Source: an uncultured Methylomonas sp. (GTDB lineage Bacteria; Pseudomonadota; Gammaproteobacteria; Methylococcales; Methylomonadaceae). Taken from it: DNA of 64,000 nucleotides. Positions 1 to 64,000 of the stretch are shown here, in pieces. Made by a program: the position numbers and the translations under genes. The stretch is taken from NCBI GenBank assembly GCA_936941155.1, contig CAKZJE010000020.1, forward strand, positions 1 to 64,000, in the 5' to 3' direction. The notes beneath the pieces are model-generated. The model saw only the letters and a list, made by a program, of their open reading frames with translations. It made no database searches and was not told where the DNA came from. Each line of letters opens with the position of its first letter. Within the stretch, counting starts at the first letter, position 1.

Positions 1-234
1 ACGCTCTTTTTTCTGACGAAAAAAGCAGCTAACCCAACCTACATATTTCAATATCCCATTGATATATAAATATTTTTAAACAAACGATGTGTAGATAGCT
101 ATGCCTCAAAAGACTGGAAGTCGTAAAAACCTGTTCTTCTGCTCTAAATATCGACCAAACAATGAATTGCTATAAAACAACGCTTTAAAAAAAAGGTGCT
201 CGCACCTAAACAACAGTGTTAGAAGGAGAAAGGA
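1..234. other. Left-edge intergenic stretch
   Basis: No coding region is visible. It holds a degenerate copy of the dispersed 'gactggaagtcgt' motif near 111-124. A small perfect palindrome, AGGTGC-tc-GCACCT, lies at 194-207 just before the ribosome binding site of the next gene and could be an operator or leader hairpin. No clear promoter could be assigned. Confidence 0.4.
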
Positions 235-963
235 ATGCCAAATTTATTCGTGATTATCTTATCTGCAATTTTGTTGACTTATCAAACACCTGTCAGCGCG
301 AAATCTGAAAAAATCATCATAGCCACTGCCGAATGGCAACCTTATATTTCAGAAAAAAGTCCAGAACATGGTCTGTTTACTGAAATTGTCACCACTGTTT
401 TTAAAGAAATGGGCATGACCACAGAACTTGTTTTTGCACCTTGGAAACGGGTGGAAATCTTAGTGAAAAATGGCGATGCTTATGCCGGAATTCCTTACAC
501 CTACACAGAAGAACGGCATAAAGTTTTTGATTATTCCAACGCTATTATGACTTCGAAAAATGTATTTTTTTACAACAAAAAAGCTTTCCCCAAAGGCATT
601 AGCTATTCTACATTGGCAGAATTACGCGGTTATCGTATCAGTGGCGTAACCGGCTATTGGTATGAAGATTTGTTTAAAGAAAACAAACTGAATGTTGAAT
701 ACGTTACCTCCGATGAGCAAAGCATTACCAAACTGTATTTTAATCGCGTTGATTTAGTTGCTACCGATGAATTAGTTGGGAATGCTTTGATTCAAAAATT
801 ATATCCACATGACGCTGCACAATTTGCGGTGGTTGAAAGAGCTCTTTTAACTGCCCCCCTGCATTTACTGGTGTCGAAAAAATATCCCCATGCCGCACAA
901 ATCACTGAAAAATTTAATACGACACTGGAAAGCTTGCGCAAAAAAGGTGTGATAGTTTTTTAG
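235..963 (+). CDS. Periplasmic substrate-binding protein (SBP_bac_3 type)
   Basis: A 242-residue secreted solute-binding protein of the polar amino acid type (PF00497-like). Residues 1-22 form a signal peptide ending near VSA-K. The mature part has the family pattern: a first strand with 'IATAEWQPY', the 'GLFTEIV' helix, then 'YAGIPYTYTEERHKVFDYS'. The length is normal. The start is set by a good ribosome binding site (agaaggag) 8 bases upstream. No ABC permease or ATPase gene lies nearby. The next gene, 34 bases or more downstream on the same strand, is a hybrid kinase with two binding-protein domains, so this protein may feed ligand to that sensor rather than to a transporter. The ligand cannot be read from sequence. 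Confidence 0.85.
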   Translation: MPNLFVIILSAILLTYQTPVSAKSEKIIIATAEWQPYISEKSPEHGLFTEIVTTVFKEMGMTTELVFAPWKRVEILVKNGDAYAGIPYTYTEERHKVFDYSNAIMTSKNVFFYNKKAFPKGISYSTLAELRGYRISGVTGYWYEDLFKENKLNVEYVTSDEQSITKLYFNRVDLVATDELVGNALIQKLYPHDAAQFAVVERALLTAPLHLLVSKKYPHAAQITEKFNTTLESLRKKGVIVF

Positions 964-1096
964 TCTGTCAGTTTTTGGTGTTAGACTTGATTTATCAATG
1001 AGTTTTTACTCGTTTTGTCGCATTTTAAAACCTAGTTACAATCTAATGATATTTAACGTTATTTACTTAATCATCATGCCTGTGCACCGAGTTTTT

Positions 1097-4000
1097 ATGA
1101 GTACGCATCAATGGCTAAAAAACATTGAATTTAGCCGCATCGCTTTTTTTTGTTCCCTCCTATTACTAGCCTCAATTGTCTGTTCTGCAAGCGTGCAGGC
1201 ACAAACTCCACCACGCAAGCTTGAAAAAGTTTCTTTGCAACTCAAATGGTTACATGCGTTTCAGTTTGCAGGCTATTACGCGGCAAAAGAAAAAGGTTTT
1301 TATGCAGAAGAAGGCTTGGATGTTGAGATTAAACAACGGATTGTGTACGTTAATAATTTGGAACAAGTGCTTAAAGGTGAGTCAGAATATGGCGTGGCAG
1401 ATACAGGATTATTACAGGAAAGATTAAATGGCAAACCCTTAGTGGTGTTAGCCTCGATTTTTCAACATAACCCCTTGGTTTATTACACTTTAAAAAGTTC
1501 CGGCATCGTCAGTCCTTATGAGTTAAAAGGCAAAAAGGTGATGGATGATGTGTTTGACCGTGCGCCGCTCAGTGCAATGCTTTATGAAGCGGGCATCAGC
1601 CCCTCCGAAATCATTCATATTGACAACTCTTTTAATCCAGACGATTTGATAACTGGCAAAGTCGATGCTATCGAAGGTTATCTGTCAGATCAGCTTGATT
1701 ATTTTCGGCACAAAAAAGTTGAAATTAACATCATTGACCCGCGCAATTATGGCGTAGATTTTTTAGGCGATAATTTATTCACCACAGAACAGCAAATCCT
1801 CGCACATCCTCAACGAACAGAACGTTTTTTACGCGCCTCCTTAAAAGGTTGGGATTACGCCCTGAAAAATCCTGAAGAACTGATTCAACTTATCTTAAAA
1901 AAATACAATCCAGAACACCGCTTAACCTTGCAACATTTACGTTTTGAAGCCGCTGAAACAGAAAAAATGGTGTTGCCAAAGTTGATTCCGATAGGCAGCA
2001 CCAGCATCAAACGTTTTGAACGGATTGCAGACACATATCTACAACTCGACTTAGTGCGTTCCACTGAGCGTTTAAAAGGCTTTATTTATGCCGATACCAG
2101 AGGGCAAAATTTATCCGATTTTAGTCTGGAAGAACAAACATGGTTGCGGAAACACCCTGTGGTTTATGTGGGTTCAGATCCTGATTTTGCACCTTATGAA
2201 TGGCAAGACAACAATGGCGAATATTTAGGGGTGAGTATTGATTATCTTCATTTACTAGAACGGCAATTAGGTGTGCGCTTTGAGGTGGTGAAAAACAAAT
2301 CGTGGGCGCAAATTTTGAGCATGGCAAAAGCAGAACAATTAGATATGTTATCGGCTGCAAATAAAACCCCAGAACGATCTCGCTATTTAAATTTCACAGA
2401 ACCTTATATGGAATCGCCAGCCATTATTGTAAATCACGAAAGACAAGGCTTTATTGGTAGCTTAAATTATCTGCATGGCAAACGAGTGGCGGTGGAGATG
2501 GGCTATTTTATGCAGGAGTTAATCTTAAGCAATCATCCGCAAATCGAAGTAATTCCTGTAAAAGGTCGCCATGAAGCCTTGATGATGGTGAATAAAGGCA
2601 AGGTCGATGCTTATGTGGGTGATGCGATTGCCGCAAATTATACGATTAGAAAAGAAGGACTGACTCATCTGCTGTTTTCAGGCGATACCGGCTACAAAAG
2701 TCAGCATAGGATGGCGGCTATTAAAGCCAGTCCTTTATTAGCCAGTATTTTGACTAAAGCGTTAAGTCATTTATCTGAGCAAGAAAAAGAAACGATTGAA
2801 CGCCGCTGGCTGAATATGCAAATTGATCCCAGTGTGAAAATTGAAACTCTGATTCAATATGGCACAGCCGCGTTTGCTTTGTTTTGTATAATTTTGCTTT
2901 GGAATGTGCAGTTGCAACATGAGATAAAACGCCGCAAGAAAATTCAAAAAGCGTTACATAAAAGTGAGGAATTATTTCGCAATATTTTTGAAAACGCGCC
3001 GCTGGGGGTTGCAACCATTGCGCCTGACCAACAGTACCTGATGGTAAACCAAGCCTATTGCGATATTTTGGGTTATTCACAGGAAGAGTTGCTGACGAAA
3101 ACAGTTGCAGAAATAACAGCCTCAGAAGATCAAGAGCAACGAGCCGAGCTACAGAAAAGATTATTAGGCGGCGAGTTATCGGATTTTAGAATTGAAAAAC
3201 GCTACATCCGCAAAGATAAACAATTTATTTGGACAGGACTTTATGTGCGCTTAATTCGTCACGCAGACGGCTCGCCCCATTATTATCTAACCTTGATAGA
3301 AAATATTAATGAGCGCAAAAGCATGGAAGAAGAATTGCGCCGCAGTCACGATGAGTTATTGCAATATTTTCATCAGCCCTTTATTGGCATGTTGACGGCA
3401 AACCACACCAAAAAAACCATTCATGTTAATCAGCGTTTTTGCGACATGGTGGGATATTCGCAAGCAGAAATGCAGCAAATTAGTTGGGAAAGCATCACGC
3501 ATCCTGATGATCTGGCTCTCAATCAAGCTTATCTGGAACAAGCGATACGCGGAGAAATTGATTCTTATCAAATGGAAAAACGCTATGTACATAAAGCGGG
3601 GCATTTGGTCTATGTGAATTTGTTAGTCCATTGTGTGCGCGATGCCGAAGGACAGCCCGATTATTTTATCGGCATGATGCTGGAGATTACAGAGCGTAAA
3701 TTGGCAGACCAATACGAGCAATTCCGTAATCATATTTTGGAATTATTAGTCAGAGATAATGATTTGCCGAGTATTTTGACAAACATTGTACTGGGCATTG
3801 AAAAAATTAATCCGGCGATGTTGTGCAGCATTTTACTCATCGACAGCACAGGCAAGCGACTAAATAGCGGAGCTGCACCCAGCCTTCCTAACTTTTATAA
3901 CGAGGCAATTGATGGCATTGCAATAGGTTTTGGTGTTGGCAGCTGCGGAACTGCGGCTTTTGTCAAAGAACGCGTGGTGGTTTCGGACATTGCAACCCAT

Positions 4001-6196
4001 CCTTTTTGGACTCCCTATAAAGAACTGGCAGCAAAAGCAGGATTAGGATCATGCTGGTCGCAACCTATTTTTTCAGTGTCCAATCAAGTGCTAGGCACGT
4101 TTGCCATTTATCACCAAAACAGGCACACGCCCACAGCGAATGATCTTAATTTGATAGAACAATGTGCGCGTTTGGTGAGTATTGCGATAGAACGCAAACA
4201 AGCAGAGGAAACTCTGCGGCAAAGTGAAGAAAAATGGCGCGGATTGTTTGATATTTTGCCAGTCGGTGTCTCGCTGTTAGATTCTGAACATCATGTGACA
4301 GAGTTTAATCTTGCCCTTGCCAACATGATGGAATTGCCTAAAGACTATAACTTGCAAGAACGACAACATAAAAATCGGATTTGTTTGCGTTCTGATAACA
4401 CGCTTATGCCTTTAGAAGAATTCCCGTGTATTCGTGCCGTAAAAGAACAGCAAATTGTCAGGAATATTGAAATGGGCGTGATGAAAGAATCAGGCGAGCT
4501 GGTTTGGACAAGCGTGAGTGCAGTGCCGCTGTCTAGCGGTGAAGGCGTGGTGACGGTAACAACCGATATAACCGAGCGTAAACGTATTGAAACAGAGCTT
4601 TATCAAGCTAAAGAAATCGCAATTGCCGCCAGCCAAGCCAAAAGTGAATTTCTTGCGAATATGAGCCATGAAATCCGCACGCCCATGAATGCGATTATTG
4701 GCATGGCGCACTTAATTCAACGCACTGACATTACCCCGATACAACGCAATTATTTAGACAAAATTAATTATGCGGCACAATCCTTACTCAGCATTATTAA
4801 TGACATTCTGGACTTTTCTAAAATTGAAGCAGGTAAATTACAGTTAGAAGACCTGCCCTTTTCGCTGCCGCAGTTATTAGATTATGTGATTGATATTATC
4901 CATGTGAAAAAAACCGAGCAAAAACAGATTGCAGTACAAAAGCTGATGGATGAAAACACCCCGACTTGGGTCAACGGTGACGCGCTGCGCTTGGGGCAAA
5001 TTTTGATTAATTTAGTCAGCAATGCCGTGAAGTTTACGGAGCACGGCAAAATTATTGTCTCAGTGCTACCTGAAGAAATTTATGCCGATAAAGTGCGGCT
5101 ACGTTTTTCAGTGCAAGATACAGGCATTGGCATGAGTACTGAGCAAATTGCAGGCTTATTCATGCCATTTACGCAAGCAGACAGCAGCACCACGCGCAAA
5201 TATGGCGGAACTGGCTTGGGGCTTTATATCTGCAAACAATTAGCGGAAATGATGAATGGGCAAATTTGGGCGGACAGTGAATTGCAGCAAGGCAGCACAT
5301 TTAGTTTTACGGTGTTGCTTAAAATTGCAAATACCCCCGCGCAATCGCTGTTGCCTTCCACAACCATGAAAAACATGGATGCTCCCGCCGATAAATTGGC
5401 GTGTTTGCAAGGGCGCAAAATTTTATTAGTGGAAGATAATGAAATTAACAGTGAATTGGCAACGGAATTACTCCGCGATTTAGGCATTGTGGTGGAATTG
5501 GCGAAAAACGGGCGAATTGCGGTGGAAAGCGTATTCGCTCAGGCGTTTGATTTGGTGCTGATGGATATTCAAATGCCGGAAATGGATGGATTAACAGCGG
5601 CGCGATTGATTCGTGCGGATAAACATTTTGAAAAATTACCGATTATTGCGATGACTGCTAACGCGATGACGGGCGATAAAGAAAACAGTTTGGCGGCTGG
5701 CATGAATGATCATCTGACAAAACCGATTATGCCAAATAAGTTGGCAGCGGTTTTAATGCACTGGTTAGCCAATGAACCGCAACAACCAGAACAAGAATAT
5801 CAAGCCATGCCCGATGTAAAGCCTCTTGGTGCAACGCTTTCAGACGAAGCTTTGCCTGATTTTCTGCCGCCGTTTGATATAGAAACAGCGTTATTTCGAG
5901 TGAATAAAAATCCGCGTTTGCTGCGAAAACTGTTTCGGATGTTTACGTTGGAATATGCCGATACCATTCCCAAAATGCAGAAATGGTTGGCAGAAGAGCG
6001 TTATGAAGATGTAAAACTGTTTGCGCATACACTGAAAGGCGTTGCCTCAAATTTGACTGCTACAGAGGTTGAAGCAGCAGCTTCTGCGATTGAAAAAGCC
6101 TTATCAAAATCGGAAGTGCCGCCGATGTCTTTGTTGTTGTATGAGTTGAAAAAAGCCTTAGATGTTGCGTTGAAGGCAATTCAATCATTGGAATAA
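1097..6196 (+). CDS. Giant hybrid histidine kinase with two periplasmic binding domains
   Basis: About 1,700 residues. Domain order, numbered from the longest possible start at 998: signal/membrane segment about 47-68; an NMT1/THI5-like binding domain about 78-300 ('[15 protein letters not shown]'); an SBP_bac_3 domain about 387-610 ('[12 protein letters not shown]'); a membrane segment about 620-640; PAS about 652-770; PAS about 778-900; GAF about 912-1065; PAS about 1072-1195; HisKA with His1224 in '[12 protein letters not shown]'; HATPase ('[14 protein letters not shown]'); receiver with Asp1523 in '[11 protein letters not shown]'; and C-terminal Hpt with His1677 in 'AHTLKG'. It therefore has a complete His-Asp-His chain and would need an external regulator for output. 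The start is uncertain: 998, 1076 and 1097 are all ATG. I chose 1097 because a normal signal peptide follows and a weak GAG lies upstream. The gene before it encodes another binding protein, probably in the same operon. Confidence 0.85.
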
Positions 6197-6206
6197 ATGA
6201 ACTGAG

Positions 6207-6251
6207 GTAGGGGCGATTTTAATCGCCCAGTGCGGATAAATCCGCACCTAC
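6207..6251. repeat. Dispersed palindromic repeat, family A
   Basis: A double hairpin that begins GTAGGGGCGATT and ends CCGCACCTAC, with internal complementary halves (GGGCGATT/AATCGCCC and GTGCGGAT/ATCCGCAC). Close relatives lie at 7467-7511, 34622-34666 and, shortened, 12376-12401. It follows the stop of the hybrid kinase. Confidence 0.75.
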
Positions 6252-6288
6252 ATCCTATTTTTAGCCAACTTCTAAACAAACTTTTCCG

Positions 6289-6326
6289 AAATTTTTAAAA
6301 ACGACTGGTCGTCTTAGAAAAATTTT
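6289..6326. repeat. Dispersed palindrome, family B (GACGACYRGTCGTC core)
   Basis: An A/T-flanked palindrome with core ACGACTGGTCGTCTT between runs reading GAAATTTTT and AAAAATTTT. It is the first of seven related copies in this window (also 12268, 34891, 42828, 52301, 59459, 60204). This one lies between two convergent genes. Confidence 0.75.
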
Positions 6327-6343
6327 GTGTTTCTACGCTTGCC

Positions 6344-6380
6344 AAACCTTTCAGGTCTTTAAGACCTGAAAGGTTTTTTT
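6344..6380. terminator. Family C palindrome, probable bidirectional terminator
   Basis: A perfect inverted repeat with arms AAACCTTTCAGGTC and GACCTGAAAGGTTT, followed by a T run (and an A run in the other direction). It sits between the convergent hybrid kinase and apbE genes. Relatives lie at 12191, 36820, 45903, 52404 and 55627, and one copy near 34970 is interrupted by an insertion. Confidence 0.65.
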
Positions 6381-6389
6381 TAAACAAAA

Positions 6390-7406
6390 TCACTGCGCCG
6401 CTGTAAAAGCTTTGCTCATATACTCCGTCAATTTGCCGGCTTTGTTATAAACCAACAGCACTTTCAATTTTTCCGCCTCGGCAATTCGCGCGGCTTCTTG
6501 CTCGCCCACACACAATAACGCAGTATCCCACGCATCCGCCCACGTTGGACTTTCGTGCATCACCGTGACAGAAAGCAAATGATGCGTCACCGGACTGCCG
6601 GTTTTGGGATTCAAAATATGCGAATAGGAATGCCCTTTTTCCTCAAAAAAATTCCGATACGTTCCCGCCGTCATCACCGCAGAACCGGCTTGTTGTTTAA
6701 TATCAATAATTTTTTGCACATCCATTGTCAACGGCGTAGGCGCAACAATCCCCACGCGCCAATCTCCGCCATCCGCTTTGCGACCTTTCACCATCATTTC
6801 GCCGCCGATTTCCACCATATAATTCTGAATCCCTAACGCTTCCATTTTTTTCGCCAACACTTCCACGCTATAACCTTGCGCAATCGAAGACAGGTCGATT
6901 TTAAGTTTTGGGTCTTTTTTCCGAATCCGATTATTTTTGGTATCCACTTCTAACAACGACATACCAATATGCGGCAACAGCGCGGCAATTTCAGCGGGGC
7001 TAGGCACGCGGTTTTCATGCTTCGTAAATCCCCATAAATCGAATAGCGGCTTCACAGTTAAATCATAACAGCCGTTAGACTTTTGATAAACGGAGTGCGA
7101 AATACTCACCAATTGCGCAATTTCCGCAGAAACAGGCTGCCAATCGGTTGTTTCCACAGCATTTACATGCGCAATTTCAGAATCATCGCGATAATTGGAC
7201 AGTTTTAAATCAATGTCAGCCAAGGTTTTAGAAATAATGGTTTGCGCTTGTTGCGCCGTGACGGGCAAGCCGTCTAATACCAATTTAATGTGATAGGTTG
7301 TGCCTTGCGTGTCGCCTGTGAGTTCGGTTTCTTTTTTAGGTTTTTGGCAACCAAACAGCAGCGCGACAATAAAGAATAACAAAGAAAGTTTGATAGTTTT
7401 TGGCAT
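6390..7406 (-). CDS. apbE: FAD:protein FMN transferase, lipoprotein (ApbE)
   Basis: A 338-residue ApbE-family protein. It transfers FMN from FAD onto a threonine of target proteins at the periplasmic face of the membrane. The N-terminus is a lipoprotein signal with lipobox LLFGC (Cys20), so it should be membrane anchored. Family marks seen: 'GTTYHIKL' near the start, 'KIDLSSIAQGYSVE', 'YMVEIGGEMMVKG', 'YSHILNPKTG' and a C-terminal 'ADAWDTALLCVG', the Asp/Thr region that binds metal. The length is normal. No Rnf, Nqr or other flavinylated target gene is next to it. A second, signal-less ApbE is encoded at 36853-37767. Confidence 0.92.
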   Translation of the reverse strand: MPKTIKLSLLFFIVALLFGCQKPKKETELTGDTQGTTYHIKLVLDGLPVTAQQAQTIISKTLADIDLKLSNYRDDSEIAHVNAVETTDWQPVSAEIAQLVSISHSVYQKSNGCYDLTVKPLFDLWGFTKHENRVPSPAEIAALLPHIGMSLLEVDTKNNRIRKKDPKLKIDLSSIAQGYSVEVLAKKMEALGIQNYMVEIGGEMMVKGRKADGGDWRVGIVAPTPLTMDVQKIIDIKQQAGSAVMTAGTYRNFFEEKGHSYSHILNPKTGSPVTHHLLSVTVMHESPTWADAWDTALLCVGEQEAARIAEAEKLKVLLVYNKAGKLTEYMSKAFTAAQ

Positions 7407-7466
7407 AAATATCTGATTAAAAACGTGAAAGAAGAAAGGGCAACAACTCAGTGAATTTGTTTTAAA

Positions 7467-7511
7467 GTAGGGGCGATTTTAATCGCCTAGGGCGAATAAA
7501 TTCGCCCCTAC
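7467..7511. repeat. Dispersed palindromic repeat, family A
   Basis: Same architecture as the copy at 6207: GTAGGGGCGATTTTAATCGC followed by GGCGAATAAATTCGCCCC and TAC. The outer GTAGGGGC/GCCCCTAC arms pair. Confidence 0.75.
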
Positions 7512-7578
7512 GTCAATATGTAAAAATTCTGATTTGAAACAATGAAATAAGCAATTGGCATAAATTTTGCGGTAGAAA

Positions 7579-7612
7579 ACGACTGCTAGTCCTTTAAGGA
7601 CTGGCAGTCGTA
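7579..7612. repeat. Dispersed palindrome, family H
   Basis: Inverted repeat with arms ACGACTGCTAGTCC and GGACTGGCAGTCGT around a TTTAA centre. Relatives at 61019-61052 and 61702-61734 lie around the yceI gene. Confidence 0.7.
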
Positions 7613-7885
7613 ACTCTAGGAACTTTTTGTATTTACTTAATCATCTGCCTGAGTGCTACGATTTTTTTAGTATACCATTTCAGCACCACGCAAACGGAAC
7701 GCACTAAGCTGTGAATCTTAAAATTTTCAGTGCTCAATTTTATGACAGAAAAATTAAGCTTGCGCAGCCCTAGTAATACACATCGTTCTGCCTTGTTACC
7801 ATCCTGATATTGGTTTACCATGCCTGGTTGCACATTGCCTTGTATCGCTACTCTTTTAGTAAATTTCTTTATCTAAATATCACTT

Positions 7886-8329
7886 ATGCTACTTGTCTCC
7901 TCTATCCGTAGAAAACTTGTTGAACTGATGCTCTTAACGGTGTTTATTGTGCTGGCTTGGGGAGTGTTGTTTTTTTATCAAACTGAAGTCAAAGAATTAC
8001 ATCAGCAAGTGGAGTCTGAACTCACCACCATTACAGTGTTAAAAAGCCGGCAAATTGACCTGTGGCGCAAAGAAAGAGTCGGTGATGGCGGTGTTTTAAC
8101 AGACAATCCATTTTTAATTGCAATGATTGATCGCTGGCTCACTCAATCTGATGAAACCTCATCAAAGCACGTTTTGCAACGCTTTCACAGCATCTACCGT
8201 CGCTATGACTATTACGACACCATGCTGGTCAATCCAAACGGTGAAATTGTCTTAAGCATCCGAGGCAGCAAAGATAAGTTAAATGCTTACGATAGGTTGA
8301 ATATGCAATATGCAATATGCAATTGCTAA
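7886..8329 (+). CDS. Hybrid histidine kinase, N-terminal fragment (frameshifted)
   Basis: 147 codons encoding the start of a membrane sensor kinase: one membrane segment about residues 10-30, then the first part of a periplasmic Cache-like sensing domain ('[20 protein letters not shown]'). The frame ends at a TAA directly after three tandem copies of AATATGC. Removing one 7-base copy joins it in frame to the downstream 1,285-codon piece, so this is the first part of one sensor gene. As read, the fragment would be a short anchored protein with no kinase domain. Confidence 0.8.
8300..8321 (+). repeat. Heptamer tandem repeat (3 x AATATGC) causing a frameshift
   Basis: Three perfect copies of AATATGC at 8300-8306, 8307-8313 and 8314-8320, followed by A. 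With two copies the reading continues as [10 protein letters not shown] through the junction. With three the frame stops six bases later. This suits slipped-strand copy-number change as an on/off switch. Confidence 0.85.
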
Positions 8330-11300
8330 GCGGCAACCCATTTTAAGTGAAATCCATTCTGATGAAACCAACCCTTTTCCACATGTAAGCGTGGTTGCTC
8401 CGCTGTTTCTCAATACAGATAAAAATGCAAAACTGGTAGCAGTGGCTTTTTTAACCGTAGATTTGCAACAAAGCTTCTATCCAATCCTGCAATATTGGCC
8501 AATTCTCACGCGCAGCGGCGAAGTTTTTTTAGTGCGCAAAGAAGGCAATGAGATTTTGTATCTCAATAATTTGCGCCACAAACTTGATGCAGCACTGCAT
8601 TTGCGCAAATCATTAACAGAAACTCAATATCCTGCTGTGCAAGTGGCGTTGGGTAAATCCGGTTTGCTGGAAGGGGTGAATTATCATCATATAGAAGCAG
8701 TGGGTGTAGGCAGGGCTGTTCCTGATACGCATTGGTTTGTTGTTGCCATCATGGATAAATCCGAAGCTTTTGATGAAGGGCTTAAACAAATGCTGTTGAC
8801 CATCATCAGTATTGTTTCAAGCGCGATTTTGTTAGTCATTGCCGGTTGCTTGTATTGGATGCGTCGTGAAAAAGTGCAATATCAAAAAATTTATCACACG
8901 CAAACCAAGCTCCATGAGAGCGAAGACCGATTTCATGTGCTGTTTGAGCAAATGCCCGATCCGGTTTGGATTATTCAAGACCAGCATTTTATTGAAGCTA
9001 ATGCAGCCGCCCTCACCGCCATTGGCTTAAACAGCAAGCCTGAGCTGATGCACATTCATCCGAGTGAATTTTCCCCTGAATATCAACCCGATGGTGAAAA
9101 GTCTTGCCTAAAATCTAATCGCATGATGGATAAACTGCATGATCAAAATGTACATCGTTTTGAATGGGTGCATAAGCGACAAGACGGCGCGGAATTTCCT
9201 GTGGAAGTAACCCTTGCGAATATTCAATGGAATGGGAAAACCGCTATTTATTGCCTGTGGCGCGATATTTCCGATAGGCAAACCATGCTGAAAGCCTTGC
9301 AAAGCAGTGAGTATCGTTTCCGAGCACTGTTTGAAAATTCGCAAGAAAGCCTGATGCTGTCTTGTTTGGCGGGTTTTTTAGATTGCAATGCTAGCACTTT
9401 AAAGTTATTTGGCGTTGCCAGCAAAGAAGAGTTTCTCAAATATCACCCAGCTGATTTTTCACCACGTTATCAACCGGACGGGCGAGAATCACGCATTGCC
9501 GCGAATGAATATATCAGCAAAGCCTTGTTAGAAGGTTTTCATCAATTTGAATGGCAACATTGCAAATTAAATGGCGAGTTGTTTTTTGCCGATGTGTTTT
9601 TGTCGCGCGTTGATTTAGATGGACGCGCGATATTAGAAGCAACCGTGCGCGATATTTCTGCACAAAAACAAATTGAGCAAGAAATTCTGAATCTCAATAT
9701 GCAGTTAGAATCAAAAGTTGCACTACGCACCGTTGAGCTTTCTGCCAAAACTCAAGAGCTTGCGATTACGGAAGAACGCTTACGCTATGCAATGGAAGCC
9801 TCCACTGATGGTTTATGGGATTGGAATATTGCCACTGGAGAAAGCTATTGCAATGACAGGTATCACAAAATGCTTGGCTATGCTAACACCGAGCTTGGTT
9901 CAAATGTGACATCGCAATTTGCAGATTTACTCCATCCAGATGAACGCGATGAAGTGCTTGCCAAAATTTTCCACTTGGTAAATACCGTAGGGCAGTATGA
10001 AATAGTGTTTCAAATGCGCTGCAAAGATAACAGCTACCGTTGGATTATGAGTCGTGGGCGCGTGGTTGAAAAAGATAAGAATGCTATCCCCATCCGTGCG
10101 GTTGGTACGCATCTTGACATCACCGAGCGCAAAACCTACGAGGCGATGCTGGCACAGCAATTAAAATTAAAACTGCAAGCGGAGGAAACCTTGCGGGTTG
10201 CCAACGCAGAGCTACAAGCCATTTTCAACTCCGCCTGTTTTGGTGTGGCATTATTAAAAGAGAGGGTGATATTCCGATGCAATCAAAAACTGGATGAAAT
10301 TTTTGGATATGAACACGGTGCTTTGCAAGGTCAATCCACACAGCTTTGGTACGCCAGCCATGCAGACTATGAAAATGTTAAAACCTTGTATTATCCTCAA
10401 GTGATGGTAGGAAAATTGGTTTTTTTTGAAAAACAATTGGTGCGTAAAGATGGCAGTTTATTTTGGGCACGACTATCAGGGCAATTATTAGATCTCAAAG
10501 ACCGTGATCGTGGGCTGGCTGTGATTATTGAGGATATTTCTGTCCAACACGAAGCGGCAGAAACCTTGTTGAAAGCCAAAGAAATGGCAGAACAAGCCAC
10601 GCGCATGAAATCGGATTTTCTGGCAAATATGAGCCATGAAATTCGCACCCCGATGAATGCAATTATTGGCATGTCGCATCTGATGCTGAACACGGAACTG
10701 GATCGGCGGCAACAAAACTTTATGCGCAAAATTGAGATTTCCAGCCAACATTTGCTAGAAATTCTCAACGATATTTTGGATTTTTCTAAAATTGAAGCCG
10801 GCAAATTTGAAATTGAACAAATCGAATTTGATTTAAGCTCGCTATTAGACAGCGTTGCTTCATTGGTGCAAGAAAAAATCACCGCTAAATCATTGGACAT
10901 GCTGTTTAAAGTTGACCCAGCTATTCCCAATTATTTAATTGGCGACGCGATGCGGCTGCGGCAAATCTTAATTAACTATGCCAATAACGCCATTAAATTC
11001 ACTGAAAAAGGGCAAATTGAAATTGAAGTGCAGCTTAAACATAACCATAAACATCATATTGATTTGTATTTTGCCGTGCACGATACCGGGATTGGACTCA
11101 CTAAGGAACAACTCGGTTTGTTGTTTCAAAGTTTTCAACAAGCCGACAATTCCACCACCCGCAAATACGGCGGCACGGGTTTAGGTTTGGCAATTTCAAA
11201 AAAACTAGCAGAATTAATGGGTGGCAAAGTCGGTGTAAAAAGTGAATACGGCAAAGGCTCTACTTTTTGGTTTACCGCCCAGCTGAATAAAAATGAAACT

Positions 11301-12167
11301 AAAAAAGCGCATTTACTACCCCCGCCTAATTTACGCGGGCGCAAAGCTTTGGTGGTTGATGACGACTTGTTGAATGCCAAACTGATTTGTGTGCTGTTAA
11401 ACAATATGACATTTAAATCGCATTCTGTCACTTCAGGCACAGCGGCAATTAAAGAAGTGGCTGCGGCTGTAGAACAAAACGATCCTTATGATATTGTGTT
11501 GCTCGATTGGCAAATGCCTGAAATGAGCGGAATTCATGTGGCAAAAAATATTGCACAGTTAAATTTGGCACAGCCGCCACATCTTGCGATTGTGAGTGGT
11601 TTTGGACGCGATGAGCTAATTATTGAAGCAAAAGAGGCAGGCATTGAAGAAGTGCTGATTAAACCGATTAGCCCGTCTTTGTTGTTTAGCGCGGTAATTC
11701 ATCTGTTAGGTGGCAATAACATACCGAAAAAAATTGTCGTTAATCCAGCAACATCTCTTGCGACACGACTGGAGACGATTTCTGGCATCCGTATTTTATT
11801 GGTGGAAGATGATGAATTTAATCAAGAAGTAGCGGTGGAGTTGCTAAAAGAAGCAAAAATGCAGGTTGATATAGCGGAAAATGGCGCGATTGCATTGCAG
11901 AAAGTTCAAGAAAATCATTATGATATAGTGTTAATGGATATGCAAATGCCTGTGATGGACGGCGTGACGGCAACGCTTGAAATTCGTAAATTGCCGCAAT
12001 TTGCTAATCTGCCTATTTTAGCAATGACCGCGAATGCAACTCATGCAGATCGCGAGCGGTGTTTGGCGGCGGGAATGAATGATTATTTGAGCAAGCCTAT
12101 TAAAATCCATGACTTGTGGGATAAGTTGTTGTTGTGGGGCAAGCTGAGTATAGAAAAGCAGGGGTAG
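8310..12167 (+). CDS. Hybrid histidine kinase, main part (four PAS, two receivers)
   Basis: 1,285 codons in the frame that continues the 7886 fragment. Order: rest of a periplasmic sensor domain 1-160; membrane segment about 161-183; PAS about 203-325; PAS about 330-455; a short coiled region; PAS about 490-612; PAS about 630-745; HisKA with His776 in '[12 protein letters not shown]'; HATPase with '[14 protein letters not shown]'; receiver 1 with Asp1066 ('[11 protein letters not shown]'); receiver 2 with Asp1210 ('[11 protein letters not shown]'). There is no Hpt domain. The ATG at 8310 lies inside the repeat and has no ribosome binding site, and starting there would remove the first membrane segment, so this piece is probably not made correctly in the present phase. 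Catalytic motifs are intact, which argues for a recent or reversible lesion. Confidence 0.85.
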
Positions 12168-12190
12168 CGACGTAAAGCGTTGATATATTT

Positions 12191-12223
12191 AAACCTTCCA
12201 GGTCTCAAAGACCTGGAAGGTTT
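12191..12223. terminator. Family C palindrome, probable terminator
   Basis: Arms AAACCTTCCAGGTC and GACCTGGAAGGTTT around TCAAA, 24 bases after the kinase stop. The opposite gene converges from the other side. Confidence 0.6.
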
Positions 12224-12267
12224 GGATTCAGCGATAAATTGATTCTGTAATTTTTTCCCAATTCTGT

Positions 12268-12308
12268 GAAATTTTTAAAACCGACCGGTCGTCTTAGAAA
12301 ATTTTCGC
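12268..12308. repeat. Dispersed palindrome, family B
   Basis: GAAATTTTTAAAACCGACCG followed by GTCGTCTTAGAAAATTTTC. Same A/T-flanked architecture as 6289. A shortened family A unit follows at 12376-12401 (GTAGATGCGAATT to CACTAC). Confidence 0.7.
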
Positions 12309-12424
12309 GTTTGTAGTTCGTAATATAGCTAAAAGCAGTTTAGCTAAAAATAACTCCCGATTTTTGAATATTGATGTAGATGCGAATTCATTCGCCACTA
12401 CAGAAATGATGATTGCGCAAATCT

Positions 12425-13840
12425 TTAACTCAAACTTTTCCAACCACCGCCCAACGCTTTATACAAACTAATCATATAACTCGTCACCTGCCCCTGACTG
12501 CTCGCATATTGATCTTGAACAGATAACAACGTGCGTTGCGTTTGCTGCACATTCTGAAAATCAATCAAGCCCGACACATATTGATTTTGCGCCAAATCCA
12601 TTGCCCGCTGCGCCGCTTGCAAGGCACGATTTAAATCGTCTAAACGCTGCTGCTCTTGCGCCACACCCACCAGCGCGTTTTCTACATCTTTCAAGGCAGT
12701 TAAAACCGTTGCCTCGTATGTTGCAAGTGCTTGTTCCTGTTTCGCATTTTGCACAGCAATATTTTGTCGAATCGCTCCAGCGTTGAAAATTGGAAAGGTT
12801 AATTTTCCTAACAAACTATCCACCAAACCGGCGGCGGTGAAAAAATTACTCGCTTTTATCGCATCCAAACCAATTGAGCCACTTAAAGCTAATTTGGGAT
12901 ACATCGCCGCTGTCGCCACGCCAATTTGTGCCGTTTGCGCGGCTAATTCGCGCTCCGCTTGGCGAATGTCTGGACGCTGCCGCAATACATCCGCTGGCAC
13001 GCCGACCGCAATTTTCAACGCAGGATTAGGAATCGGCAGCACTTTGTTTAGCTCAGCATTTAAACTGGCTGGCGCAACGCCTAACAACAAAGCTAATTGA
13101 TGTTGATTTTGTGCAATTTGGGTTTTCAAACTGGGAATTTGCGCCCGCAATTGTTCAACGCTGCTTAAGGCTTGTTCGACTTCTAGCTTTGTTCCCAAAC
13201 CCGCCTGCCACCGCCACAGCGTTAAATTATGCAGCTTTTCTTGCGTCTGCATATTGCGCTCCGCCACACTCAGCCGCGCTTGCGAAGTGCGCATTTGCAC
13301 ATAATTTAAGCCGATTTCTGCAACCAAACTCACCATCACATCCTGATAACCGGCTTCTGTCGCTTCCATTGCCGCTTGCGAGCTTTCCACAGAACGGGCA
13401 ATTCTGCCGAAAATATCAATTTCCCATGTCGCATCTAAACCTAAACCATAATGTCCGTTGCGCTGATCGCTTGTGCCGTTATAATTTTCGCCTGTTGAAC
13501 CGCTGGAATTAATCCTTGGGAAAAAATCAGATTTTGCAATGCTACGCTGCGCCCGCGCTTCATTGATTCGCGCTAAGGCTTTTTTCAAATCAAAATTGCC
13601 TTTAATCCCGCGTTCCACTAATTGCGATAACAGTGGGTCATTAAAACTTTTCCACCATGTTGCTAAAACTTCTGGATTCAAAGCTTGTTGATTTTCTGAA
13701 CTATTTTGCCAATGTTGCGGCACAGTGGCAGCGGGTGCAACGTAATCCGTGCCCACGACACAGGCGGAGAGCGATAAGGAGGCGAAAATCAAACCCAGTT
13801 TGGGCGGTAGCGTTTTGTGATTCATCGGATAAGATTTCAT
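12425..13840 (-). CDS. RND efflux outer-membrane factor, NodT family lipoprotein
   Basis: A 471-residue TolC-like outer-membrane channel of the NodT/OprM type. The N-terminus has a lipoprotein signal with lipobox SLSAC at about residue 27. Family marks are 'VGTDYVAPA' after the lipobox, 'LATWWKSFNDPLLSQLVERG', 'DATWEIDIFGR', 'LLGVAPASL' and 'LRQRPDIRQAERELAAQTAQ' at the start of the second repeat. It exports substrates together with a membrane fusion protein and an inner-membrane pump, but neither partner is adjacent, so it is an orphan component. Two ATG codons (13840 and 13825) are possible starts and no strong ribosome binding site separates them. Confidence 0.9.
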   Translation of the reverse strand: MKSYPMNHKTLPPKLGLIFASLSLSACVVGTDYVAPAATVPQHWQNSSENQQALNPEVLATWWKSFNDPLLSQLVERGIKGNFDLKKALARINEARAQRSIAKSDFFPRINSSGSTGENYNGTSDQRNGHYGLGLDATWEIDIFGRIARSVESSQAAMEATEAGYQDVMVSLVAEIGLNYVQMRTSQARLSVAERNMQTQEKLHNLTLWRWQAGLGTKLEVEQALSSVEQLRAQIPSLKTQIAQNQHQLALLLGVAPASLNAELNKVLPIPNPALKIAVGVPADVLRQRPDIRQAERELAAQTAQIGVATAAMYPKLALSGSIGLDAIKASNFFTAAGLVDSLLGKLTFPIFNAGAIRQNIAVQNAKQEQALATYEATVLTALKDVENALVGVAQEQQRLDDLNRALQAAQRAMDLAQNQYVSGLIDFQNVQQTQRTLLSVQDQYASSQGQVTSYMISLYKALGGGWKSLS

Positions 13841-13902
13841 GCGGGAGTGTTTTTGGGAGGTGTAGCGACTTTGGAAAAAACAATGTGATTAATATGCACT
13901 CA

Positions 13903-14020
13903 TTGTCTGAATCAAGATTGACAAGATTTTAGGATTAACTTGATTAGCAATACGAATAACGATTCGGCATAAAGCATCATCCGGTTAATCTTTGAATCCT
14001 GAAAATCCTGATTCTGACAA
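13903..14020. repeat. Long palindromic repeat, family G
   Basis: About 118 bases whose ends are inverted copies: TTGTCTGAATCAAGATT at the left and AATCCTGATTCTGACAA at the right, with internal 'GGATT' and 'AATCC' motifs. Relatives at 59325-59417 and 60275-60377 share both ends, while the middles differ. Confidence 0.65.
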
Positions 14021-14028
14021 CAAACTAA

Positions 14029-14439
14029 TTAATCGACAAACGTTTCAATCGCTTCAATCACTTCAATGGCATTGCCATCGGGGTCGCGGAAAAAAATCGC
14101 ACGTCGTCCTGATTTGCTGCGGGTGTAAGTTACACCATGATGTTCTAACCGTTCAATTAACGGCTCAAGGTCGGCAATTCGCACCGCAACATGCCTGTCA
14201 ACTCCGCCGTGTTCGGGGCGATTGTCTACGGGGTCTGGATTTGGCAAACATAAACAATGTAGCGTTTGCCCACTGTTGCCTCCAATTTTAAACCACGCGC
14301 CATCAAACGGCAGTGGTGGGCGACCAGGAGCTATTTCTAAGCCCATCACTTCTAAAAAGAAAAATTTGGATTTGTTAATATCGGAAGAAATCACACTGTG
14401 GTGGTCTATTCCTAAAAAGTTGGTTTCGCTAAGCGACAT
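14029..14439 (-). CDS. VOC (glyoxalase/dioxygenase) family protein
   Basis: About 136 residues and a single vicinal-oxygen-chelate domain. Likely metal ligands are His in 'GIDHHSV' at the N-terminus, His in the central 'GVDRHVAVRI', and Glu in 'DPDGNAIEVIE' at the C-terminus. The last motif is typical of the family. The start (MSLSE) is chosen because GAGGAAA lies just upstream; earlier in-frame codons lack this. It follows dhaL by about 40 bases on the same strand and may be co-transcribed. The substrate is unknown; a ring-cleaving dioxygenase, glyoxalase or resistance role is possible. Confidence 0.82.
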   Translation of the reverse strand: MSLSETNFLGIDHHSVISSDINKSKFFFLEVMGLEIAPGRPPLPFDGAWFKIGGNSGQTLHCLCLPNPDPVDNRPEHGGVDRHVAVRIADLEPLIERLEHHGVTYTRSKSGRRAIFFRDPDGNAIEVIEAIETFVD

Positions 14440-14478
14440 CGTATTTCCTCGGTGGGTTGTTGCGCTCAATTAGCGCGA

Positions 14479-15123
14479 TTATTCGGTTTTTAATTGTTCT
14501 GCTAACAATGCAACGATAGTGCAAATCATCAATTGGGCAGTTTTCGCGCCAGCATCAATACAGCCGCGACTGCGCTCTTCTAAGAAAGAAGCGCGTCCTT
14601 TGGTGGCTAACATATCGCGCGTGGATTCCATGCCCGCAATCGCAACATCGGGAAGTGTTTGAAAAACTTCAGAAAGTGGCACTGCATCAGCGGCGGCTTG
14701 CGTTAAAGCATTGGCAACGGGAATCAAAACATCCAGCATGGTTTTTTCACCTGCGTCAGATTTTCCGCGTTGTTTTACCGATTCCACACCTTGCCCAAAT
14801 GCGGTAGCAAAAACTGAAAAATCAACTGTTTTTTCGCGTGCGGCTTTGCTCATGCTGACAAACAATGTGCCATAAAGCGATCCTGACGCGCCGCCTACGG
14901 TTGACATCACTGTCATGCCGATTTTTTGCCATGCCGCTGCCCAGTCTAATTCGGTTAATTGTGCTGCTTGTGCGTTGAGAGCTTGTAAACCACGCTGCAT
15001 ATTAATCACATGGTCGCCGTCTCCAATCGCTTGATCGAGCAATGTGACTTCTTCTGCATTGTTATCAATCACTTGTGAAATAGCAGAAATCAATTCAGGT
15101 AATAAGGATGGCGTGAGTTGCAT
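14479..15123 (-). CDS. dhaL: Dihydroxyacetone kinase ADP-binding subunit DhaL
   Basis: A 214-residue DhaL-type protein. Key features are 'LLDQAIGDGDHVINMQRG', with the aspartates that bind the Mg-nucleotide, 'TVGGASGSLYGTLF', and 'GKSDAGEKTMLDVL'. In the PTS-dependent system DhaL holds ADP/ATP and phosphorylates substrate bound to DhaK, with DhaM as phosphodonor. Neither DhaK nor DhaM is present in this window, so its partner is encoded elsewhere or the protein has another role. A GGAG lies 7-8 bases before the start. The final bases lie 39 upstream of the VOC gene. Confidence 0.88.
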   Translation of the reverse strand: MQLTPSLLPELISAISQVIDNNAEEVTLLDQAIGDGDHVINMQRGLQALNAQAAQLTELDWAAAWQKIGMTVMSTVGGASGSLYGTLFVSMSKAAREKTVDFSVFATAFGQGVESVKQRGKSDAGEKTMLDVLIPVANALTQAAADAVPLSEVFQTLPDVAIAGMESTRDMLATKGRASFLEERSRGCIDAGAKTAQLMICTIVALLAEQLKTE

Positions 15124-15173
15124 TATTGTCTCCAGAAAAAAAGTTTAGAAAGCTTAAGCGGCAACGCGGTTTG

Positions 15174-16856
15174 TTATGAATAAGAAACTTTCCACGTTTC
15201 TACCGCTTGTTGTGAAAGCCACGCTTGATAATCGTTTAAATTCCGCAAATTCCATTCATCATACGAAGCCACTTTTTGCGCTAATGGATAATGTGCTGCT
15301 AAATACGCGATTTTTTTATCTTCAAAATTGGCTCTACTCAATTCATCTTTTTCAAGCAACACCACATTCCCTAAACGATCTTGGATGTCATTTACACCAG
15401 CCCCAAAATAGCTATCCCAATCACCTTCAGGATTATAAGGGCAAACATGTTCGAGAGTGGTTTTGTTAGCATCGGTGTTATGTCCCAAATAAGTTTCTAT
15501 TTCTGCCAGCAAAAAGCGAATTTTTTTGGCAGAGCGTCTACTGGGCATTTTATGAAATTCAAAAGCATTGAAAAATGATTCGTCACTGGGATAGAGTTTT
15601 TTGAAAACTTCACTGTTTTTAATATGGCTGGCGCGTTTAAATTCTTGGTTATGAATTTTTATGGCTAATTGATTGTAGGCGGACTCTTGCTCATTTGGCG
15701 ATTCATGGCAAATCACATTGTATCTAATCGCCAAAATATAAATATAGCGACAAAGCGTGACAAACTCTTCGGGTGAAAATTGATAAAACGCCGCCATTAA
15801 AATAGTGAATGGTTGTTTTATATTAAACAGCTCAAAGCCTTCCAAATATTTTTTCACTCCTCTATAAACAACATCTTGATGCCCCCACCATTCATCCTGT
15901 GGGTTTAGAAGTGAGGCATAAACAGGCGCGTATCGGCTTAAAGAGTGTAGATATTGATAGGCTTTTTCGGGGGTATTAGCGATTTTCCGCACCGATGAAA
16001 ACAACTCTTTTTTAGTGACTAACGTGGTTTGAAAATTGTGATGATAGCGGATAAAGTCCGTAAAGTTACTCTCCCCTAATTGAGAAACAATTTCAGACCA
16101 GCTTTCATCCAGTTCGTTTAACTGATCTTCTGAAACATCATTATTTTTTGTGACTACTGAAAAGATATAGTTTTTCAGTAAATCAGGTGTGGAAAGTTGT
16201 ACGCCTCGTGCATTTAACGTTTCAAAAACCTTGTAAGCGTTTAAATCATCCTGAACCACAATTTTGGTGAAAATCATCCCTGAAGAAACACGTTCAATAA
16301 ACTCGGCTATTTCCTCTCCATTATTCCCAAATTGTTTAGCGGCAAAAAACTTAAAACAATCATTAATTTGTTTATTCGTTTTAGTTTGCCCTCGTTTATT
16401 AGGAGGCTCTAACGTTGAACAAATAGTTTTAAAGTTGGAGCTGTTATTTCTATTCAATGAAAGTTTACTATCTACTTTTAATGAAATAGGGTTTTTAGAA
16501 CCAATATAACGTTCTATAAAAACGCGCAACCGCTCTTTATTTTCATCAGGTTCTTCTGCCTTATTAATAAGCAGTTGAATCTTTTTCATTGCCGCAAGTA
16601 TTACAAGAGAAAGTGTAATTAATCTTTGCTGTCCATCAATCACTTCAAAGTCATGCTGGCTTTTGCGTTGCAGAACAATATAGCCCATGTAGTGATATTG
16701 TTCTTCATTAATGGTTTCAATATCAGACCACAAGTCTTCCCACTGCTCTCTATCCCAAGCATAATCGCGTTGAAATCTAGGAACTTGGTATTTCACACCA
16801 TTGCCAATCAGTTCTTGAAAAGTTTGGTTAGTGGGTTCCATTAACATGAATGCCAT
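15174..16856 (-). CDS. DUF262/DUF1524 (GmrSD-like) nuclease
   Basis: 560 residues joining an N-terminal DUF262 domain (ParB-like NTPase fold; 'YQVPRFQRDYAW', 'DFEVIDGQQRLITL') to a C-terminal DUF1524 HNH-type nuclease domain ('TTLEHVCPYNPEGDW', then 'DRLGNVVLLEKDELSRANF'). Characterised relatives with this layout are type IV modification-dependent restriction enzymes (GmrSD) and BrxU-type proteins that cut modified phage DNA. Both motif sets look intact. The start follows GAGGAAGG. It lies between dhaL and sucD, two metabolic genes, with no other defence gene directly beside it, so it looks like a single-gene insertion. Phage defence is an inference from the family. Confidence 0.85.
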   Translation of the reverse strand: MAFMLMEPTNQTFQELIGNGVKYQVPRFQRDYAWDREQWEDLWSDIETINEEQYHYMGYIVLQRKSQHDFEVIDGQQRLITLSLVILAAMKKIQLLINKAEEPDENKERLRVFIERYIGSKNPISLKVDSKLSLNRNNSSNFKTICSTLEPPNKRGQTKTNKQINDCFKFFAAKQFGNNGEEIAEFIERVSSGMIFTKIVVQDDLNAYKVFETLNARGVQLSTPDLLKNYIFSVVTKNNDVSEDQLNELDESWSEIVSQLGESNFTDFIRYHHNFQTTLVTKKELFSSVRKIANTPEKAYQYLHSLSRYAPVYASLLNPQDEWWGHQDVVYRGVKKYLEGFELFNIKQPFTILMAAFYQFSPEEFVTLCRYIYILAIRYNVICHESPNEQESAYNQLAIKIHNQEFKRASHIKNSEVFKKLYPSDESFFNAFEFHKMPSRRSAKKIRFLLAEIETYLGHNTDANKTTLEHVCPYNPEGDWDSYFGAGVNDIQDRLGNVVLLEKDELSRANFEDKKIAYLAAHYPLAQKVASYDEWNLRNLNDYQAWLSQQAVETWKVSYS

Positions 16857-16892
16857 TGATGCCTTCCTCGTTTTAAATAACGTTCAGAGCAA

Positions 16893-17759
16893 TTAAAAAC
16901 ACGCCTTCATCGCCACACCAATCAAAGTTGGTGAATTCACCACATTCACACCTGCCGCTTGCAACGCTGCCACTTTCCCCGCCGCCGTACCTTTGCCACC
17001 GGTAACAATCGCCCCCGCATGACCCATCCGTTTACCGCTCGGCGCGGTATGTCCGGCAATATAAGACACCACAGGTTTAGTCACATGCGCTTTAATATAG
17101 TCCGCCGCCTCTTCCTCTTCACTGCCACCAATTTCACCGACCATCACAATGCCTTTCGTTTCATCATCTGCTTGCAAACGACGCAACACATCGGTAAACG
17201 TCATGCCATGAATGGGATCACCGCCAATTCCCACGCAAGTGCTTTGCCCCAAACCTTGCGCAGTGGTTTGCGCCACCGCTTCATAGGTTAAAGTTCCTGA
17301 ACGCGAGACTATGCCAATCGAGCCTTTTTGATGAATATAGCCGGGCATAATGCCGATTTTGCATTCTTCCGGCGTGATAATGCCCGGACAATTTGGGCCA
17401 ATCAATAGCGCGTCCGAACCTTGCATCATGGCTTTCACCCGCAACATTTGCAAAACAGGAATCCCTTCGGTAATGCAGACAATCAACTTAATGCCCGCAT
17501 CCACCGCTTCCAAAATCGCATCTGCGGCATAAAATGGCGGCACATAAATCATGGTTGCTGTTGCGCCGGTTTCTTTCACGGCATCTAACACGGTATTAAA
17601 CACTGGCAAACCACAATGGACTTGCCCGCCGCGTTGCGGAGTCACGCCACCGACTAATTGTGTGCCATAAGCCAACGCTTGCTCAGAATGAAATGTGCCT
17701 TGTTTGCCAGTGAAACCTTGGCAAATCACCTTGGTGTCTTTGTTGATTAAAATACTCAT
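16893..17759 (-). CDS. sucD: Succinyl-CoA synthetase alpha subunit
   Basis: A 288-residue alpha subunit of succinate-CoA ligase of the TCA cycle. It binds CoA at the N-terminus ('[20 protein letters not shown]'), has the '[10 protein letters not shown]' region, and carries the phosphohistidine motif '[18 protein letters not shown]' near residue 245. The first base of its start codon overlaps the sucC stop (ATGA), showing translational coupling. A malate-CoA ligase (MtkB) has the same fold, but the length and flanking genes favour SucD. Confidence 0.95.
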
Positions 17760-18925
17760 GCTGCTTGCTCCGCTAATTTCACGACCTGCGCCGCTGCTGA
17801 GGCTAAATCATCTGCGGCAACAATCGCCATGCCTGATTGCCGTAATAAATCCCGTCCTGCCTGTGCATTTGTGCCTTCTAAACGCACCACTACCGGCACA
17901 GTGACATGCACTTGTTCCACAGCTGCCAAAATTCCCTGCGCAATCACATCACATTTCACAATCCCGCCGAAAATATTCACCAACACCGCTTTCACTTTGT
18001 GATCAGCTAAAATCAACTTAAACGCTGCGGTGACTTTTTCCACATTCGTACCGCCGCCCACATCCAAAAAGTTTGCAGGCGTGCCGCCGTTGAGTTTAAT
18101 CAAATCCATCGTTGCCATTGCCAAACCCGCGCCATTCACCATGCAGGCGATATTGCCGTCCAACGTGATATAGTTCAAATCAAACTTTTTCGCCGCGTTT
18201 TCTTTGGCATCTTCTTGGCTTTCATCTCTAAAAGCCAAAATATCAGGATGAAGAGTGACTGCATTGTCATCAAAGTTAATTTTTGCATCCAAAGCGATTA
18301 ATTCACCGGATTGCGTTTCAATCAACGGATTAATTTCAATTTGACTGGCATCTTTGCTTAAAAAAAGTTGATACAAACCGTGCATGATTTTTTCTAACAC
18401 TTTGAATTGTTCAGGTTGTAAACCTAAAGCAAAACCTACTTCGCGGCAATGATAGCCTTGCAAACCAGCGGCAGGATGCACGGTGACACTGACAATTTTT
18501 TCCGGTGCAGTTTTTGCCACTTCTTCAATATCCATACCGCCCGCTTGTGAGGCGATAAAAATTAAGCGTTCTGTCGCGCGGTCAACTAATAAACTTAAAT
18601 AAAATTCACGTTTAATTGCAGAAGGTTTTTCCACCCAAACTGAATTTATCGGCAAGCCTTCGCTGCCAGTTTGTTGCGTCACTAAATGCGTGTTTAACAA
18701 TTTTTCAGTAAATTCTGCAACGTCCACAACGGAATTTAATAATTTCACACCACCCACTTTACCGCGTCCACCTGCATGAACTTGGGCTTTCACCACCCAC
18801 GCTTGACCACCCAAAAATTCTGTTGCCGCGATTGCCTGTGCTGTTGATTCGGCAATGCGTCCTTCAGGAACAGGAATCCCCACCGCCTGAAATAATTGTT
18901 TTGCCTGATATTCGTGAATGTTCAT
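17756..18925 (-). CDS. sucC: Succinyl-CoA synthetase beta subunit
   Basis: 389 residues, ADP/GDP-forming beta subunit with an ATP-grasp domain at the N-terminus ('[20 protein letters not shown]', '[18 protein letters not shown]') and the CoA-ligase domain with '[18 protein letters not shown]' and '[11 protein letters not shown]...LDVGGG'. Together with SucD it converts succinyl-CoA to succinate with nucleotide phosphorylation. It stands alone with sucD; sucAB and the succinate dehydrogenase genes are not nearby. The ATG is preceded by a weak GGAA. Confidence 0.95.
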
Positions 18926-19179
18926 CTAAGTTCCGTGTGTAAAGTTTTAAATTTTTTATAATTGCAACAAAGTTTGCTTAGCTTAAGGGGTAAATTCAAG
19001 TCATAAAATGTCTAAAAAAGATGTTTATGAGTTGTGTCATACTAATGCTAACACATTCTATGAACAAGCTATGTAGCGTGAACGGTAGGTTTTTTTAAAA
19101 TCTACATCTTGCCTCAGGATAAAAATTAAATTTCATTTTATAATCTCCCCTACGCCAAAAACTATTTTACTCTTGCCCT
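18926..19179. other. Divergent intergenic region sucC / pilS
   Basis: About 250 AT-rich bases that must hold promoters for both sucCD and pilSR. No repeat family member and no convincing operator could be identified by eye. Confidence 0.4.
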
Positions 19180-20808
19180 ATGCCACCTAATCAACCTGAT
19201 ACTATTTATCCTTGTCCGTTTTCTAAAAACTATGGCATTCCAAGTAACCAAGCTTGGTTGCTTTTGAAAGTTTTTTTTCTTTATCGCTTTGTTTTAGCAA
19301 GTCTTTTTGTGATTTTGCTGTATAGTCGCTTTTCGTTTACCATCATAGAACACCACTCGATACAGCTCTATGCTATGACCAGCAAAACATATCTGGTGTT
19401 TGCAATTATTTCGGGATTTTGTTCGTTTTGGCGCAGAATTAGCTATCCGTTACAGGCGCAAAGTGTCATTTTTATCGACACCGTTGCAGTCACTTTGTTG
19501 ATGCACGCTTGTGGCGGCATTGAAAGCGGTATGGGGATTTTGTTAGCCGCCTCAATCGCCTCATCGGGGTTATTGATAGGCGGACGCTGTTCAATGGTGT
19601 TTGCAGCTCTTGCCAGCATTGCTATTTTAGCGGAACAAGCTTATAGCATCAGCACAAACAGCAGCTCTATTACGTCTTACCCCAGTGTAGGGATGTTAGG
19701 TGCGTCTTTTTTCACCATTGCTTTGTTGTCTTATATTTTGGCAAAACGCTCAGAAGAATCAGACTTATTAACAACGCAACAAAAGCAGACTATTTCCACG
19801 CTAGAAGCTCTCAATCAATACATTATTCAACATTTGCAATCAGGGATTCTTATCACTAATAAACAACAGCAAGTTTATATGGCTAACGAGGCTGCATTAG
19901 AATTGCTAGAGCAAGCTTCCTTACCGAATCAACTTATTGAGGTTTCTGAGGAACTTAGCAAATTATTTTTACTCTGGTTGGAAAAGCAACCGCAAGAATT
20001 TATGACCTTGCAATCACCAGGCAAAACCAACCTAGAATTACGTTTTACCTTGCTACCGACTCAACATGAAACGTTTTATATGCTGGTTTTAGAAGATAGT
20101 GCATTACATAATCAACGTTTGCAGCAAGGCGTTCTTGCCTCGTTAGGTCGTTTAACCGCGAGTATTGCTCATGAAATTCGCAATCCTCTCAGTGCAGTCA
20201 GCCACGCAGGACAGCTGCTATCGGAAAGCCCTAACCTGAGCACACAAGATCTGCGTTTAACGGAAATCATTCAAAAGCATTGCAGCCGAATGAATAAAAT
20301 TATCAACGACATCCTACAATCCTCGAAACGGCAACCGTCGAATCGAGAAAAAATTTTTTTAGATCAATGGCTACCGGATTATCTGGAGGCTTTTATTGTT
20401 GAACAAGGTTTAGATAAAAACGATTTTGAACTGTCTTTTAATGATACCTTGCTTTATGCTTTAATAGACCCCGGACACTTAAAGCAAATTCTGGATAACT
20501 TGTGTTTAAATGCTTTAAAGTATGGCGCAGTTGATAAAGGCAGGATTTTGTTGCAGATTAGTCGTAATCACTCTAACCCTTGTATTGCAGTGCTAGATCA
20601 TGGTGATAAGCTAAGTGCTGAAACTCTCAAACATTTATTTGAGCCTTTTTTTACAACCTCCAGTAGTGGCACCGGTTTAGGACTTTATATTTCACGCGAG
20701 CTGGCTGAACTGAATCAAGCTAAATTAAGCTATGAATTCACACCTACAGAACAAAGCTGCTTTAAACTGAGCTTATCTAACGCAGAACAAACTAAAATTG
20801 AGCTATGA
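19180..20808 (+). CDS. pilS: Two-component sensor kinase PilS
   Basis: 542 residues. The N-terminal third has about six membrane segments (about residues 28-190), as in Pseudomonas PilS. A PAS-like region follows ('TLEALNQYIIQHLQSGILI'), then HisKA with His331 in 'SIAHEIRNPLSAVSHAG', and an HATPase domain ending in '[19 protein letters not shown]'. PilS controls PilR phosphorylation and so sigma-54-dependent pilin transcription. The stop overlaps the pilR start (ATGA). No pilA lies in this window. Confidence 0.88.
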   Translation: MPPNQPDTIYPCPFSKNYGIPSNQAWLLLKVFFLYRFVLASLFVILLYSRFSFTIIEHHSIQLYAMTSKTYLVFAIISGFCSFWRRISYPLQAQSVIFIDTVAVTLLMHACGGIESGMGILLAASIASSGLLIGGRCSMVFAALASIAILAEQAYSISTNSSSITSYPSVGMLGASFFTIALLSYILAKRSEESDLLTTQQKQTISTLEALNQYIIQHLQSGILITNKQQQVYMANEAALELLEQASLPNQLIEVSEELSKLFLLWLEKQPQEFMTLQSPGKTNLELRFTLLPTQHETFYMLVLEDSALHNQRLQQGVLASLGRLTASIAHEIRNPLSAVSHAGQLLSESPNLSTQDLRLTEIIQKHCSRMNKIINDILQSSKRQPSNREKIFLDQWLPDYLEAFIVEQGLDKNDFELSFNDTLLYALIDPGHLKQILDNLCLNALKYGAVDKGRILLQISRNHSNPCIAVLDHGDKLSAETLKHLFEPFFTTSSSGTGLGLYISRELAELNQAKLSYEFTPTEQSCFKLSLSNAEQTKIEL

Positions 20809-22169
20809 AACAACCACTCACCCTCATTATTGATGACGAACCTGATATTCGTGAATTATTAGAAATTACGCTCGCTCGAATGGGAATCGAGACCTATAGT
20901 GCTGCCGATGTGAGTTCCGCAAAGCTGTTGTTAGAAAATCAAATTTTCGACCTTTGTTTAACTGATTTGCGCTTACCTGACGGTGACGGCTTAGAAGTGC
21001 TTGATTATATTCAAAAACATCAGCCTAATTTGCCAGTGGCTATGATTTCAGCACATGGCAGCATGGATACCGCAATTAAAGCCATGAAAAAAGGCGCGTT
21101 TGATTTTATTTCTAAGCCAATTGATTTAGTCGCATTACGACAACTCATTTCAAGCGCATTAAAGCTATCTACTCACCCCCCTATCAACTTATCCAATAAA
21201 CCTTCTGATTCCACTTCAGCGACAACATTGCTAGGCAATTCTGAGTCTATGGTTGAACTGCGCGAAAAAATTGAAAAACTCAGTCGCAGTCAAGCTCCGA
21301 TTCATATTAAAGGCGAATCAGGGGCGGGCAAAGAATTAGTGGCAAAACTCATTCACCAACAAGGGCCTCGCAACGATAAGCCCTTTATTGCCGTCAACTG
21401 CGGCGCGATTCCGCATGAATTAATGGAAAGTGAGTTTTTTGGACATAAAAAAGGTAGCTTTACAGGAGCTGTGACAGATAAACAAGGTTTGTTTCAAGCA
21501 GCAGATGGCGGAACTTTGTTTTTAGATGAAGTGGCTGATTTGCCTTCTTCATTGCAAGTTAAACTATTACGCGCCATTCAAGAAAAAAAAGTGCGCGCAG
21601 TTGGAACGCAACAAGAAATTCCCGTTGATGTACGCTTGTTGAGCGCAACCCACAAAGACCTTGCCACCATGATCAATGCTGGGGATTTTCGTCAAGACCT
21701 TTATTATCGCATCAACGTAATTGAGTTGGTTGTACCGCCGCTGCGCAGTCGCGTAGAAGATATTCCGCAGTTGGCGCAACATCTGTTAGCAAAACTGGCG
21801 AAAGCCAACAATCTTAAACAACCGGGATTAGCCGCAACGGCAATTACCGCCTTAAAACAATATCGCTTTCCAGGCAATGTGAGGGAATTAGAAAACATCC
21901 TAGAACGTGCTTTAGCGTTATATGATGGTTCTGTGATTACAAAAGAAGACTTAAATTTACCGGCGAGTAATAATTCTTCAAACTTAGCGCAATCGGGCGA
22001 GTATGATCCATCACAAGTTTCGCTGGAAAACTTTTTAGAAGATATTGAAAAACAAGCAATTTGTGATGCTTTGGAAGAGAACCGCTGGAATAAAACGGCG
22101 ACTGCGAAACAATTAGGATTAACGTTTCGGTCTTTGCGTTATCGTTTAAAGAAGCTGGGCTTAGAGTAG
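20805..22169 (+). CDS. pilR: Sigma-54 response regulator PilR
   Basis: 454 residues: receiver domain with Asp54 in 'LCLTDLRLPDGDG'; AAA+ sigma-54 activation domain with Walker A 'GESGAGKELVAK', the sigma-54 contact loop 'GSFTGA' (the usual form is GAFTGA) and Walker B 'GGTLFLDEVADL'; and a C-terminal Fis-type helix-turn-helix ('NKTATAKQLGLTFRSLRYRL'). It activates sigma-54 promoters for type IV pilus genes. Gln- and Ser-rich linkers are short. A family F palindrome just after the stop may end transcription. A sigma-54 promoter candidate is present at 32601-32618. Confidence 0.9.
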   Translation: MKQPLTLIIDDEPDIRELLEITLARMGIETYSAADVSSAKLLLENQIFDLCLTDLRLPDGDGLEVLDYIQKHQPNLPVAMISAHGSMDTAIKAMKKGAFDFISKPIDLVALRQLISSALKLSTHPPINLSNKPSDSTSATTLLGNSESMVELREKIEKLSRSQAPIHIKGESGAGKELVAKLIHQQGPRNDKPFIAVNCGAIPHELMESEFFGHKKGSFTGAVTDKQGLFQAADGGTLFLDEVADLPSSLQVKLLRAIQEKKVRAVGTQQEIPVDVRLLSATHKDLATMINAGDFRQDLYYRINVIELVVPPLRSRVEDIPQLAQHLLAKLAKANNLKQPGLAATAITALKQYRFPGNVRELENILERALALYDGSVITKEDLNLPASNNSSNLAQSGEYDPSQVSLENFLEDIEKQAICDALEENRWNKTATAKQLGLTFRSLRYRLKKLGLE

Positions 22170-22179
22170 TTTTCTAAAC

Positions 22180-22206
22180 GTAGAGACGCAATAGTTGCGT
22201 CTCTAC
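22180..22206. repeat. Dispersed palindrome, family F
   Basis: GTAGAGACGCAA-tag-TTGCGTCTCTAC, a perfect hairpin between the convergent pilR and gspG genes. The same core occurs at 34782-34809 and 47340-47368 inside a larger repeat, and at 57033-57060. Confidence 0.75.
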
Positions 22207-22262
22207 AGGTTAAAACGCCTTCTAAGTATTTTGAAAAAAAGTGTTTTAATGAGACTTTTACG

Positions 22263-22670
22263 TTATGGCTGCGCTTTTTCTTCCTCTATCGCCCAGTTAC
22301 CAATATCCGCATCCATCCCTTCTCCGCCTTTTTTACCATCCGCGCCAAACGTATAAATATCAATTGCGCCGTGTTCACCTGGGCTTAAATAATAATACGG
22401 TTTATCCCAAGGATCTTTATTCACTTGTTTAATGTATTTAGGTTGCAATGCTTCCAAACCTTGCTCGGTAGTTGGATAACTAAATTTGTCCAATTTATAC
22501 AAATCCAATGCCGACTCTATTGCCATAATATCTTGTTTGGCTTTCACAACGCGGGCTTTATCCGGTTTGTCCATCAATTGCGGCACAACAACCGCGCCCA
22601 AAATCCCTAAAATCACCACCACAATCATGATTTCGATTAAGGTAAAACCTTGCTGTATTTTTTTGTTCAT
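22263..22670 (-). CDS. gspG: Type II secretion major pseudopilin GspG
   Basis: 135 residues. The prepilin signal is short, cut between Gly8 and Phe9 in '[20 protein letters not shown]', followed by the N-terminal membrane helix. The GspG signature '[12 protein letters not shown]' and the C-terminal calcium-binding region '[13 protein letters not shown]' are present. It forms the pseudopilus rod of the secretion machine. It is the last gsp gene of a minus-strand series D-E-F-G and is separated from gspF by about 3 kb of accessory genes. GspH-N, C and O are not in this window. Confidence 0.95.
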
Positions 22671-22767
22671 AAATTCCTCATAAAAATGGATTAAAAATTT
22701 GTTTTGTATCTGGAAATGAATCTCTCTTCAAAAAATTCAATTTAAATCGTAAATTGAGCATTACGAG

Positions 22768-22956
22768 TTATTTTTCTTCGGGCTTAAAGACACACAAAGA
22801 AAGCTCTTTTATGGGTTTGAAATGCTTATAGTTTGCCGTGATTAAGCTGAGATTATTTTCAATCGCAGTTGCGGCAATAATGGCATCACCTGCACGAACA
22901 CTGTGAGATAAACTGTATTCTTCCACAAAAATCAGCACATCAGTATCGAAAAGCAT
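22768..22956 (-). pseudogene. VapC-type PIN toxin with an internal deletion
   Basis: Only 62 codons. The first nine residues (MLFDTDVLI) are a normal PIN-domain start with its first catalytic Asp. They are followed directly by the C-terminal third of a PIN toxin ('EEYSLSHSVRAGDAIIAATA', 'LITANYKHF'). About 60-70 residues, including the central acidic residue, are missing. It should be inactive as an RNase. The start codon overlaps the stop of the antitoxin remnant. Confidence 0.75.
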
Positions 22957-23170
22957 TAGTAACGCGCTCCCCTTAACCGCGCCATCGTTTCTTCAACCGT
23001 TTCTTCCGTGTCTTTCGACATCCCGAAAAAAGGGTGTGCGGTGACTGGGTTTTTCACAGGCATTGCCGCTGTAAGCTGTATTTCAGCTTCTTGAGGTTTG
23101 AATTTTTTAAGAATCCAAGAATCTCATTTTTAACGGTGTCGTTATAGATGTTGAGAATAATAACTTCCAT
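22956..23170 (-). pseudogene. Antitoxin of the decayed VapBC-like module, frameshifted
   Basis: Reading from the ATG at 23170 gives M-E-V-I-I-L-N-I-Y-N-D-T-V-K-N-E-I-L-G-F-L-K, then the frame is lost. In the next frame the sequence continues sensibly (K-P-Q-E-A-E-I-Q-L-T, later 'EETVEETMARLRGARY') to a TAA that overlaps the PIN gene start. One A is missing from a run of A on the coding strand (about 23104-23110), so this is a one-base homopolymer frameshift. A true lesion or a sequencing error are both possible. Confidence 0.65.
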
Positions 23171-23201
23171 TAGAAACCTCTTGCTGTTATTAATGAGAAA
23201 G

Positions 23202-23265
23202 GTGTTAAGTGTGCAAAACAGTTTCTACAACGTTCATAGAGCGCAATACGTTTCACTATTGTGCC
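23202..23265. repeat. Direct repeat, left copy, with palindromic 3' half
   Basis: 64 bases, about 52 identical to 23785-23848. The 3' half is a hairpin, GCGCAATA...TATTGTGC. The two copies bracket a two-gene module. Confidence 0.7.
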
Positions 23266-23274
23266 TTAGAAACT

Positions 23275-23502
23275 TTAATTGGCATGTGCATAAAAAACAC
23301 GATTCATAACAGTATCGGGCAGCGCAATACGGTCAAATAGCGTAGCAGGATAAAGATAATCATCGCCGGATTCGTCAATAACGCGGATTTGACCATGTTT
23401 TTCGGCATCTGCATCGAAAAGCACTTCGTAGAGTTTGCGCACTTCTAGCGAAACTTCATAATTACGGTTATCAACGCAGACAGCAAATTCGTGTGTGTTC
23501 AT
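23275..23502 (-). CDS. Small conserved protein, second gene of a two-gene module
   Basis: 75 residues from MNTHEF. Not a family I can name. It is acidic, with 'VCVDNRNYEVSLEVRKLYEV', 'IRVIDESGDDYLYPATLF' and a hydrophobic C-terminal stretch. The start at 23502 is chosen because ATGA overlaps the stop of the upstream gene. The small size, tight coupling and neighbourhood of toxin-antitoxin remnants suggest a toxin-antitoxin-like pair, but no toxin fold is recognisable. Confidence 0.65.
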   Translation of the reverse strand: MNTHEFAVCVDNRNYEVSLEVRKLYEVLFDADAEKHGQIRVIDESGDDYLYPATLFDRIALPDTVMNRVFYAHAN

Positions 23503-23741
23503 AGTTGTTTGTCCAAATAGCATTTTATTTTAAACTCGCGTTTACCGATGCCTGATGCTTCGTACCAGTGGATTTCTGCTTCACGAAGCGAGCCATCGTT
23601 CAAACGCACGGTAGCGTAGCCTTTGCGCTTTCGCCAGTTGCCAAGACCATGAGTTTTACGAAGTCTGGGTAATTCTCTGATACCCAAGCCGCGTGCAAAA
23701 GTTTCAGGTTGTCTGATTTTGCCAATAATTTCAAAGTCCAT
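23499..23741 (-). CDS. Small basic protein, first gene of a two-gene module
   Basis: About 80 residues, strongly basic, with 'GLGIRELPRLRKTHGLGNWR' and 'AEIHWYEASGIGKREFKIK'. I do not recognise a named family, although similar short proteins are common as hypothetical genes in repeat-rich bacteria. ATG is possible at 23747 or 23741. It is translationally coupled to the next gene (ATGA overlap). Charge and size fit a nucleic-acid-binding role, which is inference only. Confidence 0.6.
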   Translation of the reverse strand: MDFEIIGKIRQPETFARGLGIRELPRLRKTHGLGNWRKRKGYATVRLNDGSLREAEIHWYEASGIGKREFKIKCYLDKQL

Positions 23742-23784
23742 AGGCACATTTTAAGGCAGTTAATTTAAGGTTGTGGTTTTAAAG

Positions 23785-23848
23785 TGTTGGGTGTGTAAAA
23801 CAGCTTATACATTTTTCATGCGGCGCAATACGTTTCACTATTGCGCCC
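23785..23848. repeat. Direct repeat, right copy, with palindromic 3' half
   Basis: Partner of 23202-23265, same orientation. It ends with GCGCAATACGTTTCACTATT followed by GCGCC, a hairpin. Confidence 0.7.
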
Positions 23849-23898
23849 TACCGAGCTACCGAGCTTTAAAATCTTTTTGATTGGATTCACACTACACG

Positions 23899-24873
23899 TT
23901 AATGCAAAGATAGCAGATTCATACCATTACTAGATAAGCCTGCCAGCATTGGAGTTAGCATGGCTGCTATCTGGGATATGTGTTTTTGCCATGATAGATT
24001 GAAGCCATTTTCTTGCAACCATTGCGAGGCATCAATATCCGGATGTGCGTGACGTAATACCAGACGCACTTGGCTACGCCAATAAATCAACGTACAGGCA
24101 TACAGAGAAAACAACAATAAACTGAACGCTACTCCCCAATATTGGCAAGTAGCAACAAAAGTGGCAAGGATGGATTTTTTGAGTACAGTCTCATCCAGTA
24201 TAGCGATAGGCCATTGCGTCCATGCCGTCATGTGGATAATGCCAAACAGCATAATCATTGAGCCAATAATGATGCCCTGTTCAAGACGTTTGATGCGCTC
24301 AACAAAAAATGTCAGGTTGCGCTCATCGCTTGCCGATGGCAATGTTATGACACTGCAAATTGCCATCAGAATAACCACAGGGGTAATCGCTGCTAAGACA
24401 TTGATTATCGCAATGATGACAAAAACTTTTCCCAATAATAATTCACCAATCAGTGGCGATACTTTCAAGGCTTCGAAAGTAGTGCTAAAAACATTATTGA
24501 ACATAGCACTGTGATAATCTGCCGTGAGGATGGACCACAAGTTCAATGAGCCAATTGTTACGCCAAGACCCATTATTTTGTATAAATATTGAGATTGACA
24601 ACAACGATAAACAGTTGCAATGCTCCACACCAAGGCAATAACATAAGCTGCAATTGACAATAAAGAGCTACCCAACCATAACAGACGCGCTTTATATTCG
24701 TTGATGGTGTTGAGAGTCGTAATGGGCTCTTTTTCAATGATGGTCAGGATAATAGTTTTTATGCGTAAACTACTCTCGGCATTGACTTCAAATAAAGCAT
24801 GGCTGACTATTTGAATGAGCACAGCAATTAAGCCGATCAGTAAATAAGCATCTTGGTCAATTAGTTTTTTCAT
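23899..24873 (-). CDS. Multi-spanning membrane protein of unknown function
   Basis: About 324 residues with roughly six hydrophobic segments, for example 'AYLLIGLIAVLIQIVSHALF', 'LSIAAYVIALVWSIATVY', 'FVIIAIINVLAAITPVVILM' and 'GIIIGSMIMLFGIIHMTAW'. There is no signal peptide. The start MKKLIDQ is favoured by GGAG seven bases upstream. A loop between helices 4 and 5 has 'SDERNLTFFVERIKRLEQG'. I know no family match. It lies between two toxin-antitoxin-like modules inside the gspF-gspG gap and is co-oriented with the gsp genes. Confidence 0.7.
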   Translation of the reverse strand: MKKLIDQDAYLLIGLIAVLIQIVSHALFEVNAESSLRIKTIILTIIEKEPITTLNTINEYKARLLWLGSSLLSIAAYVIALVWSIATVYRCCQSQYLYKIMGLGVTIGSLNLWSILTADYHSAMFNNVFSTTFEALKVSPLIGELLLGKVFVIIAIINVLAAITPVVILMAICSVITLPSASDERNLTFFVERIKRLEQGIIIGSMIMLFGIIHMTAWTQWPIAILDETVLKKSILATFVATCQYWGVAFSLLLFSLYACTLIYWRSQVRLVLRHAHPDIDASQWLQENGFNLSWQKHISQIAAMLTPMLAGLSSNGMNLLSLH

Positions 24874-24937
24874 CTTGAACTCCATTGGATAGTAGATTCC
24901 CCTCATCAGGCTGAGTGAACGTTATCTCGTTCCCAAT

Positions 24938-25009
24938 CTCAGTTTGGAAATGACCACAGCAAAGTATAAATCACAGCCCCGTCAAACAAAACGGCTTAAA
25001 AACCCTTAC
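24938..25009. repeat. Direct repeat flanking a toxin-antitoxin module, left copy
   Basis: About 70 bases starting CTCAGTTTGG and ending ACGGCTTAAAAACCCTTAC. It matches 25570-25641 in the same orientation with scattered differences and one indel. The YafQ-type module lies exactly between the two. Confidence 0.7.
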
Positions 25010-25038
25010 GCTACACACCGAAAAATGCTTATAGCAAA

Positions 25039-25313
25039 CTACATGCTTTTAAAAAGTTGGGCATGGCTACCCAATCGAGTTAAAAAATATATTTTTCATC
25101 CGTTTGGTAAATCAGCAACACATCACCACCGAGATGCAACTCCCTAAAATCGCTCCATTCGCCTTGCAAAACATGGTCTTTCGCTTCCGGCGGTAAAGGC
25201 TCATCATTTAACAATTTGGCAACATAAAGAAAAAGTTTGGTCGCCTGAGTCTCCGTTAAACGCACAGTCCGCATATCTTTGATAAAAGTTTTATGGCGTG
25301 AAAGTGTTTTCAT
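25039..25313 (-). pseudogene. YafQ-type mRNA interferase toxin, C-terminus frameshifted
   Basis: Reads as 77 residues with the RelE/YafQ pattern 'DHVLQGEWSDFRELHLGGD', 'LLIYQTDEKYIF', then a stop. One extra T in the T run (A run on the plus strand at 25082-25087) would continue it as F-L-T-R-L-G-S-H-A-Q-L-F-K-S-M. This is the expected C-terminal G-x-H-x-x-L-F block that holds catalytic residues in this family. The toxin is therefore truncated by a one-base homopolymer change. It overlaps the antitoxin gene by four bases. Confidence 0.75.
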
Positions 25314-25522
25314 TGCGCATGACAGCTTTGTTGTAATTGTTCAAGCGTGATATTTTCCAAATTCTTTTTAGCACGAACCTCTAACATGGCAGCTTTTGTG
25401 GTTTGATTGGGAATTTTTTCAGATTCTTTGGCTTGTTTTATTAATTTTTCTTCAAACTCTTTAATCTGTTGCTGAACAATGGCTGGAGGTAATGTGTCGG
25501 GAATGTTGACTAATACTTGCAT
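25310..25522 (-). CDS. Antitoxin of the YafQ-type module
   Basis: 70 residues, mostly helical and charged ('QIKEFEEKLIKQAKESEKIP', 'TLEQLQQSCHAQ'). It lies directly upstream of, and overlaps by four bases, the YafQ-like toxin gene, the usual order for such pairs. It has no clear ribbon-helix-helix motif that I can name. AGGAAAT precedes the ATG. The reading frame is intact although its toxin is not. Confidence 0.7.
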   Translation of the reverse strand: MQVLVNIPDTLPPAIVQQQIKEFEEKLIKQAKESEKIPNQTTKAAMLEVRAKKNLENITLEQLQQSCHAQ

Positions 25523-25569
25523 GATGATTTCCTCTTTTTATTTCGTAACTGATGAATCTCGCTTTTAAA

Positions 25570-25641
25570 CTCAGTTTGGCATGATTAGAACAAAGCATAA
25601 ATCACTGCCGCGTAAAACAAAACGGCTTAAAACTTCTTTAC
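25570..25641. repeat. Direct repeat flanking a toxin-antitoxin module, right copy
   Basis: Starts CTCAGTTTGG and ends just before the gspF stop codon. Partner of 24938-25009. Confidence 0.7.
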
Positions 25642-25645
25642 ACAC

Positions 25646-26866
25646 TCACCCCGCAAGCTGATTCAGGTTAAAAATAGGCAGCATAATCGCTAACACAATG
25701 GTTAATACAACTCCGCCCATCACTAATAATAATAACGGCTCTAATAAAACCAGAAAATTGTTAATCCAGCCTTTCAACTCGCGTTCTTGGGTTTCGGAAG
25801 CTTTCTCCAGCATCACATCCAGTTTGCCACTAGACTCACCGCTAGCGATTAAATGAATCGTCAATGGCGTAAAACCATAACCTTTCCTCAGTGCTTTCGA
25901 TAAACTACTGCCTTCCCTAACTTGTTGAATAGCTTGTAAAACTGTATTGTGCATTGGGATATTGGTAACAACTTTCGCCGCAATTGTCAGCGCATTGAGC
26001 ATTGGCACACCACTCATTAACAAAGTGCCTAAAGTTCGACAAAATCGCGCACTATTCAACGTTCGTAATAATGGTGAAATGAGCGGCATTTTCAACAAAA
26101 AACTATGCCATTGTTTTTTAATGAGCGGATTTTGCAACGCGGCATACACACCACCGTTGAGTAAAAACAGTCCGATAAGAATGAATATCCCATAGCTTTG
26201 CAGCACATTACTCACTTGAATCAAGCCGCGCGTCAAAGCAGGTAATTCCTGATTCATGCTGTCGAAAACTTTGATGATTTGCGGCACAACGTAAACTAAC
26301 AATCCCACCACCACACTGGTGGCGACAATCGACAAAATCAACGGATACAACAACGCGCCGAGGATTTTTTGTCTCAACTCTTGGTCGCGCTCCACATGGT
26401 CGGCGAGACGTTCAAACACCATCGCTAAATCACCAGATTGTTCGCCTGCGGAAACGGTGGCGATATAGTCTTTTTTGAAAATGCGCGGAAAGGCCTCTAA
26501 AGCCTGCGCTAATGGTTTGCCGGATAAAATATCGGAGCGCACCGCCATTAAAATCATTTGGATTTTTGGACTTTCGCTTTGTTGCGCCACTGCTTGCAAC
26601 GATTCTTCCAATGGCAACGCGGCGCGTACTAACGTGGCAAGTTGGCGTGTCAATAATGACAAATCGGACGCGCTCATAGTCGGCGCAAACAGTGTTTTTT
26701 GGCTGGTTTGTTTGCTGTTGTTTTTGACGTTGACCGGATTAACTTCCAGCGGTTTCAAACCCTGATTGCGCAATTGTTGTCGCGCTTGTTTGGCGTTGTC
26801 GCTTTCCAAAATTCCTTTTTTAACGTTGTCCTGTTTGTCTAAAGCACTGTAACTAAAGGCTGGCAT
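25646..26866 (-). CDS. gspF: Type II secretion inner-membrane protein GspF
   Basis: 406 residues with two GspF/T2SSF domains (about 70-195 and 270-395), each with a long helical segment, and three membrane segments ('LILSIVATSVVVGLLVYVVP', 'GIFILIGLFLLNGGVYAAL', 'LLLLVMGGVVLTIVLAIML'). The N-terminal 'MPAFSYSALDKQDNVKKGIL' and the motif 'SAGEQSGDLAMVFERLADH' are typical. It is the platform protein of the machine. It is separated from gspE by two nuclease genes, which is abnormal for this operon. Confidence 0.95.
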   Translation of the reverse strand: MPAFSYSALDKQDNVKKGILESDNAKQARQQLRNQGLKPLEVNPVNVKNNSKQTSQKTLFAPTMSASDLSLLTRQLATLVRAALPLEESLQAVAQQSESPKIQMILMAVRSDILSGKPLAQALEAFPRIFKKDYIATVSAGEQSGDLAMVFERLADHVERDQELRQKILGALLYPLILSIVATSVVVGLLVYVVPQIIKVFDSMNQELPALTRGLIQVSNVLQSYGIFILIGLFLLNGGVYAALQNPLIKKQWHSFLLKMPLISPLLRTLNSARFCRTLGTLLMSGVPMLNALTIAAKVVTNIPMHNTVLQAIQQVREGSSLSKALRKGYGFTPLTIHLIASGESSGKLDVMLEKASETQERELKGWINNFLVLLEPLLLLVMGGVVLTIVLAIMLPIFNLNQLAG

Positions 26867-26891
26867 GAATCCTCACAAAGATACTTTCTAT

Positions 26892-27782
26892 TTATAAATC
26901 AGTTAATTGTGCTATCGGCAATCCCGTTGCTTGTGCAATCATATTGATGTCTATGCCGAGTTGTTTCATGTTTTTAGCGGTCAGCAAAATTCCTTTTTCG
27001 ATGCCTTTTTCGATGCCTTTTTCAATCCCTTCATCTATGCCTTCAAGCTTGCCTAAAACAAAAGTTGATTCGTATAAACTCGCTTCGTGATGAAGTTCTT
27101 TTTGATGCAATTCATACGCAACGCGCTCTGGTTCATTCATTTTCAAAACATCAAGCGTTTCTTGCGCTTGTTTTAAACCTTTTGCAGTAAAGCCTTCTTC
27201 AACGATTTCGTTTTTTAGAAAATAAATCCATTCATCTAATGTATCTTTGGCAATGTCATTAAAATTGCGAATTTCAATTAAATAATATTCGGGATAAATA
27301 TCGGCGATTTTTTCGGATTTATACAAGCGTTTTTGTTCCGTGCTGAGTTGCAATTCACTATTATTATGCAAGCCAATAAAATGCGTCGTGCCGTGATAAA
27401 TATAATCATCGCCTTTGCCAAAGTCGAAATACAGAATATTAATGGAAATGACTTTGCTGACTTCTGAATACGCCGCGCCTTTCGGTAAATGTTCGCTAAT
27501 CACTTTGCTGCTGGCAAATAAAATCCGTTGTAAATAATCGAGTTCGCGGGAATATTGAATTTCAATAATCAGAATGCGTTTTTCGCTGTCGGTGACTTTT
27601 ATATCTACGCGATTGGATTTGCTGTTTTCTAATTCCTGATTGCTTTCGCTTTCCAAGACTTCAAGAATCGTTATATCGGTAAACAGTAATTCGCTTAAAA
27701 AGCCTTCTAAAATACCGAAGTTGGCTTTGCTGCGGAGGATTTTTTTGATTGCCCAGTCGAAGCTAATTAGTTTTCTGCTCAT
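26892..27782 (-). CDS. Rpn family recombination-promoting nuclease / PD-(D/E)XK transposase-like
   Basis: 296 residues of the Rpn/PDDEXK_2 family. The nuclease core is 'RVDIKVTDSEKRILIIEIQY' at about residues 78-97, with Asp and Glu-x-Gln as expected. The N-terminal 'ISFDWAIKKILRSKANFGIL' is a family mark. Rpn proteins make DNA breaks and raise RecA-independent recombination. Residues about 245-262 consist of repeated G-I-E-K units encoded by 12-base tandem repeats, near the C-terminal end. It is co-oriented with gspE and gspF and lies between them. Confidence 0.85.
   Translation of the reverse strand: MSRKLISFDWAIKKILRSKANFGILEGFLSELLFTDITILEVLESESNQELENSKSNRVDIKVTDSEKRILIIEIQYSRELDYLQRILFASSKVISEHLPKGAAYSEVSKVISINILYFDFGKGDDYIYHGTTHFIGLHNNSELQLSTEQKRLYKSEKIADIYPEYYLIEIRNFNDIAKDTLDEWIYFLKNEIVEEGFTAKGLKQAQETLDVLKMNEPERVAYELHQKELHHEASLYESTFVLGKLEGIDEGIEKGIEKGIEKGILLTAKNMKQLGIDINMIAQATGLPIAQLTDL
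26992..27043 (-). repeat. 12-base tandem repeat inside the Rpn gene
   Basis: About four units of the type CCTTTTTCGATG, the last ones diverged. Copy-number change would keep the frame and only change the number of Gly-Ile-Glu-Lys units. Confidence 0.65.
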
Positions 27783-27791
27783 GATTTGACT

Positions 27792-28757
27792 TTATATATC
27801 TAATCTAAACACTAAATCACTTGCATTTTTTAATACAAACTTTGCTACATCTTCACCTGCTAACAAATAAATTGGGCAATCAATTTTATCTGAAGATTCT
27901 TGAATTTTATTTTCTAACTGCTCAGTTCTTTCTGCTGTTGTTATTATCATTCCGGCAGATGCTTTATATGTCTCTATTCCTGTTTTAACTTGTTCAACCG
28001 CTGTTAAATCATAAAGCTCACCACCGAATGATTTAATTTGAACAACAATTATATTCTCAAAATCTATGACCCCAATCGATGATCTTGTTGTAACAATTAA
28101 ATCTGCACCATTATCTGTTTTCCATCCAAAACCATTAGCTTTGACATTAACAACATCTGGTATTTTTCTAAAGACTTCAACAAAAAAACGTTCTAAGTCT
28201 TTGCCTTTGTGTGTCGTGTGAAGAAGAGAGGTTATTTCTTTAAGATATTTGTTTGTTTTTTCTCTTAAGTGGAAAACTTCCTTAGTTTCGCCATGTTGTA
28301 AATTTACCGAATTATTTTTTAAATTATCTATAGACTGGAGAAAGTCATTAACAGCGTAAATTCGATGGTAACGCTGCCTTGGATTAAGGTTGACACTAGG
28401 GAGAATGTTTTTATCTCTTCTATTAAATTCAATAATGGTATTTACATCAACTGGAATAAAATGCCTAAAATCTGTTCCCCATTCACACATTAATCCCTCA
28501 TCAAAAGCATATTCATCACTAACTTGTATAGCTACGCATTTTCCCCAAGAAGGTGTATTGATGTGTACAATCCAATCCCCCTTTTTTATTTCAAGCAAAA
28601 ATAACTGTTTGGAGTGCCACTCAGACCAGACTTTTCCTTTTAAATTATGCTCATCTTTTTGAGACCAACCAAATCGTGACTTTCCGGCTTTGATAGATTC
28701 ATAAACCAATTTTTTAGCTTCATGGTCGGTAACGCCAGTAAATGCAAATACAGTCAT
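27792..28757 (-). CDS. Mrr-like restriction endonuclease with N-terminal sensor-like domain
   Basis: About 321 residues. The C-terminal half has an Mrr_cat-type endonuclease: 'GKDLERFFVEVFRKI' helix, then 'GWKTDNGADLIV' with the catalytic Asp, and 'VVQIKSFGG' with the Q-x-K pair. The N-terminal half ('FGWSQKDEHNLKGKVWSEWH', 'KGDWIVHINTPSWGKCVAIQ') resembles a small beta-barrel reader domain, as in restriction enzymes that sense modified bases. That assignment is inference. The start MTVFAF follows GGAG by eight bases. It lies between gspE and the Rpn gene and is probably a type IV restriction protein. Confidence 0.72.
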   Translation of the reverse strand: MTVFAFTGVTDHEAKKLVYESIKAGKSRFGWSQKDEHNLKGKVWSEWHSKQLFLLEIKKGDWIVHINTPSWGKCVAIQVSDEYAFDEGLMCEWGTDFRHFIPVDVNTIIEFNRRDKNILPSVNLNPRQRYHRIYAVNDFLQSIDNLKNNSVNLQHGETKEVFHLREKTNKYLKEITSLLHTTHKGKDLERFFVEVFRKIPDVVNVKANGFGWKTDNGADLIVTTRSSIGVIDFENIIVVQIKSFGGELYDLTAVEQVKTGIETYKASAGMIITTAERTEQLENKIQESSDKIDCPIYLLAGEDVAKFVLKNASDLVFRLDI

Positions 28758-28794
28758 TTTGTAATTCTCCAATCATTTATATTTGTAATTCGCT

Positions 28795-30255
28795 TTATCC
28801 TTCGCGAGTCACCCGCAACACTTCATCCAAACTGGTCAAGCCTTGTCTAACCTGCTCAAAACCATTATCCCGAATCGAAATCGTCTGTTTTCGCGCCAAC
28901 GCCTCTAATTCCAACGTCGTCGCCTGATTATAAATCGCATCCCGAAATTCATTATCTATTTGAATTAACTCATAAATCCCCATTCGCCCTTGATAACCGC
29001 CATGATAACAAGCAGCGCAACCTTTCGGATGATAAAGAATCAACGGCTGTTTAGAAATATCCACGCCCATCAACTGCGCTTCGGCATGATCCGCTTCGTA
29101 AGGCTGGCGACATTTCGGGCAAAGTTTTCGCACCAACCGCTGCGCCAACACACCAAGCAAACTGGAGGTTAATAAAAACGGCTCAACGCCCATGTCGGTG
29201 AGACGGGTAATCGCCCCAATCGCGCTGTTGGTGTGCAACGTGGATAACACCAAATGTCCGGTTAAACTGGCTTGCACCGCGATTTGCGCCGTTTCGCCAT
29301 CGCGAATTTCCCCAATCATCACAATGTCGGGGTCTTGCCGCAAAATCGCGCGTAAACCACGGGCGAAACTCATTTCAATTTTCGCATTCACCGCCGTTTG
29401 GCTAATGCCGTCGAGGTGATATTCAATCGGGTCTTCCACCGTCATAATGCTGCGGGTGTTTTGATTCAACATCGACAAACCCGCATACAGCGTGGTGGTT
29501 TTTCCTGAACCGGTTGGCCCTGTGACCAAAATAATCCCGTGTGGAAATTTGAGTAATTCGGCAAACCGCTGTTCGTCACGCACGGGCATTCCCATTTTCA
29601 GCAAATCCATTTGTCCAGCTTGTTTATCTAACAAGCGAATCACCACGCGCTCGCCATGTCCACTCGGTAAAGTGGAAACCCGTAAATCAATCGCATGTCC
29701 GGCAATTTTTAATGAAATTCGACCGTCTTGCGGCAAGCGTTTTTCAGCAATATCCAGTTTTGCCATCACTTTCACCCGCGAAACAACTAAGGAAGCTAAG
29801 GCTTTTTGCAAAGTTAAGACTTCTCGCAACATGCCATCAACACGAAAACGAATTCGCAGCCGTTCTTCAAACGGTTCAATGTGAATATCGGAGGCTTTTT
29901 CTTTAATCGCTTCGGTCAAAGTGGCATTAATCAAACGAATAATCGGCGCGTCATCCGCGCTATCCATTAAATCTTCCGTTTCTGGCACTAATTCCGACAG
30001 TTGTGCCAGTTGCTCATCATCAATTTCTTCCATTTCCTGCATAGTGCTGGATGAGCCGCTTTGATAAATTTTTTGCAATTGCGCATTAAAATCATCTTGG
30101 CTGACCACCACAATTTTCACCGGATGATTGATTTGCCGCCGCGCTTCGCTAATTGCCTCTAAAGCAGTTTGGTCGTGTATCCACAGTTGTGGATCGTGCT
30201 CATCATGGCGGTAATAGAGCACGCCTTGGGTTTTGGAAAAATAAAATGGCAGCAT
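28795..30255 (-). CDS. gspE: Type II secretion ATPase GspE
   Basis: 486 residues. An N-terminal domain (about 1-100) is followed by the ATPase core: Walker A 'GPTGSGKTTTLYAGL', the Asp box 'MTVEDPIEYHLDGI', Walker B 'DPDIVMIGEIRDGETA' and the His box 'LTGHLVLSTLHTN'. The zinc motif C-P-K-C ... C-A-A-C is intact. It is slightly short at the N-terminus compared with enterobacterial GspE. It powers pseudopilus assembly through GspF. It starts five bases after the gspD stop. Confidence 0.95.
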   Translation of the reverse strand: MLPFYFSKTQGVLYYRHDEHDPQLWIHDQTALEAISEARRQINHPVKIVVVSQDDFNAQLQKIYQSGSSSTMQEMEEIDDEQLAQLSELVPETEDLMDSADDAPIIRLINATLTEAIKEKASDIHIEPFEERLRIRFRVDGMLREVLTLQKALASLVVSRVKVMAKLDIAEKRLPQDGRISLKIAGHAIDLRVSTLPSGHGERVVIRLLDKQAGQMDLLKMGMPVRDEQRFAELLKFPHGIILVTGPTGSGKTTTLYAGLSMLNQNTRSIMTVEDPIEYHLDGISQTAVNAKIEMSFARGLRAILRQDPDIVMIGEIRDGETAQIAVQASLTGHLVLSTLHTNSAIGAITRLTDMGVEPFLLTSSLLGVLAQRLVRKLCPKCRQPYEADHAEAQLMGVDISKQPLILYHPKGCAACYHGGYQGRMGIYELIQIDNEFRDAIYNQATTLELEALARKQTISIRDNGFEQVRQGLTSLDEVLRVTREG

Positions 30256-30260
30256 AAAAC

Positions 30261-32267
30261 TTATTGGGCAGCTTTGGGAGTTGCATCAAGTTCTGGAACA
30301 GGTTCAACTTGGGGAGTAATTTGGTAACTTTTATAGTCTGGAGTTAAAAGCATATCTTTTTGATTGAATAATTTCTGTTCTTGTTCCACTTTCGATAATG
30401 CTTTTTGTGTAGAAGGATTATTCGTATCTTCTGAATCAATAATGGTAGGTCTAATAAACACCATCAAAGTCCGTTTAGTGCTTGTTGTTTTTTGGGTTTT
30501 AAACAGCCAGCCTAGCAAAGGAATGTCACCTAACACAGGAACAGAATCAAGCCCATCATCCATTTGATTATTCATTAATCCGCCTAACACCAACATATTG
30601 CCATCTGCAACTGAAACATTGGATTTGATGGAGCGTTTAGTCGTGGTAATACCTGCTGTACTGGTTGTATCTTTAACGGCAGAGGTTTCTTGCGAAATTT
30701 CTAAGGTAATCATACCGCCTTGATTAATTTGAGGTTTTACTTTTAAAATCAAACCGACATCTTGACGTTGCACGGTAGTAAAAGGATTCGTTGCCGCTCC
30801 ACCTGTTGGTTGTGTATAAGAACCGGTTACAAACGGCACGTTTTCACCTACCACCATTTCGGCTTCCTTGTTATCCAAAGTCAAAATTTGTGGCGCAGAT
30901 AAAATGTTAGTATTTGCGTCATTTTTAATCGCGTTCAACATAACACTAATATCGCCTTTACTGATAAGTGCAGAAAATCCCCCTGTAAGAAGAGCTTTTG
31001 TTAAATCACTATTGGCTAACGCACCAACTGTTCCTAACAAGCCTGCATTTTTCGTTGGTCTGTTGGCAACACCTGCGCCATTATTGGTTGCCACACCCCA
31101 TTCAACGCCTAATCTTTGGGTATTATCAGTTGAAATTTCCGCAATAATCGCTTCAATCATCACTTGCTTACGCGGAATATCCAATTGTTTCAGAATTTCT
31201 TGAATAGCCTGATAGCTTTGAAAATCTGCTGAAATAATCAACGAGTTAGTTGACTCATCTGCAATAATACTGGTTGAGCCTGTGCTCGTGCCACCAACAT
31301 AAGCTGCCGTTACTTGTCCAGCAGGATTAGAACCCGGCACAGCACCACTCGGCGCAGAAGAGCCAGAAGCCACTGCACCTGATTTATTATTAATCACTTT
31401 ATCCAAAATCGGAGCTAAATCGGTCGCTTTTGCGTATTTCAACGCCACCACATGATGCGCCGCATGATTGGCGATAGGTGTATCCAAACGCTTGATAACT
31501 CTAGCAAAACGCTCACGCTCAGCTTTATTGCCACTGATGATAATACTATTGCTGCGCTTATCCGCAGTCACTGTACCGCTGGTTTCGGTTTTTTTCGGCT
31601 GCGTTTCGCGCAAAATTCGCAACACTTCATCCGCATTCGCTTGATACAACGGCACAATTTCATCACGATCTGGATTTGGTTTATCCATAGAATCAATTAT
31701 GCGCAGCAATCGCTGAATATTTTTTTCACTATCGGACAAAACCAACGTATTCGTGTCCATATACGCTTGCAAATATGCCTCTCTTGGCATTAACGGGCGT
31801 AAAACTGGAACTAACTGCGCGGCAGAAATATTTTTGATTTTTACAATCCGCGTGATTTGCTCAGCACCACCCGGAACGGCATGAGAGCTGGAGGTTGGAT
31901 TTTGCTTCGCTTCTTCTAGCGGAATAATTTTAATAACATCGCCTTGTTCAAGGGCTACATAATTGTGAGCCCGCAAAACATCTAAAAAGACATCGTAAAT
32001 AGACTCTTTTCGCAACGGGGTTTTAGAAAGAATCGTTACTTTGCCGTTGACGCGCGTATCAATCAAAATGTTTTTGCCGATACAGTCACTGATGCTGGTG
32101 ATAACCTCTCTAATTTCTACATTCACAAAATTTAACGTGACCCCTTTTTGTTTTTTGCAATCTTCTGCGCTAAAAGCATAAGCAGAAACAGGGGTCAACA
32201 CGGAAATAAAAAGGGCTGCACTAATGACTATTGAACGGCGGCAAGGGAGTGTTGGCATTAAAATCAT
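30261..32267 (-). CDS. gspD: Type II secretion outer-membrane secretin GspD
   Basis: 668 residues with a signal peptide ending near 'SAYA'. N0 ('VTLNFVNVEIREVITSISD') and N1-N3 repeats follow, with a Ser/Gly-rich insertion around residues 300-340. The C-terminal secretin domain has 'VPVLGDIPLLGWLFK' and 'LMVFIRPTII'. It forms the outer-membrane channel. The first gene of the gsp series; upstream, gspC is absent. Either of two in-frame ATG codons (32267, 32258) could be the start. Confidence 0.95.
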   Translation of the reverse strand: MILMPTLPCRRSIVISAALFISVLTPVSAYAFSAEDCKKQKGVTLNFVNVEIREVITSISDCIGKNILIDTRVNGKVTILSKTPLRKESIYDVFLDVLRAHNYVALEQGDVIKIIPLEEAKQNPTSSSHAVPGGAEQITRIVKIKNISAAQLVPVLRPLMPREAYLQAYMDTNTLVLSDSEKNIQRLLRIIDSMDKPNPDRDEIVPLYQANADEVLRILRETQPKKTETSGTVTADKRSNSIIISGNKAERERFARVIKRLDTPIANHAAHHVVALKYAKATDLAPILDKVINNKSGAVASGSSAPSGAVPGSNPAGQVTAAYVGGTSTGSTSIIADESTNSLIISADFQSYQAIQEILKQLDIPRKQVMIEAIIAEISTDNTQRLGVEWGVATNNGAGVANRPTKNAGLLGTVGALANSDLTKALLTGGFSALISKGDISVMLNAIKNDANTNILSAPQILTLDNKEAEMVVGENVPFVTGSYTQPTGGAATNPFTTVQRQDVGLILKVKPQINQGGMITLEISQETSAVKDTTSTAGITTTKRSIKSNVSVADGNMLVLGGLMNNQMDDGLDSVPVLGDIPLLGWLFKTQKTTSTKRTLMVFIRPTIIDSEDTNNPSTQKALSKVEQEQKLFNQKDMLLTPDYKSYQITPQVEPVPELDATPKAAQ

Positions 32268-32717
32268 GAGGAAAAGTTGCTAAGAAACACTAAAAAAGAC
32301 CTAAGAGATTGACTCTCAGTTTGCGAAAGTTAAGTTATTTTAACTTAAAAATTTTAATTATCGCCTGTTAAATTAAATTCTCTCCAAAAAAGATTTTTTT
32401 ATAAATTCGGGATAGAAAAGCGAATTTTTTAGCGTAATTTTAAAAAATAGGTCATATCACACACCATGCTGAGTTATATAACATAGTTTTTTTAAATCTT
32501 TGTGACTACTCAATTTTCGATTATTTTGGCGCAACTATTTTCCAAAAATTAATCTTTATAAATCAAAATCCTACATAAAATTTAACTTTAAAAGCACGAA
32601 TTGGCACAACACCTGCATTTATACATAACAAGTTACCTAGCTCATGGTTGCTTTTTAAGTGTGATTATTAATCCTTTGTTGTAAGTCATTCTATTAATTT
32701 TTAATTTGGGGAAATTC
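32268..32717. other. Divergent AT-rich intergenic region
   Basis: About 450 very AT-rich bases between gspD and the secreted-protein gene. Apart from the sigma-54 promoter candidate at 32601-32618 and a long leader of about 100 bases, no feature stands out. Confidence 0.5.
32601..32618 (+). promoter_or_regulatory. Candidate sigma-54 promoter
   Basis: TTGGCACAACACCTGCATT contains the -24 GG and -12 GC elements separated by exactly ten bases, and the flanking bases agree with TGGCAC-N5-TTGCA except C for the first T. It lies about 100 bases upstream of the 32718 start codon. PilR, encoded in this window, is a sigma-54 activator. The AT-rich DNA upstream could carry activator sites. Confidence 0.55.
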
Positions 32718-33731
32718 ATGTTAGATACAAGATTTAAAAAAATCGCTTTATGCACAATCGTTACAGCATTATGCGGAGCTGCTCAAGTTGCTTCTGCTCA
32801 TACTGGCATTAGAGACTCAGGTTTTGTTGAAGGTCAAGGTAACACAGGCGTAAGCGTAAACGTAACAACAGGCGTGGTTGCTCCAAGTGCATCAGCTTAC
32901 AACGCATTCACAATCACTCATGGTTGTGCAACCAACGCAATTGCTGAAGGTACAACAGGTACTGTTCGCAAAAACGTGATTGCAATGGCAGCATTGTTCC
33001 CAAACTCACCGAATGCAGCTGATGTTAAAATTTATCGTTACAAAACAGGCACAATTGCAACAGGCGTAAAAGGCGTTGACGGTACTGTATTAACAGGTGC
33101 AGCATCTTCATTACCTGTAACTAGTGCTAATGATTTAACTGACGACATCAACGGTGCTGTTGCAGGTGCTGGTTTAACAGGATTAAGTTTAGGTCTAGTT
33201 AGCCCTAACTTATTTGGTAACAGTGTACAACCAAAATTAGATGCTGTAGGTGCAGTTAGAGGTTATAGCGTTTTTAACACAGCTAAAACACAAGCATTAA
33301 CTGAAAGCATCATCAGCACAACAGGTCTTTCTGCATTCAAAATGGCAGTTCCTACTTTCAAAACAACTTCTTGCGCGGCTAATTTAATCGTGCGTGTGGC
33401 TGTAACTAACTGGTGTATGAAAGGTCTTACTAGCAAAACAGCGGTTGATCGTAAAGACGTTTGGATTGGCACAGACACAGGCAGTGTAAAATACAGCATG
33501 ATGGGACCTAACCATGAAGTGATGCCAAACAGCCGTACAACAATGGGTATGACTGATGCAACTTTGTCTGAACAAGGCAATGGCACAAGCTTTTGGCCAA
33601 AAATCACTGTACGCCGCGATTTAGTTAAAAACCCATTACCAGCAAGCTGCAACGGCGAAAGCTATGACGTAGTAGTTCAACCATCTGGTGCTGATATTGA
33701 CGCTAACTTGACTATCCCAGGCTTTTTCTAA
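32718..33731 (+). CDS. Secreted protein of unknown function
   Basis: 338 residues. The signal peptide spans 1-26 and is cut after 'QVASA' before 'HTGIRDSGF'. The mature protein begins with a His and has 'FTITHGCATNA', 'KNVIAMAALFPNSP', and later four more Cys. It is rich in Thr, Ala, Gly and Asn. The His-Gly-Cys segment recalls YcnI/DUF1775 periplasmic copper proteins, but the resemblance is weak. The start has GGGGAA upstream. Codon use differs from neighbours, with many ACA and GCA codons, typical of a highly expressed or structural exported protein. A strong terminator follows. Secretion by the nearby type II system is possible but unproven. Confidence 0.75.
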   Translation: MLDTRFKKIALCTIVTALCGAAQVASAHTGIRDSGFVEGQGNTGVSVNVTTGVVAPSASAYNAFTITHGCATNAIAEGTTGTVRKNVIAMAALFPNSPNAADVKIYRYKTGTIATGVKGVDGTVLTGAASSLPVTSANDLTDDINGAVAGAGLTGLSLGLVSPNLFGNSVQPKLDAVGAVRGYSVFNTAKTQALTESIISTTGLSAFKMAVPTFKTTSCAANLIVRVAVTNWCMKGLTSKTAVDRKDVWIGTDTGSVKYSMMGPNHEVMPNSRTTMGMTDATLSEQGNGTSFWPKITVRRDLVKNPLPASCNGESYDVVVQPSGADIDANLTIPGFF

Positions 33732-33787
33732 GCTTATCAATAGTCATAAACAGTTTTAACTGTTTACTTTTTTAGTTAGATCACCAT

Positions 33788-33822
33788 TAAGTGCGCCTTC
33801 GTTATGAAGGCGTACTTTTTTC
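33788..33822 (+). terminator. Rho-independent terminator
   Basis: Stem GTGCGCCTTC/GAAGGCGTAC around GTTAT followed by TTTTTT, 57 bases after the stop of the secreted-protein gene. Confidence 0.85.
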
Positions 33823-33976
33823 TAAGCAGTCCTTTGATATATCAGGAAAAATATCAAAAGCTTTATTTTGAACTCAACATAAACAGATAAGAATCAAGCG
33901 ATTTTCATCTTTGTTATATAATAAAAGCTTAATATACTGCTTTCGGTATGTGTTAATTTTAAAAAAAGGAGTTCTA

Positions 33977-34414
33977 ATGAAAAAAACTACATCACAATCA
34001 ATCTTTATTGCCGCTGCATTGTTTTTCACTACCCATGCGGCTTTTGCACATGACCAAACCGGCGCGTTAGGAAAAGCGGCTGGCGCGACTGATTATTACG
34101 CCATTTCTTGTTTTGATGATGGCAATGGTGCTGCTGCTTATCTGGCTTTTCAAGTCATCGACGCATTACCTGTTGCGGCTCCTGTTGTGAGTGCGCAAGT
34201 CACTAAAGGTCGTTTGGCAGTCAACACAACAGATGCCATTGATGGCGATGCGACTTATAGTCCAAAAGTGTTAGTCAAAGGTGGCAATGGCACTTATTCT
34301 GTATCCGTTGATAAAACCAAAGCTGGCGTAGAAAATTATTCGTTTCAATACCACTGCGAAACATCTGACAACCAACACACTGGCACTAGCATTATTCCTA
34401 TGCAGAACCAATAA
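33977..34414 (+). CDS. Small secreted protein of unknown function
   Basis: 145 residues. The signal peptide is cut after 'THAAFA' before 'HDQTGALGKAAGATDYYAIS'. The mature part is about 120 residues with two Cys, one near the N-terminus (ISCF) and one near the C-terminus (YHCE), which probably form a disulfide. It has a beta-rich pattern ('SAQVTKGRLAVNTTDAIDGD', 'VKGGNGTYSVSVDKTKAG'). As in the gene before it, the mature protein begins with His near the cut site. AAAGGAG lies six bases before the ATG, so the gene starts here and not further upstream. I know no named family. Confidence 0.78.
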   Translation: MKKTTSQSIFIAAALFFTTHAAFAHDQTGALGKAAGATDYYAISCFDDGNGAAAYLAFQVIDALPVAAPVVSAQVTKGRLAVNTTDAIDGDATYSPKVLVKGGNGTYSVSVDKTKAGVENYSFQYHCETSDNQHTGTSIIPMQNQ

Positions 34415-34480
34415 AAAAATATTTATCTGCTTATCCCTCCCCTACTCTCTTTTCGTTTTCCCTTTATCTCTCTGATGCTT

Positions 34481-34514
34481 CCCACGTTGAATGTTTAACG
34501 TGGGCTTTTTTTTG
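34481..34514 (+). terminator. Rho-independent terminator
   Basis: Stem CCCACGTTGA/TTAACGTGGG followed by eight T, after the small secreted-protein gene. Confidence 0.85.
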
Positions 34515-34621
34515 CACGTCAAAAAACTATGTTATTTGACACACTTGGAATTTATCAGCGTAGCCGCCGGAGTAACACGCTTTAGGAAACGAGCATGAAA
34601 CAACTTATGCAAATATTTAAT

Positions 34622-34666
34622 GTAGGTGCGGATTTATCCGCACAGTGCGAATGAATTCGCACCTAC
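34622..34666. repeat. Dispersed palindromic repeat, family A
   Basis: GTAGGTGCGGATTTATCCGC followed by ACAGTGCGAATGAATTCGC and ACCTAC. Outer arms GTAGGTGC/GCACCTAC pair. Confidence 0.75.
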
Positions 34667-34718
34667 AGTTGCCAGATGTTCCTTGGCTGTTTTCAATGCT
34701 ATTGCCTCCTTAATAATT

Positions 34719-34854
34719 ACTTAAACCGCATCCATTCAGAAACACATAGTTTTTTAAAATGGTTAGATGCAATGTAAACGTGTAGAGACGCAAAATATTG
34801 CGTCTCTACGGTTCAACAAAAAACTACGTTTCTCAAATTAGATGAAGTTTAAGT
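34719..34854. repeat. Inverted-repeat element E, uninterrupted copy
   Basis: 136 bases that begin ACTTAAAC and end GTTTAAGT. About 45 bases at each end are imperfect inverted repeats (both include 'TAGTTTTTT' in the same relative place), and the centre is a family F hairpin. This is the empty site for element D: TA at 34747-34748 equals the target duplicated in the copy at 47166-47410. Confidence 0.75.
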
Positions 34855-34890
34855 GAATGACAGCCACCTGACTTTAGAAATAAATTATCG

Positions 34891-34930
34891 AAAAATTTTT
34901 AAGACGACTGGTCGTCTTGAAAAATTTCGC
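34891..34930. repeat. Dispersed palindrome, family B
   Basis: Core AAGACGACTGGTCGTCTT between AAAATTTTT and GAAAAATTTC. Nearly perfect inverted symmetry. Confidence 0.75.
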
Positions 34931-34976
34931 AGCATTAAGACAATTAGCAGAATATGTTTATCACCCAAACCTTTCA

Positions 34977-35096
34977 GAGGCTGTGAAAGTATTGTCATTT
35001 TGGAGTGCAAAACCTAGGTTTTGCACTCCAGGATCATAGATAAATCAATAATTTAAAAATAACATTTTGATGTTTTTTGAATACTTTCACAGCCTC
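34977..35096. mobile_element. 120-bp MITE-like element inserted in a family C palindrome
   Basis: Ends are 17-base perfect inverted repeats: GAGGCTGTGAAAGTATT at 34977-34993 and its complement at 35080-35096. The element is flanked by TTCA on both sides (34973-34976 and 35097-35100). Removing it and one TTCA restores AACCTTTCAGGTCTCGAAGA, a normal family C palindrome. An internal perfect palindrome, TGGAGTGCAAAACC/GGTTTTGCACTCCA, lies at 35001-35030. No open frame, so it is non-autonomous. Confidence 0.88.
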
Positions 35097-35186
35097 TTCA
35101 GGTCTCGAAGACCTGAACGTTTTTTTATCCCTGAAAATGTAAACGCAATGACTTACACGTTATTTTTGCGTAACAATCTTTATCAA

Positions 35187-36737
35187 CTAGCGTATCAACA
35201 AATCCGCCCCCAACCAATCGACTAAAAAGCGACGATAATATTCTGCTTTATGAACTTGCAAATGCTCCAGTGGATTAAAATTATCCGTTAAAACTAAACC
35301 TTGTGTTTTATCAACATTGAATTTGCGCGTTTGCAACCAATTCACTTGCTCTGCGTTAAGCGTATTGCTGTTTATATCAATCGCTTTATTGCTGGCTAAG
35401 AAAATAAAATCATTAAAATCTTTGCCCGGCTCAGAAATAAACACAGTTTGCTCCGCAAAAACTTCGCCCAGCGTTTTAGCCACCGACGCTAATCCAGCAT
35501 TGTAGCCTTGTGAAAACGCCACAAAATTCAGTGCCAAAATGCCGTTTTTACTTAATAAACTGCGCAATTGCGTTAAGGCTTCCACGGTTAATAAATGCGC
35601 AGGCTCAGTGCCGCCGGTAAAACAATCGTGAATAATTAAGTCATATCCGCCAGATAAATGCCGAATTTCATAGCGTGCATCACCGACAATATTCTGCCCT
35701 GATGATTGAAAGCCAAAATAATTGCTTGCAGCATTCGCAACTGCTGGGTCAATTTCTAAAGTATCCACTTTAAGACCGTATTGACGATGCAACACATTCG
35801 CCATGTGCCCCGCACCTAATCCCACGATTAAAACTCGATTCATATTGCCGCGTAACGCTGGAATCAAACCGACAATATCTTGATACGTTAATCTGCTTTC
35901 GCCATTGCTGATACTTGCCGCGCCAATTGTGGAAGCATCTGAAGTGAGAATGCGCAAATCATGCGTTTTTTGATCCATCACGCGCACCCTGCCGTATAGG
36001 CTTTCGTGCTCAGAAATAATTTCAAACCCACTATTGCCGGTTGAAATATGCCCCGCACTTACAATTTTTGGCACAAGCGCAAGTCCAACAATGCTTAAAA
36101 ATACACAGGGCAAAATGGCTGCGGTCAGCGCAAATTGTTTTTTCTCATAAATCCCAACCATGATGGAGAGCGCGAATAAACAAACACCTAAGCCGATTAA
36201 AATTTGCCGCGAACCTAACATCGGGAACAAAAAGAATCCTAATAACAACGTGCCAATCACGCTGCCAACCGTGCTAACGGCGTAAATTGAACCGGAACTT
36301 GAACCAATTCCTTCTAAGCGCGAGGTTGCAAGTTTGATGGCAAACGGACTGACCATGCCTAACATGGTTAAACTGGGCGAAAACAAGACTAACGCACTAA
36401 CAAAAGCCCCCATGCGCAAGCCTAATGGATCGGTTGCCAATAATATCGAGCGCGTTACCCAAGGAATCAACAAGGTAAACAATGCTGCCAGCGCGATAAT
36501 CAACGAAAGTCCGGTGCGTTGTGCGTTGTCCGCCCAGCGACCACCAATAAAATAGCCAGTTGCCAGCGCAATCATCGTCACTGAAATCAAAGACGACCAC
36601 ACATATAAACTCGCTCCGTAAAAAGGCGCAATCATGCGTGTGCCTAGCAGTTCTATCACCATCACTGAAGCACCGGTGAGAAAAATAGTGATATACAGCC
36701 CAGCGCGTCCGAAAACATTTAAAGAGTTATCAAGCAT
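35187..36737 (-). CDS. Fused MFS / spermidine synthase-like membrane protein
   Basis: 516 residues. The N-terminal half has about seven or eight membrane helices ('ITIFLTGASVMVIELLGTRM' opening motif, 'GRWADNAQRTG' loop). The C-terminal half is a spermidine synthase-like methyltransferase fold with 'RVLIVGLGAGHMANVLHRQY' and 'LEIDPAVANAA' for cofactor binding. The catalytic Asp position reads 'IIHDCFTGG', unlike the D-A-F-D of true spermidine synthases, so polyamine synthesis is doubtful. Proteins of this fused class are common but not well characterised. It is not in an operon with the genes on either side. Confidence 0.85.
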   Translation of the reverse strand: MLDNSLNVFGRAGLYITIFLTGASVMVIELLGTRMIAPFYGASLYVWSSLISVTMIALATGYFIGGRWADNAQRTGLSLIIALAALFTLLIPWVTRSILLATDPLGLRMGAFVSALVLFSPSLTMLGMVSPFAIKLATSRLEGIGSSSGSIYAVSTVGSVIGTLLLGFFLFPMLGSRQILIGLGVCLFALSIMVGIYEKKQFALTAAILPCVFLSIVGLALVPKIVSAGHISTGNSGFEIISEHESLYGRVRVMDQKTHDLRILTSDASTIGAASISNGESRLTYQDIVGLIPALRGNMNRVLIVGLGAGHMANVLHRQYGLKVDTLEIDPAVANAASNYFGFQSSGQNIVGDARYEIRHLSGGYDLIIHDCFTGGTEPAHLLTVEALTQLRSLLSKNGILALNFVAFSQGYNAGLASVAKTLGEVFAEQTVFISEPGKDFNDFIFLASNKAIDINSNTLNAEQVNWLQTRKFNVDKTQGLVLTDNFNPLEHLQVHKAEYYRRFLVDWLGADLLIR

Positions 36738-36819
36738 CGTGTTATTCCAATAAGTAAAAATTTATTTTTAAAATCAGTTTCTGATAGTTTTAAGTGATTA
36801 ATCAAAAATTTTATCGCCT

Positions 36820-36854
36820 AAACCTTCCAGGTCTTTAAGACCTGGAAGGTTTTT
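36820..36854. terminator. Family C palindrome, probable terminator
   Basis: Arms AAACCTTCCAGGTC/GACCTGGAAGGTTT. It touches the last codon of the ApbE gene at 36853 and the stem is followed by T-rich DNA. Confidence 0.6.
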
Positions 36855-37767
36855 ATATCTGAATTCCGCTACAACCCATCTCGCCCTGCACATCCACCCA
36901 CAAATGCGGCAAACCTAATTGCGCCAGCCACGCCGCGCCTTCGGCTTCTTTTAACATGGCAATGGTGGAAGCACTACCGGCAACAACACAAAAATCGCCC
37001 ACCACGCTCACCGAAGCTAAGTGTTTGATTGGCCAGCCTGTTTTTGGATTTAAGATATGACTGTAACGCACACCATCAAGCACAATACAGCGTTCATAAT
37101 CACCGCTGCTGGCAAGTGCGCCTTCTGTTAAATTTAAGGTAGTGAGCATTTCTCCAGCGCGACGCGGATGTTGAATGCCAATCCGCCACGCGCTGCCGTC
37201 TGCGCGAGCACCGATAATTTTTATGTCGCCGCCTAAATTAATAATGCCGTGTCGAATTCCTGCTTGCTGGCAAAGCGCGGCAGCGCGATCAACCGCGTAT
37301 TCTTTCACCACGCCACCAAAGTCGATTTCCATGCCTGCGGTTAAAAAAGTTAAGCGCGGTGCAGTCCAATCGACTTTTTCCCAACCCACTTTGCCAAGCA
37401 AAGCATGTAAGGTCTGTTCATCAGGCAAAATATTTTCTTTAAAAGACCACGCGCGGCGCAAAATTCCTGACGTTATATCGAATAAACCGTCACTTTCTTG
37501 ATAACAAGTGGCAGCATAATGAAGCAATCCCGCTGTTTCGTTGTCGACTTCAATTGCACCGCCAACCGCAGCAACGCGATTCATTTCTGATAAAAAACTG
37601 TCACTGCGATAACGTGAATAAATAGCTTCTAAGCGGCGCACATCCCGAATCACCGTATTGGCGATTTGTTGCGCAACAGTAGAATTTTTTGCATAGAATT
37701 GAATGTCGCAAGATGTTCCCATCGCTTTGAATTCATAGCGGAAAAATTTAAGTGAACGTTGTTTCAA
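36853..37767 (-). CDS. FAD:protein FMN transferase (second ApbE homologue)
   Basis: 304 residues with ApbE marks 'FKAMGTSCDIQF' at the N-terminus, 'SDGLFDITSGILRRAW', 'EIDFGGVVKEYAVDRAAA', 'GIINLGGDIKIIG', 'YSHILNPKTGWPI' and 'VVAGSASTIAMLKE' near the C-terminus. There is no signal peptide or lipobox, unlike the copy at 6390. The only start that keeps the N-terminal motif is a non-ATG codon (TTG at 37767). Last gene of a five-gene minus-strand operon with TlpA, DUF4266, DUF3570-barrel and phosphatase genes, a grouping seen for ApbE in other proteobacteria. It likely flavinylates a protein of that system. Confidence 0.88.
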   Translation of the reverse strand: MKQRSLKFFRYEFKAMGTSCDIQFYAKNSTVAQQIANTVIRDVRRLEAIYSRYRSDSFLSEMNRVAAVGGAIEVDNETAGLLHYAATCYQESDGLFDITSGILRRAWSFKENILPDEQTLHALLGKVGWEKVDWTAPRLTFLTAGMEIDFGGVVKEYAVDRAAALCQQAGIRHGIINLGGDIKIIGARADGSAWRIGIQHPRRAGEMLTTLNLTEGALASSGDYERCIVLDGVRYSHILNPKTGWPIKHLASVSVVGDFCVVAGSASTIAMLKEAEGAAWLAQLGLPHLWVDVQGEMGCSGIQI

Positions 37768-37784
37768 GCGACTTTTCGGTGAGA

Positions 37785-38384
37785 TTAGGGAGCTCGTTTC
37801 ATCAGCTCTCTGAGTTTCTGAATATCCATTGTGTTAAGAAAATCAGGGTTTTGAAACCAAATTGTGTTAAAGCGAAAATCAAACATTTCTGCGATGGCAT
37901 CTTTGGGAGACCAATCTTCAAACACCATCCGATACGTTGCAACGCTGTATCCGGTGCGGTCGCGCCCTTCTGCACAATGAATAAACACGGGTGAGTTGTT
38001 AGTGTTTTGAAAATCTCTCTCTAACTCTTTCATCAACACAATCAGCTGTGCGGTATCAGGATTCCAAGCGTGCATCGGGATGCGTAAATAGTGCAGCTGT
38101 GTGCCGCCTAATTTAGCAAAGTCGTCGTAATCATCATGCGTATCGCGTAAATCAATTACCGTTTTCACGCCTGCTTTTTCTAAATTGCGAAAACCTTCTG
38201 CGGTCGGTTGCGAACCGCGCCAAAGTTTTGCTGATACTTTGGTAAAATTTTCTACGCCAGCAATTGCAGTATCAGACGGTAATTGCCAATGTTGTGTGAA
38301 AGGTGGCGCGGGTGGTGTTGCGCAGCCATTGAGAAGCAGTGAACTACACAAAAAAACGTAATGCGTTATTTTCATTAGATTCAT
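37785..38384 (-). CDS. Dual-specificity/tyrosine phosphatase-like lipoprotein
   Basis: About 199 residues. The N-terminal signal is of the lipoprotein type ('FLCSSLLLNGC'). The phosphatase loop is complete: 'VFIHCAEGRDRTGYSVATYR', i.e. C-x5-R, with the general acid Asp probably in 'DLRDTHDDYDDFAKLGG'. Proteins of this class dephosphorylate proteins, inositol phosphates or other phosphate esters, here outside the cytoplasm. ATG at 38384 lies one base after the stop of the upstream barrel gene. Seventeen bases separate it from apbE. Confidence 0.85.
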   Translation of the reverse strand: MNLMKITHYVFLCSSLLLNGCATPPAPPFTQHWQLPSDTAIAGVENFTKVSAKLWRGSQPTAEGFRNLEKAGVKTVIDLRDTHDDYDDFAKLGGTQLHYLRIPMHAWNPDTAQLIVLMKELERDFQNTNNSPVFIHCAEGRDRTGYSVATYRMVFEDWSPKDAIAEMFDFRFNTIWFQNPDFLNTMDIQKLRELMKRAP

Positions 38385-38385
38385 C

Positions 38386-41037
38386 TTAAAACGCATATCC
38401 CCACGCCAGTGATAACGCGCCTTGCCGCTCCAGTTGGAAGCCATTCACTTTGTCTGAAACGGGTTGCAGCCATTCAAATGCCAAATGATTGCCCTCAAAA
38501 CTACCGCCCGTCACGGTTGCATTCACACCAAAACCAACATCCCAATATTGTCCGCCGTAGTTTGCCGGATAATCAAAGGAGCTGGATTTGTCGTGCACTT
38601 CATTATATTCACCACGAATCGAACCTTGTGTGGTGTACACGCCGCGCACGGAGGTGGAAAGCCAATCGAAAATGTTATAACTGCCCCACACTGTGCTTTG
38701 AAAAATATTGCCTAAGGCGAAACCGGATTTGTTTTGTTTTTCAAGCCGTTTCGTGCCGCTTAATTGTGCGCCCCACGACCAGTCGTCAAGGTGTCCGGTG
38801 TACGTCACGCTTGGTTTAAAGTCCCATGTGCCGCTACCTAATTGCATACCGTAATGGACAAAACCTAAATCATCTCCACCCGCGCCATGATGAATCGGTC
38901 TGTATTTAATCCCAACATTGCCGGTTGGGGCACTAAAACCAATGCCTGCATGAAGATGATGTTCTCCATTATCAAACAACTTAACCAAAGCATACATGCC
39001 CGTATCACCAATCCCGCCTGTGGCGTGTTCATGGCTGATGTGATGGTTGACAGCTTGCGCCAATTCATTATCAAGCGTTGGAATTCTGATCCGCACACGC
39101 GGAATCGCGCGAAAATTCATATCCATTGTCATAAACTGCGGCATCAGCATCAGATTAAGCCAATCGGTCGGCGCGTACATAATATCCAACATGTGCATTT
39201 GCATAGTGTGATCAGTGGCTCTGACCAAACAATATTCACTGCGCTTTTGACCACAGCCATTATTTCTGACAGTTAAATCATCCACAAAATCAGCACCATG
39301 CTGCATATTTCCTGATTGAAAACCGTACATATAACGATAACCAATCATAATATCGTCAGCTTGACTGAGCATGTGGTCAAACATCACCCCCGCTGGCGCG
39401 TGACCGCCATGATGACTATGCGCAGAGTGTCCTGCATGTCCTGCGTGTTCACTGTGGTCGGCTATGCGAATATTGGCAAGCGTGGATAAATCAACTTTCA
39501 ATGCGGCATTGACTGTGTAGTAATTAAAATCGGCATAACTCCCTTCACCGCCACCGCCTAGCTTTAATGCGCCTTTGTGGGTGTAATATTCAAATCCCGC
39601 TTCCAGCGTCAGCCCTTTCGCAAACTTTTTACTCACTGTGATGCCGCTGCTTAACGCACCATAACCTGATAAACGTTGGTCGCTGGAAAAATAACTGGGC
39701 AATTGGTTCGGATCGTATGGAATTGACTTAATCGGCACGCCTTTTTTATTGTAAATAATCTTGTTATAAGCCTGCTGCGAAATCAGATACGGGGTATAAA
39801 AATCCGCACTATCCTGCGTGTAATAGCGAACTCGCGGCGTAACCATCCAACTATTGCCAATCGGCTGTCCCCAATCCAATTCAAAAGTATGCGAGTTAAT
39901 GCCCCAGTCATCGTGATAAAAACGATAATCAAAATGCAAGGCGGCATCTAGCAAATCAATATGTTGCGCATAATGCGTATTCAGATTCCATTGATTGCGC
40001 TCTTCAGGACGCTGTTCCAGAAACGCATGAGGAGCTCCAGCCGCTAACACGTTTTTAGGCAAACCCAGAGCAACTGTTTTTTGTTTAGGATCAACAAAAA
40101 AGATTTCCACCAGTTTATAAGGATTGGACATATAGCCCGTGCTGCGTGTGTAGCCTGCACCGAACTCTATTAAGGCACTTTTATTCAAAACCTGACTAAA
40201 ACTCAGCTGCGTTGCCCAATCTTCTTTTTGACCTGACAACTTGTTTTTGCCGCTATCAGGATTAATATCAACGTAATTCTTAAAAAATGCGTTGTGCTCT
40301 ATATATGGCGTGACAAAGTGATCGAGTATCGCGAAAGTGCTGCTGTTGGTGTAGCTTAAACCGAGATTCAAGCTGGTTTGTTTTTGATTAAAATCCCAAC
40401 GACTACCTAAATTGACAAAGCGCGATTCATAATCCCGTTCCACAGAAATGCCACCACCGACATTTAACGCCATTTCATCCCATTCGTAACCGAGTTTAAA
40501 ATCACCTTGCTGGCGAGTTTCTGGCGATGCCGTAGACATGGTATGAACGACTTGCTTATTCACTGCGCCATACATTTGTTTTTTAGTTGTACCAAACAAA
40601 TTGTAATTAATCGGATTAAAATTTCTATCAACAAACAACTGCCCTGACTGAACGTAAGGCGATGCCCCAACCACAGTGGTGACAGCATTTTTGCCTCTGC
40701 CAGTGGTTTTTAAAATGGCGCGATTCGCATCAAAAACCAAAGGCGCGGTAGTAATCGGCGTTGCTCCCGACCAAGTATCTTCGCTGTAATTTAAACTCAG
40801 TTTAATTCTATCGGCTAAAGTGATTTTCGCGCTGCCATGCAAACTATCCACTTCAATCGGATCAAATTTGCTTTGTGCGCCATACAAATTTCTATAGCCT
40901 TCTTGATAATGTCCGTATTGAAAATCCACTTCATTTTCTTCCGCAGCCGCTTGTGGCGATTGCAATAAACCCGGCAACAGCAAAGCCGCCGCTGTTAACG
41001 CTTGTAAACTGTTTGATTTGTTTTTAATAGCAGCCAC
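38386..41037 (-). CDS. DUF3570 outer-membrane barrel fused to a second barrel domain
   Basis: About 883 residues. After a signal peptide ('LLLPGLLQSPQAAA') residues up to about 540 match DUF3570 ('VDFQYGHYQEGYRNLY', 'LNYSEDTWSGATPIT'), with alternating hydrophobic strands of a beta barrel. A His-rich linker ('HSEHAGHAGHSAHSHHGG') joins it to a second domain of about 330 residues ('APAGVMFDHMLSQADDIMIG', 'MQMHMLDIMYAPTDWLNLML', 'IGFSAPTGNVGIKYRP') of another outer-membrane family. It ends in W-G-Y-A-F, an aromatic terminus typical of Omp proteins. The best start is GTG at 41037, after GGAGGCG and overlapping the DUF4266 gene. The length is about twice that of a single DUF3570 protein. Confidence 0.82.
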   Translation of the reverse strand: MAAIKNKSNSLQALTAAALLLPGLLQSPQAAAEENEVDFQYGHYQEGYRNLYGAQSKFDPIEVDSLHGSAKITLADRIKLSLNYSEDTWSGATPITTAPLVFDANRAILKTTGRGKNAVTTVVGASPYVQSGQLFVDRNFNPINYNLFGTTKKQMYGAVNKQVVHTMSTASPETRQQGDFKLGYEWDEMALNVGGGISVERDYESRFVNLGSRWDFNQKQTSLNLGLSYTNSSTFAILDHFVTPYIEHNAFFKNYVDINPDSGKNKLSGQKEDWATQLSFSQVLNKSALIEFGAGYTRSTGYMSNPYKLVEIFFVDPKQKTVALGLPKNVLAAGAPHAFLEQRPEERNQWNLNTHYAQHIDLLDAALHFDYRFYHDDWGINSHTFELDWGQPIGNSWMVTPRVRYYTQDSADFYTPYLISQQAYNKIIYNKKGVPIKSIPYDPNQLPSYFSSDQRLSGYGALSSGITVSKKFAKGLTLEAGFEYYTHKGALKLGGGGEGSYADFNYYTVNAALKVDLSTLANIRIADHSEHAGHAGHSAHSHHGGHAPAGVMFDHMLSQADDIMIGYRYMYGFQSGNMQHGADFVDDLTVRNNGCGQKRSEYCLVRATDHTMQMHMLDIMYAPTDWLNLMLMPQFMTMDMNFRAIPRVRIRIPTLDNELAQAVNHHISHEHATGGIGDTGMYALVKLFDNGEHHLHAGIGFSAPTGNVGIKYRPIHHGAGGDDLGFVHYGMQLGSGTWDFKPSVTYTGHLDDWSWGAQLSGTKRLEKQNKSGFALGNIFQSTVWGSYNIFDWLSTSVRGVYTTQGSIRGEYNEVHDKSSSFDYPANYGGQYWDVGFGVNATVTGGSFEGNHLAFEWLQPVSDKVNGFQLERQGALSLAWGYAF

Positions 41038-41242
41038 AACCGCCTCCACTGCCCGCATCTCCACCACTCGCAGCTTCACGACTACCATAAATATGACTGC
41101 GAAAACCTGTTTGCATCGGCGTAGGGTCTAAAGCCATCTGCGGTTTAGCCAAATTGCCACGCTCCCAAGGCGCAACCTCGGCACAACCTGAAACAGATGC
41201 AGTGAATATCCACAATATAAACAATCGGTTAGCTTTATTCAT
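41024..41242 (-). CDS. DUF4266 small lipoprotein
   Basis: 72 residues. Lipoprotein signal with 'TASVSGC' lipobox, then 'APWERGNLAKPQMALDP', a conserved segment of DUF4266, and a Gly/Cys-rich tail ending G-G-C-G-C-Y. The two terminal Cys could form a disulfide or bind metal. Next gene in the operon after the TlpA-like gene (9-base gap), and its end overlaps the start of the barrel gene. DUF4266 and DUF3570 genes commonly occur side by side. Confidence 0.85.
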   Translation of the reverse strand: MNKANRLFILWIFTASVSGCAEVAPWERGNLAKPQMALDPTPMQTGFRSHIYGSREAASGGDAGSGGGCGCY

Positions 41243-41251
41243 TCCATATCT

Positions 41252-41770
41252 CTAGTGACTTGCTGGAGACTCTGACAACAATTGTTTTATAAACTGTTGC
41301 AACTGCCCCGTTTCTCCAGCGCGAAAACCTAAATGCTCATGGCGAATCACGCCATTGCGGTCGATTAAATAAGAAGAAGGCATGGCTTTGACATCAAACG
41401 CTTTTGCACAACGTTGATCTGAACCATTCAGCACCGTAAATTTTGCCGAATGCTCTTTGAGAAAATTTTGCGCATCCACCGCACTTTCATCCATATTCAC
41501 TGCCAACACTTTAAAGTCTTTGTCTTTAAACTCGTGTTCTAAGCTATTCATAAACGGAAAAGATTGCACGCAAGGCGCACACCACGATGCCCAAAAATCC
41601 ACATAAACCACTTTGCCTTTAAATTGCTGCAAATTATAGTTTTTTGCATCAGGAATGGAGCTTCCTTCACACGCTGGCGCAACACGCCCCGTTGTTTCAG
41701 TGGCGATTGAAGTTTGAATTGATAGGAAAAAAAACAGAGTGCTAAGTAAAATTGTTATGCGCTGATTCAT
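41252..41770 (-). CDS. TlpA-family periplasmic thioredoxin
   Basis: About 172 residues with an N-terminal signal sequence and a thioredoxin fold with active site 'FWASWCAPCVQSFP', then 'AVNMDES' and the cis-Pro 'MPSSYLIDRNG'. Typical TlpA/ResA-like reductases act on disulfides or haem-binding cysteines in the periplasm. The start MNQRIT is preferred since a signal peptide follows. First gene of a five-gene operon. It may keep the cysteines of the DUF4266 lipoprotein reduced, which is inference. Confidence 0.88.
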   Translation of the reverse strand: MNQRITILLSTLFFFLSIQTSIATETTGRVAPACEGSSIPDAKNYNLQQFKGKVVYVDFWASWCAPCVQSFPFMNSLEHEFKDKDFKVLAVNMDESAVDAQNFLKEHSAKFTVLNGSDQRCAKAFDVKAMPSSYLIDRNGVIRHEHLGFRAGETGQLQQFIKQLLSESPASH

Positions 41771-42007
41771 TATGTTGATTTTTTTGTTATGTGGCTCACG
41801 ATGATGACTCTTCGATAAGTCATATCGGCGCACAGAAAATACACGAGAGATAAAAAATATCTAAAAGCATAAGCACTAAATACGCCACGATTCGCGAAGG
41901 CTTATAACGACTCAGTTTTCCAAAAAAAAATCCGCACTATTTATTTAAACTGTGTTATTTAACGCAAATTTATCAGGTTAAATAACACAGTTTTATTCAT
42001 TCCCATT

Positions 42008-42670
42008 TTATGACAGCTGTTGATCGTCAATAAAACCACGCACGGTATTGCGCATTTCTTCGGATAAATGTGTTGATTTAAGCTTTTTCTTTAAGCCACG
42101 CATAATCATTTGATAACGTTTTGAATTACTCTCTTCGTTAGCAATCTGATTTTGCAGCGTCGAAAGCGCGTTAAACTGCACGTTTTGATTGCTATCATCC
42201 ATTGCGGCAAATAACCCTGCAATTGCTGCTGTGCTTAAAGGCTCAAAAGCTGACAAACTTTCCGCCGCAGTGCTGCGCACCTCAGGATCAGCGTCGCCAC
42301 TTAATGCGTTGAGTAACAGTTTTTCCGCTTCTGCGGTCGGATAGGCTGACAATTGTTCCGCGCCATCATGCCGCTGTTGAGCATTTGCGCTTGCCAACCA
42401 TTGTCCTGCGGTTGCCACTTGCGAGTTTTCTATTGCTTTTTCTTCTTTCAGTTGCGCTTCAGTCGGCTCTAAAGTGCCACCTTGCTGCATGGCAAGCTCA
42501 CGAAAATCAGGCATTTTCACTTGCACGGCTGGAGCTTTTGCAGGAGTTGCTTTGCTAAGCAATGCTTTGATGGGTTCAAAATTTCCATAAACCAAAACCG
42601 CTTTCACAATGCCAGCAATCAAGCCAATTAGCAGCAATAACAAACCGATGCGGCGCACTATTTTTTTCAT
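42008..42670 (-). CDS. Membrane-anchored HEAT-repeat protein
   Basis: About 220 residues. An N-terminal membrane anchor ('IGLLLLLIGLIAGIVKAVLV') is followed by a linker and about three HEAT-like repeats ('GDADPEVRSTAAESLSAF', 'DDSNQNVQFNALSTLQNQ'). No catalytic motif. HEAT repeats usually mediate protein binding. GAGCTAG precedes the start at 42670. Its neighbours do not give a functional context. The sequence upstream holds a diverged relative of the palindrome inside the 34977 element (42702-42740). Confidence 0.7.
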   Translation of the reverse strand: MKKIVRRIGLLLLLIGLIAGIVKAVLVYGNFEPIKALLSKATPAKAPAVQVKMPDFRELAMQQGGTLEPTEAQLKEEKAIENSQVATAGQWLASANAQQRHDGAEQLSAYPTAEAEKLLLNALSGDADPEVRSTAAESLSAFEPLSTAAIAGLFAAMDDSNQNVQFNALSTLQNQIANEESNSKRYQMIMRGLKKKLKSTHLSEEMRNTVRGFIDDQQLS

Positions 42671-42827
42671 ATCTAGCTCAATAAAAATTTGGTGATTTTG
42701 TGGAGTGCAAGCTTTGCTTGCAATGTTATGCAAAACCTATGTTCTTTAGATTTTATGATGTACTGAACTTTATTTTCAATGACTAACAAGAATTATAAAC
42801 GGATGCTGATCATTGTTAAAACGCTCT

Positions 42828-42866
42828 GAAACTTTAAAAACGACCAGTCGTCTTGAAAAATTTCGC
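42828..42866. repeat. Dispersed palindrome, family B
   Basis: GAAACTTTAAAAACGACCAG followed by TCGTCTTGAAAAATTTC, between two co-directional minus-strand genes. Confidence 0.7.
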
Positions 42867-42896
42867 TCCAACTCAACTTATCCGCACTTACACAAA

Positions 42897-42932
42897 TAAA
42901 AAGCGGAGCATGAAGCTCCGCTTTCTTAACGC
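42897..42932 (-). terminator. Terminator of the GlcG/HbpS-like gene
   Basis: Inverted repeat AAAGCGGAGC/GCTCCGCTTT around ATGA. On the minus strand the stem is followed by a T-rich run. Confidence 0.8.
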
Positions 42933-42952
42933 AAAAACAATAAATGTTTTAT

Positions 42953-43756
42953 TTAGTTTAACAGTGTGCCGTTATCAAGGGTTGCTGCTGGTAAAGAGTT
43001 AGGGCAAGTGGGTTGTGACCACGCATCCCAATAAGGAGTGGTTGTTGTGGTTGCATTCAGAATCATCTCATCGCCTTTCAGACCTGTTGCTAAAGGCGTT
43101 TGTGCCGCGCCGCTTGCATCCATATTCACTGTAGTAATACCTGAGCCGCCAGGATGTCCTGCCAATGCAGTACGCACTTGCCATGCAAACGCATGATCGC
43201 GGCAAGAAGTATCACCAGAAACACCAATCGCACCTACTTTTTTACCAGCCAAATAAACCGCTAAGCCGCCACCAAACACATTCACACCGCCAACACGTTT
43301 GCCTTTCATTGGATCTGTTGGAGTGCCATAAGCTGAAGGTGCGCCTGCATACGCTTTAACTGGTGCAACTGGATTGCTAAATTGCAAACCATACAAGCTG
43401 CCGCCAGGTTGTACTGCACTGTATAAGTTTGCAGTTGAAATTGCATAACCATCTAAACTAAACGCATTGGCAGTGTTTGCTTTTTGTGCAGAAATTACAC
43501 GGCTGCCTAACCATTCATTGTTACCTGCTGAAGCTCCAGAAACGCCACTTGTCACAACATCACAAACCATACCTGTTTCATCAACAAACGTCACCCACAT
43601 AGGCAAACTATAACCACCAGTCACCAGACCTTTTGCAGCAGTCACTGCTGTCTCAAGCGTAGAACGAGAAATGTCAGAGCATTTAGCCATTGCACTTTGA
43701 CTCATCACAGACAACGCAGCAACACCTAAAATTGCTGATAAAGTAAGTTTTTTCAT
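42953..43756 (-). CDS. GlcG/HbpS-like (DUF336) secreted protein
   Basis: 267 residues. Signal peptide 1-24 ('LGVAALSVMSQSAMA'). The mature part is a GlcG/HbpS (haem-degrading, DUF336) domain: 'STLETAVTAAKGLVTGG', 'SRVISAQKANTANAFS', 'GGVNVFGGGLAVYLAGKKVG', 'AIGVSGDTSCRDHAFAWQVR'. It carries four Cys. HbpS-type proteins bind haem and act in redox sensing. Start MKKLTL follows GAGGA by eight bases. A strong terminator follows. It stands alone. Confidence 0.85.
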   Translation of the reverse strand: MKKLTLSAILGVAALSVMSQSAMAKCSDISRSTLETAVTAAKGLVTGGYSLPMWVTFVDETGMVCDVVTSGVSGASAGNNEWLGSRVISAQKANTANAFSLDGYAISTANLYSAVQPGGSLYGLQFSNPVAPVKAYAGAPSAYGTPTDPMKGKRVGGVNVFGGGLAVYLAGKKVGAIGVSGDTSCRDHAFAWQVRTALAGHPGGSGITTVNMDASGAAQTPLATGLKGDEMILNATTTTTPYWDAWSQPTCPNSLPAATLDNGTLLN

Positions 43757-44313
43757 AAAAAAGTCCTCATACAAAACAAATTATTAATTTTTAAGTGCAT
43801 TTCACAGATTCAGTTGTGCAAATGCGAAGTGTGCGTGCAATACAAAGGTTATTTGCCAGTGGAAAGTTTATCTTCATCTAACACGCATAAAGAGTTTAGC
43901 AAATCTATTCTTAAAAAAACACTTTAAAAACAGGGAAAGCGGCAATTCAAAATCTTCAAAGCAAGTTATTTGCACTCAAACTTATCTTACATTTTTCTGC
44001 CTCGGCAAAACTTGCGATAAATAATTCATTGGATAATCAGAACAACTTACGGTTCATTATCATAACTCTTTGAAAAATAATAACTCTATTCAAATATTGC
44101 GTGATTTAAAAAACTTTGTTTTTAACCGGATTGTGATCTTGATAGAGTAATTTAAAAAACCTATTTTTTGTTCTTTCTATGCTTTGCGGTTTGTGCCATT
44201 ATCAATCCATCCGTTTGTTTCATAACAAACACATACACATTAAAACAATATAAATCAATAACTTAACTTATCATCATTTATTGAAAACAATTTCATTCTT
44301 AAGGAGAATTATT
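43757..44313. other. Divergent intergenic region, about 560 bases
   Basis: AT-rich DNA between the GlcG-like gene and the GH5 gene. No member of the repeat families and no gene found. A half site resembling a CRP/FNR element (TTGTGATCTTGATAG) lies near 44130-44150. Confidence 0.4.
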
Positions 44314-45894
44314 ATGTGCAAACTATTTAGGCGTTATCTTTTTTTAATTCTAATGGTTTATAGCCTGCCGAGCCTTTCGTTTACCGTCAACAATGGCAAA
44401 ATAAATAATAAATTAAATCAAGTCGTTGTTCTGCGAGGAGTTAATTGGTTTGGTTTTGAAACAGGCGATCATGTTGTGCACGGCTTGTGGGCGCGTCCTT
44501 GGAAAAGCATGATTGGGCAAATGAAAAACTTAGGTTTTAATGCGGTGCGCATTCCAGTTTGTCCTGCCTCGCTTTATGGTGCTTCGGTTTCGAGTATTAA
44601 CTATGGACAAAATCCAGATTTAGTCGGTAAAAATTCGCTAGAAATTCTTGATTTGGTGATGAATGAGTTTAATAAACAAGGATTTTATATTCTGCTCGAT
44701 CATCATAGCCCTGATTGCAGCGCGATTTCAGAATTATGGACAACTAGCGTTTATACAGAGGCGAATTGGATTAACGATTTAGTGTATATGGCAAATCGTT
44801 ATAAAGCCTTACCAAAATTTTTAGGAATTGATTTAAAAAATGAACCCCATGGTATGGCAACATGGGGTGCAAATAATCCTCTCACCGATTGGAATAAAGC
44901 GGCTGAACGCGCTTCCGCTGCGGTGCTGGCTGCCAATCCTAATTTATTGGTTTTTGTTGAAGGGATTCAAGAAAGCAATGCCTGTAGTGGCAAAATTGCA
45001 CATTGGTGGGGCGGCAATTTAGAACCGCTCAAATGCACGCCTTTGAATATTCCTGCAAATAAATTGGTATTAAGTCCGCATGTGTATGGGCCTGATGTTT
45101 CTATGCAAACGTATTTTAATGCCGCAACTTTTCCAAATAATATGCCAGCGATTTGGAATGCGCATTTTGGTCAATTTGTAACAGCCGGTTACGCTGTGGC
45201 AATTGGTGAGTTTGGTGGAAAATATGGTCACGGCGGCAATGCAAAAGATAAAGTTTGGCAAAATGCGTTTGTAAAATATATGTTGAATAAAAAAATCACC
45301 AATAGTTTTTATTGGTCATGGAATCCAAATAGCGGTGATACTGGCGGGATTTTGCAAAATGATTGGACAACACCTTGGAATGATAAAGTTGATTTGTTGT
45401 TGACCTTATGGCGTAAAAAATCCGTATGTTCTGATGGATTGGATAATGATAATGATGGCTTAGTTGACTATCCAAATGATCCGGGGTGTTTGTCTGTGTT
45501 GGATGGTGATGAAGCTAACGCCCCTACTCCTGTCACTGCTTGTACCGATGGGATTGATAATGACAACGATGGCTTTATTGATTTAATTGATTTAGGTTGC
45601 AGTTCTAAAGCCGATAATAGTGAAGCCAATCCTGCCAGTGGTGTGAAAGTTAAGAGTGTTGAAATTACAAGCAGCTGGACTACAGGCTATTGTGCGTTAA
45701 TTCATTTGCAAAATAGCGGTTCTGTTGCTGAAATTTGGAAAGTCAATTTTGCAACAGAAGGCAAAATTAATTCAATGTGGAACGCGGTTTATACTCAAGT
45801 GGGCAGCAGCGTGTTAATGCGCGGTGCAGCGTGGAATGAGGTTATGCCGGCTGGAACAAGTCTCGACACGATTGGATTCTGCGCGGATCGTTAA
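44314..45894 (+). CDS. Secreted glycoside hydrolase family 5 (cellulase-like)
   Basis: 526 residues. Signal peptide ('FLILMVYSLPSLSF'), then a GH5 barrel: 'LRGVNWFGFETGDH', 'GFNAVRIPVCPASLYG', acid/base Glu177 in 'GIDLKNEPHG', and nucleophile Glu299 in 'VAIGEFGGKYGHGG'. Next are two copies of a Ca-binding-like motif, C-x-D-G-x-D-N-D-x-D-G-x-x-D (about 371-434), and a C-terminal CBM2-like module ('TSSWTTGYCALIHLQNSGSV' and 'LMRGAAWNEVMPAGTSLD'). It should cut beta-1,4-glucans outside the cell. AAGGAG before ATG 44314 sets the start. The nearby type II secretion system could export it, which is inference. Confidence 0.9.
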   Translation: MCKLFRRYLFLILMVYSLPSLSFTVNNGKINNKLNQVVVLRGVNWFGFETGDHVVHGLWARPWKSMIGQMKNLGFNAVRIPVCPASLYGASVSSINYGQNPDLVGKNSLEILDLVMNEFNKQGFYILLDHHSPDCSAISELWTTSVYTEANWINDLVYMANRYKALPKFLGIDLKNEPHGMATWGANNPLTDWNKAAERASAAVLAANPNLLVFVEGIQESNACSGKIAHWWGGNLEPLKCTPLNIPANKLVLSPHVYGPDVSMQTYFNAATFPNNMPAIWNAHFGQFVTAGYAVAIGEFGGKYGHGGNAKDKVWQNAFVKYMLNKKITNSFYWSWNPNSGDTGGILQNDWTTPWNDKVDLLLTLWRKKSVCSDGLDNDNDGLVDYPNDPGCLSVLDGDEANAPTPVTACTDGIDNDNDGFIDLIDLGCSSKADNSEANPASGVKVKSVEITSSWTTGYCALIHLQNSGSVAEIWKVNFATEGKINSMWNAVYTQVGSSVLMRGAAWNEVMPAGTSLDTIGFCADR

Positions 45895-45902
45895 TCTCAC
45901 CA

Positions 45903-45934
45903 GACCTTCCAGGTTTTAAAAACCTGGAAGGTCT
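45903..45934. terminator. Family C palindrome, probable terminator
   Basis: GACCTTCCAGGTT-ttaaa-AACCTGGAAGGTC immediately after the GH5 stop. Confidence 0.65.
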
Positions 45935-45985
45935 AACTCACCCCAAATCGCTATCCCAGTGAAAAACCTGTACAATGTTTCTCTA

Positions 45986-46366
45986 AGAGTTGACCGAACA
46001 GTCGCTGTTTTATCTTTTTTAAAGATAGAAGGGAGGAAAGTCCGGGCTCCATAGGGTAAAGTGCCAGGTAACACCTGGGAGGCGCGAGCCTACGGAAAGT
46101 GCCACAGAAAATATACCGCCTAAATCCCCCTTCCCCCTTTTTTAAAGGGGGTTAGGAGGATTCGGTAAGGGTGAAATGGTGCGGTAAGAGCGCACCGCGC
46201 AACTGGCAACAGTTGTGGCAGGGAAAACCCCACTTGGAGCAAGATCAAATAGGGAAACACAATGCGTGACCCGCGCTGTTTCCGGGTAGATTGCTTGAGC
46301 CGTCGGGTGACTTACGGCCTAGATGAATGACTGTTTACAACAAAACCCGGCTTACAGGTCAACTCT
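45986..46366 (+). ncRNA. rnpB: RNase P RNA, class A
   Basis: The ends AGAGTTGACC and GGTCAACTCT form helix P1. The conserved pieces 'GAGGAAAGTCCGGGCTCCAT', 'GGTAAGGGTGAAATGGTGCG', 'GTAAGAGCGCACCGC' and 'GGGTGACTTACGGCC' are all present in order. Helix P12 is replaced or extended by a C-rich hairpin, CCCCCTTTTTTAAAGGGGG, inside ATCC/GGAT flanks, unlike the usual short GC stem. The RNA processes the 5' ends of tRNAs. Confidence 0.95.
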
Positions 46367-46400
46367 TTCTTTGCCCCCGATCGAAAAAATCCCGCTTTAT

Positions 46401-46489
46401 TTCATCTAATTATCCATCCATCAACACGTTTTTTCACAGATTTAATCTAATTATCCATCCATCAACACGTTTTTTCGCAGATTTCATCT
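46401..46489. repeat. Tandem repeat, 41-base unit
   Basis: Two adjoining 41-base copies that differ at two or three positions (units start TTCATCTAATTATCC and TTAATCTAATTATCC), followed by an 8-base partial third copy. It lies between rnpB and the next gene. Confidence 0.8.
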
Positions 46490-46605
46490 ATACTCTTTCA
46501 TCACAAGCGATGATAACTAAAATAAAAAATCCCGCTTATTGGTCTTTGCCTCATGTTTTTTTAGCTGAGTAGCAAAGTAGTTTTATAGCACAGAGGAATT
46601 TATGA

Positions 46606-47106
46606 ATGCTCAACCAGCGTTTAACTGAGAAACAACGGCATTTTAATGCTGCCATGTATTCTTTTGGTTCTTTTCCAGCTCTTGCTATCAAACAGTTTTT
46701 GAATATTTTTTTCCCAAAACCACCAGAAGACGATGGCGATTTAACCTATCTTAGTGAATGGGAACGTGAAAAAGTGATTAACTTTGGCTTAACTGTCGAT
46801 AATTCCAGTCAAAATCATCATAAAAATCCAGATATTCATTTCAGTCGTTGGGATGTAGAAAAAGCAAAGTATTTTGACTTAGTGAAAAGTTCCCCTCAAA
46901 AAAATACTTATCGACACCAAGATACTATGGAACAGCAATTTTCTGTAGATCGCTTTCCACAAACGCCTTACACAAACATCGTCTCGCAACCTCCAAAACA
47001 TGAATTCAAGCCTGTCGCCAGCAAACCTGTTATTAACAAACCCGTTGCTCCAAAAAAAGCTGAACGCGAAATTGATGATTTTTTTAAAATCTTAGGCTAC
47101 GAATGA
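46606..47106 (+). CDS. Hypothetical protein
   Basis: 166 residues, no signal peptide. Hydrophilic, with a short hydrophobic segment near residues 18-40 ('SFGSFPALAIKQFLNIFFPK') and a Pro/Lys-rich C-terminal third ('FKPVASKPVINKPVAPKK') ending 'EIDDFFKILGYE'. AGAGGAA lies eight bases before the ATG. A nearer upstream ATG in another frame gives only a short peptide. I do not recognise a family. The C-terminal short acidic helix could bind a partner. A strong terminator follows. Confidence 0.6.
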   Translation: MLNQRLTEKQRHFNAAMYSFGSFPALAIKQFLNIFFPKPPEDDGDLTYLSEWEREKVINFGLTVDNSSQNHHKNPDIHFSRWDVEKAKYFDLVKSSPQKNTYRHQDTMEQQFSVDRFPQTPYTNIVSQPPKHEFKPVASKPVINKPVAPKKAEREIDDFFKILGYE

Positions 47107-47130
47107 TTGCCAGCTAATCATCTGCCAAAG

Positions 47131-47164
47131 AAAAAAAAGGGAGCATCAGCTCCCTTTTTTATTT
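47131..47164. terminator. Bidirectional terminator
   Basis: AAAAAAGGGAGC-atca-GCTCCCTTTTTT with A and T runs on either side, 25 bases after the hypothetical gene. Confidence 0.85.
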
Positions 47165-47165
47165 C

Positions 47166-47410
47166 TAAACCGCATCCATTCAGAAACACATATAGCTAAC
47201 GCACTTTAAATTGATTATAAAACCGTTCGCCCTGAGCTTGTCGAAGGGCTGATTGTGGTTCGACAAGCCCACCACGAACGTTATCATTTTATTGTACGTT
47301 AGCTATAGTTTTTTAAAATGGTTAGATGCTATGTAAACGTGTAGAGACGCAAAATATTGCGTCTCTACGGTTAAACAAAAAACTACGTTTCTCAAATTAG
47401 ATGAGGTTTA
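47166..47410. repeat. Inverted-repeat element E, interrupted copy
   Basis: Same element as 34719-34854 (ends AACCGCATCCATTCAGAAAC and AATTAGATGAGGTTTA) but split by element D at 47193-47305. Outside the insertion the two copies are almost identical. Confidence 0.85.
47193..47305. mobile_element. 113-bp MITE-like element D, first copy
   Basis: Begins TAGCTAACG and ends CGTTAGCTA; the inverted similarity runs imperfectly inwards (AAAACCGTTCGCCC with GTGGTGAACGTTATC type arms). TA is duplicated at 47191-47192 and 47306-47307. The uninterrupted site at 34747-34748 shows a single TA, which proves the boundaries. No open frame. A TA target suggests mobilisation by an IS630/Tc1-type transposase. 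Confidence 0.88.
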
Positions 47411-47436
47411 TGTTACAAATGAGATTCTGTCGTTTT

Positions 47437-47679
47437 CTATAAAAACAGAAACGCGAATAGAAAAATAAAGCTAATCGCCATAAGTACATAGCGCATCGCA
47501 TAAGGCAAGTCGCGCACCACAGGAATCATGTCAAACAACCCCAGTCCCATGCCGCCGTAGGCCTCTTTGTATGTTTTACGCGGATTTAAAGGTTCTCCGC
47601 ATTCAAGACATTGATTTGCTTGCCGTGAAACTTCCTGTTTGCACTTAGGGCACGTTTGTAATTCTGATGTATCAGTCAT
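47437..47679 (-). CDS. Zinc-ribbon membrane protein
   Basis: 80 residues. An N-terminal zinc ribbon, C-P-K-C ... C-L-E-C-G-E-P (residues 10-30), then a C-terminal membrane helix ('YVLMAISFIFLFAFLFL'). No catalytic domain. GGAAGGAA lies before the ATG. Small proteins with this layout are common and poorly understood. Confidence 0.75.
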   Translation of the reverse strand: MTDTSELQTCPKCKQEVSRQANQCLECGEPLNPRKTYKEAYGGMGLGLFDMIPVVRDLPYAMRYVLMAISFIFLFAFLFL

Positions 47680-48010
47680 GTTTTTTTCCTTCCTATTTTT
47701 AAGTTCATTCGACTTAACCCATACTGCTTAAGTTACTTTTCAGATAACTCATTGAAATATTATCATTTTTTTACCTGATTTTTTTGCAACAAATATAACA
47801 ATCATTTCCAATTAAGCTGAAAAAACAGCACTTAAAATTTATCTTGGGAAAAAATGATTGCTAATTCAGGATAGTACGCCAATTCAGATTTTAAACAAGT
47901 TAGGCGACTGACAATTTAACGATAGTGATGCGATATGCGCATTTGAGGGAAGTGCTTTTGGCACAATCTGAAAGTCTAATCTTGTTAAATGGCTTAACGT
48001 ATTGACTTAA
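47680..48010. other. Intergenic region without visible features
   Basis: About 330 AT-rich bases upstream of the zinc-ribbon gene and downstream of the tRNA. I see no gene, repeat or terminator. Confidence 0.4.
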
Positions 48011-48087
48011 TGGCGCGCCCGAGACGATTCGAACGTCCGACCACTGCCTTCGGAGGGCAGTACTCTATCCAACTGAGCTACGGGCGC
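48011..48087 (-). tRNA. tRNA-Arg (anticodon CCG)
   Basis: 77 nt on the minus strand. Acceptor GCGCCCG/CGGGCGC, D arm 'AGCTCAGTTGGATAGAGT', anticodon stem CTGCC/GGCAG around CTCCGAA (anticodon CCG), T arm GACG-TTCGAAT-CGTC. The 3' CCA is encoded. It reads the CGG codon. Confidence 0.95.
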
Positions 48088-48140
48088 GTAAGGTAAGCTG
48101 GGCATTTTAACTGATTACGGCAAAAGTTACGACAACATTG

Positions 48141-50180
48141 TTAGGAAATCTTTTGTTTATTTTCTCTCTCACGTTCACGTTGTGCTTTTTGAGCAGCAAA
48201 AAACTCTTGTCCTTTTTTTCTTGAAACTTCAGGGTCTAAAGGTTTTTTAGCAGCCCATTCTAATTCTTCTTCTGGCAGCTCGTTTAAAAACCGACTTGGT
48301 TCAGTCTCAGAAATATCGCCATACCGTTTGCGATGTGTGCAATAACTAAACGTGCAACTGCGCTGCGCTCGTGTAATGCCCACATAAGCCAACCGCCGCT
48401 CTTCTTCAATATTATCGCTTTCAATGCTGTTTTGATGCGGCAATAAATTTTCTTCCATACCAATCAAAAACACATGCGGAAATTCCAACCCTTTTGCGGC
48501 ATGTAACGTCATTAAACTCACCTGATCGCCCGCTTCCGCTTCTTCATTGCGTTCCAAAATATCCATCAGCATTACTTTTGAAACCACTTCTGAAAGCGGC
48601 GCGTCCGGCTCACCGCCTTCGTTTTTGCCAATGCGTTTTAACCACTCCACCAAATCCGTGACGTTTTTCAATTGCCGTTTTGCCGCATCGGGAGTTTTCG
48701 CATTTTCTTTCAACCATTGTTCATAACCGATTTGCGCAATCGCATGATCAATCACCGCAAAACTATCACCGCGCTCGATTTTATCCGCTGTATCCACCGT
48801 CCATTCACAAAACCGCTTTAATCGTTGCACGGCTTTTTCGGGCAATTTTTGCGTCAAGCCCATTTCAAAACAGGCTGAAAACAAACTGATATGCCGTTCA
48901 TTCGCATACGCGCCCAGTGTTTCCAAAGTTGTAGGGCCAATTTCACGACGCGGGGTATTCACCACGCGCAAAAATGCCGCGTCATCATCATTATTCACAA
49001 ACAAACGCAAATAACCGAGTACGTCCTTGATTTCGCTATAAGAAAAAAACGAAGTGCTGCCACTGATAAAATACGGAATATTGTTTTCCCGCAAACAACT
49101 TTCAAACAAGCGCGATTGATGATTGCCGCGATACAAAATCGCATAATCGCTGTAACGATTGCCGTGTTTAAATTTGTGGTGAATTAATTCTGAAACAATC
49201 TGTTGCGCCTCGGTCAATTCGTCTTTGTGCATTAACACCCGCAACGGGTCGCCGTAACCTAAACTGCTCCATAATTTTTTTTCATACACATGCGGATTAT
49301 TGGCGATTAAGTGATTAGCAACTTTTAAAATTCGCCCCATCGAGCGATAATTTTGTTCTAGTTTAATCACTTGCAAACGCGGGTAATCGCGTTGCAATTG
49401 CGATAAATTTTCTGCACTCGCGCCGCGCCACGCATAAATGGACTGGTCATCATCACCGACCACCGTAAATTTGCCTAAACTGCCGACTAACAGCCGCAAT
49501 AAGTGATATTGCGTGACGTTGGTATCTTGATATTCATCCACCAATAAATAACGAATCCGATTTTGCCATTTTTGCAAAGTTTCTGGCGATTGTTGAAACA
49601 CTTGCACGGGTAGCAGAATTAAATCATCAAAATCCGCCGCGTTATAGGCTTTTAACTGGCGATTGTAATAGCCATATAACACTGCCGCGCTGTATTGTTC
49701 TTTGGTCGCGCTGCTCAGGGCTTGTTCCGACGTGACAAAGGCATTTTTCCATTGTCCAATTTGCGTGTTATAAAAATCCACTTCATCAATATCGTAATCG
49801 TTTACGCTGTGCGAAATTAAACTTTTCAGCAAATTTCGTTTGTCTGATTCATCAAATAAAGTGATGCCGGCTTTGTAGCCTAAAATTTTGTGTTCTTTGC
49901 GTAAAATTTCCAGCCCTAAAGAATGAAAAGTGGAAACACGCAGCCCGCGACTTTCTTGCCCGTCTAATAGTTTTTCGACTCGCGATTTCATTTCACGCGC
50001 GGCTTTATTGGTGAACGTCAGCGCGGCAATATTACGCGCTGCCACGCCGTGTTTAACTAAATAAGCAATTTTTTCGGTAATCACCCGCGTTTTGCCACTG
50101 CCCGCTCCGGCAAGGACTAATAATGGCACATCGGTGGTTTTAACGGCGGCGAGTTGTTCTGGGTTTAACTTTGATGACAT
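48141..50180 (-). CDS. rep: ATP-dependent DNA helicase Rep
   Basis: 679 residues, a superfamily 1A 3'-5' helicase. It has Q motif 'LNPEQLAAV', Walker A 'LAGAGSGKTRVI', motif II 'LLVDEYQDTN', 'VGDDDQSIYAWRGA', 'RIEQNYR'-type motif IV ('LEQNYRSMGRILK') and motif V/VI ('MTLHAAKGLEFPHVF', 'YVGITRAQ'). The length and the 'EYQDTN' box favour Rep over UvrD. It displaces proteins ahead of the replication fork. It stands alone. Confidence 0.93.
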   Translation of the reverse strand: MSSKLNPEQLAAVKTTDVPLLVLAGAGSGKTRVITEKIAYLVKHGVAARNIAALTFTNKAAREMKSRVEKLLDGQESRGLRVSTFHSLGLEILRKEHKILGYKAGITLFDESDKRNLLKSLISHSVNDYDIDEVDFYNTQIGQWKNAFVTSEQALSSATKEQYSAAVLYGYYNRQLKAYNAADFDDLILLPVQVFQQSPETLQKWQNRIRYLLVDEYQDTNVTQYHLLRLLVGSLGKFTVVGDDDQSIYAWRGASAENLSQLQRDYPRLQVIKLEQNYRSMGRILKVANHLIANNPHVYEKKLWSSLGYGDPLRVLMHKDELTEAQQIVSELIHHKFKHGNRYSDYAILYRGNHQSRLFESCLRENNIPYFISGSTSFFSYSEIKDVLGYLRLFVNNDDDAAFLRVVNTPRREIGPTTLETLGAYANERHISLFSACFEMGLTQKLPEKAVQRLKRFCEWTVDTADKIERGDSFAVIDHAIAQIGYEQWLKENAKTPDAAKRQLKNVTDLVEWLKRIGKNEGGEPDAPLSEVVSKVMLMDILERNEEAEAGDQVSLMTLHAAKGLEFPHVFLIGMEENLLPHQNSIESDNIEEERRLAYVGITRAQRSCTFSYCTHRKRYGDISETEPSRFLNELPEEELEWAAKKPLDPEVSRKKGQEFFAAQKAQRERERENKQKIS

Positions 50181-50193
50181 GACAGTCTTTACT

Positions 50194-50271
50194 GTAGGGC
50201 GGGCACGTTGTTATGCCCTCTAACAAATCTAACAGATGAAAAAGGTGGGCAAAAAAGCGTGCCCACCCTAC
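50194..50271. repeat. Palindromic repeat with GTAGGGCGGGCACG ends
   Basis: 78 bases whose ends GTAGGGCGGGCACG and CGTGCCCACCCTAC pair imperfectly. It lies between rep and the PBP4-like gene, both on the minus strand. Confidence 0.65.
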
Positions 50272-50280
50272 GATGATTGA

Positions 50281-51489
50281 TTAGGATCTTAAACTAAGCA
50301 ATTCTTCGGCTAATTCTTTTCTAAAATTGCCTTGCACAGGTTGATTAATAAACAACGCGAAGGGCACCCAATGTTGCGCTTTACGCAAATACCCTGCGTA
50401 ACTACTTACGCCCGTTAAAGTACCGGTTTTCGCTAAAATATTGCCACCTTGTGAGTTCAATAAATCTTTATAAGGTGCAAATTCTTGTAAAACTTGCAAA
50501 AGCTGATGCGCAGATAATTGATTTTTATACGATAGTCCTGAGCCTTCGTAAAAAATCCGTTGATTCCATCCAAACAACAGCCTGATTTTTTCCGCTGCCG
50601 CTTGTTGCGATTTACTAATCGTAGCCGGTGCGCCATAGCGTTCCGCGCCCATCATTAAAAACAATTGGTTCGCGGTGAAATTATTGGAATGCTCCAACAT
50701 TTCTGCAACTACTTGGCTTAAGGTATGGCTATTTTGATGACGATAAAAAGGAGTTTTTAATGTGTGCAGATGTCCTGTGGCAATTAATTTCGATGTTTTA
50801 ACGCCTTGCTGCTGCAATTTTGCTCTTAAAACCTCCGCAAAATAACGCCCGCTGTCCTGTTGTCTGCCTAAACTGATTTGATAATGCCCAGTGGGGAATC
50901 GTTTGCCGTGTATCTGCATCAACGGCGTTAGAGGCGTGTGCGCTTCTCCACTGTAAGTTGCTGATTTATTTCTAATAATTGACAGCGTATTAAAGTTCAC
51001 TGCTAACGCGCCGACTGGAGCGTCGTAAGTATTGATAGTGTTTGAATTTCCATCTATTTTAATATTGGAAGCAAAATAATGATCGTCCACCACCACGCCT
51101 GCAACATAACACAAACCTCGGTCTCGCAGATTTCGGGCAATGTAGCCCATTTCTTCTGAAGAAATAAAAGGATCACCTAAGCCTTTGACCCACAAAATAT
51201 TTTTTTCATCCACATAAAAATCAGTCTCAAAACGATGATCCGGTGACCAGGTTTTAAACGCTAATAACGCAGTAAAAACTTTCAACGTAGATGCAGGCAC
51301 CATCGGTTTATCTTCACGCACACTGTGCAATGGGTCGCCTGCAATTGCCAAACTCGCATTCGGCATGTGTTCTAATATCGCAAAGGAATTATAAGCCGCC
51401 GCTGAAACCGAATAACAAACACAGCAACAGGCAAACACAATCCCAGCCAGTGTTTTTGAATTTTTTTTAGCTATTTTTAAGCTCATCAT
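50281..51489 (-). CDS. dacB: D-alanyl-D-alanine carboxypeptidase/endopeptidase, PBP4 family
   Basis: 402 residues (S13 family). Signal peptide 1-31. Active-site motifs: S-x-x-K at Ser67-Lys70 ('VPASTLKVFTALLAF'), S-x-N at Ser268-Asn270 ('LEHSNNFTAN'), and K-T-G at 354-356 ('LAKTGTLTGVSSYAGYL'). It cuts cross-links or terminal D-Ala in peptidoglycan in the periplasm. Shorter than E. coli PBP4, consistent with a reduced inserted domain. The start overlaps the upstream kinase fragment by 23 bases, suggesting co-transcription. Confidence 0.85.
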   Translation of the reverse strand: MMSLKIAKKNSKTLAGIVFACCCVCYSVSAAAYNSFAILEHMPNASLAIAGDPLHSVREDKPMVPASTLKVFTALLAFKTWSPDHRFETDFYVDEKNILWVKGLGDPFISSEEMGYIARNLRDRGLCYVAGVVVDDHYFASNIKIDGNSNTINTYDAPVGALAVNFNTLSIIRNKSATYSGEAHTPLTPLMQIHGKRFPTGHYQISLGRQQDSGRYFAEVLRAKLQQQGVKTSKLIATGHLHTLKTPFYRHQNSHTLSQVVAEMLEHSNNFTANQLFLMMGAERYGAPATISKSQQAAAEKIRLLFGWNQRIFYEGSGLSYKNQLSAHQLLQVLQEFAPYKDLLNSQGGNILAKTGTLTGVSSYAGYLRKAQHWVPFALFINQPVQGNFRKELAEELLSLRS

Positions 51490-52039
51490 AACTAGTATCT
51501 GGTTCTATGGATGATATGACACATTCATCTGGCAATAAAATGCTAACAGACGCGCCGTAAGGTGGTTGATTGCTGATTTTTATTGTACCACCTAAGTAGT
51601 GTACAAATTTTTCTGTCATCGCTAAGCCTAAATCGCTGCCAGTTTCAGCGGAAGTCTGTAAGGATGAAATACCGTTTTTTAATAGCTCATTGGAAAAACC
51701 TTTCCCATTATCAAGCACTTGAATTGATAATCCTAATTCAACTTTATCAACATAAATACAAATACGTCCGCCTGCTTTCTGTTCTAAAGCTTGTGCGGCG
51801 TTTAAAACTAAATTTAATACCGCCTGTCGCAAGGTGTTTTCAGGTAAATGCACGATAAAAGGTTGTGATGCTTGTACTTCTAAACGAATTGTTTTGGCAA
51901 TTTGGCAACGAATTAAACTGATTAAATCACACATCAATAACACGACATCAAAATCGGTTGCCATTTCGGGCTTTTCCAAGTTTGGGTCTTGAATATCATT
52001 GAGCAAATGGGTCAAGCGTTTTAGTTCTAAACTAATCAT
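51467..52039 (-). CDS. Histidine-kinase C-terminal fragment (HATPase only)
   Basis: 190 residues. It starts inside what would be the second helix of a dimerisation domain ('LKRLTHLLNDIQDPNLEKPE') and goes directly into an HATPase domain: 'LRQAVLNLVLNAAQALEQ' (N box), 'VLDNGKGF' (G1) and 'GSDLGLAMTEKFVHYLGGTI' (G2). The phosphorylated His and sensor domains are missing. There is a stop just upstream in frame. It may be a truncated kinase or a stand-alone ATPase module. It overlaps the PBP4-like gene. Confidence 0.7.
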   Translation of the reverse strand: MISLELKRLTHLLNDIQDPNLEKPEMATDFDVVLLMCDLISLIRCQIAKTIRLEVQASQPFIVHLPENTLRQAVLNLVLNAAQALEQKAGGRICIYVDKVELGLSIQVLDNGKGFSNELLKNGISSLQTSAETGSDLGLAMTEKFVHYLGGTIKISNQPPYGASVSILLPDECVISSIEPDTSYDELKNS

Positions 52040-52300
52040 CTCTAATCTTTCCTATTGTAATGGTACATCAATTCCGCTTGTGAGATTAAATGACTAAGAC
52101 TAGGCTTAAAAGCGAAAGTTACAAGGTAAAGAGGCAGTTTTTTATCAATTGAAGGCTTTGCAGCATCTAGGGCGAGGGGATTTTCAGCAATAAAAGAAGA
52201 TCTATTGTTAGAGATTGGTTTAATGATTGCGGAAAGATTTATCCGATTTTTTTAAGGTCTAAAAGTTATCGAAGTGAATGCCAATTCCTTCAATATTCTT

Positions 52301-52342
52301 GAAAATTTTTCAAGATGACCAGTCGTCTTAAAAAATTTCGCG
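52301..52342. repeat. Dispersed palindrome, family B
   Basis: GAAAATTTTTCAAGATGACC followed by AGTCGTCTTAAAAAATTTCG. One mismatch in the core compared with other copies. Confidence 0.7.
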
Positions 52343-52403
52343 ATAACTTATTTGTGAAATTAGCGTGAGTACAGAATGAAGTTTAAATAGCAGGAGTTTT
52401 TTA

Positions 52404-52437
52404 AGACCTGTCAGGTTTTAAAAACCTGACAGGTCTT
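52404..52437. terminator. Family C-like palindrome, probable terminator
   Basis: AGACCTGTCAGGTTTT and AAAACCTGACAGGTCT, a nearly perfect hairpin just after the end of the minus-strand DUF2892 gene. Confidence 0.55.
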
Positions 52438-52451
52438 GGCACAGAGAGATG

Positions 52452-52652
52452 TTAAAACGCGCAGCCGGATTGAACGCCAAATTTTTTCAAAATCAAAGCC
52501 AGCGGGCAAAACCCCGTAAAAGCCGATTGAAATAAATTTGCCCCGACAAACGTGGTAAACCATAACCAGTTTGGTGAGTGAAAATGGGCAAGTGCTAAAC
52601 TGAGTAGAATGAAACTGCCTGCAACTGCAAACACAATGCGATCTATTGTCAT
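52452..52652 (-). CDS. YgaP-like DUF2892 membrane protein
   Basis: 66 residues with two membrane segments and the DUF2892 pattern ('[20 protein letters not shown]', '[20 protein letters not shown]', 'LKKFGV'). The C-P in 'GFCPL' is typical. It starts ten bases after the sulfide:quinone oxidoreductase gene and has GGAG before the ATG, so they form an operon. YgaP-type membrane domains are often fused to, or beside, sulfur-transfer enzymes, which fits sulfide metabolism. Confidence 0.85.
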
Positions 52653-52662
52653 GGCAAATCTC

Positions 52663-53937
52663 CTATTTCAACCGCACCACGCCGAGCATTTTCAAAATGG
52701 CTTTTTCATAAAAAGGCTCACTGATGCCTTTGCGAACTTTGCGAATAAAATATTTTTCAAACACGATTTTCGCAACATGCACCCAACGACCTGATGATGA
52801 CCAAGTGACGTTGCGCGGTGGAATTTGTGGTTTTGCCAAAAATGCCACACCACTATCGCCAAAATCTGCCAAACATAACGCATTCCAAGTTGCGTTTTCA
52901 CAAGGTTCTTTGCCTTCCAGTTCCAGCGCGATATTGTGTGCTGTTGCTGTCACCATTGACTCAATCATATAACCAGTTTTCGGTGCGCCAACCGGTAACG
53001 GCGTTTTTTCCACAGGTGGAATGGCAATACAAACCCCCACCGCATAAATATTTTTAAACGTTGGGTTGCGTTGATGTTGATCGACAATCACAAAGCCGCG
53101 TGGATTCACCAAGCCGGCCACATCCACATGACGCACCGCATCCACCCCCGTGAAAGCTGGCAACATCATGGAATGTTTAAAAGGCAATTCATGTTTTTTC
53201 TTATCTTTACCGTCGTCATCCACTTCAGTCACAAACATCATGCCTGCTTCAACTTTGTCGACTTTCGCATTCGTAATCCATTTAACGCTTTTATCACGCA
53301 ATGCACTTTCTAACATCCCTTTTGTGTCGCCCACGCCGCCTAAACCTAAATGTCCGATATACGGCTCAGCGGTTACAAACGTCATCGGCACTTTGTCGCG
53401 TATTTTGCGATTGCGCAATTCTGTTTCCAAAATCATTAAATATTCATACGCAGGCCCATAACACGACGCGCCTTGCACCGCACCGACCACGATAGGGCCA
53501 GGGTTTTCCATGAATTTGTCCCAATCTTTTGCTGCAACTGCCGCATGGTCAACATGGCAAACGGATTCGGTGAAACCATCAGGCCCCAAACCTTCAATTT
53601 CATCAAAGGCTAAACGCGGCCCTGTTGCGACAATTAAAAAGTCATAATCAACGCTTGTGCCGTCAGCAAGATGCACTTTATTCGCAGGTGGATCAATTTT
53701 TTGTGCAGCTTTTTGAATAAATTCAATGCCTTTTTTTGCCATCACCGGCGCAAGTTCCACTTTCAAATCTTCAGGTTTACGCCAACCGACTGGAACCCAA
53801 GGATTTGATGGCACAAAGTGAAAAGTTGCTGAGTCAGAAATAACAGTGACTTGATGAGCTTTGCCCACGATTTCTTTCATTTCATAAGCCATAGGAACGC
53901 CGCCAATTCCCGCGCCTAAAATTACGATTCTAGCCAT
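52663..53937 (-). CDS. sqr: Sulfide:quinone oxidoreductase, type I-like
   Basis: 424 residues. FAD-binding '[16 protein letters not shown]' at the N-terminus. The three redox cysteines are present: Cys127 ('ESVCHVDHA'), Cys159 ('[11 protein letters not shown]') and Cys355 ('NALCLADFG'), equivalent to those of Acidithiobacillus SQR. '[12 protein letters not shown]', 'ATGPRLAF' and the C-terminal '[20 protein letters not shown]' with a short amphipathic end agree with that enzyme. It oxidises sulfide to polysulfide at the membrane and reduces quinone. GAGGA precedes the start. The best evidence here that the organism oxidises sulfide. Confidence 0.93.
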
Positions 53938-54250
53938 GTGTATGTCCTCATAAGATATTAAAAGAGTTAGTTTTTTTTATTCTAATTACTAAGTGTGAAG
54001 ATAGATGCACTTAGTATATTAGCGTTTTCTAAAATAGACAATCATTAAATTTCCCAGACTTTTTAAAGGGTTAAAAATTTATTCCCGCAACGCAGAAACT
54101 TATTATAGACTTAGGAAAATTTGCACTTTGTCAGGTTGATATTTAGAAATAAGGCATTATTTGTATAAACAACTGCTGTTTTATCTGTGTGATTTCCTAA
54201 GCAACTACAAGCAAAAAAACTTAAATTACCCGCAACTACCAGGAGAATCT
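53938..54250. other. Divergent intergenic region sqr / Cys-rich gene
   Basis: About 310 AT-rich bases, no repeat-family member and no gene. It must carry the promoter of the sqr operon. Confidence 0.4.
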
Positions 54251-54457
54251 ATGAAGTTTACCCCGTGTCAAGATCAATGCACTTATGAAGGCACTCATTG
54301 CGAAGGCTGTGGACGCTCACATCAAGAAATTTCAGACAACAAACGCTTAGTGATGTCTGTGGTTGGTTTTATCAAAAACCACAACTACGAAAACGCCGAT
54401 TTGTTTATGGAAGTGATGAGTAAAAGTGTTTTGAAAAAAGTTCCAAAAACGGCTTAA
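54251..54457 (+). CDS. Small Cys-rich protein (DUF1289-like)
   Basis: 68 residues. The N-terminal half has four or five Cys in 'CQDQCTYEGTHCEGCGRSHQ', a pattern like the DUF1289 iron-sulfur/zinc proteins (C-x3-C-x6-C-x2-C-x-R-x-x-x-E-I). The rest is helical. AGGAG precedes the ATG; longer in-frame readings upstream lack this. It precedes a haemoglobin gene and may be part of the same unit. Divergent from sqr. Confidence 0.7.
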   Translation: MKFTPCQDQCTYEGTHCEGCGRSHQEISDNKRLVMSVVGFIKNHNYENADLFMEVMSKSVLKKVPKTA

Positions 54458-54545
54458 TGCCAGAAGGAAAGTATCAACGAATGGATTTATGCTTTACCGC
54501 TCCACTTTACACAAGCAATCAGCTGCCGATTTCAGGCAGAGTACG

Positions 54546-54583
54546 AACAGATAATAGGCTTTGATAAAAAACTGTTATCTGTT
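54546..54583 (+). terminator. Inverted repeat between the Cys-rich and globin genes
   Basis: Arms AACAGATAA (54546-54554) and TTATCTGTT (54575-54583) around a 20-base loop, followed by TTTT. It could be a weak terminator of the Cys-rich gene or an operator of the globin gene. Confidence 0.4.
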
Positions 54584-54635
54584 TTCGCTTAAATTGACAG
54601 CCTCACAACAACAATAATGCAAACGAGGAAGTAAC

Positions 54636-55139
54636 ATGAGCAACATTAATCCCACTTTATTTCAACGCTTAGGCGGTGCAGCCGCTATCAGCACCATCGT
54701 CGATAAGTTTTATGAAAACATGCAAGATGATTATCGACTGAATCGTTTTTTTAATAGCACAGGACAAGAAGAACAAATTGCCGAGTTAAAAAAACTCATC
54801 ATTGCTTTATTAGGCGGCACAACGCACTCTGAAGAAGAAATGACTGAAATTCTTAATTCGTTTTTTCTGACCGCATTTGCCCGAAAAACCTCGAAAAGCC
54901 TTGTTTCTGGTTCAGATTGGGACTTTTTTAGTTACATCATTGCGCAAAACCAACCTAGCACTAAATATGTGTGTGATAGCCATAGTCATCTGTTGAAATT
55001 TATGCCGGATGATGCCAATTATGATGCACTGATGGAAGAATTATCGTTGGCACTGAAACAATTAAACATAGAAGATTCCTTAGCCAGTGAAGTGTTGCAA
55101 GTGGCAGAATCTGGCAGAGATCTGGTTTTAGGCAAATAA
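54636..55139 (+). CDS. Truncated haemoglobin, group I-like, with an insertion
   Basis: 167 residues. The opening 'TLFQRLGGAAAISTIVDKFY' and 'RLNRFF' are truncated-globin marks. The proximal His should lie in 'CDSHSHLLKF' and the C-terminal 'DALMEELSLALKQLNIEDSL' completes the fold. Compared with group I globins (about 120 residues) there is an extra segment of about 40 residues between helices E and F ('HSEEEMTEILNSFFL...WDFFSYII'), which is unusual. Bound-gas chemistry (O2, NO or sulfide) is not determined. GAGGAAG lies before the ATG. Confidence 0.85.
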   Translation: MSNINPTLFQRLGGAAAISTIVDKFYENMQDDYRLNRFFNSTGQEEQIAELKKLIIALLGGTTHSEEEMTEILNSFFLTAFARKTSKSLVSGSDWDFFSYIIAQNQPSTKYVCDSHSHLLKFMPDDANYDALMEELSLALKQLNIEDSLASEVLQVAESGRDLVLGK

Positions 55140-55245
55140 CCCGCATTACCTTTTAACACACGCTATGTTTCGGAGTGCAGACATTTTTGTCGCGCTCCAG
55201 TTTTTACAGCCTGTTTTCGCATTCATTCTGTTTAGGAGTTTTGTT

Positions 55246-55620
55246 ATGAAATACGTCCGCTTATTTTCTCTAGTCGCTTTAGGCTTAATTTCCACACACG
55301 CATTTGGCTATGGCAGCAGCAGTAGCACCAAAGCCTGCACTAAGCCGCATTTCAGTGAGTTTGTGCCCGCTGATAAAAGTGATGCCGCTCCGCAATCCAC
55401 GTTTTCTTTTTTAGCTTCTTCTGCAACTGACCCGAAAAGCATTGAGGTCAGCATCAAAAAACAACCGATAGAAATTAAAATCAGCCCGAAAGGTCAAGGC
55501 TATGAAGTGACAGGCACATTGCCTGCTGATGTGAAAGGCACAACGGCCAGAATCAGCATCACTGCCGAAAGCCCCAGCAATTGCAAAGGCAATGGCGGCT
55601 GGTTAATTAAAGTATCTCCT
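55246..55620 (+). CDS. Periplasmic protein of unknown function
   Basis: About 125 residues. Signal peptide ending 'STHAFG', then a mature beta-rich domain with one Cys near the start and one near the end ('TKACTKPHFSEFVPADKSDA', 'ESPSNCKGNGGW'). The middle is an alternating strand pattern ('IEVSIKKQPIEIKISPKGQG'), similar to an immunoglobulin-like fold. The ATG follows TAGGAG by seven bases. Downstream of the globin gene with a gap of about 100 bases; linkage is possible. No known family. Confidence 0.7.
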
Positions 55621-55626
55621 TAAAAC

Positions 55627-55658
55627 AAACCTGACAGGCTTCAAACACCTGTCAGATT
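55627..55658. terminator. Family C-like palindrome between convergent genes
   Basis: AACCTGACAGGC-ttcaaaca-CCTGTCAGATT. It overlaps the last codons of the PLP decarboxylase gene (55641) and sits just after the periplasmic-protein stop. Confidence 0.5.
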
Positions 55659-56969
55659 TATTTCTGCCAAATGCGTAGGCAAAAACTCTAAATCATTTAT
55701 ATCATTGAGATTTTCCGCTCTACGCAGCACTGACACTTGCCGATTGTCATGCACCATCAACACCTTCGGACGATAATCAATAAACTGCATCCATTGCGTG
55801 GTGTTATACGCACCTGCTGGGCTGATGACTAACGGCTCGCCAATCTGCAAGGGCGGCATTTGAATACTGGGTTTAATTACATCGGTATTCATACACAACC
55901 CGCCATACAACACGGTTTCTTCAGCAATACCTTCTAAAAACCGCGTCGTTTGAATCCGATGATGATGTCCAAACACCGGCAATAATAAATTCACGCCCGC
56001 ATCCATGCTGTAAGACGCACGACCATCCGGCAACCGTTTTCGCGCCACCACCGAACTGATTAGCACTTGCGCATCATCCACAACCGCGCGACCTGTTTCC
56101 AAAATCAAGCTTAAACGCGGCTTTCCTTGTGCTTCGCGTTGCGCCGCGATTTTTAAAAGCGTTGTGCAAATCGCCTCGGCATAGTCCGCAAAACGAGGAA
56201 TTTCTTGCTCTGCTAATCGCGCCACGCCTTGATGCGCTGCTTGTGATGCAAAGCCGCCGCCAATATCTAAACTTTCAATCCGCGCAGGCGTGTGCTGTTC
56301 AATCAATGCCATAAACGCACACATTTTTTCCACTTGCACTTGATAGGCTTTCGGCTCAAATACAAATGTACCAATATGGCTATGCAAACCGCATAATCGC
56401 AGATGTGAACTTTTACCAATTTGCACGGCTGCGTCAAGAGCCGCGCCGTTGTCCAAATTAAAACCGAAGCGACTCCAATCCTCAGTATAGCCGGTAGAAA
56501 AATTCAGCCGCAAAGTGACTGGTGTGGGAATGTTCAATTCGGTTGCAATGGCATCCAGCAAGGTCAGTTCATCAAAATTATCCAAATGAATCCGCGCTCC
56601 TTCTTGCACGCAGCGTTCTAAAATCGCGCGTTTTTTGGCTGGAGAATTAAATAAAATTCGTTCTGCTGGCACGCCTAAAGCGCGAGCTTTTTCGTATTCA
56701 AACTCAGAAACCACTTCCGCCCACGAGCCTTCTTGATGCAACGTGGCGCAAACGGCATTCAAATAATTGGTTTTATACGACCACGCATGAATCACAGGTT
56801 GATAACGCGCTGCAAAAGCCTGTGTTAATTGCCCAATATTCTCACGCAAGCGTTTTTCAGAAATCACAAACAGCGGCGAACCGTAGGCGCGAACTAAATC
56901 GGCTATCGCCACATCGTCAATTGTTTCAACATAATCGTTCTCAAATGAATCAACCTCTTGTTTTTTCAT
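55641..56969 (-). CDS. PLP-dependent decarboxylase, LysA/ODC fold
   Basis: 442 residues of fold-type III (alanine racemase-like barrel plus C-terminal beta domain). The PLP lysine should be in 'AWSYKTNYLNAVC' (about residue 66). Others are 'GGGFASQAAHQGV', 'ILETGRAVVDDA' and 'LCMNTDVIKPSIQMPP', where the catalytic Cys/Asp of DAP decarboxylase would lie. The substrate is not clear: DAP, ornithine, arginine and related decarboxylases share this fold. The specificity loop does not match any that I recognise. Monocistronic. Confidence 0.75.
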   Translation of the reverse strand: MKKQEVDSFENDYVETIDDVAIADLVRAYGSPLFVISEKRLRENIGQLTQAFAARYQPVIHAWSYKTNYLNAVCATLHQEGSWAEVVSEFEYEKARALGVPAERILFNSPAKKRAILERCVQEGARIHLDNFDELTLLDAIATELNIPTPVTLRLNFSTGYTEDWSRFGFNLDNGAALDAAVQIGKSSHLRLCGLHSHIGTFVFEPKAYQVQVEKMCAFMALIEQHTPARIESLDIGGGFASQAAHQGVARLAEQEIPRFADYAEAICTTLLKIAAQREAQGKPRLSLILETGRAVVDDAQVLISSVVARKRLPDGRASYSMDAGVNLLLPVFGHHHRIQTTRFLEGIAEETVLYGGLCMNTDVIKPSIQMPPLQIGEPLVISPAGAYNTTQWMQFIDYRPKVLMVHDNRQVSVLRRAENLNDINDLEFLPTHLAEINLTGV

Positions 56970-57032
56970 ATTATTTTTGAATTTTTCTTGGAAGAAAATA
57001 ATGAATTCACTCTTTATTTAGTTTGAAATGGG

Positions 57033-57060
57033 GTAGAGACGCAATATTTTGCGTCTCTAC
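57033..57060. repeat. Dispersed palindrome, family F
   Basis: GTAGAGACGCAA-tatt-TTGCGTCTCTAC, upstream of the PLP decarboxylase gene. Confidence 0.75.
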
Positions 57061-57173
57061 ACGCCAAAATAAAAGCTCCATAGAGCAGCGATTAATCGCA
57101 ACTCCACGCTAAGATAAATCCTTGAAAATTTATGTTGCACAACTTCACTTTTTTTCAGACACCACGCTGTTTA

Positions 57174-57286
57174 TAGCTAACGCACTTTAAATTGATTATA
57201 AAACCGTTCGCCCTGAGCTTGTCGAAGGGCTGATTGTGGTTCGACAAGCTCACCACGAACGTTATCATTTTATTGTACGTTGGCTA
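57174..57286. mobile_element. 113-bp MITE-like element D, second copy
   Basis: Nearly identical to 47193-47305, with one or two changes (for example GTTGGCTA instead of GTTAGCTA at the right end). Flanked by TA on both sides. Located 60 bases upstream of the transglutaminase gene, where it may affect the promoter. Confidence 0.88.
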
Positions 57287-57352
57287 TAGTCCACGATTTA
57301 ACGCTACATTTAAGTTATTATTGAATTTCTCCAACACATTTCTTAAATCACC

Positions 57353-59317
57353 ATGCCCATAGAAATTAACAATCGCGTCCTTATCTTTCTGCTCAGCTCT
57401 GTAGGGTTAATTACTCTGCCGCATGTTTATAACATTCCACTGCCGATTTTTTCTTTTTTCGCAATTTCGCTCGGCTGGCGATTTATCGCGATTTGGAAAA
57501 AAACTTGGCTGCCGCACAAAATTATTATTTTTCTGCTCACCTTAAGCAGCTTATTTGTGATGTTCAGCCAGCATCACAGCGTGTTAGGCAGGGATTCTGG
57601 CACAAGCCTGTTTGTAATTGCGTTGGGATTGAAATTGTTGGAGATAAAAACCCAGCGCGATTTATATTTAATCACCTATTTAGCTTTTATTGTCGCCTGT
57701 TCGCTGTTCTTGTATGAACAAAGCATCATCATGGCAATTTATATTCTGCTGGTGTGTTGTGTGTTGCTGGCAACGTTGGTCACTATCAATAGCGAAAAAC
57801 CACAAACGTGGGTGGCATTAAAAAAATCCGCCATCATCATTGCCCAAGCTTTACCGATTGCGGCAGTGTTGTTTGTGCTTTTTCCGCGTATTGAAGCTCC
57901 GCGTTGGATGCTCTTTAAAAATGACACCAAAGCTAAATTAGGCTTAAGTGATACGCTTGAACCCGGCTCAATCAGTGATTTAGGTTTATCAACTGAGTTA
58001 GTGTTTCGAGTGAAATTTAAAGACAAAATGCCACCACAACAGCAATTGTATTGGCGCGGGCCGATTTATTCTTACACTGACGGCAAACGCTGGACGCATG
58101 TGAGCGATTTCAACACCAATACTTATCTTGATACCTTGCACTTTAGTGGCAAAGCGTTTCAATACCAGTTGCTGATGGAGCCGCAAAATCAACAATGGGT
58201 TTTTGCGTTGGATATGCCAGTAGATTATCCGCAAACGCTGGCGCAAAACGCCGATTATCAGCTGATTAGCCATCAACCACCGAATGCTCGCGCCGAATAT
58301 CAAATCACTTCTTATCCTGAATACAACACAGGTTACATCACCAAGTTTGAATTTCACGACAACACGCAATTGCCTGCTGAACCTACTCCTGAAATCACGG
58401 CGTTGGTGAAAAAACTGCATGGTTTTGACCAAGCACCTGAAGTGTTTATTCAAGCGTTATTAAAATATTTTAAAGATGAAGAGTTTCACTACACCCTGCA
58501 ACCGCCGTTGATGGAAGATCATCCTATCGAAACTTTTTTATTTAAAACCCGTTATGGATTTTGCAGCCATTACGCCACTGCCTTTGTGTATTTAATGCGC
58601 GTGGCACATATTCCCGCGCGAGTGATTGGCGGTTATCAAGGGGGCGAAATCAACAAAATCGGTGGTTTTTTAGAAGTGCGGCAAGCCGATGCTCATGCGT
58701 GGGCGGAAGTGTGGATTGACGGCAAAGGCTGGGTGCGTTTTGACCCAACGACAGCGGTTGCTCCTGAGCGCGTGGAGCGTGGCGTGAATGTGGAGCAACA
58801 AGTGGAAGATCAAGCGATTAATTTTACGCCCGTGCAAACCGACGACAAGGTTTTTTCATTGTTCAAAGAAATTCGCGCCACCTGGCAAAGCGTGGATTAC
58901 AACTGGCAACGCTGGGTTATTAACTATGACAGCAGCAATCAGAGCAAATTTTTATCTTCGCTGGGCGTGAAAGGTCTCAAAGCGATGTTTAACAGTTTGT
59001 TAGTGATGATTACCTGTATCACGTTGGTGTTAGCTTGGTTTTTATTAAAAAACACTCGCAAAAAAGTCGATAAAGTGGTGTTGGTTTATGAAAAATTTTG
59101 CCAAAAGCTCAGCAAAGCGCAAATTATCAGACAAAACAATGAAGGGGCGCGTGATTTTGCCAGCCGCGCCTGTGAAAGTTTGCCGCAATACCATGAACAA
59201 ATTCAAGCGATTACAGATTCCTATATCCGTTTGCGTTATGGCAAAAATCCTAATCCGCAACTTTTTCAGCAATTAAATGAGCAGGTTAAGAAGTTTAAAG
59301 TGGCGGTAAAAAAATAA
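57353..59317 (+). CDS. Membrane transglutaminase-like protein (TgpA family)
   Basis: 654 residues. About six or seven membrane helices at the N-terminus (1-180), then a periplasmic transglutaminase-like domain with triad Cys404 ('YGFCSHYATAF'), His448 ('ADAHAWAEVW') and Asp464 ('VRFDPTT'). A further helix lies near 563-583, followed by a C-terminal DUF4129-like region ('ARDFASRACESLPQYHEQIQ'). It resembles TgpA of Pseudomonas, usually in an operon with MoxR and DUF58 genes; here neither is adjacent. All three catalytic residues are present. The start ATG lies within 70 bases of element D. Confidence 0.88.
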   Translation: MPIEINNRVLIFLLSSVGLITLPHVYNIPLPIFSFFAISLGWRFIAIWKKTWLPHKIIIFLLTLSSLFVMFSQHHSVLGRDSGTSLFVIALGLKLLEIKTQRDLYLITYLAFIVACSLFLYEQSIIMAIYILLVCCVLLATLVTINSEKPQTWVALKKSAIIIAQALPIAAVLFVLFPRIEAPRWMLFKNDTKAKLGLSDTLEPGSISDLGLSTELVFRVKFKDKMPPQQQLYWRGPIYSYTDGKRWTHVSDFNTNTYLDTLHFSGKAFQYQLLMEPQNQQWVFALDMPVDYPQTLAQNADYQLISHQPPNARAEYQITSYPEYNTGYITKFEFHDNTQLPAEPTPEITALVKKLHGFDQAPEVFIQALLKYFKDEEFHYTLQPPLMEDHPIETFLFKTRYGFCSHYATAFVYLMRVAHIPARVIGGYQGGEINKIGGFLEVRQADAHAWAEVWIDGKGWVRFDPTTAVAPERVERGVNVEQQVEDQAINFTPVQTDDKVFSLFKEIRATWQSVDYNWQRWVINYDSSNQSKFLSSLGVKGLKAMFNSLLVMITCITLVLAWFLLKNTRKKVDKVVLVYEKFCQKLSKAQIIRQNNEGARDFASRACESLPQYHEQIQAITDSYIRLRYGKNPNPQLFQQLNEQVKKFKVAVKK

Positions 59318-59324
59318 TTGTCTG

Positions 59325-59417
59325 TTGTCTGAATCAAGATTTTCAGGATTTTAGGATAAAGTTTTTGAAAATACTGTTCTGAAAAAATTTAATTTTGAAA
59401 ATCAAGATTCAGACAAT
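59325..59417. repeat. Long palindromic repeat, family G
   Basis: Ends TTGTCTGAATCAAGATTTT and AAAATCAAGATTCAGACAA pair almost perfectly over 17 bases. Confidence 0.75.
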
Positions 59418-59458
59418 TTGTAGAAGGAATTGTTGCGTTTTCCAATCGAAACTTTTAC

Positions 59459-59497
59459 AAAATTTTTCAAGACGACCAATCGTCTTAAAAAGTTTTC
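59459..59497. repeat. Dispersed palindrome, family B
   Basis: AAATTTTTCAAGACGACCAA followed by TCGTCTTAAAAAGTTTT, between the transglutaminase and TerB genes. Confidence 0.7.
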
Positions 59498-59708
59498 ATA
59501 CAAAAAAATCTATAAATCTCAAAATGGCTAATCGCAGCGACCGACTTTTGAATTCATTATCAGATATTCCCTCACGATATAAATGGATATATTTGAGTTT
59601 ACCATGATGTTTGATGTTATAGTGTGGAAGTGGAGACATATTAAGTTAGTGTCATCCGCCTTAGCACATAATCTGTGTGCTATCCATCAAAACAGAGGAG
59701 TGGTTGCA

Positions 59709-60131
59709 ATGAGCTTATTTGGAAAAATACTTAACTCAGTTAAAAAGTTTGAAAATAAAAAACTAATGAGAGCCATCGTAGGAGGTTGTTTATTAGTAGC
59801 CGCCGCTGATGGAACAATTGATCCTTCTGAAATTGAAAAAATGCAAAAGCTTCTTTCAGCAAATGAAGCGTTATCTGGATTCAAACCTTCAGAAATCATG
59901 GATACAATTCAACATTTTACCGACTTGCTGGACACAGACTTCGATTTTGGGAAAAAGAAAATATTTGATGAAATTGCTGAAATCACAGATGAAAAAAGTC
60001 AATGTGAAGATGTTTTTGTTTGCATGATTGCGATTGCAAAGGCGAATGGAAAAATCGAGAATGAAGAAAGAACTGTATTACTAGCAGTTGCCAGTTTGCT
60101 AGGTTTAAAACCTTCAAATTTTAATATCTAA
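59709..60131 (+). CDS. TerB family protein
   Basis: 140 residues with a TerB-type helical domain. The two acidic loops typical of TerB are seen: 'VAAADGTIDPSEIEKM' and 'AKANGKIENEERTVLL', each with Asp or Asn positioned to bind metal. No signal peptide or membrane helix. GAGGAG eight bases before ATG supports this start; the longer frame upstream lacks a site. TerB proteins occur in tellurite/stress and phage-related systems; here it stands alone. Confidence 0.85.
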   Translation: MSLFGKILNSVKKFENKKLMRAIVGGCLLVAAADGTIDPSEIEKMQKLLSANEALSGFKPSEIMDTIQHFTDLLDTDFDFGKKKIFDEIAEITDEKSQCEDVFVCMIAIAKANGKIENEERTVLLAVASLLGLKPSNFNI

Positions 60132-60203
60132 GAACGAAAACAAAAGACACTGTGGTTTTAATTTAACGTAGAGTTGCGATTTATCAAAACTCTACACCTA
60201 ATT

Positions 60204-60241
60204 AAAAACTCTCAAGACGACCAGTCGTCTTAAAAAGTTTC
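60204..60241. repeat. Dispersed palindrome, family B
   Basis: AAACTCTCAAGACGACCAGT followed by CGTCTTAAAAAGTTT, between convergent genes. Confidence 0.7.
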
Positions 60242-60274
60242 CGCATTCTATTTTATAAAAATAACTGCATTTAC

Positions 60275-60377
60275 TTGTCTGAATCACGATTTTCAAGATG
60301 TCAGGATTAACAGGATAAAGTTTTTAAAAACACTCTCCTGCAAATCCTTTAATCCTGAAAATCTTGATTCAGACAAT
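60275..60377. repeat. Long palindromic repeat, family G
   Basis: About 103 bases with ends TTGTCTGAATCACGATTTTC and GAAAATCTTGATTCAGACAA forming a long imperfect hairpin. Internal 'GGATTAACAGGATAAAG' pairs with 'CCTTTAATCCTG'. Confidence 0.75.
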
Positions 60378-60397
60378 ACCGCACTTTCTAAAACCAC

Positions 60398-61000
60398 TTA
60401 TTCAACCGATTTTCCCCAAACACCAGCAAAAAACCGCTCTGGCAATGCCGCACGAGCACGCGCCCCTAATTCCATTTTCTGAAAATCTTCATCCAAAACA
60501 TCCGCCGCCGCTTGATAACCCACCGCCAACATCGCCATCGGTGTGCAATCTTCTGGCAGATTAAAAACCGTGCGCGATTTTTCCGCATCAAAACCGCCCA
60601 TTTGATGCACGACTAAACCTAAAGCGGTCGCTTGCAAAGTCAAACTCGCTGCTGCCGCGCCAGTGTCATAACCTGCCCAACGATTCGCGCTGCCATTGTG
60701 GTTAAAGTTATTCATCGCCACCGCAAGCATCAATACGGGCGCGTTTTTCGCCCACAATTTATTTTTCTCAGCCAAAATTGCAAAGGCTTTTTCCCAGCTC
60801 GCAGCATCAGTACTTTTATCGCAGACGACAAATCGCCAAGGTTGGTCGTTAAAACAAGACGAAGCCCAACGCGCAGCTTCTAATAAGGCAATTAAATCGG
60901 TGTGGCTGACCGATTTTGTCGCATCAAACGCGCGTGGACTCCAGCGGTTTTCAATAATGTCGTGAACTTTCACAGAAGTGGTGGCAGGTTTTTGTTGCAT
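60398..61000 (-). CDS. Nitroreductase family protein
   Basis: 200 residues of the FMN-dependent nitroreductase fold. The FMN contact motif 'NRWSPRAFD' near the N-terminus, 'ARWASSCFNDQPWRFVVCD' and 'GGFDAEKSRTVFNLPEDCTP' near the C-terminus are family marks. It reduces quinones, nitro compounds or similar electrophiles with NAD(P)H. AGGAG precedes the ATG by six bases. It lies next to yceI and pirin genes on the same strand, with repeats between, so operon structure is uncertain. Confidence 0.85.
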   Translation of the reverse strand: MQQKPATTSVKVHDIIENRWSPRAFDATKSVSHTDLIALLEAARWASSCFNDQPWRFVVCDKSTDAASWEKAFAILAEKNKLWAKNAPVLMLAVAMNNFNHNGSANRWAGYDTGAAAASLTLQATALGLVVHQMGGFDAEKSRTVFNLPEDCTPMAMLAVGYQAAADVLDEDFQKMELGARARAALPERFFAGVWGKSVE

Positions 61001-61018
61001 GGTGTTCTCCTAAAGTTT

Positions 61019-61052
61019 ACGACTGGCAGTCCTTAAAGGACTGCCAGTCGTA
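61019..61052. repeat. Dispersed palindrome, family H
   Basis: ACGACTGGCAGTCC-ttaaa-GGACTGCCAGTCGT, between the nitroreductase and yceI genes. Confidence 0.75.
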
Positions 61053-61068
61053 TAAGTTTCTGAAAAAA

Positions 61069-61647
61069 TTAGTCTTTTGTCGCTTCAACTTGAATCACGA
61101 TTTTAACGTCATCACCAATGGCTGGCACATATTTATCCACGCCAAATTCAGAACGCTTAATCACCGTGTAAGCATTCACGCCGCACTCATTTTTCAACGC
61201 AATCGGATTAAAACCGCAATGGAAATGATCTACGGTTAAATGCACAGGTTTAGTCACCCCGTGCAGCGTCAAATTGCCGTCTACACTTGCCAATTGGTCT
61301 TTATTAAAGGTTAATTTGCTGGAAACAAATTTGGTTTGTGGATAGCGAGCCGCATCAAAAAAATCTTTGCTGCGTAAATGATCTTCCAATTCTGCTAAAC
61401 CCGTGCTGATAGACGCTGTGTCAATCGTCACGTCAATACTGCCGCCGGTTGCCGCTTTTGCATCCAGCGTGACTTTGCCTGTGGTGTGATTAAAACGTCC
61501 GCGCTGTATGGAAAATCCTAAGTGGCTGATTTCAAAGCTTGGAAAGGTGTGGCGAGAATCTATGGTATAAGAATCAGCAGCCGTTGCGGAGGTTGAAAAG
61601 CTGCTTGCTGTTGCCATTATTAATAAAGCGATAAGTTTGGTTTTCAT
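61069..61647 (-). CDS. YceI family periplasmic protein
   Basis: 192 residues. Signal peptide cut near 'SATAA'. YceI marks 'YTIDSRHTFPSFEISHLGFS', 'VTIDTASISTGLAELEDHL' and 'LTLHGVTKPVHLTVDHF' define a lipocalin-like barrel that binds long polyisoprenoid or quinone-like ligands. Two Cys occur ('DHFHCG', 'NECGV'), perhaps a disulfide. AAGGAAAC lies before the ATG. Often linked to electron transport or acid stress in other bacteria. Confidence 0.92.
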   Translation of the reverse strand: MKTKLIALLIMATASSFSTSATAADSYTIDSRHTFPSFEISHLGFSIQRGRFNHTTGKVTLDAKAATGGSIDVTIDTASISTGLAELEDHLRSKDFFDAARYPQTKFVSSKLTFNKDQLASVDGNLTLHGVTKPVHLTVDHFHCGFNPIALKNECGVNAYTVIKRSEFGVDKYVPAIGDDVKIVIQVEATKD

Positions 61648-61701
61648 ATTTGTTTCCTTGAAAAATTAAATAAGTTAAGTGCATAAAAAAGCTTTACAAC
61701 C

Positions 61702-61734
61702 ATGACTTCCAGTCCTTCAAGGACTGGAAGTCAT
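61702..61734. repeat. Dispersed palindrome, family H
   Basis: ATGACTTCCAGTCC-ttcaa-GGACTGGAAGTCAT, between yceI and the pirin gene; may act as the terminator for pirin. Confidence 0.75.
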
Positions 61735-61737
61735 TTT

Positions 61738-62598
61738 CTATATCGTTAATACGCCATTGCGATAATCGCGAAACGCCTGTTCAATTTCTGCCACGCTATT
61801 CATCACAAAAGGCCCGGATTGCACCATCGGCTCTTTTAAAGGCAATGCCGCTAACACTAAAAACTTTGCCGCCTGTTGTTGCGTGGCTAATTGCAGAGTA
61901 TCTCCGTTCACTAAATGCCCCAATTGTCCGGCGGTTAACACATTTTCCTGTGCGTCAATGCTCAATTCGCCTTCATAAACATACACAATCACCGTGTGGT
62001 CTGTGCTAACGGGAATAGAAAGTTGTTGCTGCGCACTTAAAAAAACATCCAAATACAACGGTTGCGTAGTCACGCCTTGCACCGCTCCGGCAATCGTTTC
62101 TGATTCGTTTATATAAGTTCCCGCAATCACTTTCAGATAACCGCCCTTTTCTAAGGCAATGTGTGGAATATCAGCAGCGGCAATATCTTGATAATGTGGC
62201 GATTTCATTTTTTCTTTCGCAGGCAAGTTCAACCAAAGTTGAAAGCCGCGCAGCAAGCCGTTTTCCTGTTCCGGCATTTCGGAATGAATAATCCCACGCG
62301 CTGCCGTCATCCATTGCACATCGCCCGCGCGAAGATGTCCTTCATTGCCGAGATGGTCGTGATGCCGCATTGCCCCCGCCAGCATATAAGTGACGGTTTC
62401 AAAACCTCGATGCGGATGGTCTGGAAAACCACCAAGATAATCGGTCGGCTCATCCGAGCCAAATTCATCCAGCAAAATAAACGGATCAAAACTGTTTTTA
62501 GGCGTAGGGCTGATAATCCGTTTCAGTTTTACCCCCGCGCCGTCGGAAGTATTTTGTCCATTGATAATCGTGGCAAGTTGTCGAGTTTGCGTTTTCAT
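61738..62598 (-). CDS. Pirin family protein
   Basis: 286 residues, a bicupin. The N-terminal cupin holds the metal site in 'PDHPHRGFETVTYMLAGAM' plus 'HHDHLGNEGHL', and 'GDVQWMTAARGIIHSEMPE' follows, a strong pirin signature. Metal-binding residues look intact, so quercetinase-type activity is possible. The start MKTQTRQ is supported by GAGGTT upstream; the nearest upstream in-frame start is a TTG. It is divergent from a LysR-type regulator gene, so that regulator probably controls it. Confidence 0.9.
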   Translation of the reverse strand: MKTQTRQLATIINGQNTSDGAGVKLKRIISPTPKNSFDPFILLDEFGSDEPTDYLGGFPDHPHRGFETVTYMLAGAMRHHDHLGNEGHLRAGDVQWMTAARGIIHSEMPEQENGLLRGFQLWLNLPAKEKMKSPHYQDIAAADIPHIALEKGGYLKVIAGTYINESETIAGAVQGVTTQPLYLDVFLSAQQQLSIPVSTDHTVIVYVYEGELSIDAQENVLTAGQLGHLVNGDTLQLATQQQAAKFLVLAALPLKEPMVQSGPFVMNSVAEIEQAFRDYRNGVLTI

Positions 62599-62729
62599 GC
62601 GGTACAACCTCTTAAATGTTTAATAATTTCAAACCTTGCAGCTATTATAGATAAGCATAACAGAATAAAAAGCGATAGATTTTGCTCAATTGCTTCAAAT
62701 TTTTTGATGAATTAATCGGAATCACTCAG
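62599..62729. promoter_or_regulatory. Shared promoter region of pirin and LysR-type regulator genes
   Basis: 131 bases between divergent start codons, as is usual for a LysR regulator and its target. No clear T-N11-A LysR box could be confirmed by eye. Confidence 0.45.
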
Positions 62730-63614
62730 ATGAAATACCCTATTACGTTGGACGCGCTAGAAGTGCTGGATGCGATTGATAAAAAAGGCAGTTTTGCCGC
62801 CGCTGCGAATACGTTGTTTCGCGTACCTTCTGCTATTTCTTACACCATGCAGAAATTGGAGCAAGATTTGGATGTGGTGTTGTTTCAAAAAGAAGGGCGC
62901 AGAGCAGTGTTAACGCCAGCGGGAAAGGTTTTATTGGAACAAGGACGGGAAATTTTGCAAGCCACCGAGCGTTTAGCGATTGCGACGAAAAAAACTCACA
63001 GCGGCTGGGAGCCTGTGTTTACGATTGCGATAGATTCCATTTTGACGTTTGATTTTATTTATCCGCTGCTTGCCGAGTTTTATGCGATTTTGCCGGATAT
63101 TGAAATCAATTTGTATGAAGAAGTGTTAGGCGGCACACATGAGGCGTTAACCAGCAATCGCGCGGATTTGGTGATTGGCGTGGATGCGTCACCGAGTAGC
63201 GGCATTAAATATCAAAAAATGAGGGAGATTGAATGGCTGTTTGTGGTTGCGCCAAGCCATGAATTGACCAAAGCAGAAGCCCCCTTATCACGACAACTGA
63301 TTGAACAACATCGGTTTATTGTGGTACGTGATTCTGCCAAACAGCAAGCTCCGCAAACGCATCGGGTATTTAGCAAGCGTCCGGTGTTGAGTGTTGGAAC
63401 AATGGCAGAAAAAATAAAGGCACAGTGTTTAGGGTTAGGAGTTGGTTTTTTGCCTGCGCATCGGATTCAGCAAGAATTAGCGCAAGGTTCGTTAATTGCC
63501 TTGCCGGTTGCAGAAACCATTGCCACCGAAAGTTTGCATATTGCCTGGAAAAGTCATAATAAAGGCAAAGTATTACGCTGGTTTATCAAGCAGTTATCGC
63601 AACCAGCAAGTTAG
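62730..63614 (+). CDS. LysR family transcriptional regulator
   Basis: About 294 residues. Winged helix-turn-helix at the N-terminus ('LDALEVLDAIDKKGSFAAAA', 'RVPSAISYTMQKLEQDLDVV'), then a periplasmic-binding-like effector domain. The start MKYPIT is chosen since the first helix follows immediately; earlier in-frame codons add an AT-rich, unlike-family extension. Divergent from the pirin gene, which is therefore its likely target. Similar regulators are found beside pirin genes in many proteobacteria. Confidence 0.9.
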   Translation: MKYPITLDALEVLDAIDKKGSFAAAANTLFRVPSAISYTMQKLEQDLDVVLFQKEGRRAVLTPAGKVLLEQGREILQATERLAIATKKTHSGWEPVFTIAIDSILTFDFIYPLLAEFYAILPDIEINLYEEVLGGTHEALTSNRADLVIGVDASPSSGIKYQKMREIEWLFVVAPSHELTKAEAPLSRQLIEQHRFIVVRDSAKQQAPQTHRVFSKRPVLSVGTMAEKIKAQCLGLGVGFLPAHRIQQELAQGSLIALPVAETIATESLHIAWKSHNKGKVLRWFIKQLSQPAS

Positions 63615-63638
63615 CATTGTTTGCGCCGCTAGCGTTTT

Positions 63639-64000
63639 TTATTCATCAATCCACATTTCCCGAAACAGCTTTAAATTATCCTCTTCGCCAATTGCGTCAA
63701 TTTCTTTGCCATTTAAGTCTAACAACCAATACCAGTCATAACTGCCACCGGGTAAAAAATATTTATGCCGTTGTACCACTAAATGATTTTTATATCTTCC
63801 CGCTGTTACAACTTCTGCTGAATTTCCCGCAGACACAAATTGCAGCTTTTTAGTTTGTAAATCAACAATATGCACACTGCCTTCCACCACTGCCCATGCT
63901 GCGGTAAACACAATCCGGCGATTGTCTGGAAAAAACTGCGGGTGATGAATCGCTGAAATCGCGCCACTTTTGCCACTGAATGCGCCATAGCTCACTAAGC
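63639..64000 (-). CDS. Partial beta-propeller-like protein, C-terminus
   Basis: About 120 residues with the reading frame still open at the right edge, so the start lies outside the window. Repeated strand patterns ('HHPQFFPDNRRIVFTAAW', 'VHIVDLQTKKLQFV', 'DWYWLLDLNGKEIDAIGEED') look like blades of a periplasmic propeller, but this is not certain. A GTG at 63995 is an unlikely start. It is convergent with the LysR gene. Confidence 0.6.
   Translation of the reverse strand, partial: LVSYGAFSGKSGAISAIHHPQFFPDNRRIVFTAAWAVVEGSVHIVDLQTKKLQFVSAGNSAEVVTAGRYKNHLVVQRHKYFLPGGSYDWYWLLDLNGKEIDAIGEEDNLKLFREMWIDE

Follow-up and report, generated by a model that had tools for sequence, protein, structure and literature searches.

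A fused DUF3570 double-barrel operon in Methylomonas: a likely flavin redox unit with a plausible role in copper handling

Gene content and boundaries of the operon

The window, by which we mean the whole 64,000-nucleotide stretch of Methylomonas DNA analysed here, carries five open reading frames on its minus strand in the order TlpA, DUF4266, DUF3570, phosphatase and ApbE. These frames and their surroundings are as follows:

42008..42733, minus: HEAT-repeat protein upstream of TlpA, perhaps the equivalent of a HEAT-repeat protein that recurs as a neighbour
41947..41993, minus: 17-bp hairpin between the HEAT-repeat gene and TlpA
41252..41770, minus, ATG at 41770: TlpA/ResA-like thioredoxin with WCAPC and, by eye, an N-terminal signal sequence
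41024..41242, minus: DUF4266 small lipoprotein (Pfam 9.6e-23), ending in GGCGCY (C-terminal CxC)
38386..41037, minus, GTG at 41037: DUF3570 fused to a second barrel, 883 aa (Pfam DUF3570 4.2e-124)
37785..38396, minus, ATG at 38396: lipoprotein-type tyrosine/dual-specificity phosphatase with HCAEGRDRTG (PTP-NADK 4.8e-17)
36853..37767, minus, TTG at 37767: ApbE flavin transferase (Pfam ApbE 6.2e-76) without signal peptide
36820..36852, minus: 15-bp hairpin immediately 3' of the ApbE stop codon
35187..36737, minus: MFS/spermidine-synthase-like protein (NF037959 3.9e-58), a recurrent neighbour in some relatives
33911..34414, plus: small secreted protein (AHDQ..., two Cys), on the strand opposite to the operon
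32706..33731, plus: YcnI-like secreted protein c4L with a predicted mature N-terminal His, likewise on the opposite strand

With the start codons of our reading the junctions amount to 9 nt, a 14-nt overlap, an 11-nt overlap and 17 nt, and the DUF3570 start codon together with a preceding GGAGG is located within the last codons of the DUF4266 gene. Open reading frames, Pfam matches and junctions thus bear out the tightly packed, one-strand set of five genes described in the initial annotation. Both ends of the operon are flanked by strong hairpins (z −5.6 upstream and −6.0 downstream). A promoter scan of positions 36600-42900 returned 10 sites against a shuffle mean of 12.9, and a search of positions 32000-44500 against Rfam gave no match reaching the gathering scores. 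The best Pfam E-value of the thioredoxin is that for Redoxin (1.9e-26), and its match to the ResA model PRK03147 (1.6e-31) lies below the cut-off of that model.

DUF3570, DUF4266, thioredoxin and ApbE constitute a published flavinylation cassette (Meheust et al., 2021; PMC8238504). The DUF3570 protein of Chlorobium luteolum is a proven ApbE substrate, covalent FMN having been seen for the pair co-expressed in E. coli, and DUF3570 occurs in 227 DsbD-type clusters and in 316 more without DsbD nearby (PMC8238504). The proposal of a conserved envelope unit for flavin/thiol electron transfer, made for the window from its sequence, is supported and already in print (PMC8238504). As described there, these clusters share with the window the same four families, the flavin motif of DUF3570 and the C-terminal CxC of DUF4266; the window differs by its barrel fusion, one flavin site instead of two, a one-off phosphatase and the YcnI-like and small secreted proteins near the operon. 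In the Pfam search its thioredoxin matches Redoxin/Thioredoxin_8 and not the PF13899 of the published clusters. Unlike the DsbD-type clusters, that of the window lacks DsbD, which is an optional feature; the genome has a single DsbD_TM match, located on contig C75, whereas the window belongs to C20.

The four-family group recurs in the collected loci. Among 54 loci (L031-L084) at least 50 contain DUF4266, at least 44 TlpA, at least 36 ApbE and at least 34 all four, the corresponding numbers for a further 17 (L090-L106) being at least 16, 7, 10 and 5; the counts are lower bounds because many loci stop at contig edges. The neighbourhood work left out L001-L030, L107 and L110-L113, which are short stretches or phosphatase hits only, and repeats were dropped (L144-L148 in the motif and alignment counts, L144 and L145 in the ApbE residue comparison). 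DUF3570 cassettes of other phyla occur without barrel 2. Searches of the open PMC literature brought up a single paper with DUF3570 and, by titles and abstracts, no account of the cassette in methanotrophs, although the supplement of PMC8238504 may list some; the barrel fusion, the Asp/Glu exchange in ApbE and the secreted His neighbours described below were likewise not found in the open PMC literature.

The phosphatase does not belong to this recurrent group. Its HCX5R active-site motif is intact (HCAEGRDR), and its nearest solved relative is TpbA of Pseudomonas (4r0s, E 4.3e-14), from which it differs by an N-terminus that is lipoprotein-type by eye. Since its first ATG overlaps the DUF3570 gene by 11 nt, co-translation is likely, and together with the intact motif and the kinship to TpbA this speaks for a function within the unit, for example in regulating lipoproteins or acting on flavin phosphates. 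We nevertheless regard such a function as very improbable: the window phosphatase is the sole HCxxGxxR protein among the frames chosen in 85 DUF3570 neighbourhoods, and across 251 genomes of the order, 167 of them with DUF3570, a relative at E<=1e-6 occurs in nine and is adjacent to DUF3570 in that of the window only, i.e. in none of the other 166 DUF3570-bearing genomes. Whereas the grouping of the four other families stood up to the neighbourhood comparison, the phosphatase was accordingly rejected as a conserved member or partner; we infer that it is a lineage-specific insertion, a passenger gene.

The fusion protein and a secreted neighbour

Within its 900-residue frame, DUF3570 accounts for residues 29-524; what remains is a second barrel that the initial annotation had overlooked. 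Fusion to this barrel via a His-rich linker is found in most Methylococcales relatives examined. The features of the fusion protein, all encoded on the minus strand, are:

39475..40941, minus: barrel 1 (DUF3570), mature residues 1-489, about 16 strands by our count in the structure model
40759..40779, minus: flavinylation motif D55-TW-S-G-A-T61, on the lumen-side face of strand 46-67
40660..40671, minus: degenerate second flavin site VGAS, reading TTVVGAS in the window
39352..39489, minus: His-rich inter-barrel linker, mature residues 485-530, from alignment and structure model
38389..39390, minus: barrel 2, mature residues 518-851, about 12 strands, COG4313-channel-like
39118..39210, minus: Met ladder, even mature residues 578-608 on two neighbouring strands, with His at 578 in the window

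The structure model of the whole fused protein (pLDDT 82.0, pTM 0.79) predicts two separate barrels within one chain, which match different solved barrels: residues 1-489 resemble BamA, PelB and CymA (Z 18-22), residues 508-851 4rl8 (Z 23.3) and FapF (Z 22.6). With the COG4313 channel 4rl8, barrel 2 shares the fold over 252 aligned residues (rmsd 2.7, 16% identity). A match of the fused model to large TonB receptors was rejected, Foldseek having chained both barrels, which separate comparison split. GfcD (PMC11494523) likewise possesses two membrane barrels per chain, both by prediction, but carries a periplasmic domain between barrels of 12 and 13 strands and has a proposed role in polysaccharide export. 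No Pfam family was found above cut-off for barrel 2 itself; its stand-alone relatives match Phenol_MetA_deg.

From its motif, DUF3570 is predicted to carry the bound flavin. In an alignment of the window with 48 of 52 usable fused loci (all but L049, L053, L056 and L081, with L076 and L079 represented in part), D55, G59 and A60 are present in 49/49 proteins and T or S occupies position 61 in all 49, residue 58 being S in 38 and G in nine; ten of 69 fused frames are entirely without [ST]GA[ST]. Of the two [ST]GA[ST] sites of the Chlorobium prototype the window has lost the second, and we treat it as a variant of the cassette and not as a copy of that prototype. DUF4266 had been put forward as the flavin acceptor; this was rejected, as the DUF4266 of the window lacks D-x-x-[ST]-G-A-[ST] and DUF3570 has the motif. 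The C-terminal CxC of DUF4266, in turn, is kept in all 114 relatives that phmmer recovered from the collected loci.

Linker and barrel 2 are rich in potential metal ligands. The linker, which probably lies on the periplasmic side, contains 5-10 His in 47 of the 49 aligned proteins, and Met is found at positions 578, 580, 582, 584, 588, 598, 600, 606 and 608 in 46-49 of them. The face bearing this ladder also bears D586 and Q602, the opposite one L, I, F or Y, and Met plus His make up 9.7% of barrel 2 versus 3.0% of barrel 1. The Met pattern is absent from two Methylocystis copies. Relatives of barrel 2 adjoin ccm genes in Ruegeria; near the Methyloceanibacter copies no copper genes were recognised, as judged from the starts of the reading frames only.

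Secreted proteins of one family (cluster 4), mostly with an N-terminal His, adjoin 51 of 63 fused cassettes, the two such genes of the window lying on the other strand and outside the operon. Among 997 chains aligned to the model of the longer one, c4L (pLDDT 67), rows 1, 2 and 4 are YcnI (Z 9.2-9.5) and row 3 (Z 9.2) is the uncharacterised Nocardia protein 3esm, the next row having Z 7.0; Foldseek gave no match to the model at E<=0.001. Residue 1 of the model, the predicted mature His, aligns first to YcnI residue 27, which binds Cu(II) (PMC8424229). Fold, as modelled, and N-terminal mature His thus appear common to c4L and YcnI/DUF1775 as reported there (PMC8424229). The long proteins were compared in an alignment of the window with 31 of 42 candidates. 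A Glu with YcnI spacing was rejected for c4L: the conserved Glu lies 9-10 residues past His1, versus a spacing of 23 in YcnI, and c4L has an HGC and further conserved Cys. As none of 32 family members matches Pfam DUF1775 even at E<=1, we call c4L YcnI-like and not a DUF1775 member.

A probably cytosolic subclass of ApbE

The flavin transferase belongs to PF02424 (255.9 bits against a curated cut-off of 25.6) and departs from characterised enzymes at two positions:

36976..36978, minus: Gly264, at the position of FmnB Asp301 (Mg ligand)
37300..37302, minus: Glu156, Gly in 33 Asp-type ApbEs compared

It shares PF02424 with ApbE, FmnB and Ftp, the invariant positions including His237 and Thr268, and differs from them by Gly for the Mg-ligand Asp and by Glu for Gly four residues past the position of FmnB Ala187 (PMC8906456; PMC4767422; PMC12052999). 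Lacking this Asp, it is filed here as a PF02424 member only. The same double substitution, loss of the Mg-binding Asp and gain of the nearby Glu, is present in 61 of 66 cassette ApbEs. The remaining five, and 28 ApbEs unlinked to a cassette (27 readable of 30 control loci, 25 AD and 2 SD, plus the other ApbE of the window), have the reverse pattern of Asp kept and Gly for Glu. The pair therefore splits the enzymes into two subclasses with no exception in 94 sequences, and it may go back to one ancestral event.

The initial annotation's statement that ApbE has no signal peptide of its own is confirmed, since only about 12 residues without a hydrophobic stretch precede the core. It differs in this respect from the canonical FmnB type, an exported lipoprotein, and resembles the known cytosolic ApbE of Klebsiella. 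Cassette ApbEs in general appear, from their sequences, to lack signal peptides: 64 of 67 pairs have no hydrophobic stretch before the core, in two others an ATG lies 12 and 17 residues ahead of it, and L122 is ambiguous. Every one of 21 unlinked ApbEs scored in the same order has such a stretch (>=2.18), and the N-termini of the other six of the 27, which received no score, look lipoprotein-like by eye.

Enzyme form and acceptor motif go together. DUF3570 proteins with [ST]GA[ST] pair with a Gly-form ApbE in 62/62 cases, those without it with six Asp-form and one Gly-form enzymes (the genomes of L093 and L097 enter a second time as L144 and L145, and one L047 ApbE is counted with two DUF3570s); the motif-free DUF3570s of Bacteroidota accompany the Asp form. 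Inactivity of the enzyme for want of the Asp is disfavoured, since the Gly form occurs in 8/8 Chlorobi-like ApbEs. These eight are all that could be read next to DUF3570 in 30 Chlorobi-like loci (L149-L178); seven of the eight genomes contain an FMO protein, which we take to mark them as green sulfur bacteria, to which the proven C. luteolum pair belongs.

Possible functions of the unit

We tentatively read the operon, with a confidence somewhat short of even, as the Methylococcales form of a flavin-based outer-membrane redox unit that handles copper, Cu(II) being reduced and Cu(I) then imported. A flavin redox role is likely, a copper role plausible. Cytosolic ApbE would attach FMN to Thr61 of the unfolded DUF3570 chain, from which, as the structure model predicts, BAM would build two barrels after export. 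The strand pattern suggests that Thr61 points into the lumen of barrel 1 close to the outer end, which would place FMN at the outer mouth; barrel orientation itself is deduced from loop lengths. Electrons could reach FMN from periplasmic thiols, those of the WCxxC of TlpA and the CxC of the DUF4266 lipoprotein, and FMN could reduce Cu(II) at the surface, so that Cu(I) enters via the Met-lined barrel 2 and supplies methane monooxygenase; the host carries a gene of the pmoA/amoA family. Copper is preferred because the Met-lined lumen, the His-rich linker and the YcnI-like neighbour suit it, although the richness in Met and His also fits other soft metals. Points against this reading are the His at 578 in the window, the barrel 2 relatives of Methylocystis, Ruegeria and Methyloceanibacter described above, the departures of c4L from YcnI and the position of both cluster-4 genes outside the operon, the lost second flavin site, the fused frames without the motif and the lack of DsbD in the cluster.

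A more far-reaching version of this reading, which we hold to be doubtful, makes the single chain reductase and importer at once: the lumenal FMN of barrel 1 would reduce Cu(II) and Met-lined barrel 2 admit Cu(I), and FMN would be put in place ahead of export, while the chain is still cytosolic, by ApbEs of a subclass in which a Glu from a different loop has replaced the classical Asp as catalytic metal carboxylate. Methanotrophs would then have a copper route free of siderophores, cytochromes and TonB.

Plain extracellular electron transfer or respiratory disposal, in which the FMN barrel serves external acceptors such as Fe(III) at low oxygen and barrel 2 has a structural role or acts as a general channel, follows an identical flavin-redox logic and accords with the cassettes of other phyla that lack barrel 2. 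We consider it unlikely, given the single strict flavin site of the window and the fact that the Met ladder, the His linker and the YcnI-like neighbour would be left unexplained; moreover, the five products contain, by eye, no CxxCH, in contrast to the multihaem cytochrome of MtrAB/PioAB porin-cytochrome conduits. Reductive iron acquisition, with surface FMN reducing Fe(III) and Fe(II) entering, seems rather improbable. It can draw on the VIT1 ferrous transporter present in 25 DUF3570 clusters (PMC8238504) and on a Methylosinus barrel 2 fusion adjoining feoB and a gene for a PepSY protein, which speaks for iron. Against it stand the YcnI-like neighbour, the lack of iron transporters among the nine window genes scanned and the chemistry of the barrel, Met ladders being typical of Cu(I)/Ag(I) and not of Fe(II).

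The metal-binding features would suit copper tolerance equally well, the thiol/flavin unit then governing whether copper is oxidised or reduced and barrel 2 letting Cu(I) out. We give this little probability: methanotrophs are copper-hungry and need much of the metal, and no RND or P-type ATPase partner was recognised among the recurrent neighbour clusters, few of which were profile-searched.

Methane oxidation needs large amounts of copper, and we know of no settled copper-uptake route for Methylococcales without methanobactin. The operon is a concrete, testable candidate for such uptake, with DUF3570, fused and plain forms together, present in 167 of the 251 Methylococcales genomes. With it one could also examine how a protein that carries covalent flavin gets through Sec and BAM, and the Gly/Glu double substitution in ApbE offers a natural experiment on the active site of this enzyme family.

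Gene content and spread of the cassette

Clusters of genes for DUF3570, DUF4266, a thioredoxin-like protein and ApbE were described by Meheust et al., 2021 (PMC8238504), so that neither the core gene set nor its redox role is new. The initial annotation was right that these genes group together, but its view that their function is not established does not hold, as a redox role is already published there. The five tightly packed or overlapping genes it proposed were recovered, all on the minus strand, by reading of the open reading frames and by Pfam assignment of the products (Redoxin/AhpC-TSA; DUF4266; DUF3570; several dual-specificity/tyrosine phosphatase models; ApbE), and with preferred start codons their spacings are 9 nt, -14, -11 and 17 nt. 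The unit is bounded on either side by hairpins. The DUF3570 gene begins with GTG preceded by GGAGG, both inside the final codons of DUF4266; at 41024-41050 the codons for the CxC terminus of DUF4266 thus double as a translation signal.

Features of the window
6390-7406, minus strand, second ApbE gene
32706-34414, plus strand, both secreted forms (short and long), past an MFS/spermidine-synthase-like gene
36853-41770, minus strand, cassette including the phosphatase gene
42953-43774, minus strand, HbpS-like haem-degrading-family protein, adjoining a HEAT-repeat gene

The window genome possesses a pmoA/amoA-family gene, a single DUF3570 copy, two ApbEs, both inside the window, and one DsbD on a different contig. 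Since the nearest named relatives of its fused DUF3570 protein come from records under Methylobacter, Methylococcales, Methylococcaceae and similar labels, the order name Methylococcales is used here; L070, L072, L075 and L084 among these relatives carry the label Gammaproteobacteria only. With the window genome counted, 35 of 61 near relatives and 167 of 251 genomes across the order carry DUF3570; a search of the two other genus members (90 and 93% complete) found none. One genus (genomes G020 and G125) has many copies, with 15 matches in G020, several of them close together on a single contig.

The phosphatase, which had been called an unusual member, is indeed one, and an insertion into the operon is the reading that suits it best. 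A check of 85 DUF3570 neighbourhoods for a C-x5-R type phosphatase gave no second case, no further protein with the HCxxGxxR[TS] motif being found among the ORFs chosen. Relatives at E<=1e-6 are present in 9 of the 251 genomes, the window genome included; six of the other eight have no DUF3570 match, and in the remaining two (G026, G139) the genes are some 700 kb and 500 kb apart. Two relatives from the same genus (36 and 34% identical) have gene surroundings unrelated to the cassette. The closest solved relative is TpbA.

Predicted flavin site and flavin transferase

The flavinylation motif published as D-x-x-[ST]-G-A-[ST] (PMC12052999) appears in the window DUF3570 as D55-TW-SGAT61 (numbering of the mature protein). 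Among 49 aligned fused proteins D55, G59 and A60 are invariant and position 61 is always T or S; at position 58, 38 have S and 9 have G. A second site in the window protein has neither S/T at the first position nor the Asp. Strand 46-67 starts with I, L, L and Y at its even positions and has K, S, N, S, D, W, G and T at its odd ones; from this alternation T61 would lie on the polar, lumen-side face and, 15 residues above a short turn, should be near the outer mouth if termini and linker are periplasmic.

Gly264 of the window ApbE aligns with Asp301 of the characterised flavin transferase FmnB (numbering offset 20, checked on FmnB His273). Asp301 is a ligand of both Mg ions, and replacing the Mg-binding residues by Ala left little or no activity (PMC8906456). 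D283, described as metal-binding in the E. coli enzyme (PMC4767422), is taken as its counterpart without alignment. Gly264 is combined with Glu156, four residues past the position of another Mg1 ligand, FmnB Ala187 (PMC8906456), in 61 of 66 cassette-linked ApbEs; among the 94 compared, the remaining five, all Bacteroidota records, and all 28 unlinked enzymes show Asp and Gly, and Thr268 and His237 are invariant. Bacteroidota cassettes L097-L099, L105 and L106 have an Asp-type ApbE without signal peptide and a DUF3570 without the [ST]GA[ST] motif. The second ApbE of the window, whose N-terminus looks lipoprotein-type by eye and whose Asp site is the classical WADAWDT, is flanked by two large sensor-kinase genes and can serve as a built-in control for the Gly/Glu type.

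A hydrophobic stretch before the core was not seen in 64 of 67 pairs with cassette ApbEs and was found in all 21 scored (of 27) unlinked ApbEs of the order. Cassette ApbEs thereby resemble cytosolic enzymes such as that of Klebsiella (PMC12052999). Modification of an unfolded chain is feasible, because expressed Chlorobium luteolum DUF3570, mostly in the insoluble pellet and purified denatured, was flavinylated (PMC8238504). Together these points suggest that flavin is attached before export.

The fused barrel and its secreted neighbours

DUF3570 and the second barrel domain, OMP2, are both present in all 54 loci L031-L084, in a single open frame except in L079. Plain DUF3570 (about 370-510 residues) occurs in some Methylococcales genomes, Campylobacterota, a Burkholderiaceae MAG, Bacteroidota and Chlorobi-like genomes, stand-alone OMP2 in Methyloceanibacter and a relative, an Acinetobacter MAG and Ruegeria plasmids. 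On Methylosinus sp. C49 plasmid pMSC49c (L116) a long His/Gly-rich linker joins OMP2 to a different barrel, OMP_b-brl, next to feoB, FeoC-like, PepSY and TonB-receptor genes. The AlphaFold2 model of the fused protein (49 sequences; pLDDT 82.0, pTM 0.79) predicts a first set of about 16 strands and a second of about 12, joined by a linker of low confidence. In structural comparison, residues 1-489 align with BamA, PelB, CymA and similar barrels; for residues 508-851 the matches, at Z 22-23, are FapF and the COG4313 channel. Proteins with two barrels, GfcD among them, are already known as a class (PMC11494523).

Met occupies the even positions 578, 580, 582, 584, 588, 598, 600, 606 and 608 of the second barrel in 46-49 of 49 sequences (the window protein has His at 578). 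Because this face also bears D586 and Q602 and the odd face L585, I/L587, Y589, L595, L597, L599 and F603, the lumen is probably Met-lined. Met plus His amounts to 9.7% in the second barrel versus 3.0% in the first, and the linker holds 5-10 His in 47 of 49. Among relatives, those in Methyloceanibacter, Acinetobacter, Ruegeria and Methylosinus retain MxMxMxM, which is missing from both Methylocystis copies that were read.

Secreted proteins of one cluster, in short and long forms, accompany 51 of 63 fusion loci versus 2 of 22 others, a comparison confounded by taxonomy, those two (L130, L132) also coming from the window's order. In 39 of 64 cases the gene next upstream of the TlpA thioredoxin, in the same orientation, encodes a member. 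AH near the N-terminus (46 of 61 short, 40 of 54 long forms) is likely a signal-peptide cut ahead of His. Pfam gave no match to the long form; its model (pLDDT 67) best matches three YcnI entries (Z 9.2-9.5), with the uncharacterised Nocardia protein 3esm at Z 9.2 and the next match at 7.0. In the YcnI alignment, residue 1 of the predicted mature protein falls on residue 27, which in YcnI binds copper (PMC8424229). HEAT-repeat (21/63) and MFS/spermidine-synthase-like proteins (14/63) are less frequent recurrent neighbours. Another secreted family with an AHVGY/AHIGW-like start recurs in L070, L077, L080, L128 and L129; one member gave a weak, sub-threshold PEP-CTERM match.

Sequence and models together point to a methanotroph variant of the published cassette, in which a barrel, probably Met-lined, has been fused on and the neighbours are of copper type. 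From the flavinylated envelope electron-transfer system initially hypothesised, the flavin-redox part is likely to apply. Copper would be a plausible metal for the unit to handle, on roughly even terms, and the direction, less surely, may be import rather than export.
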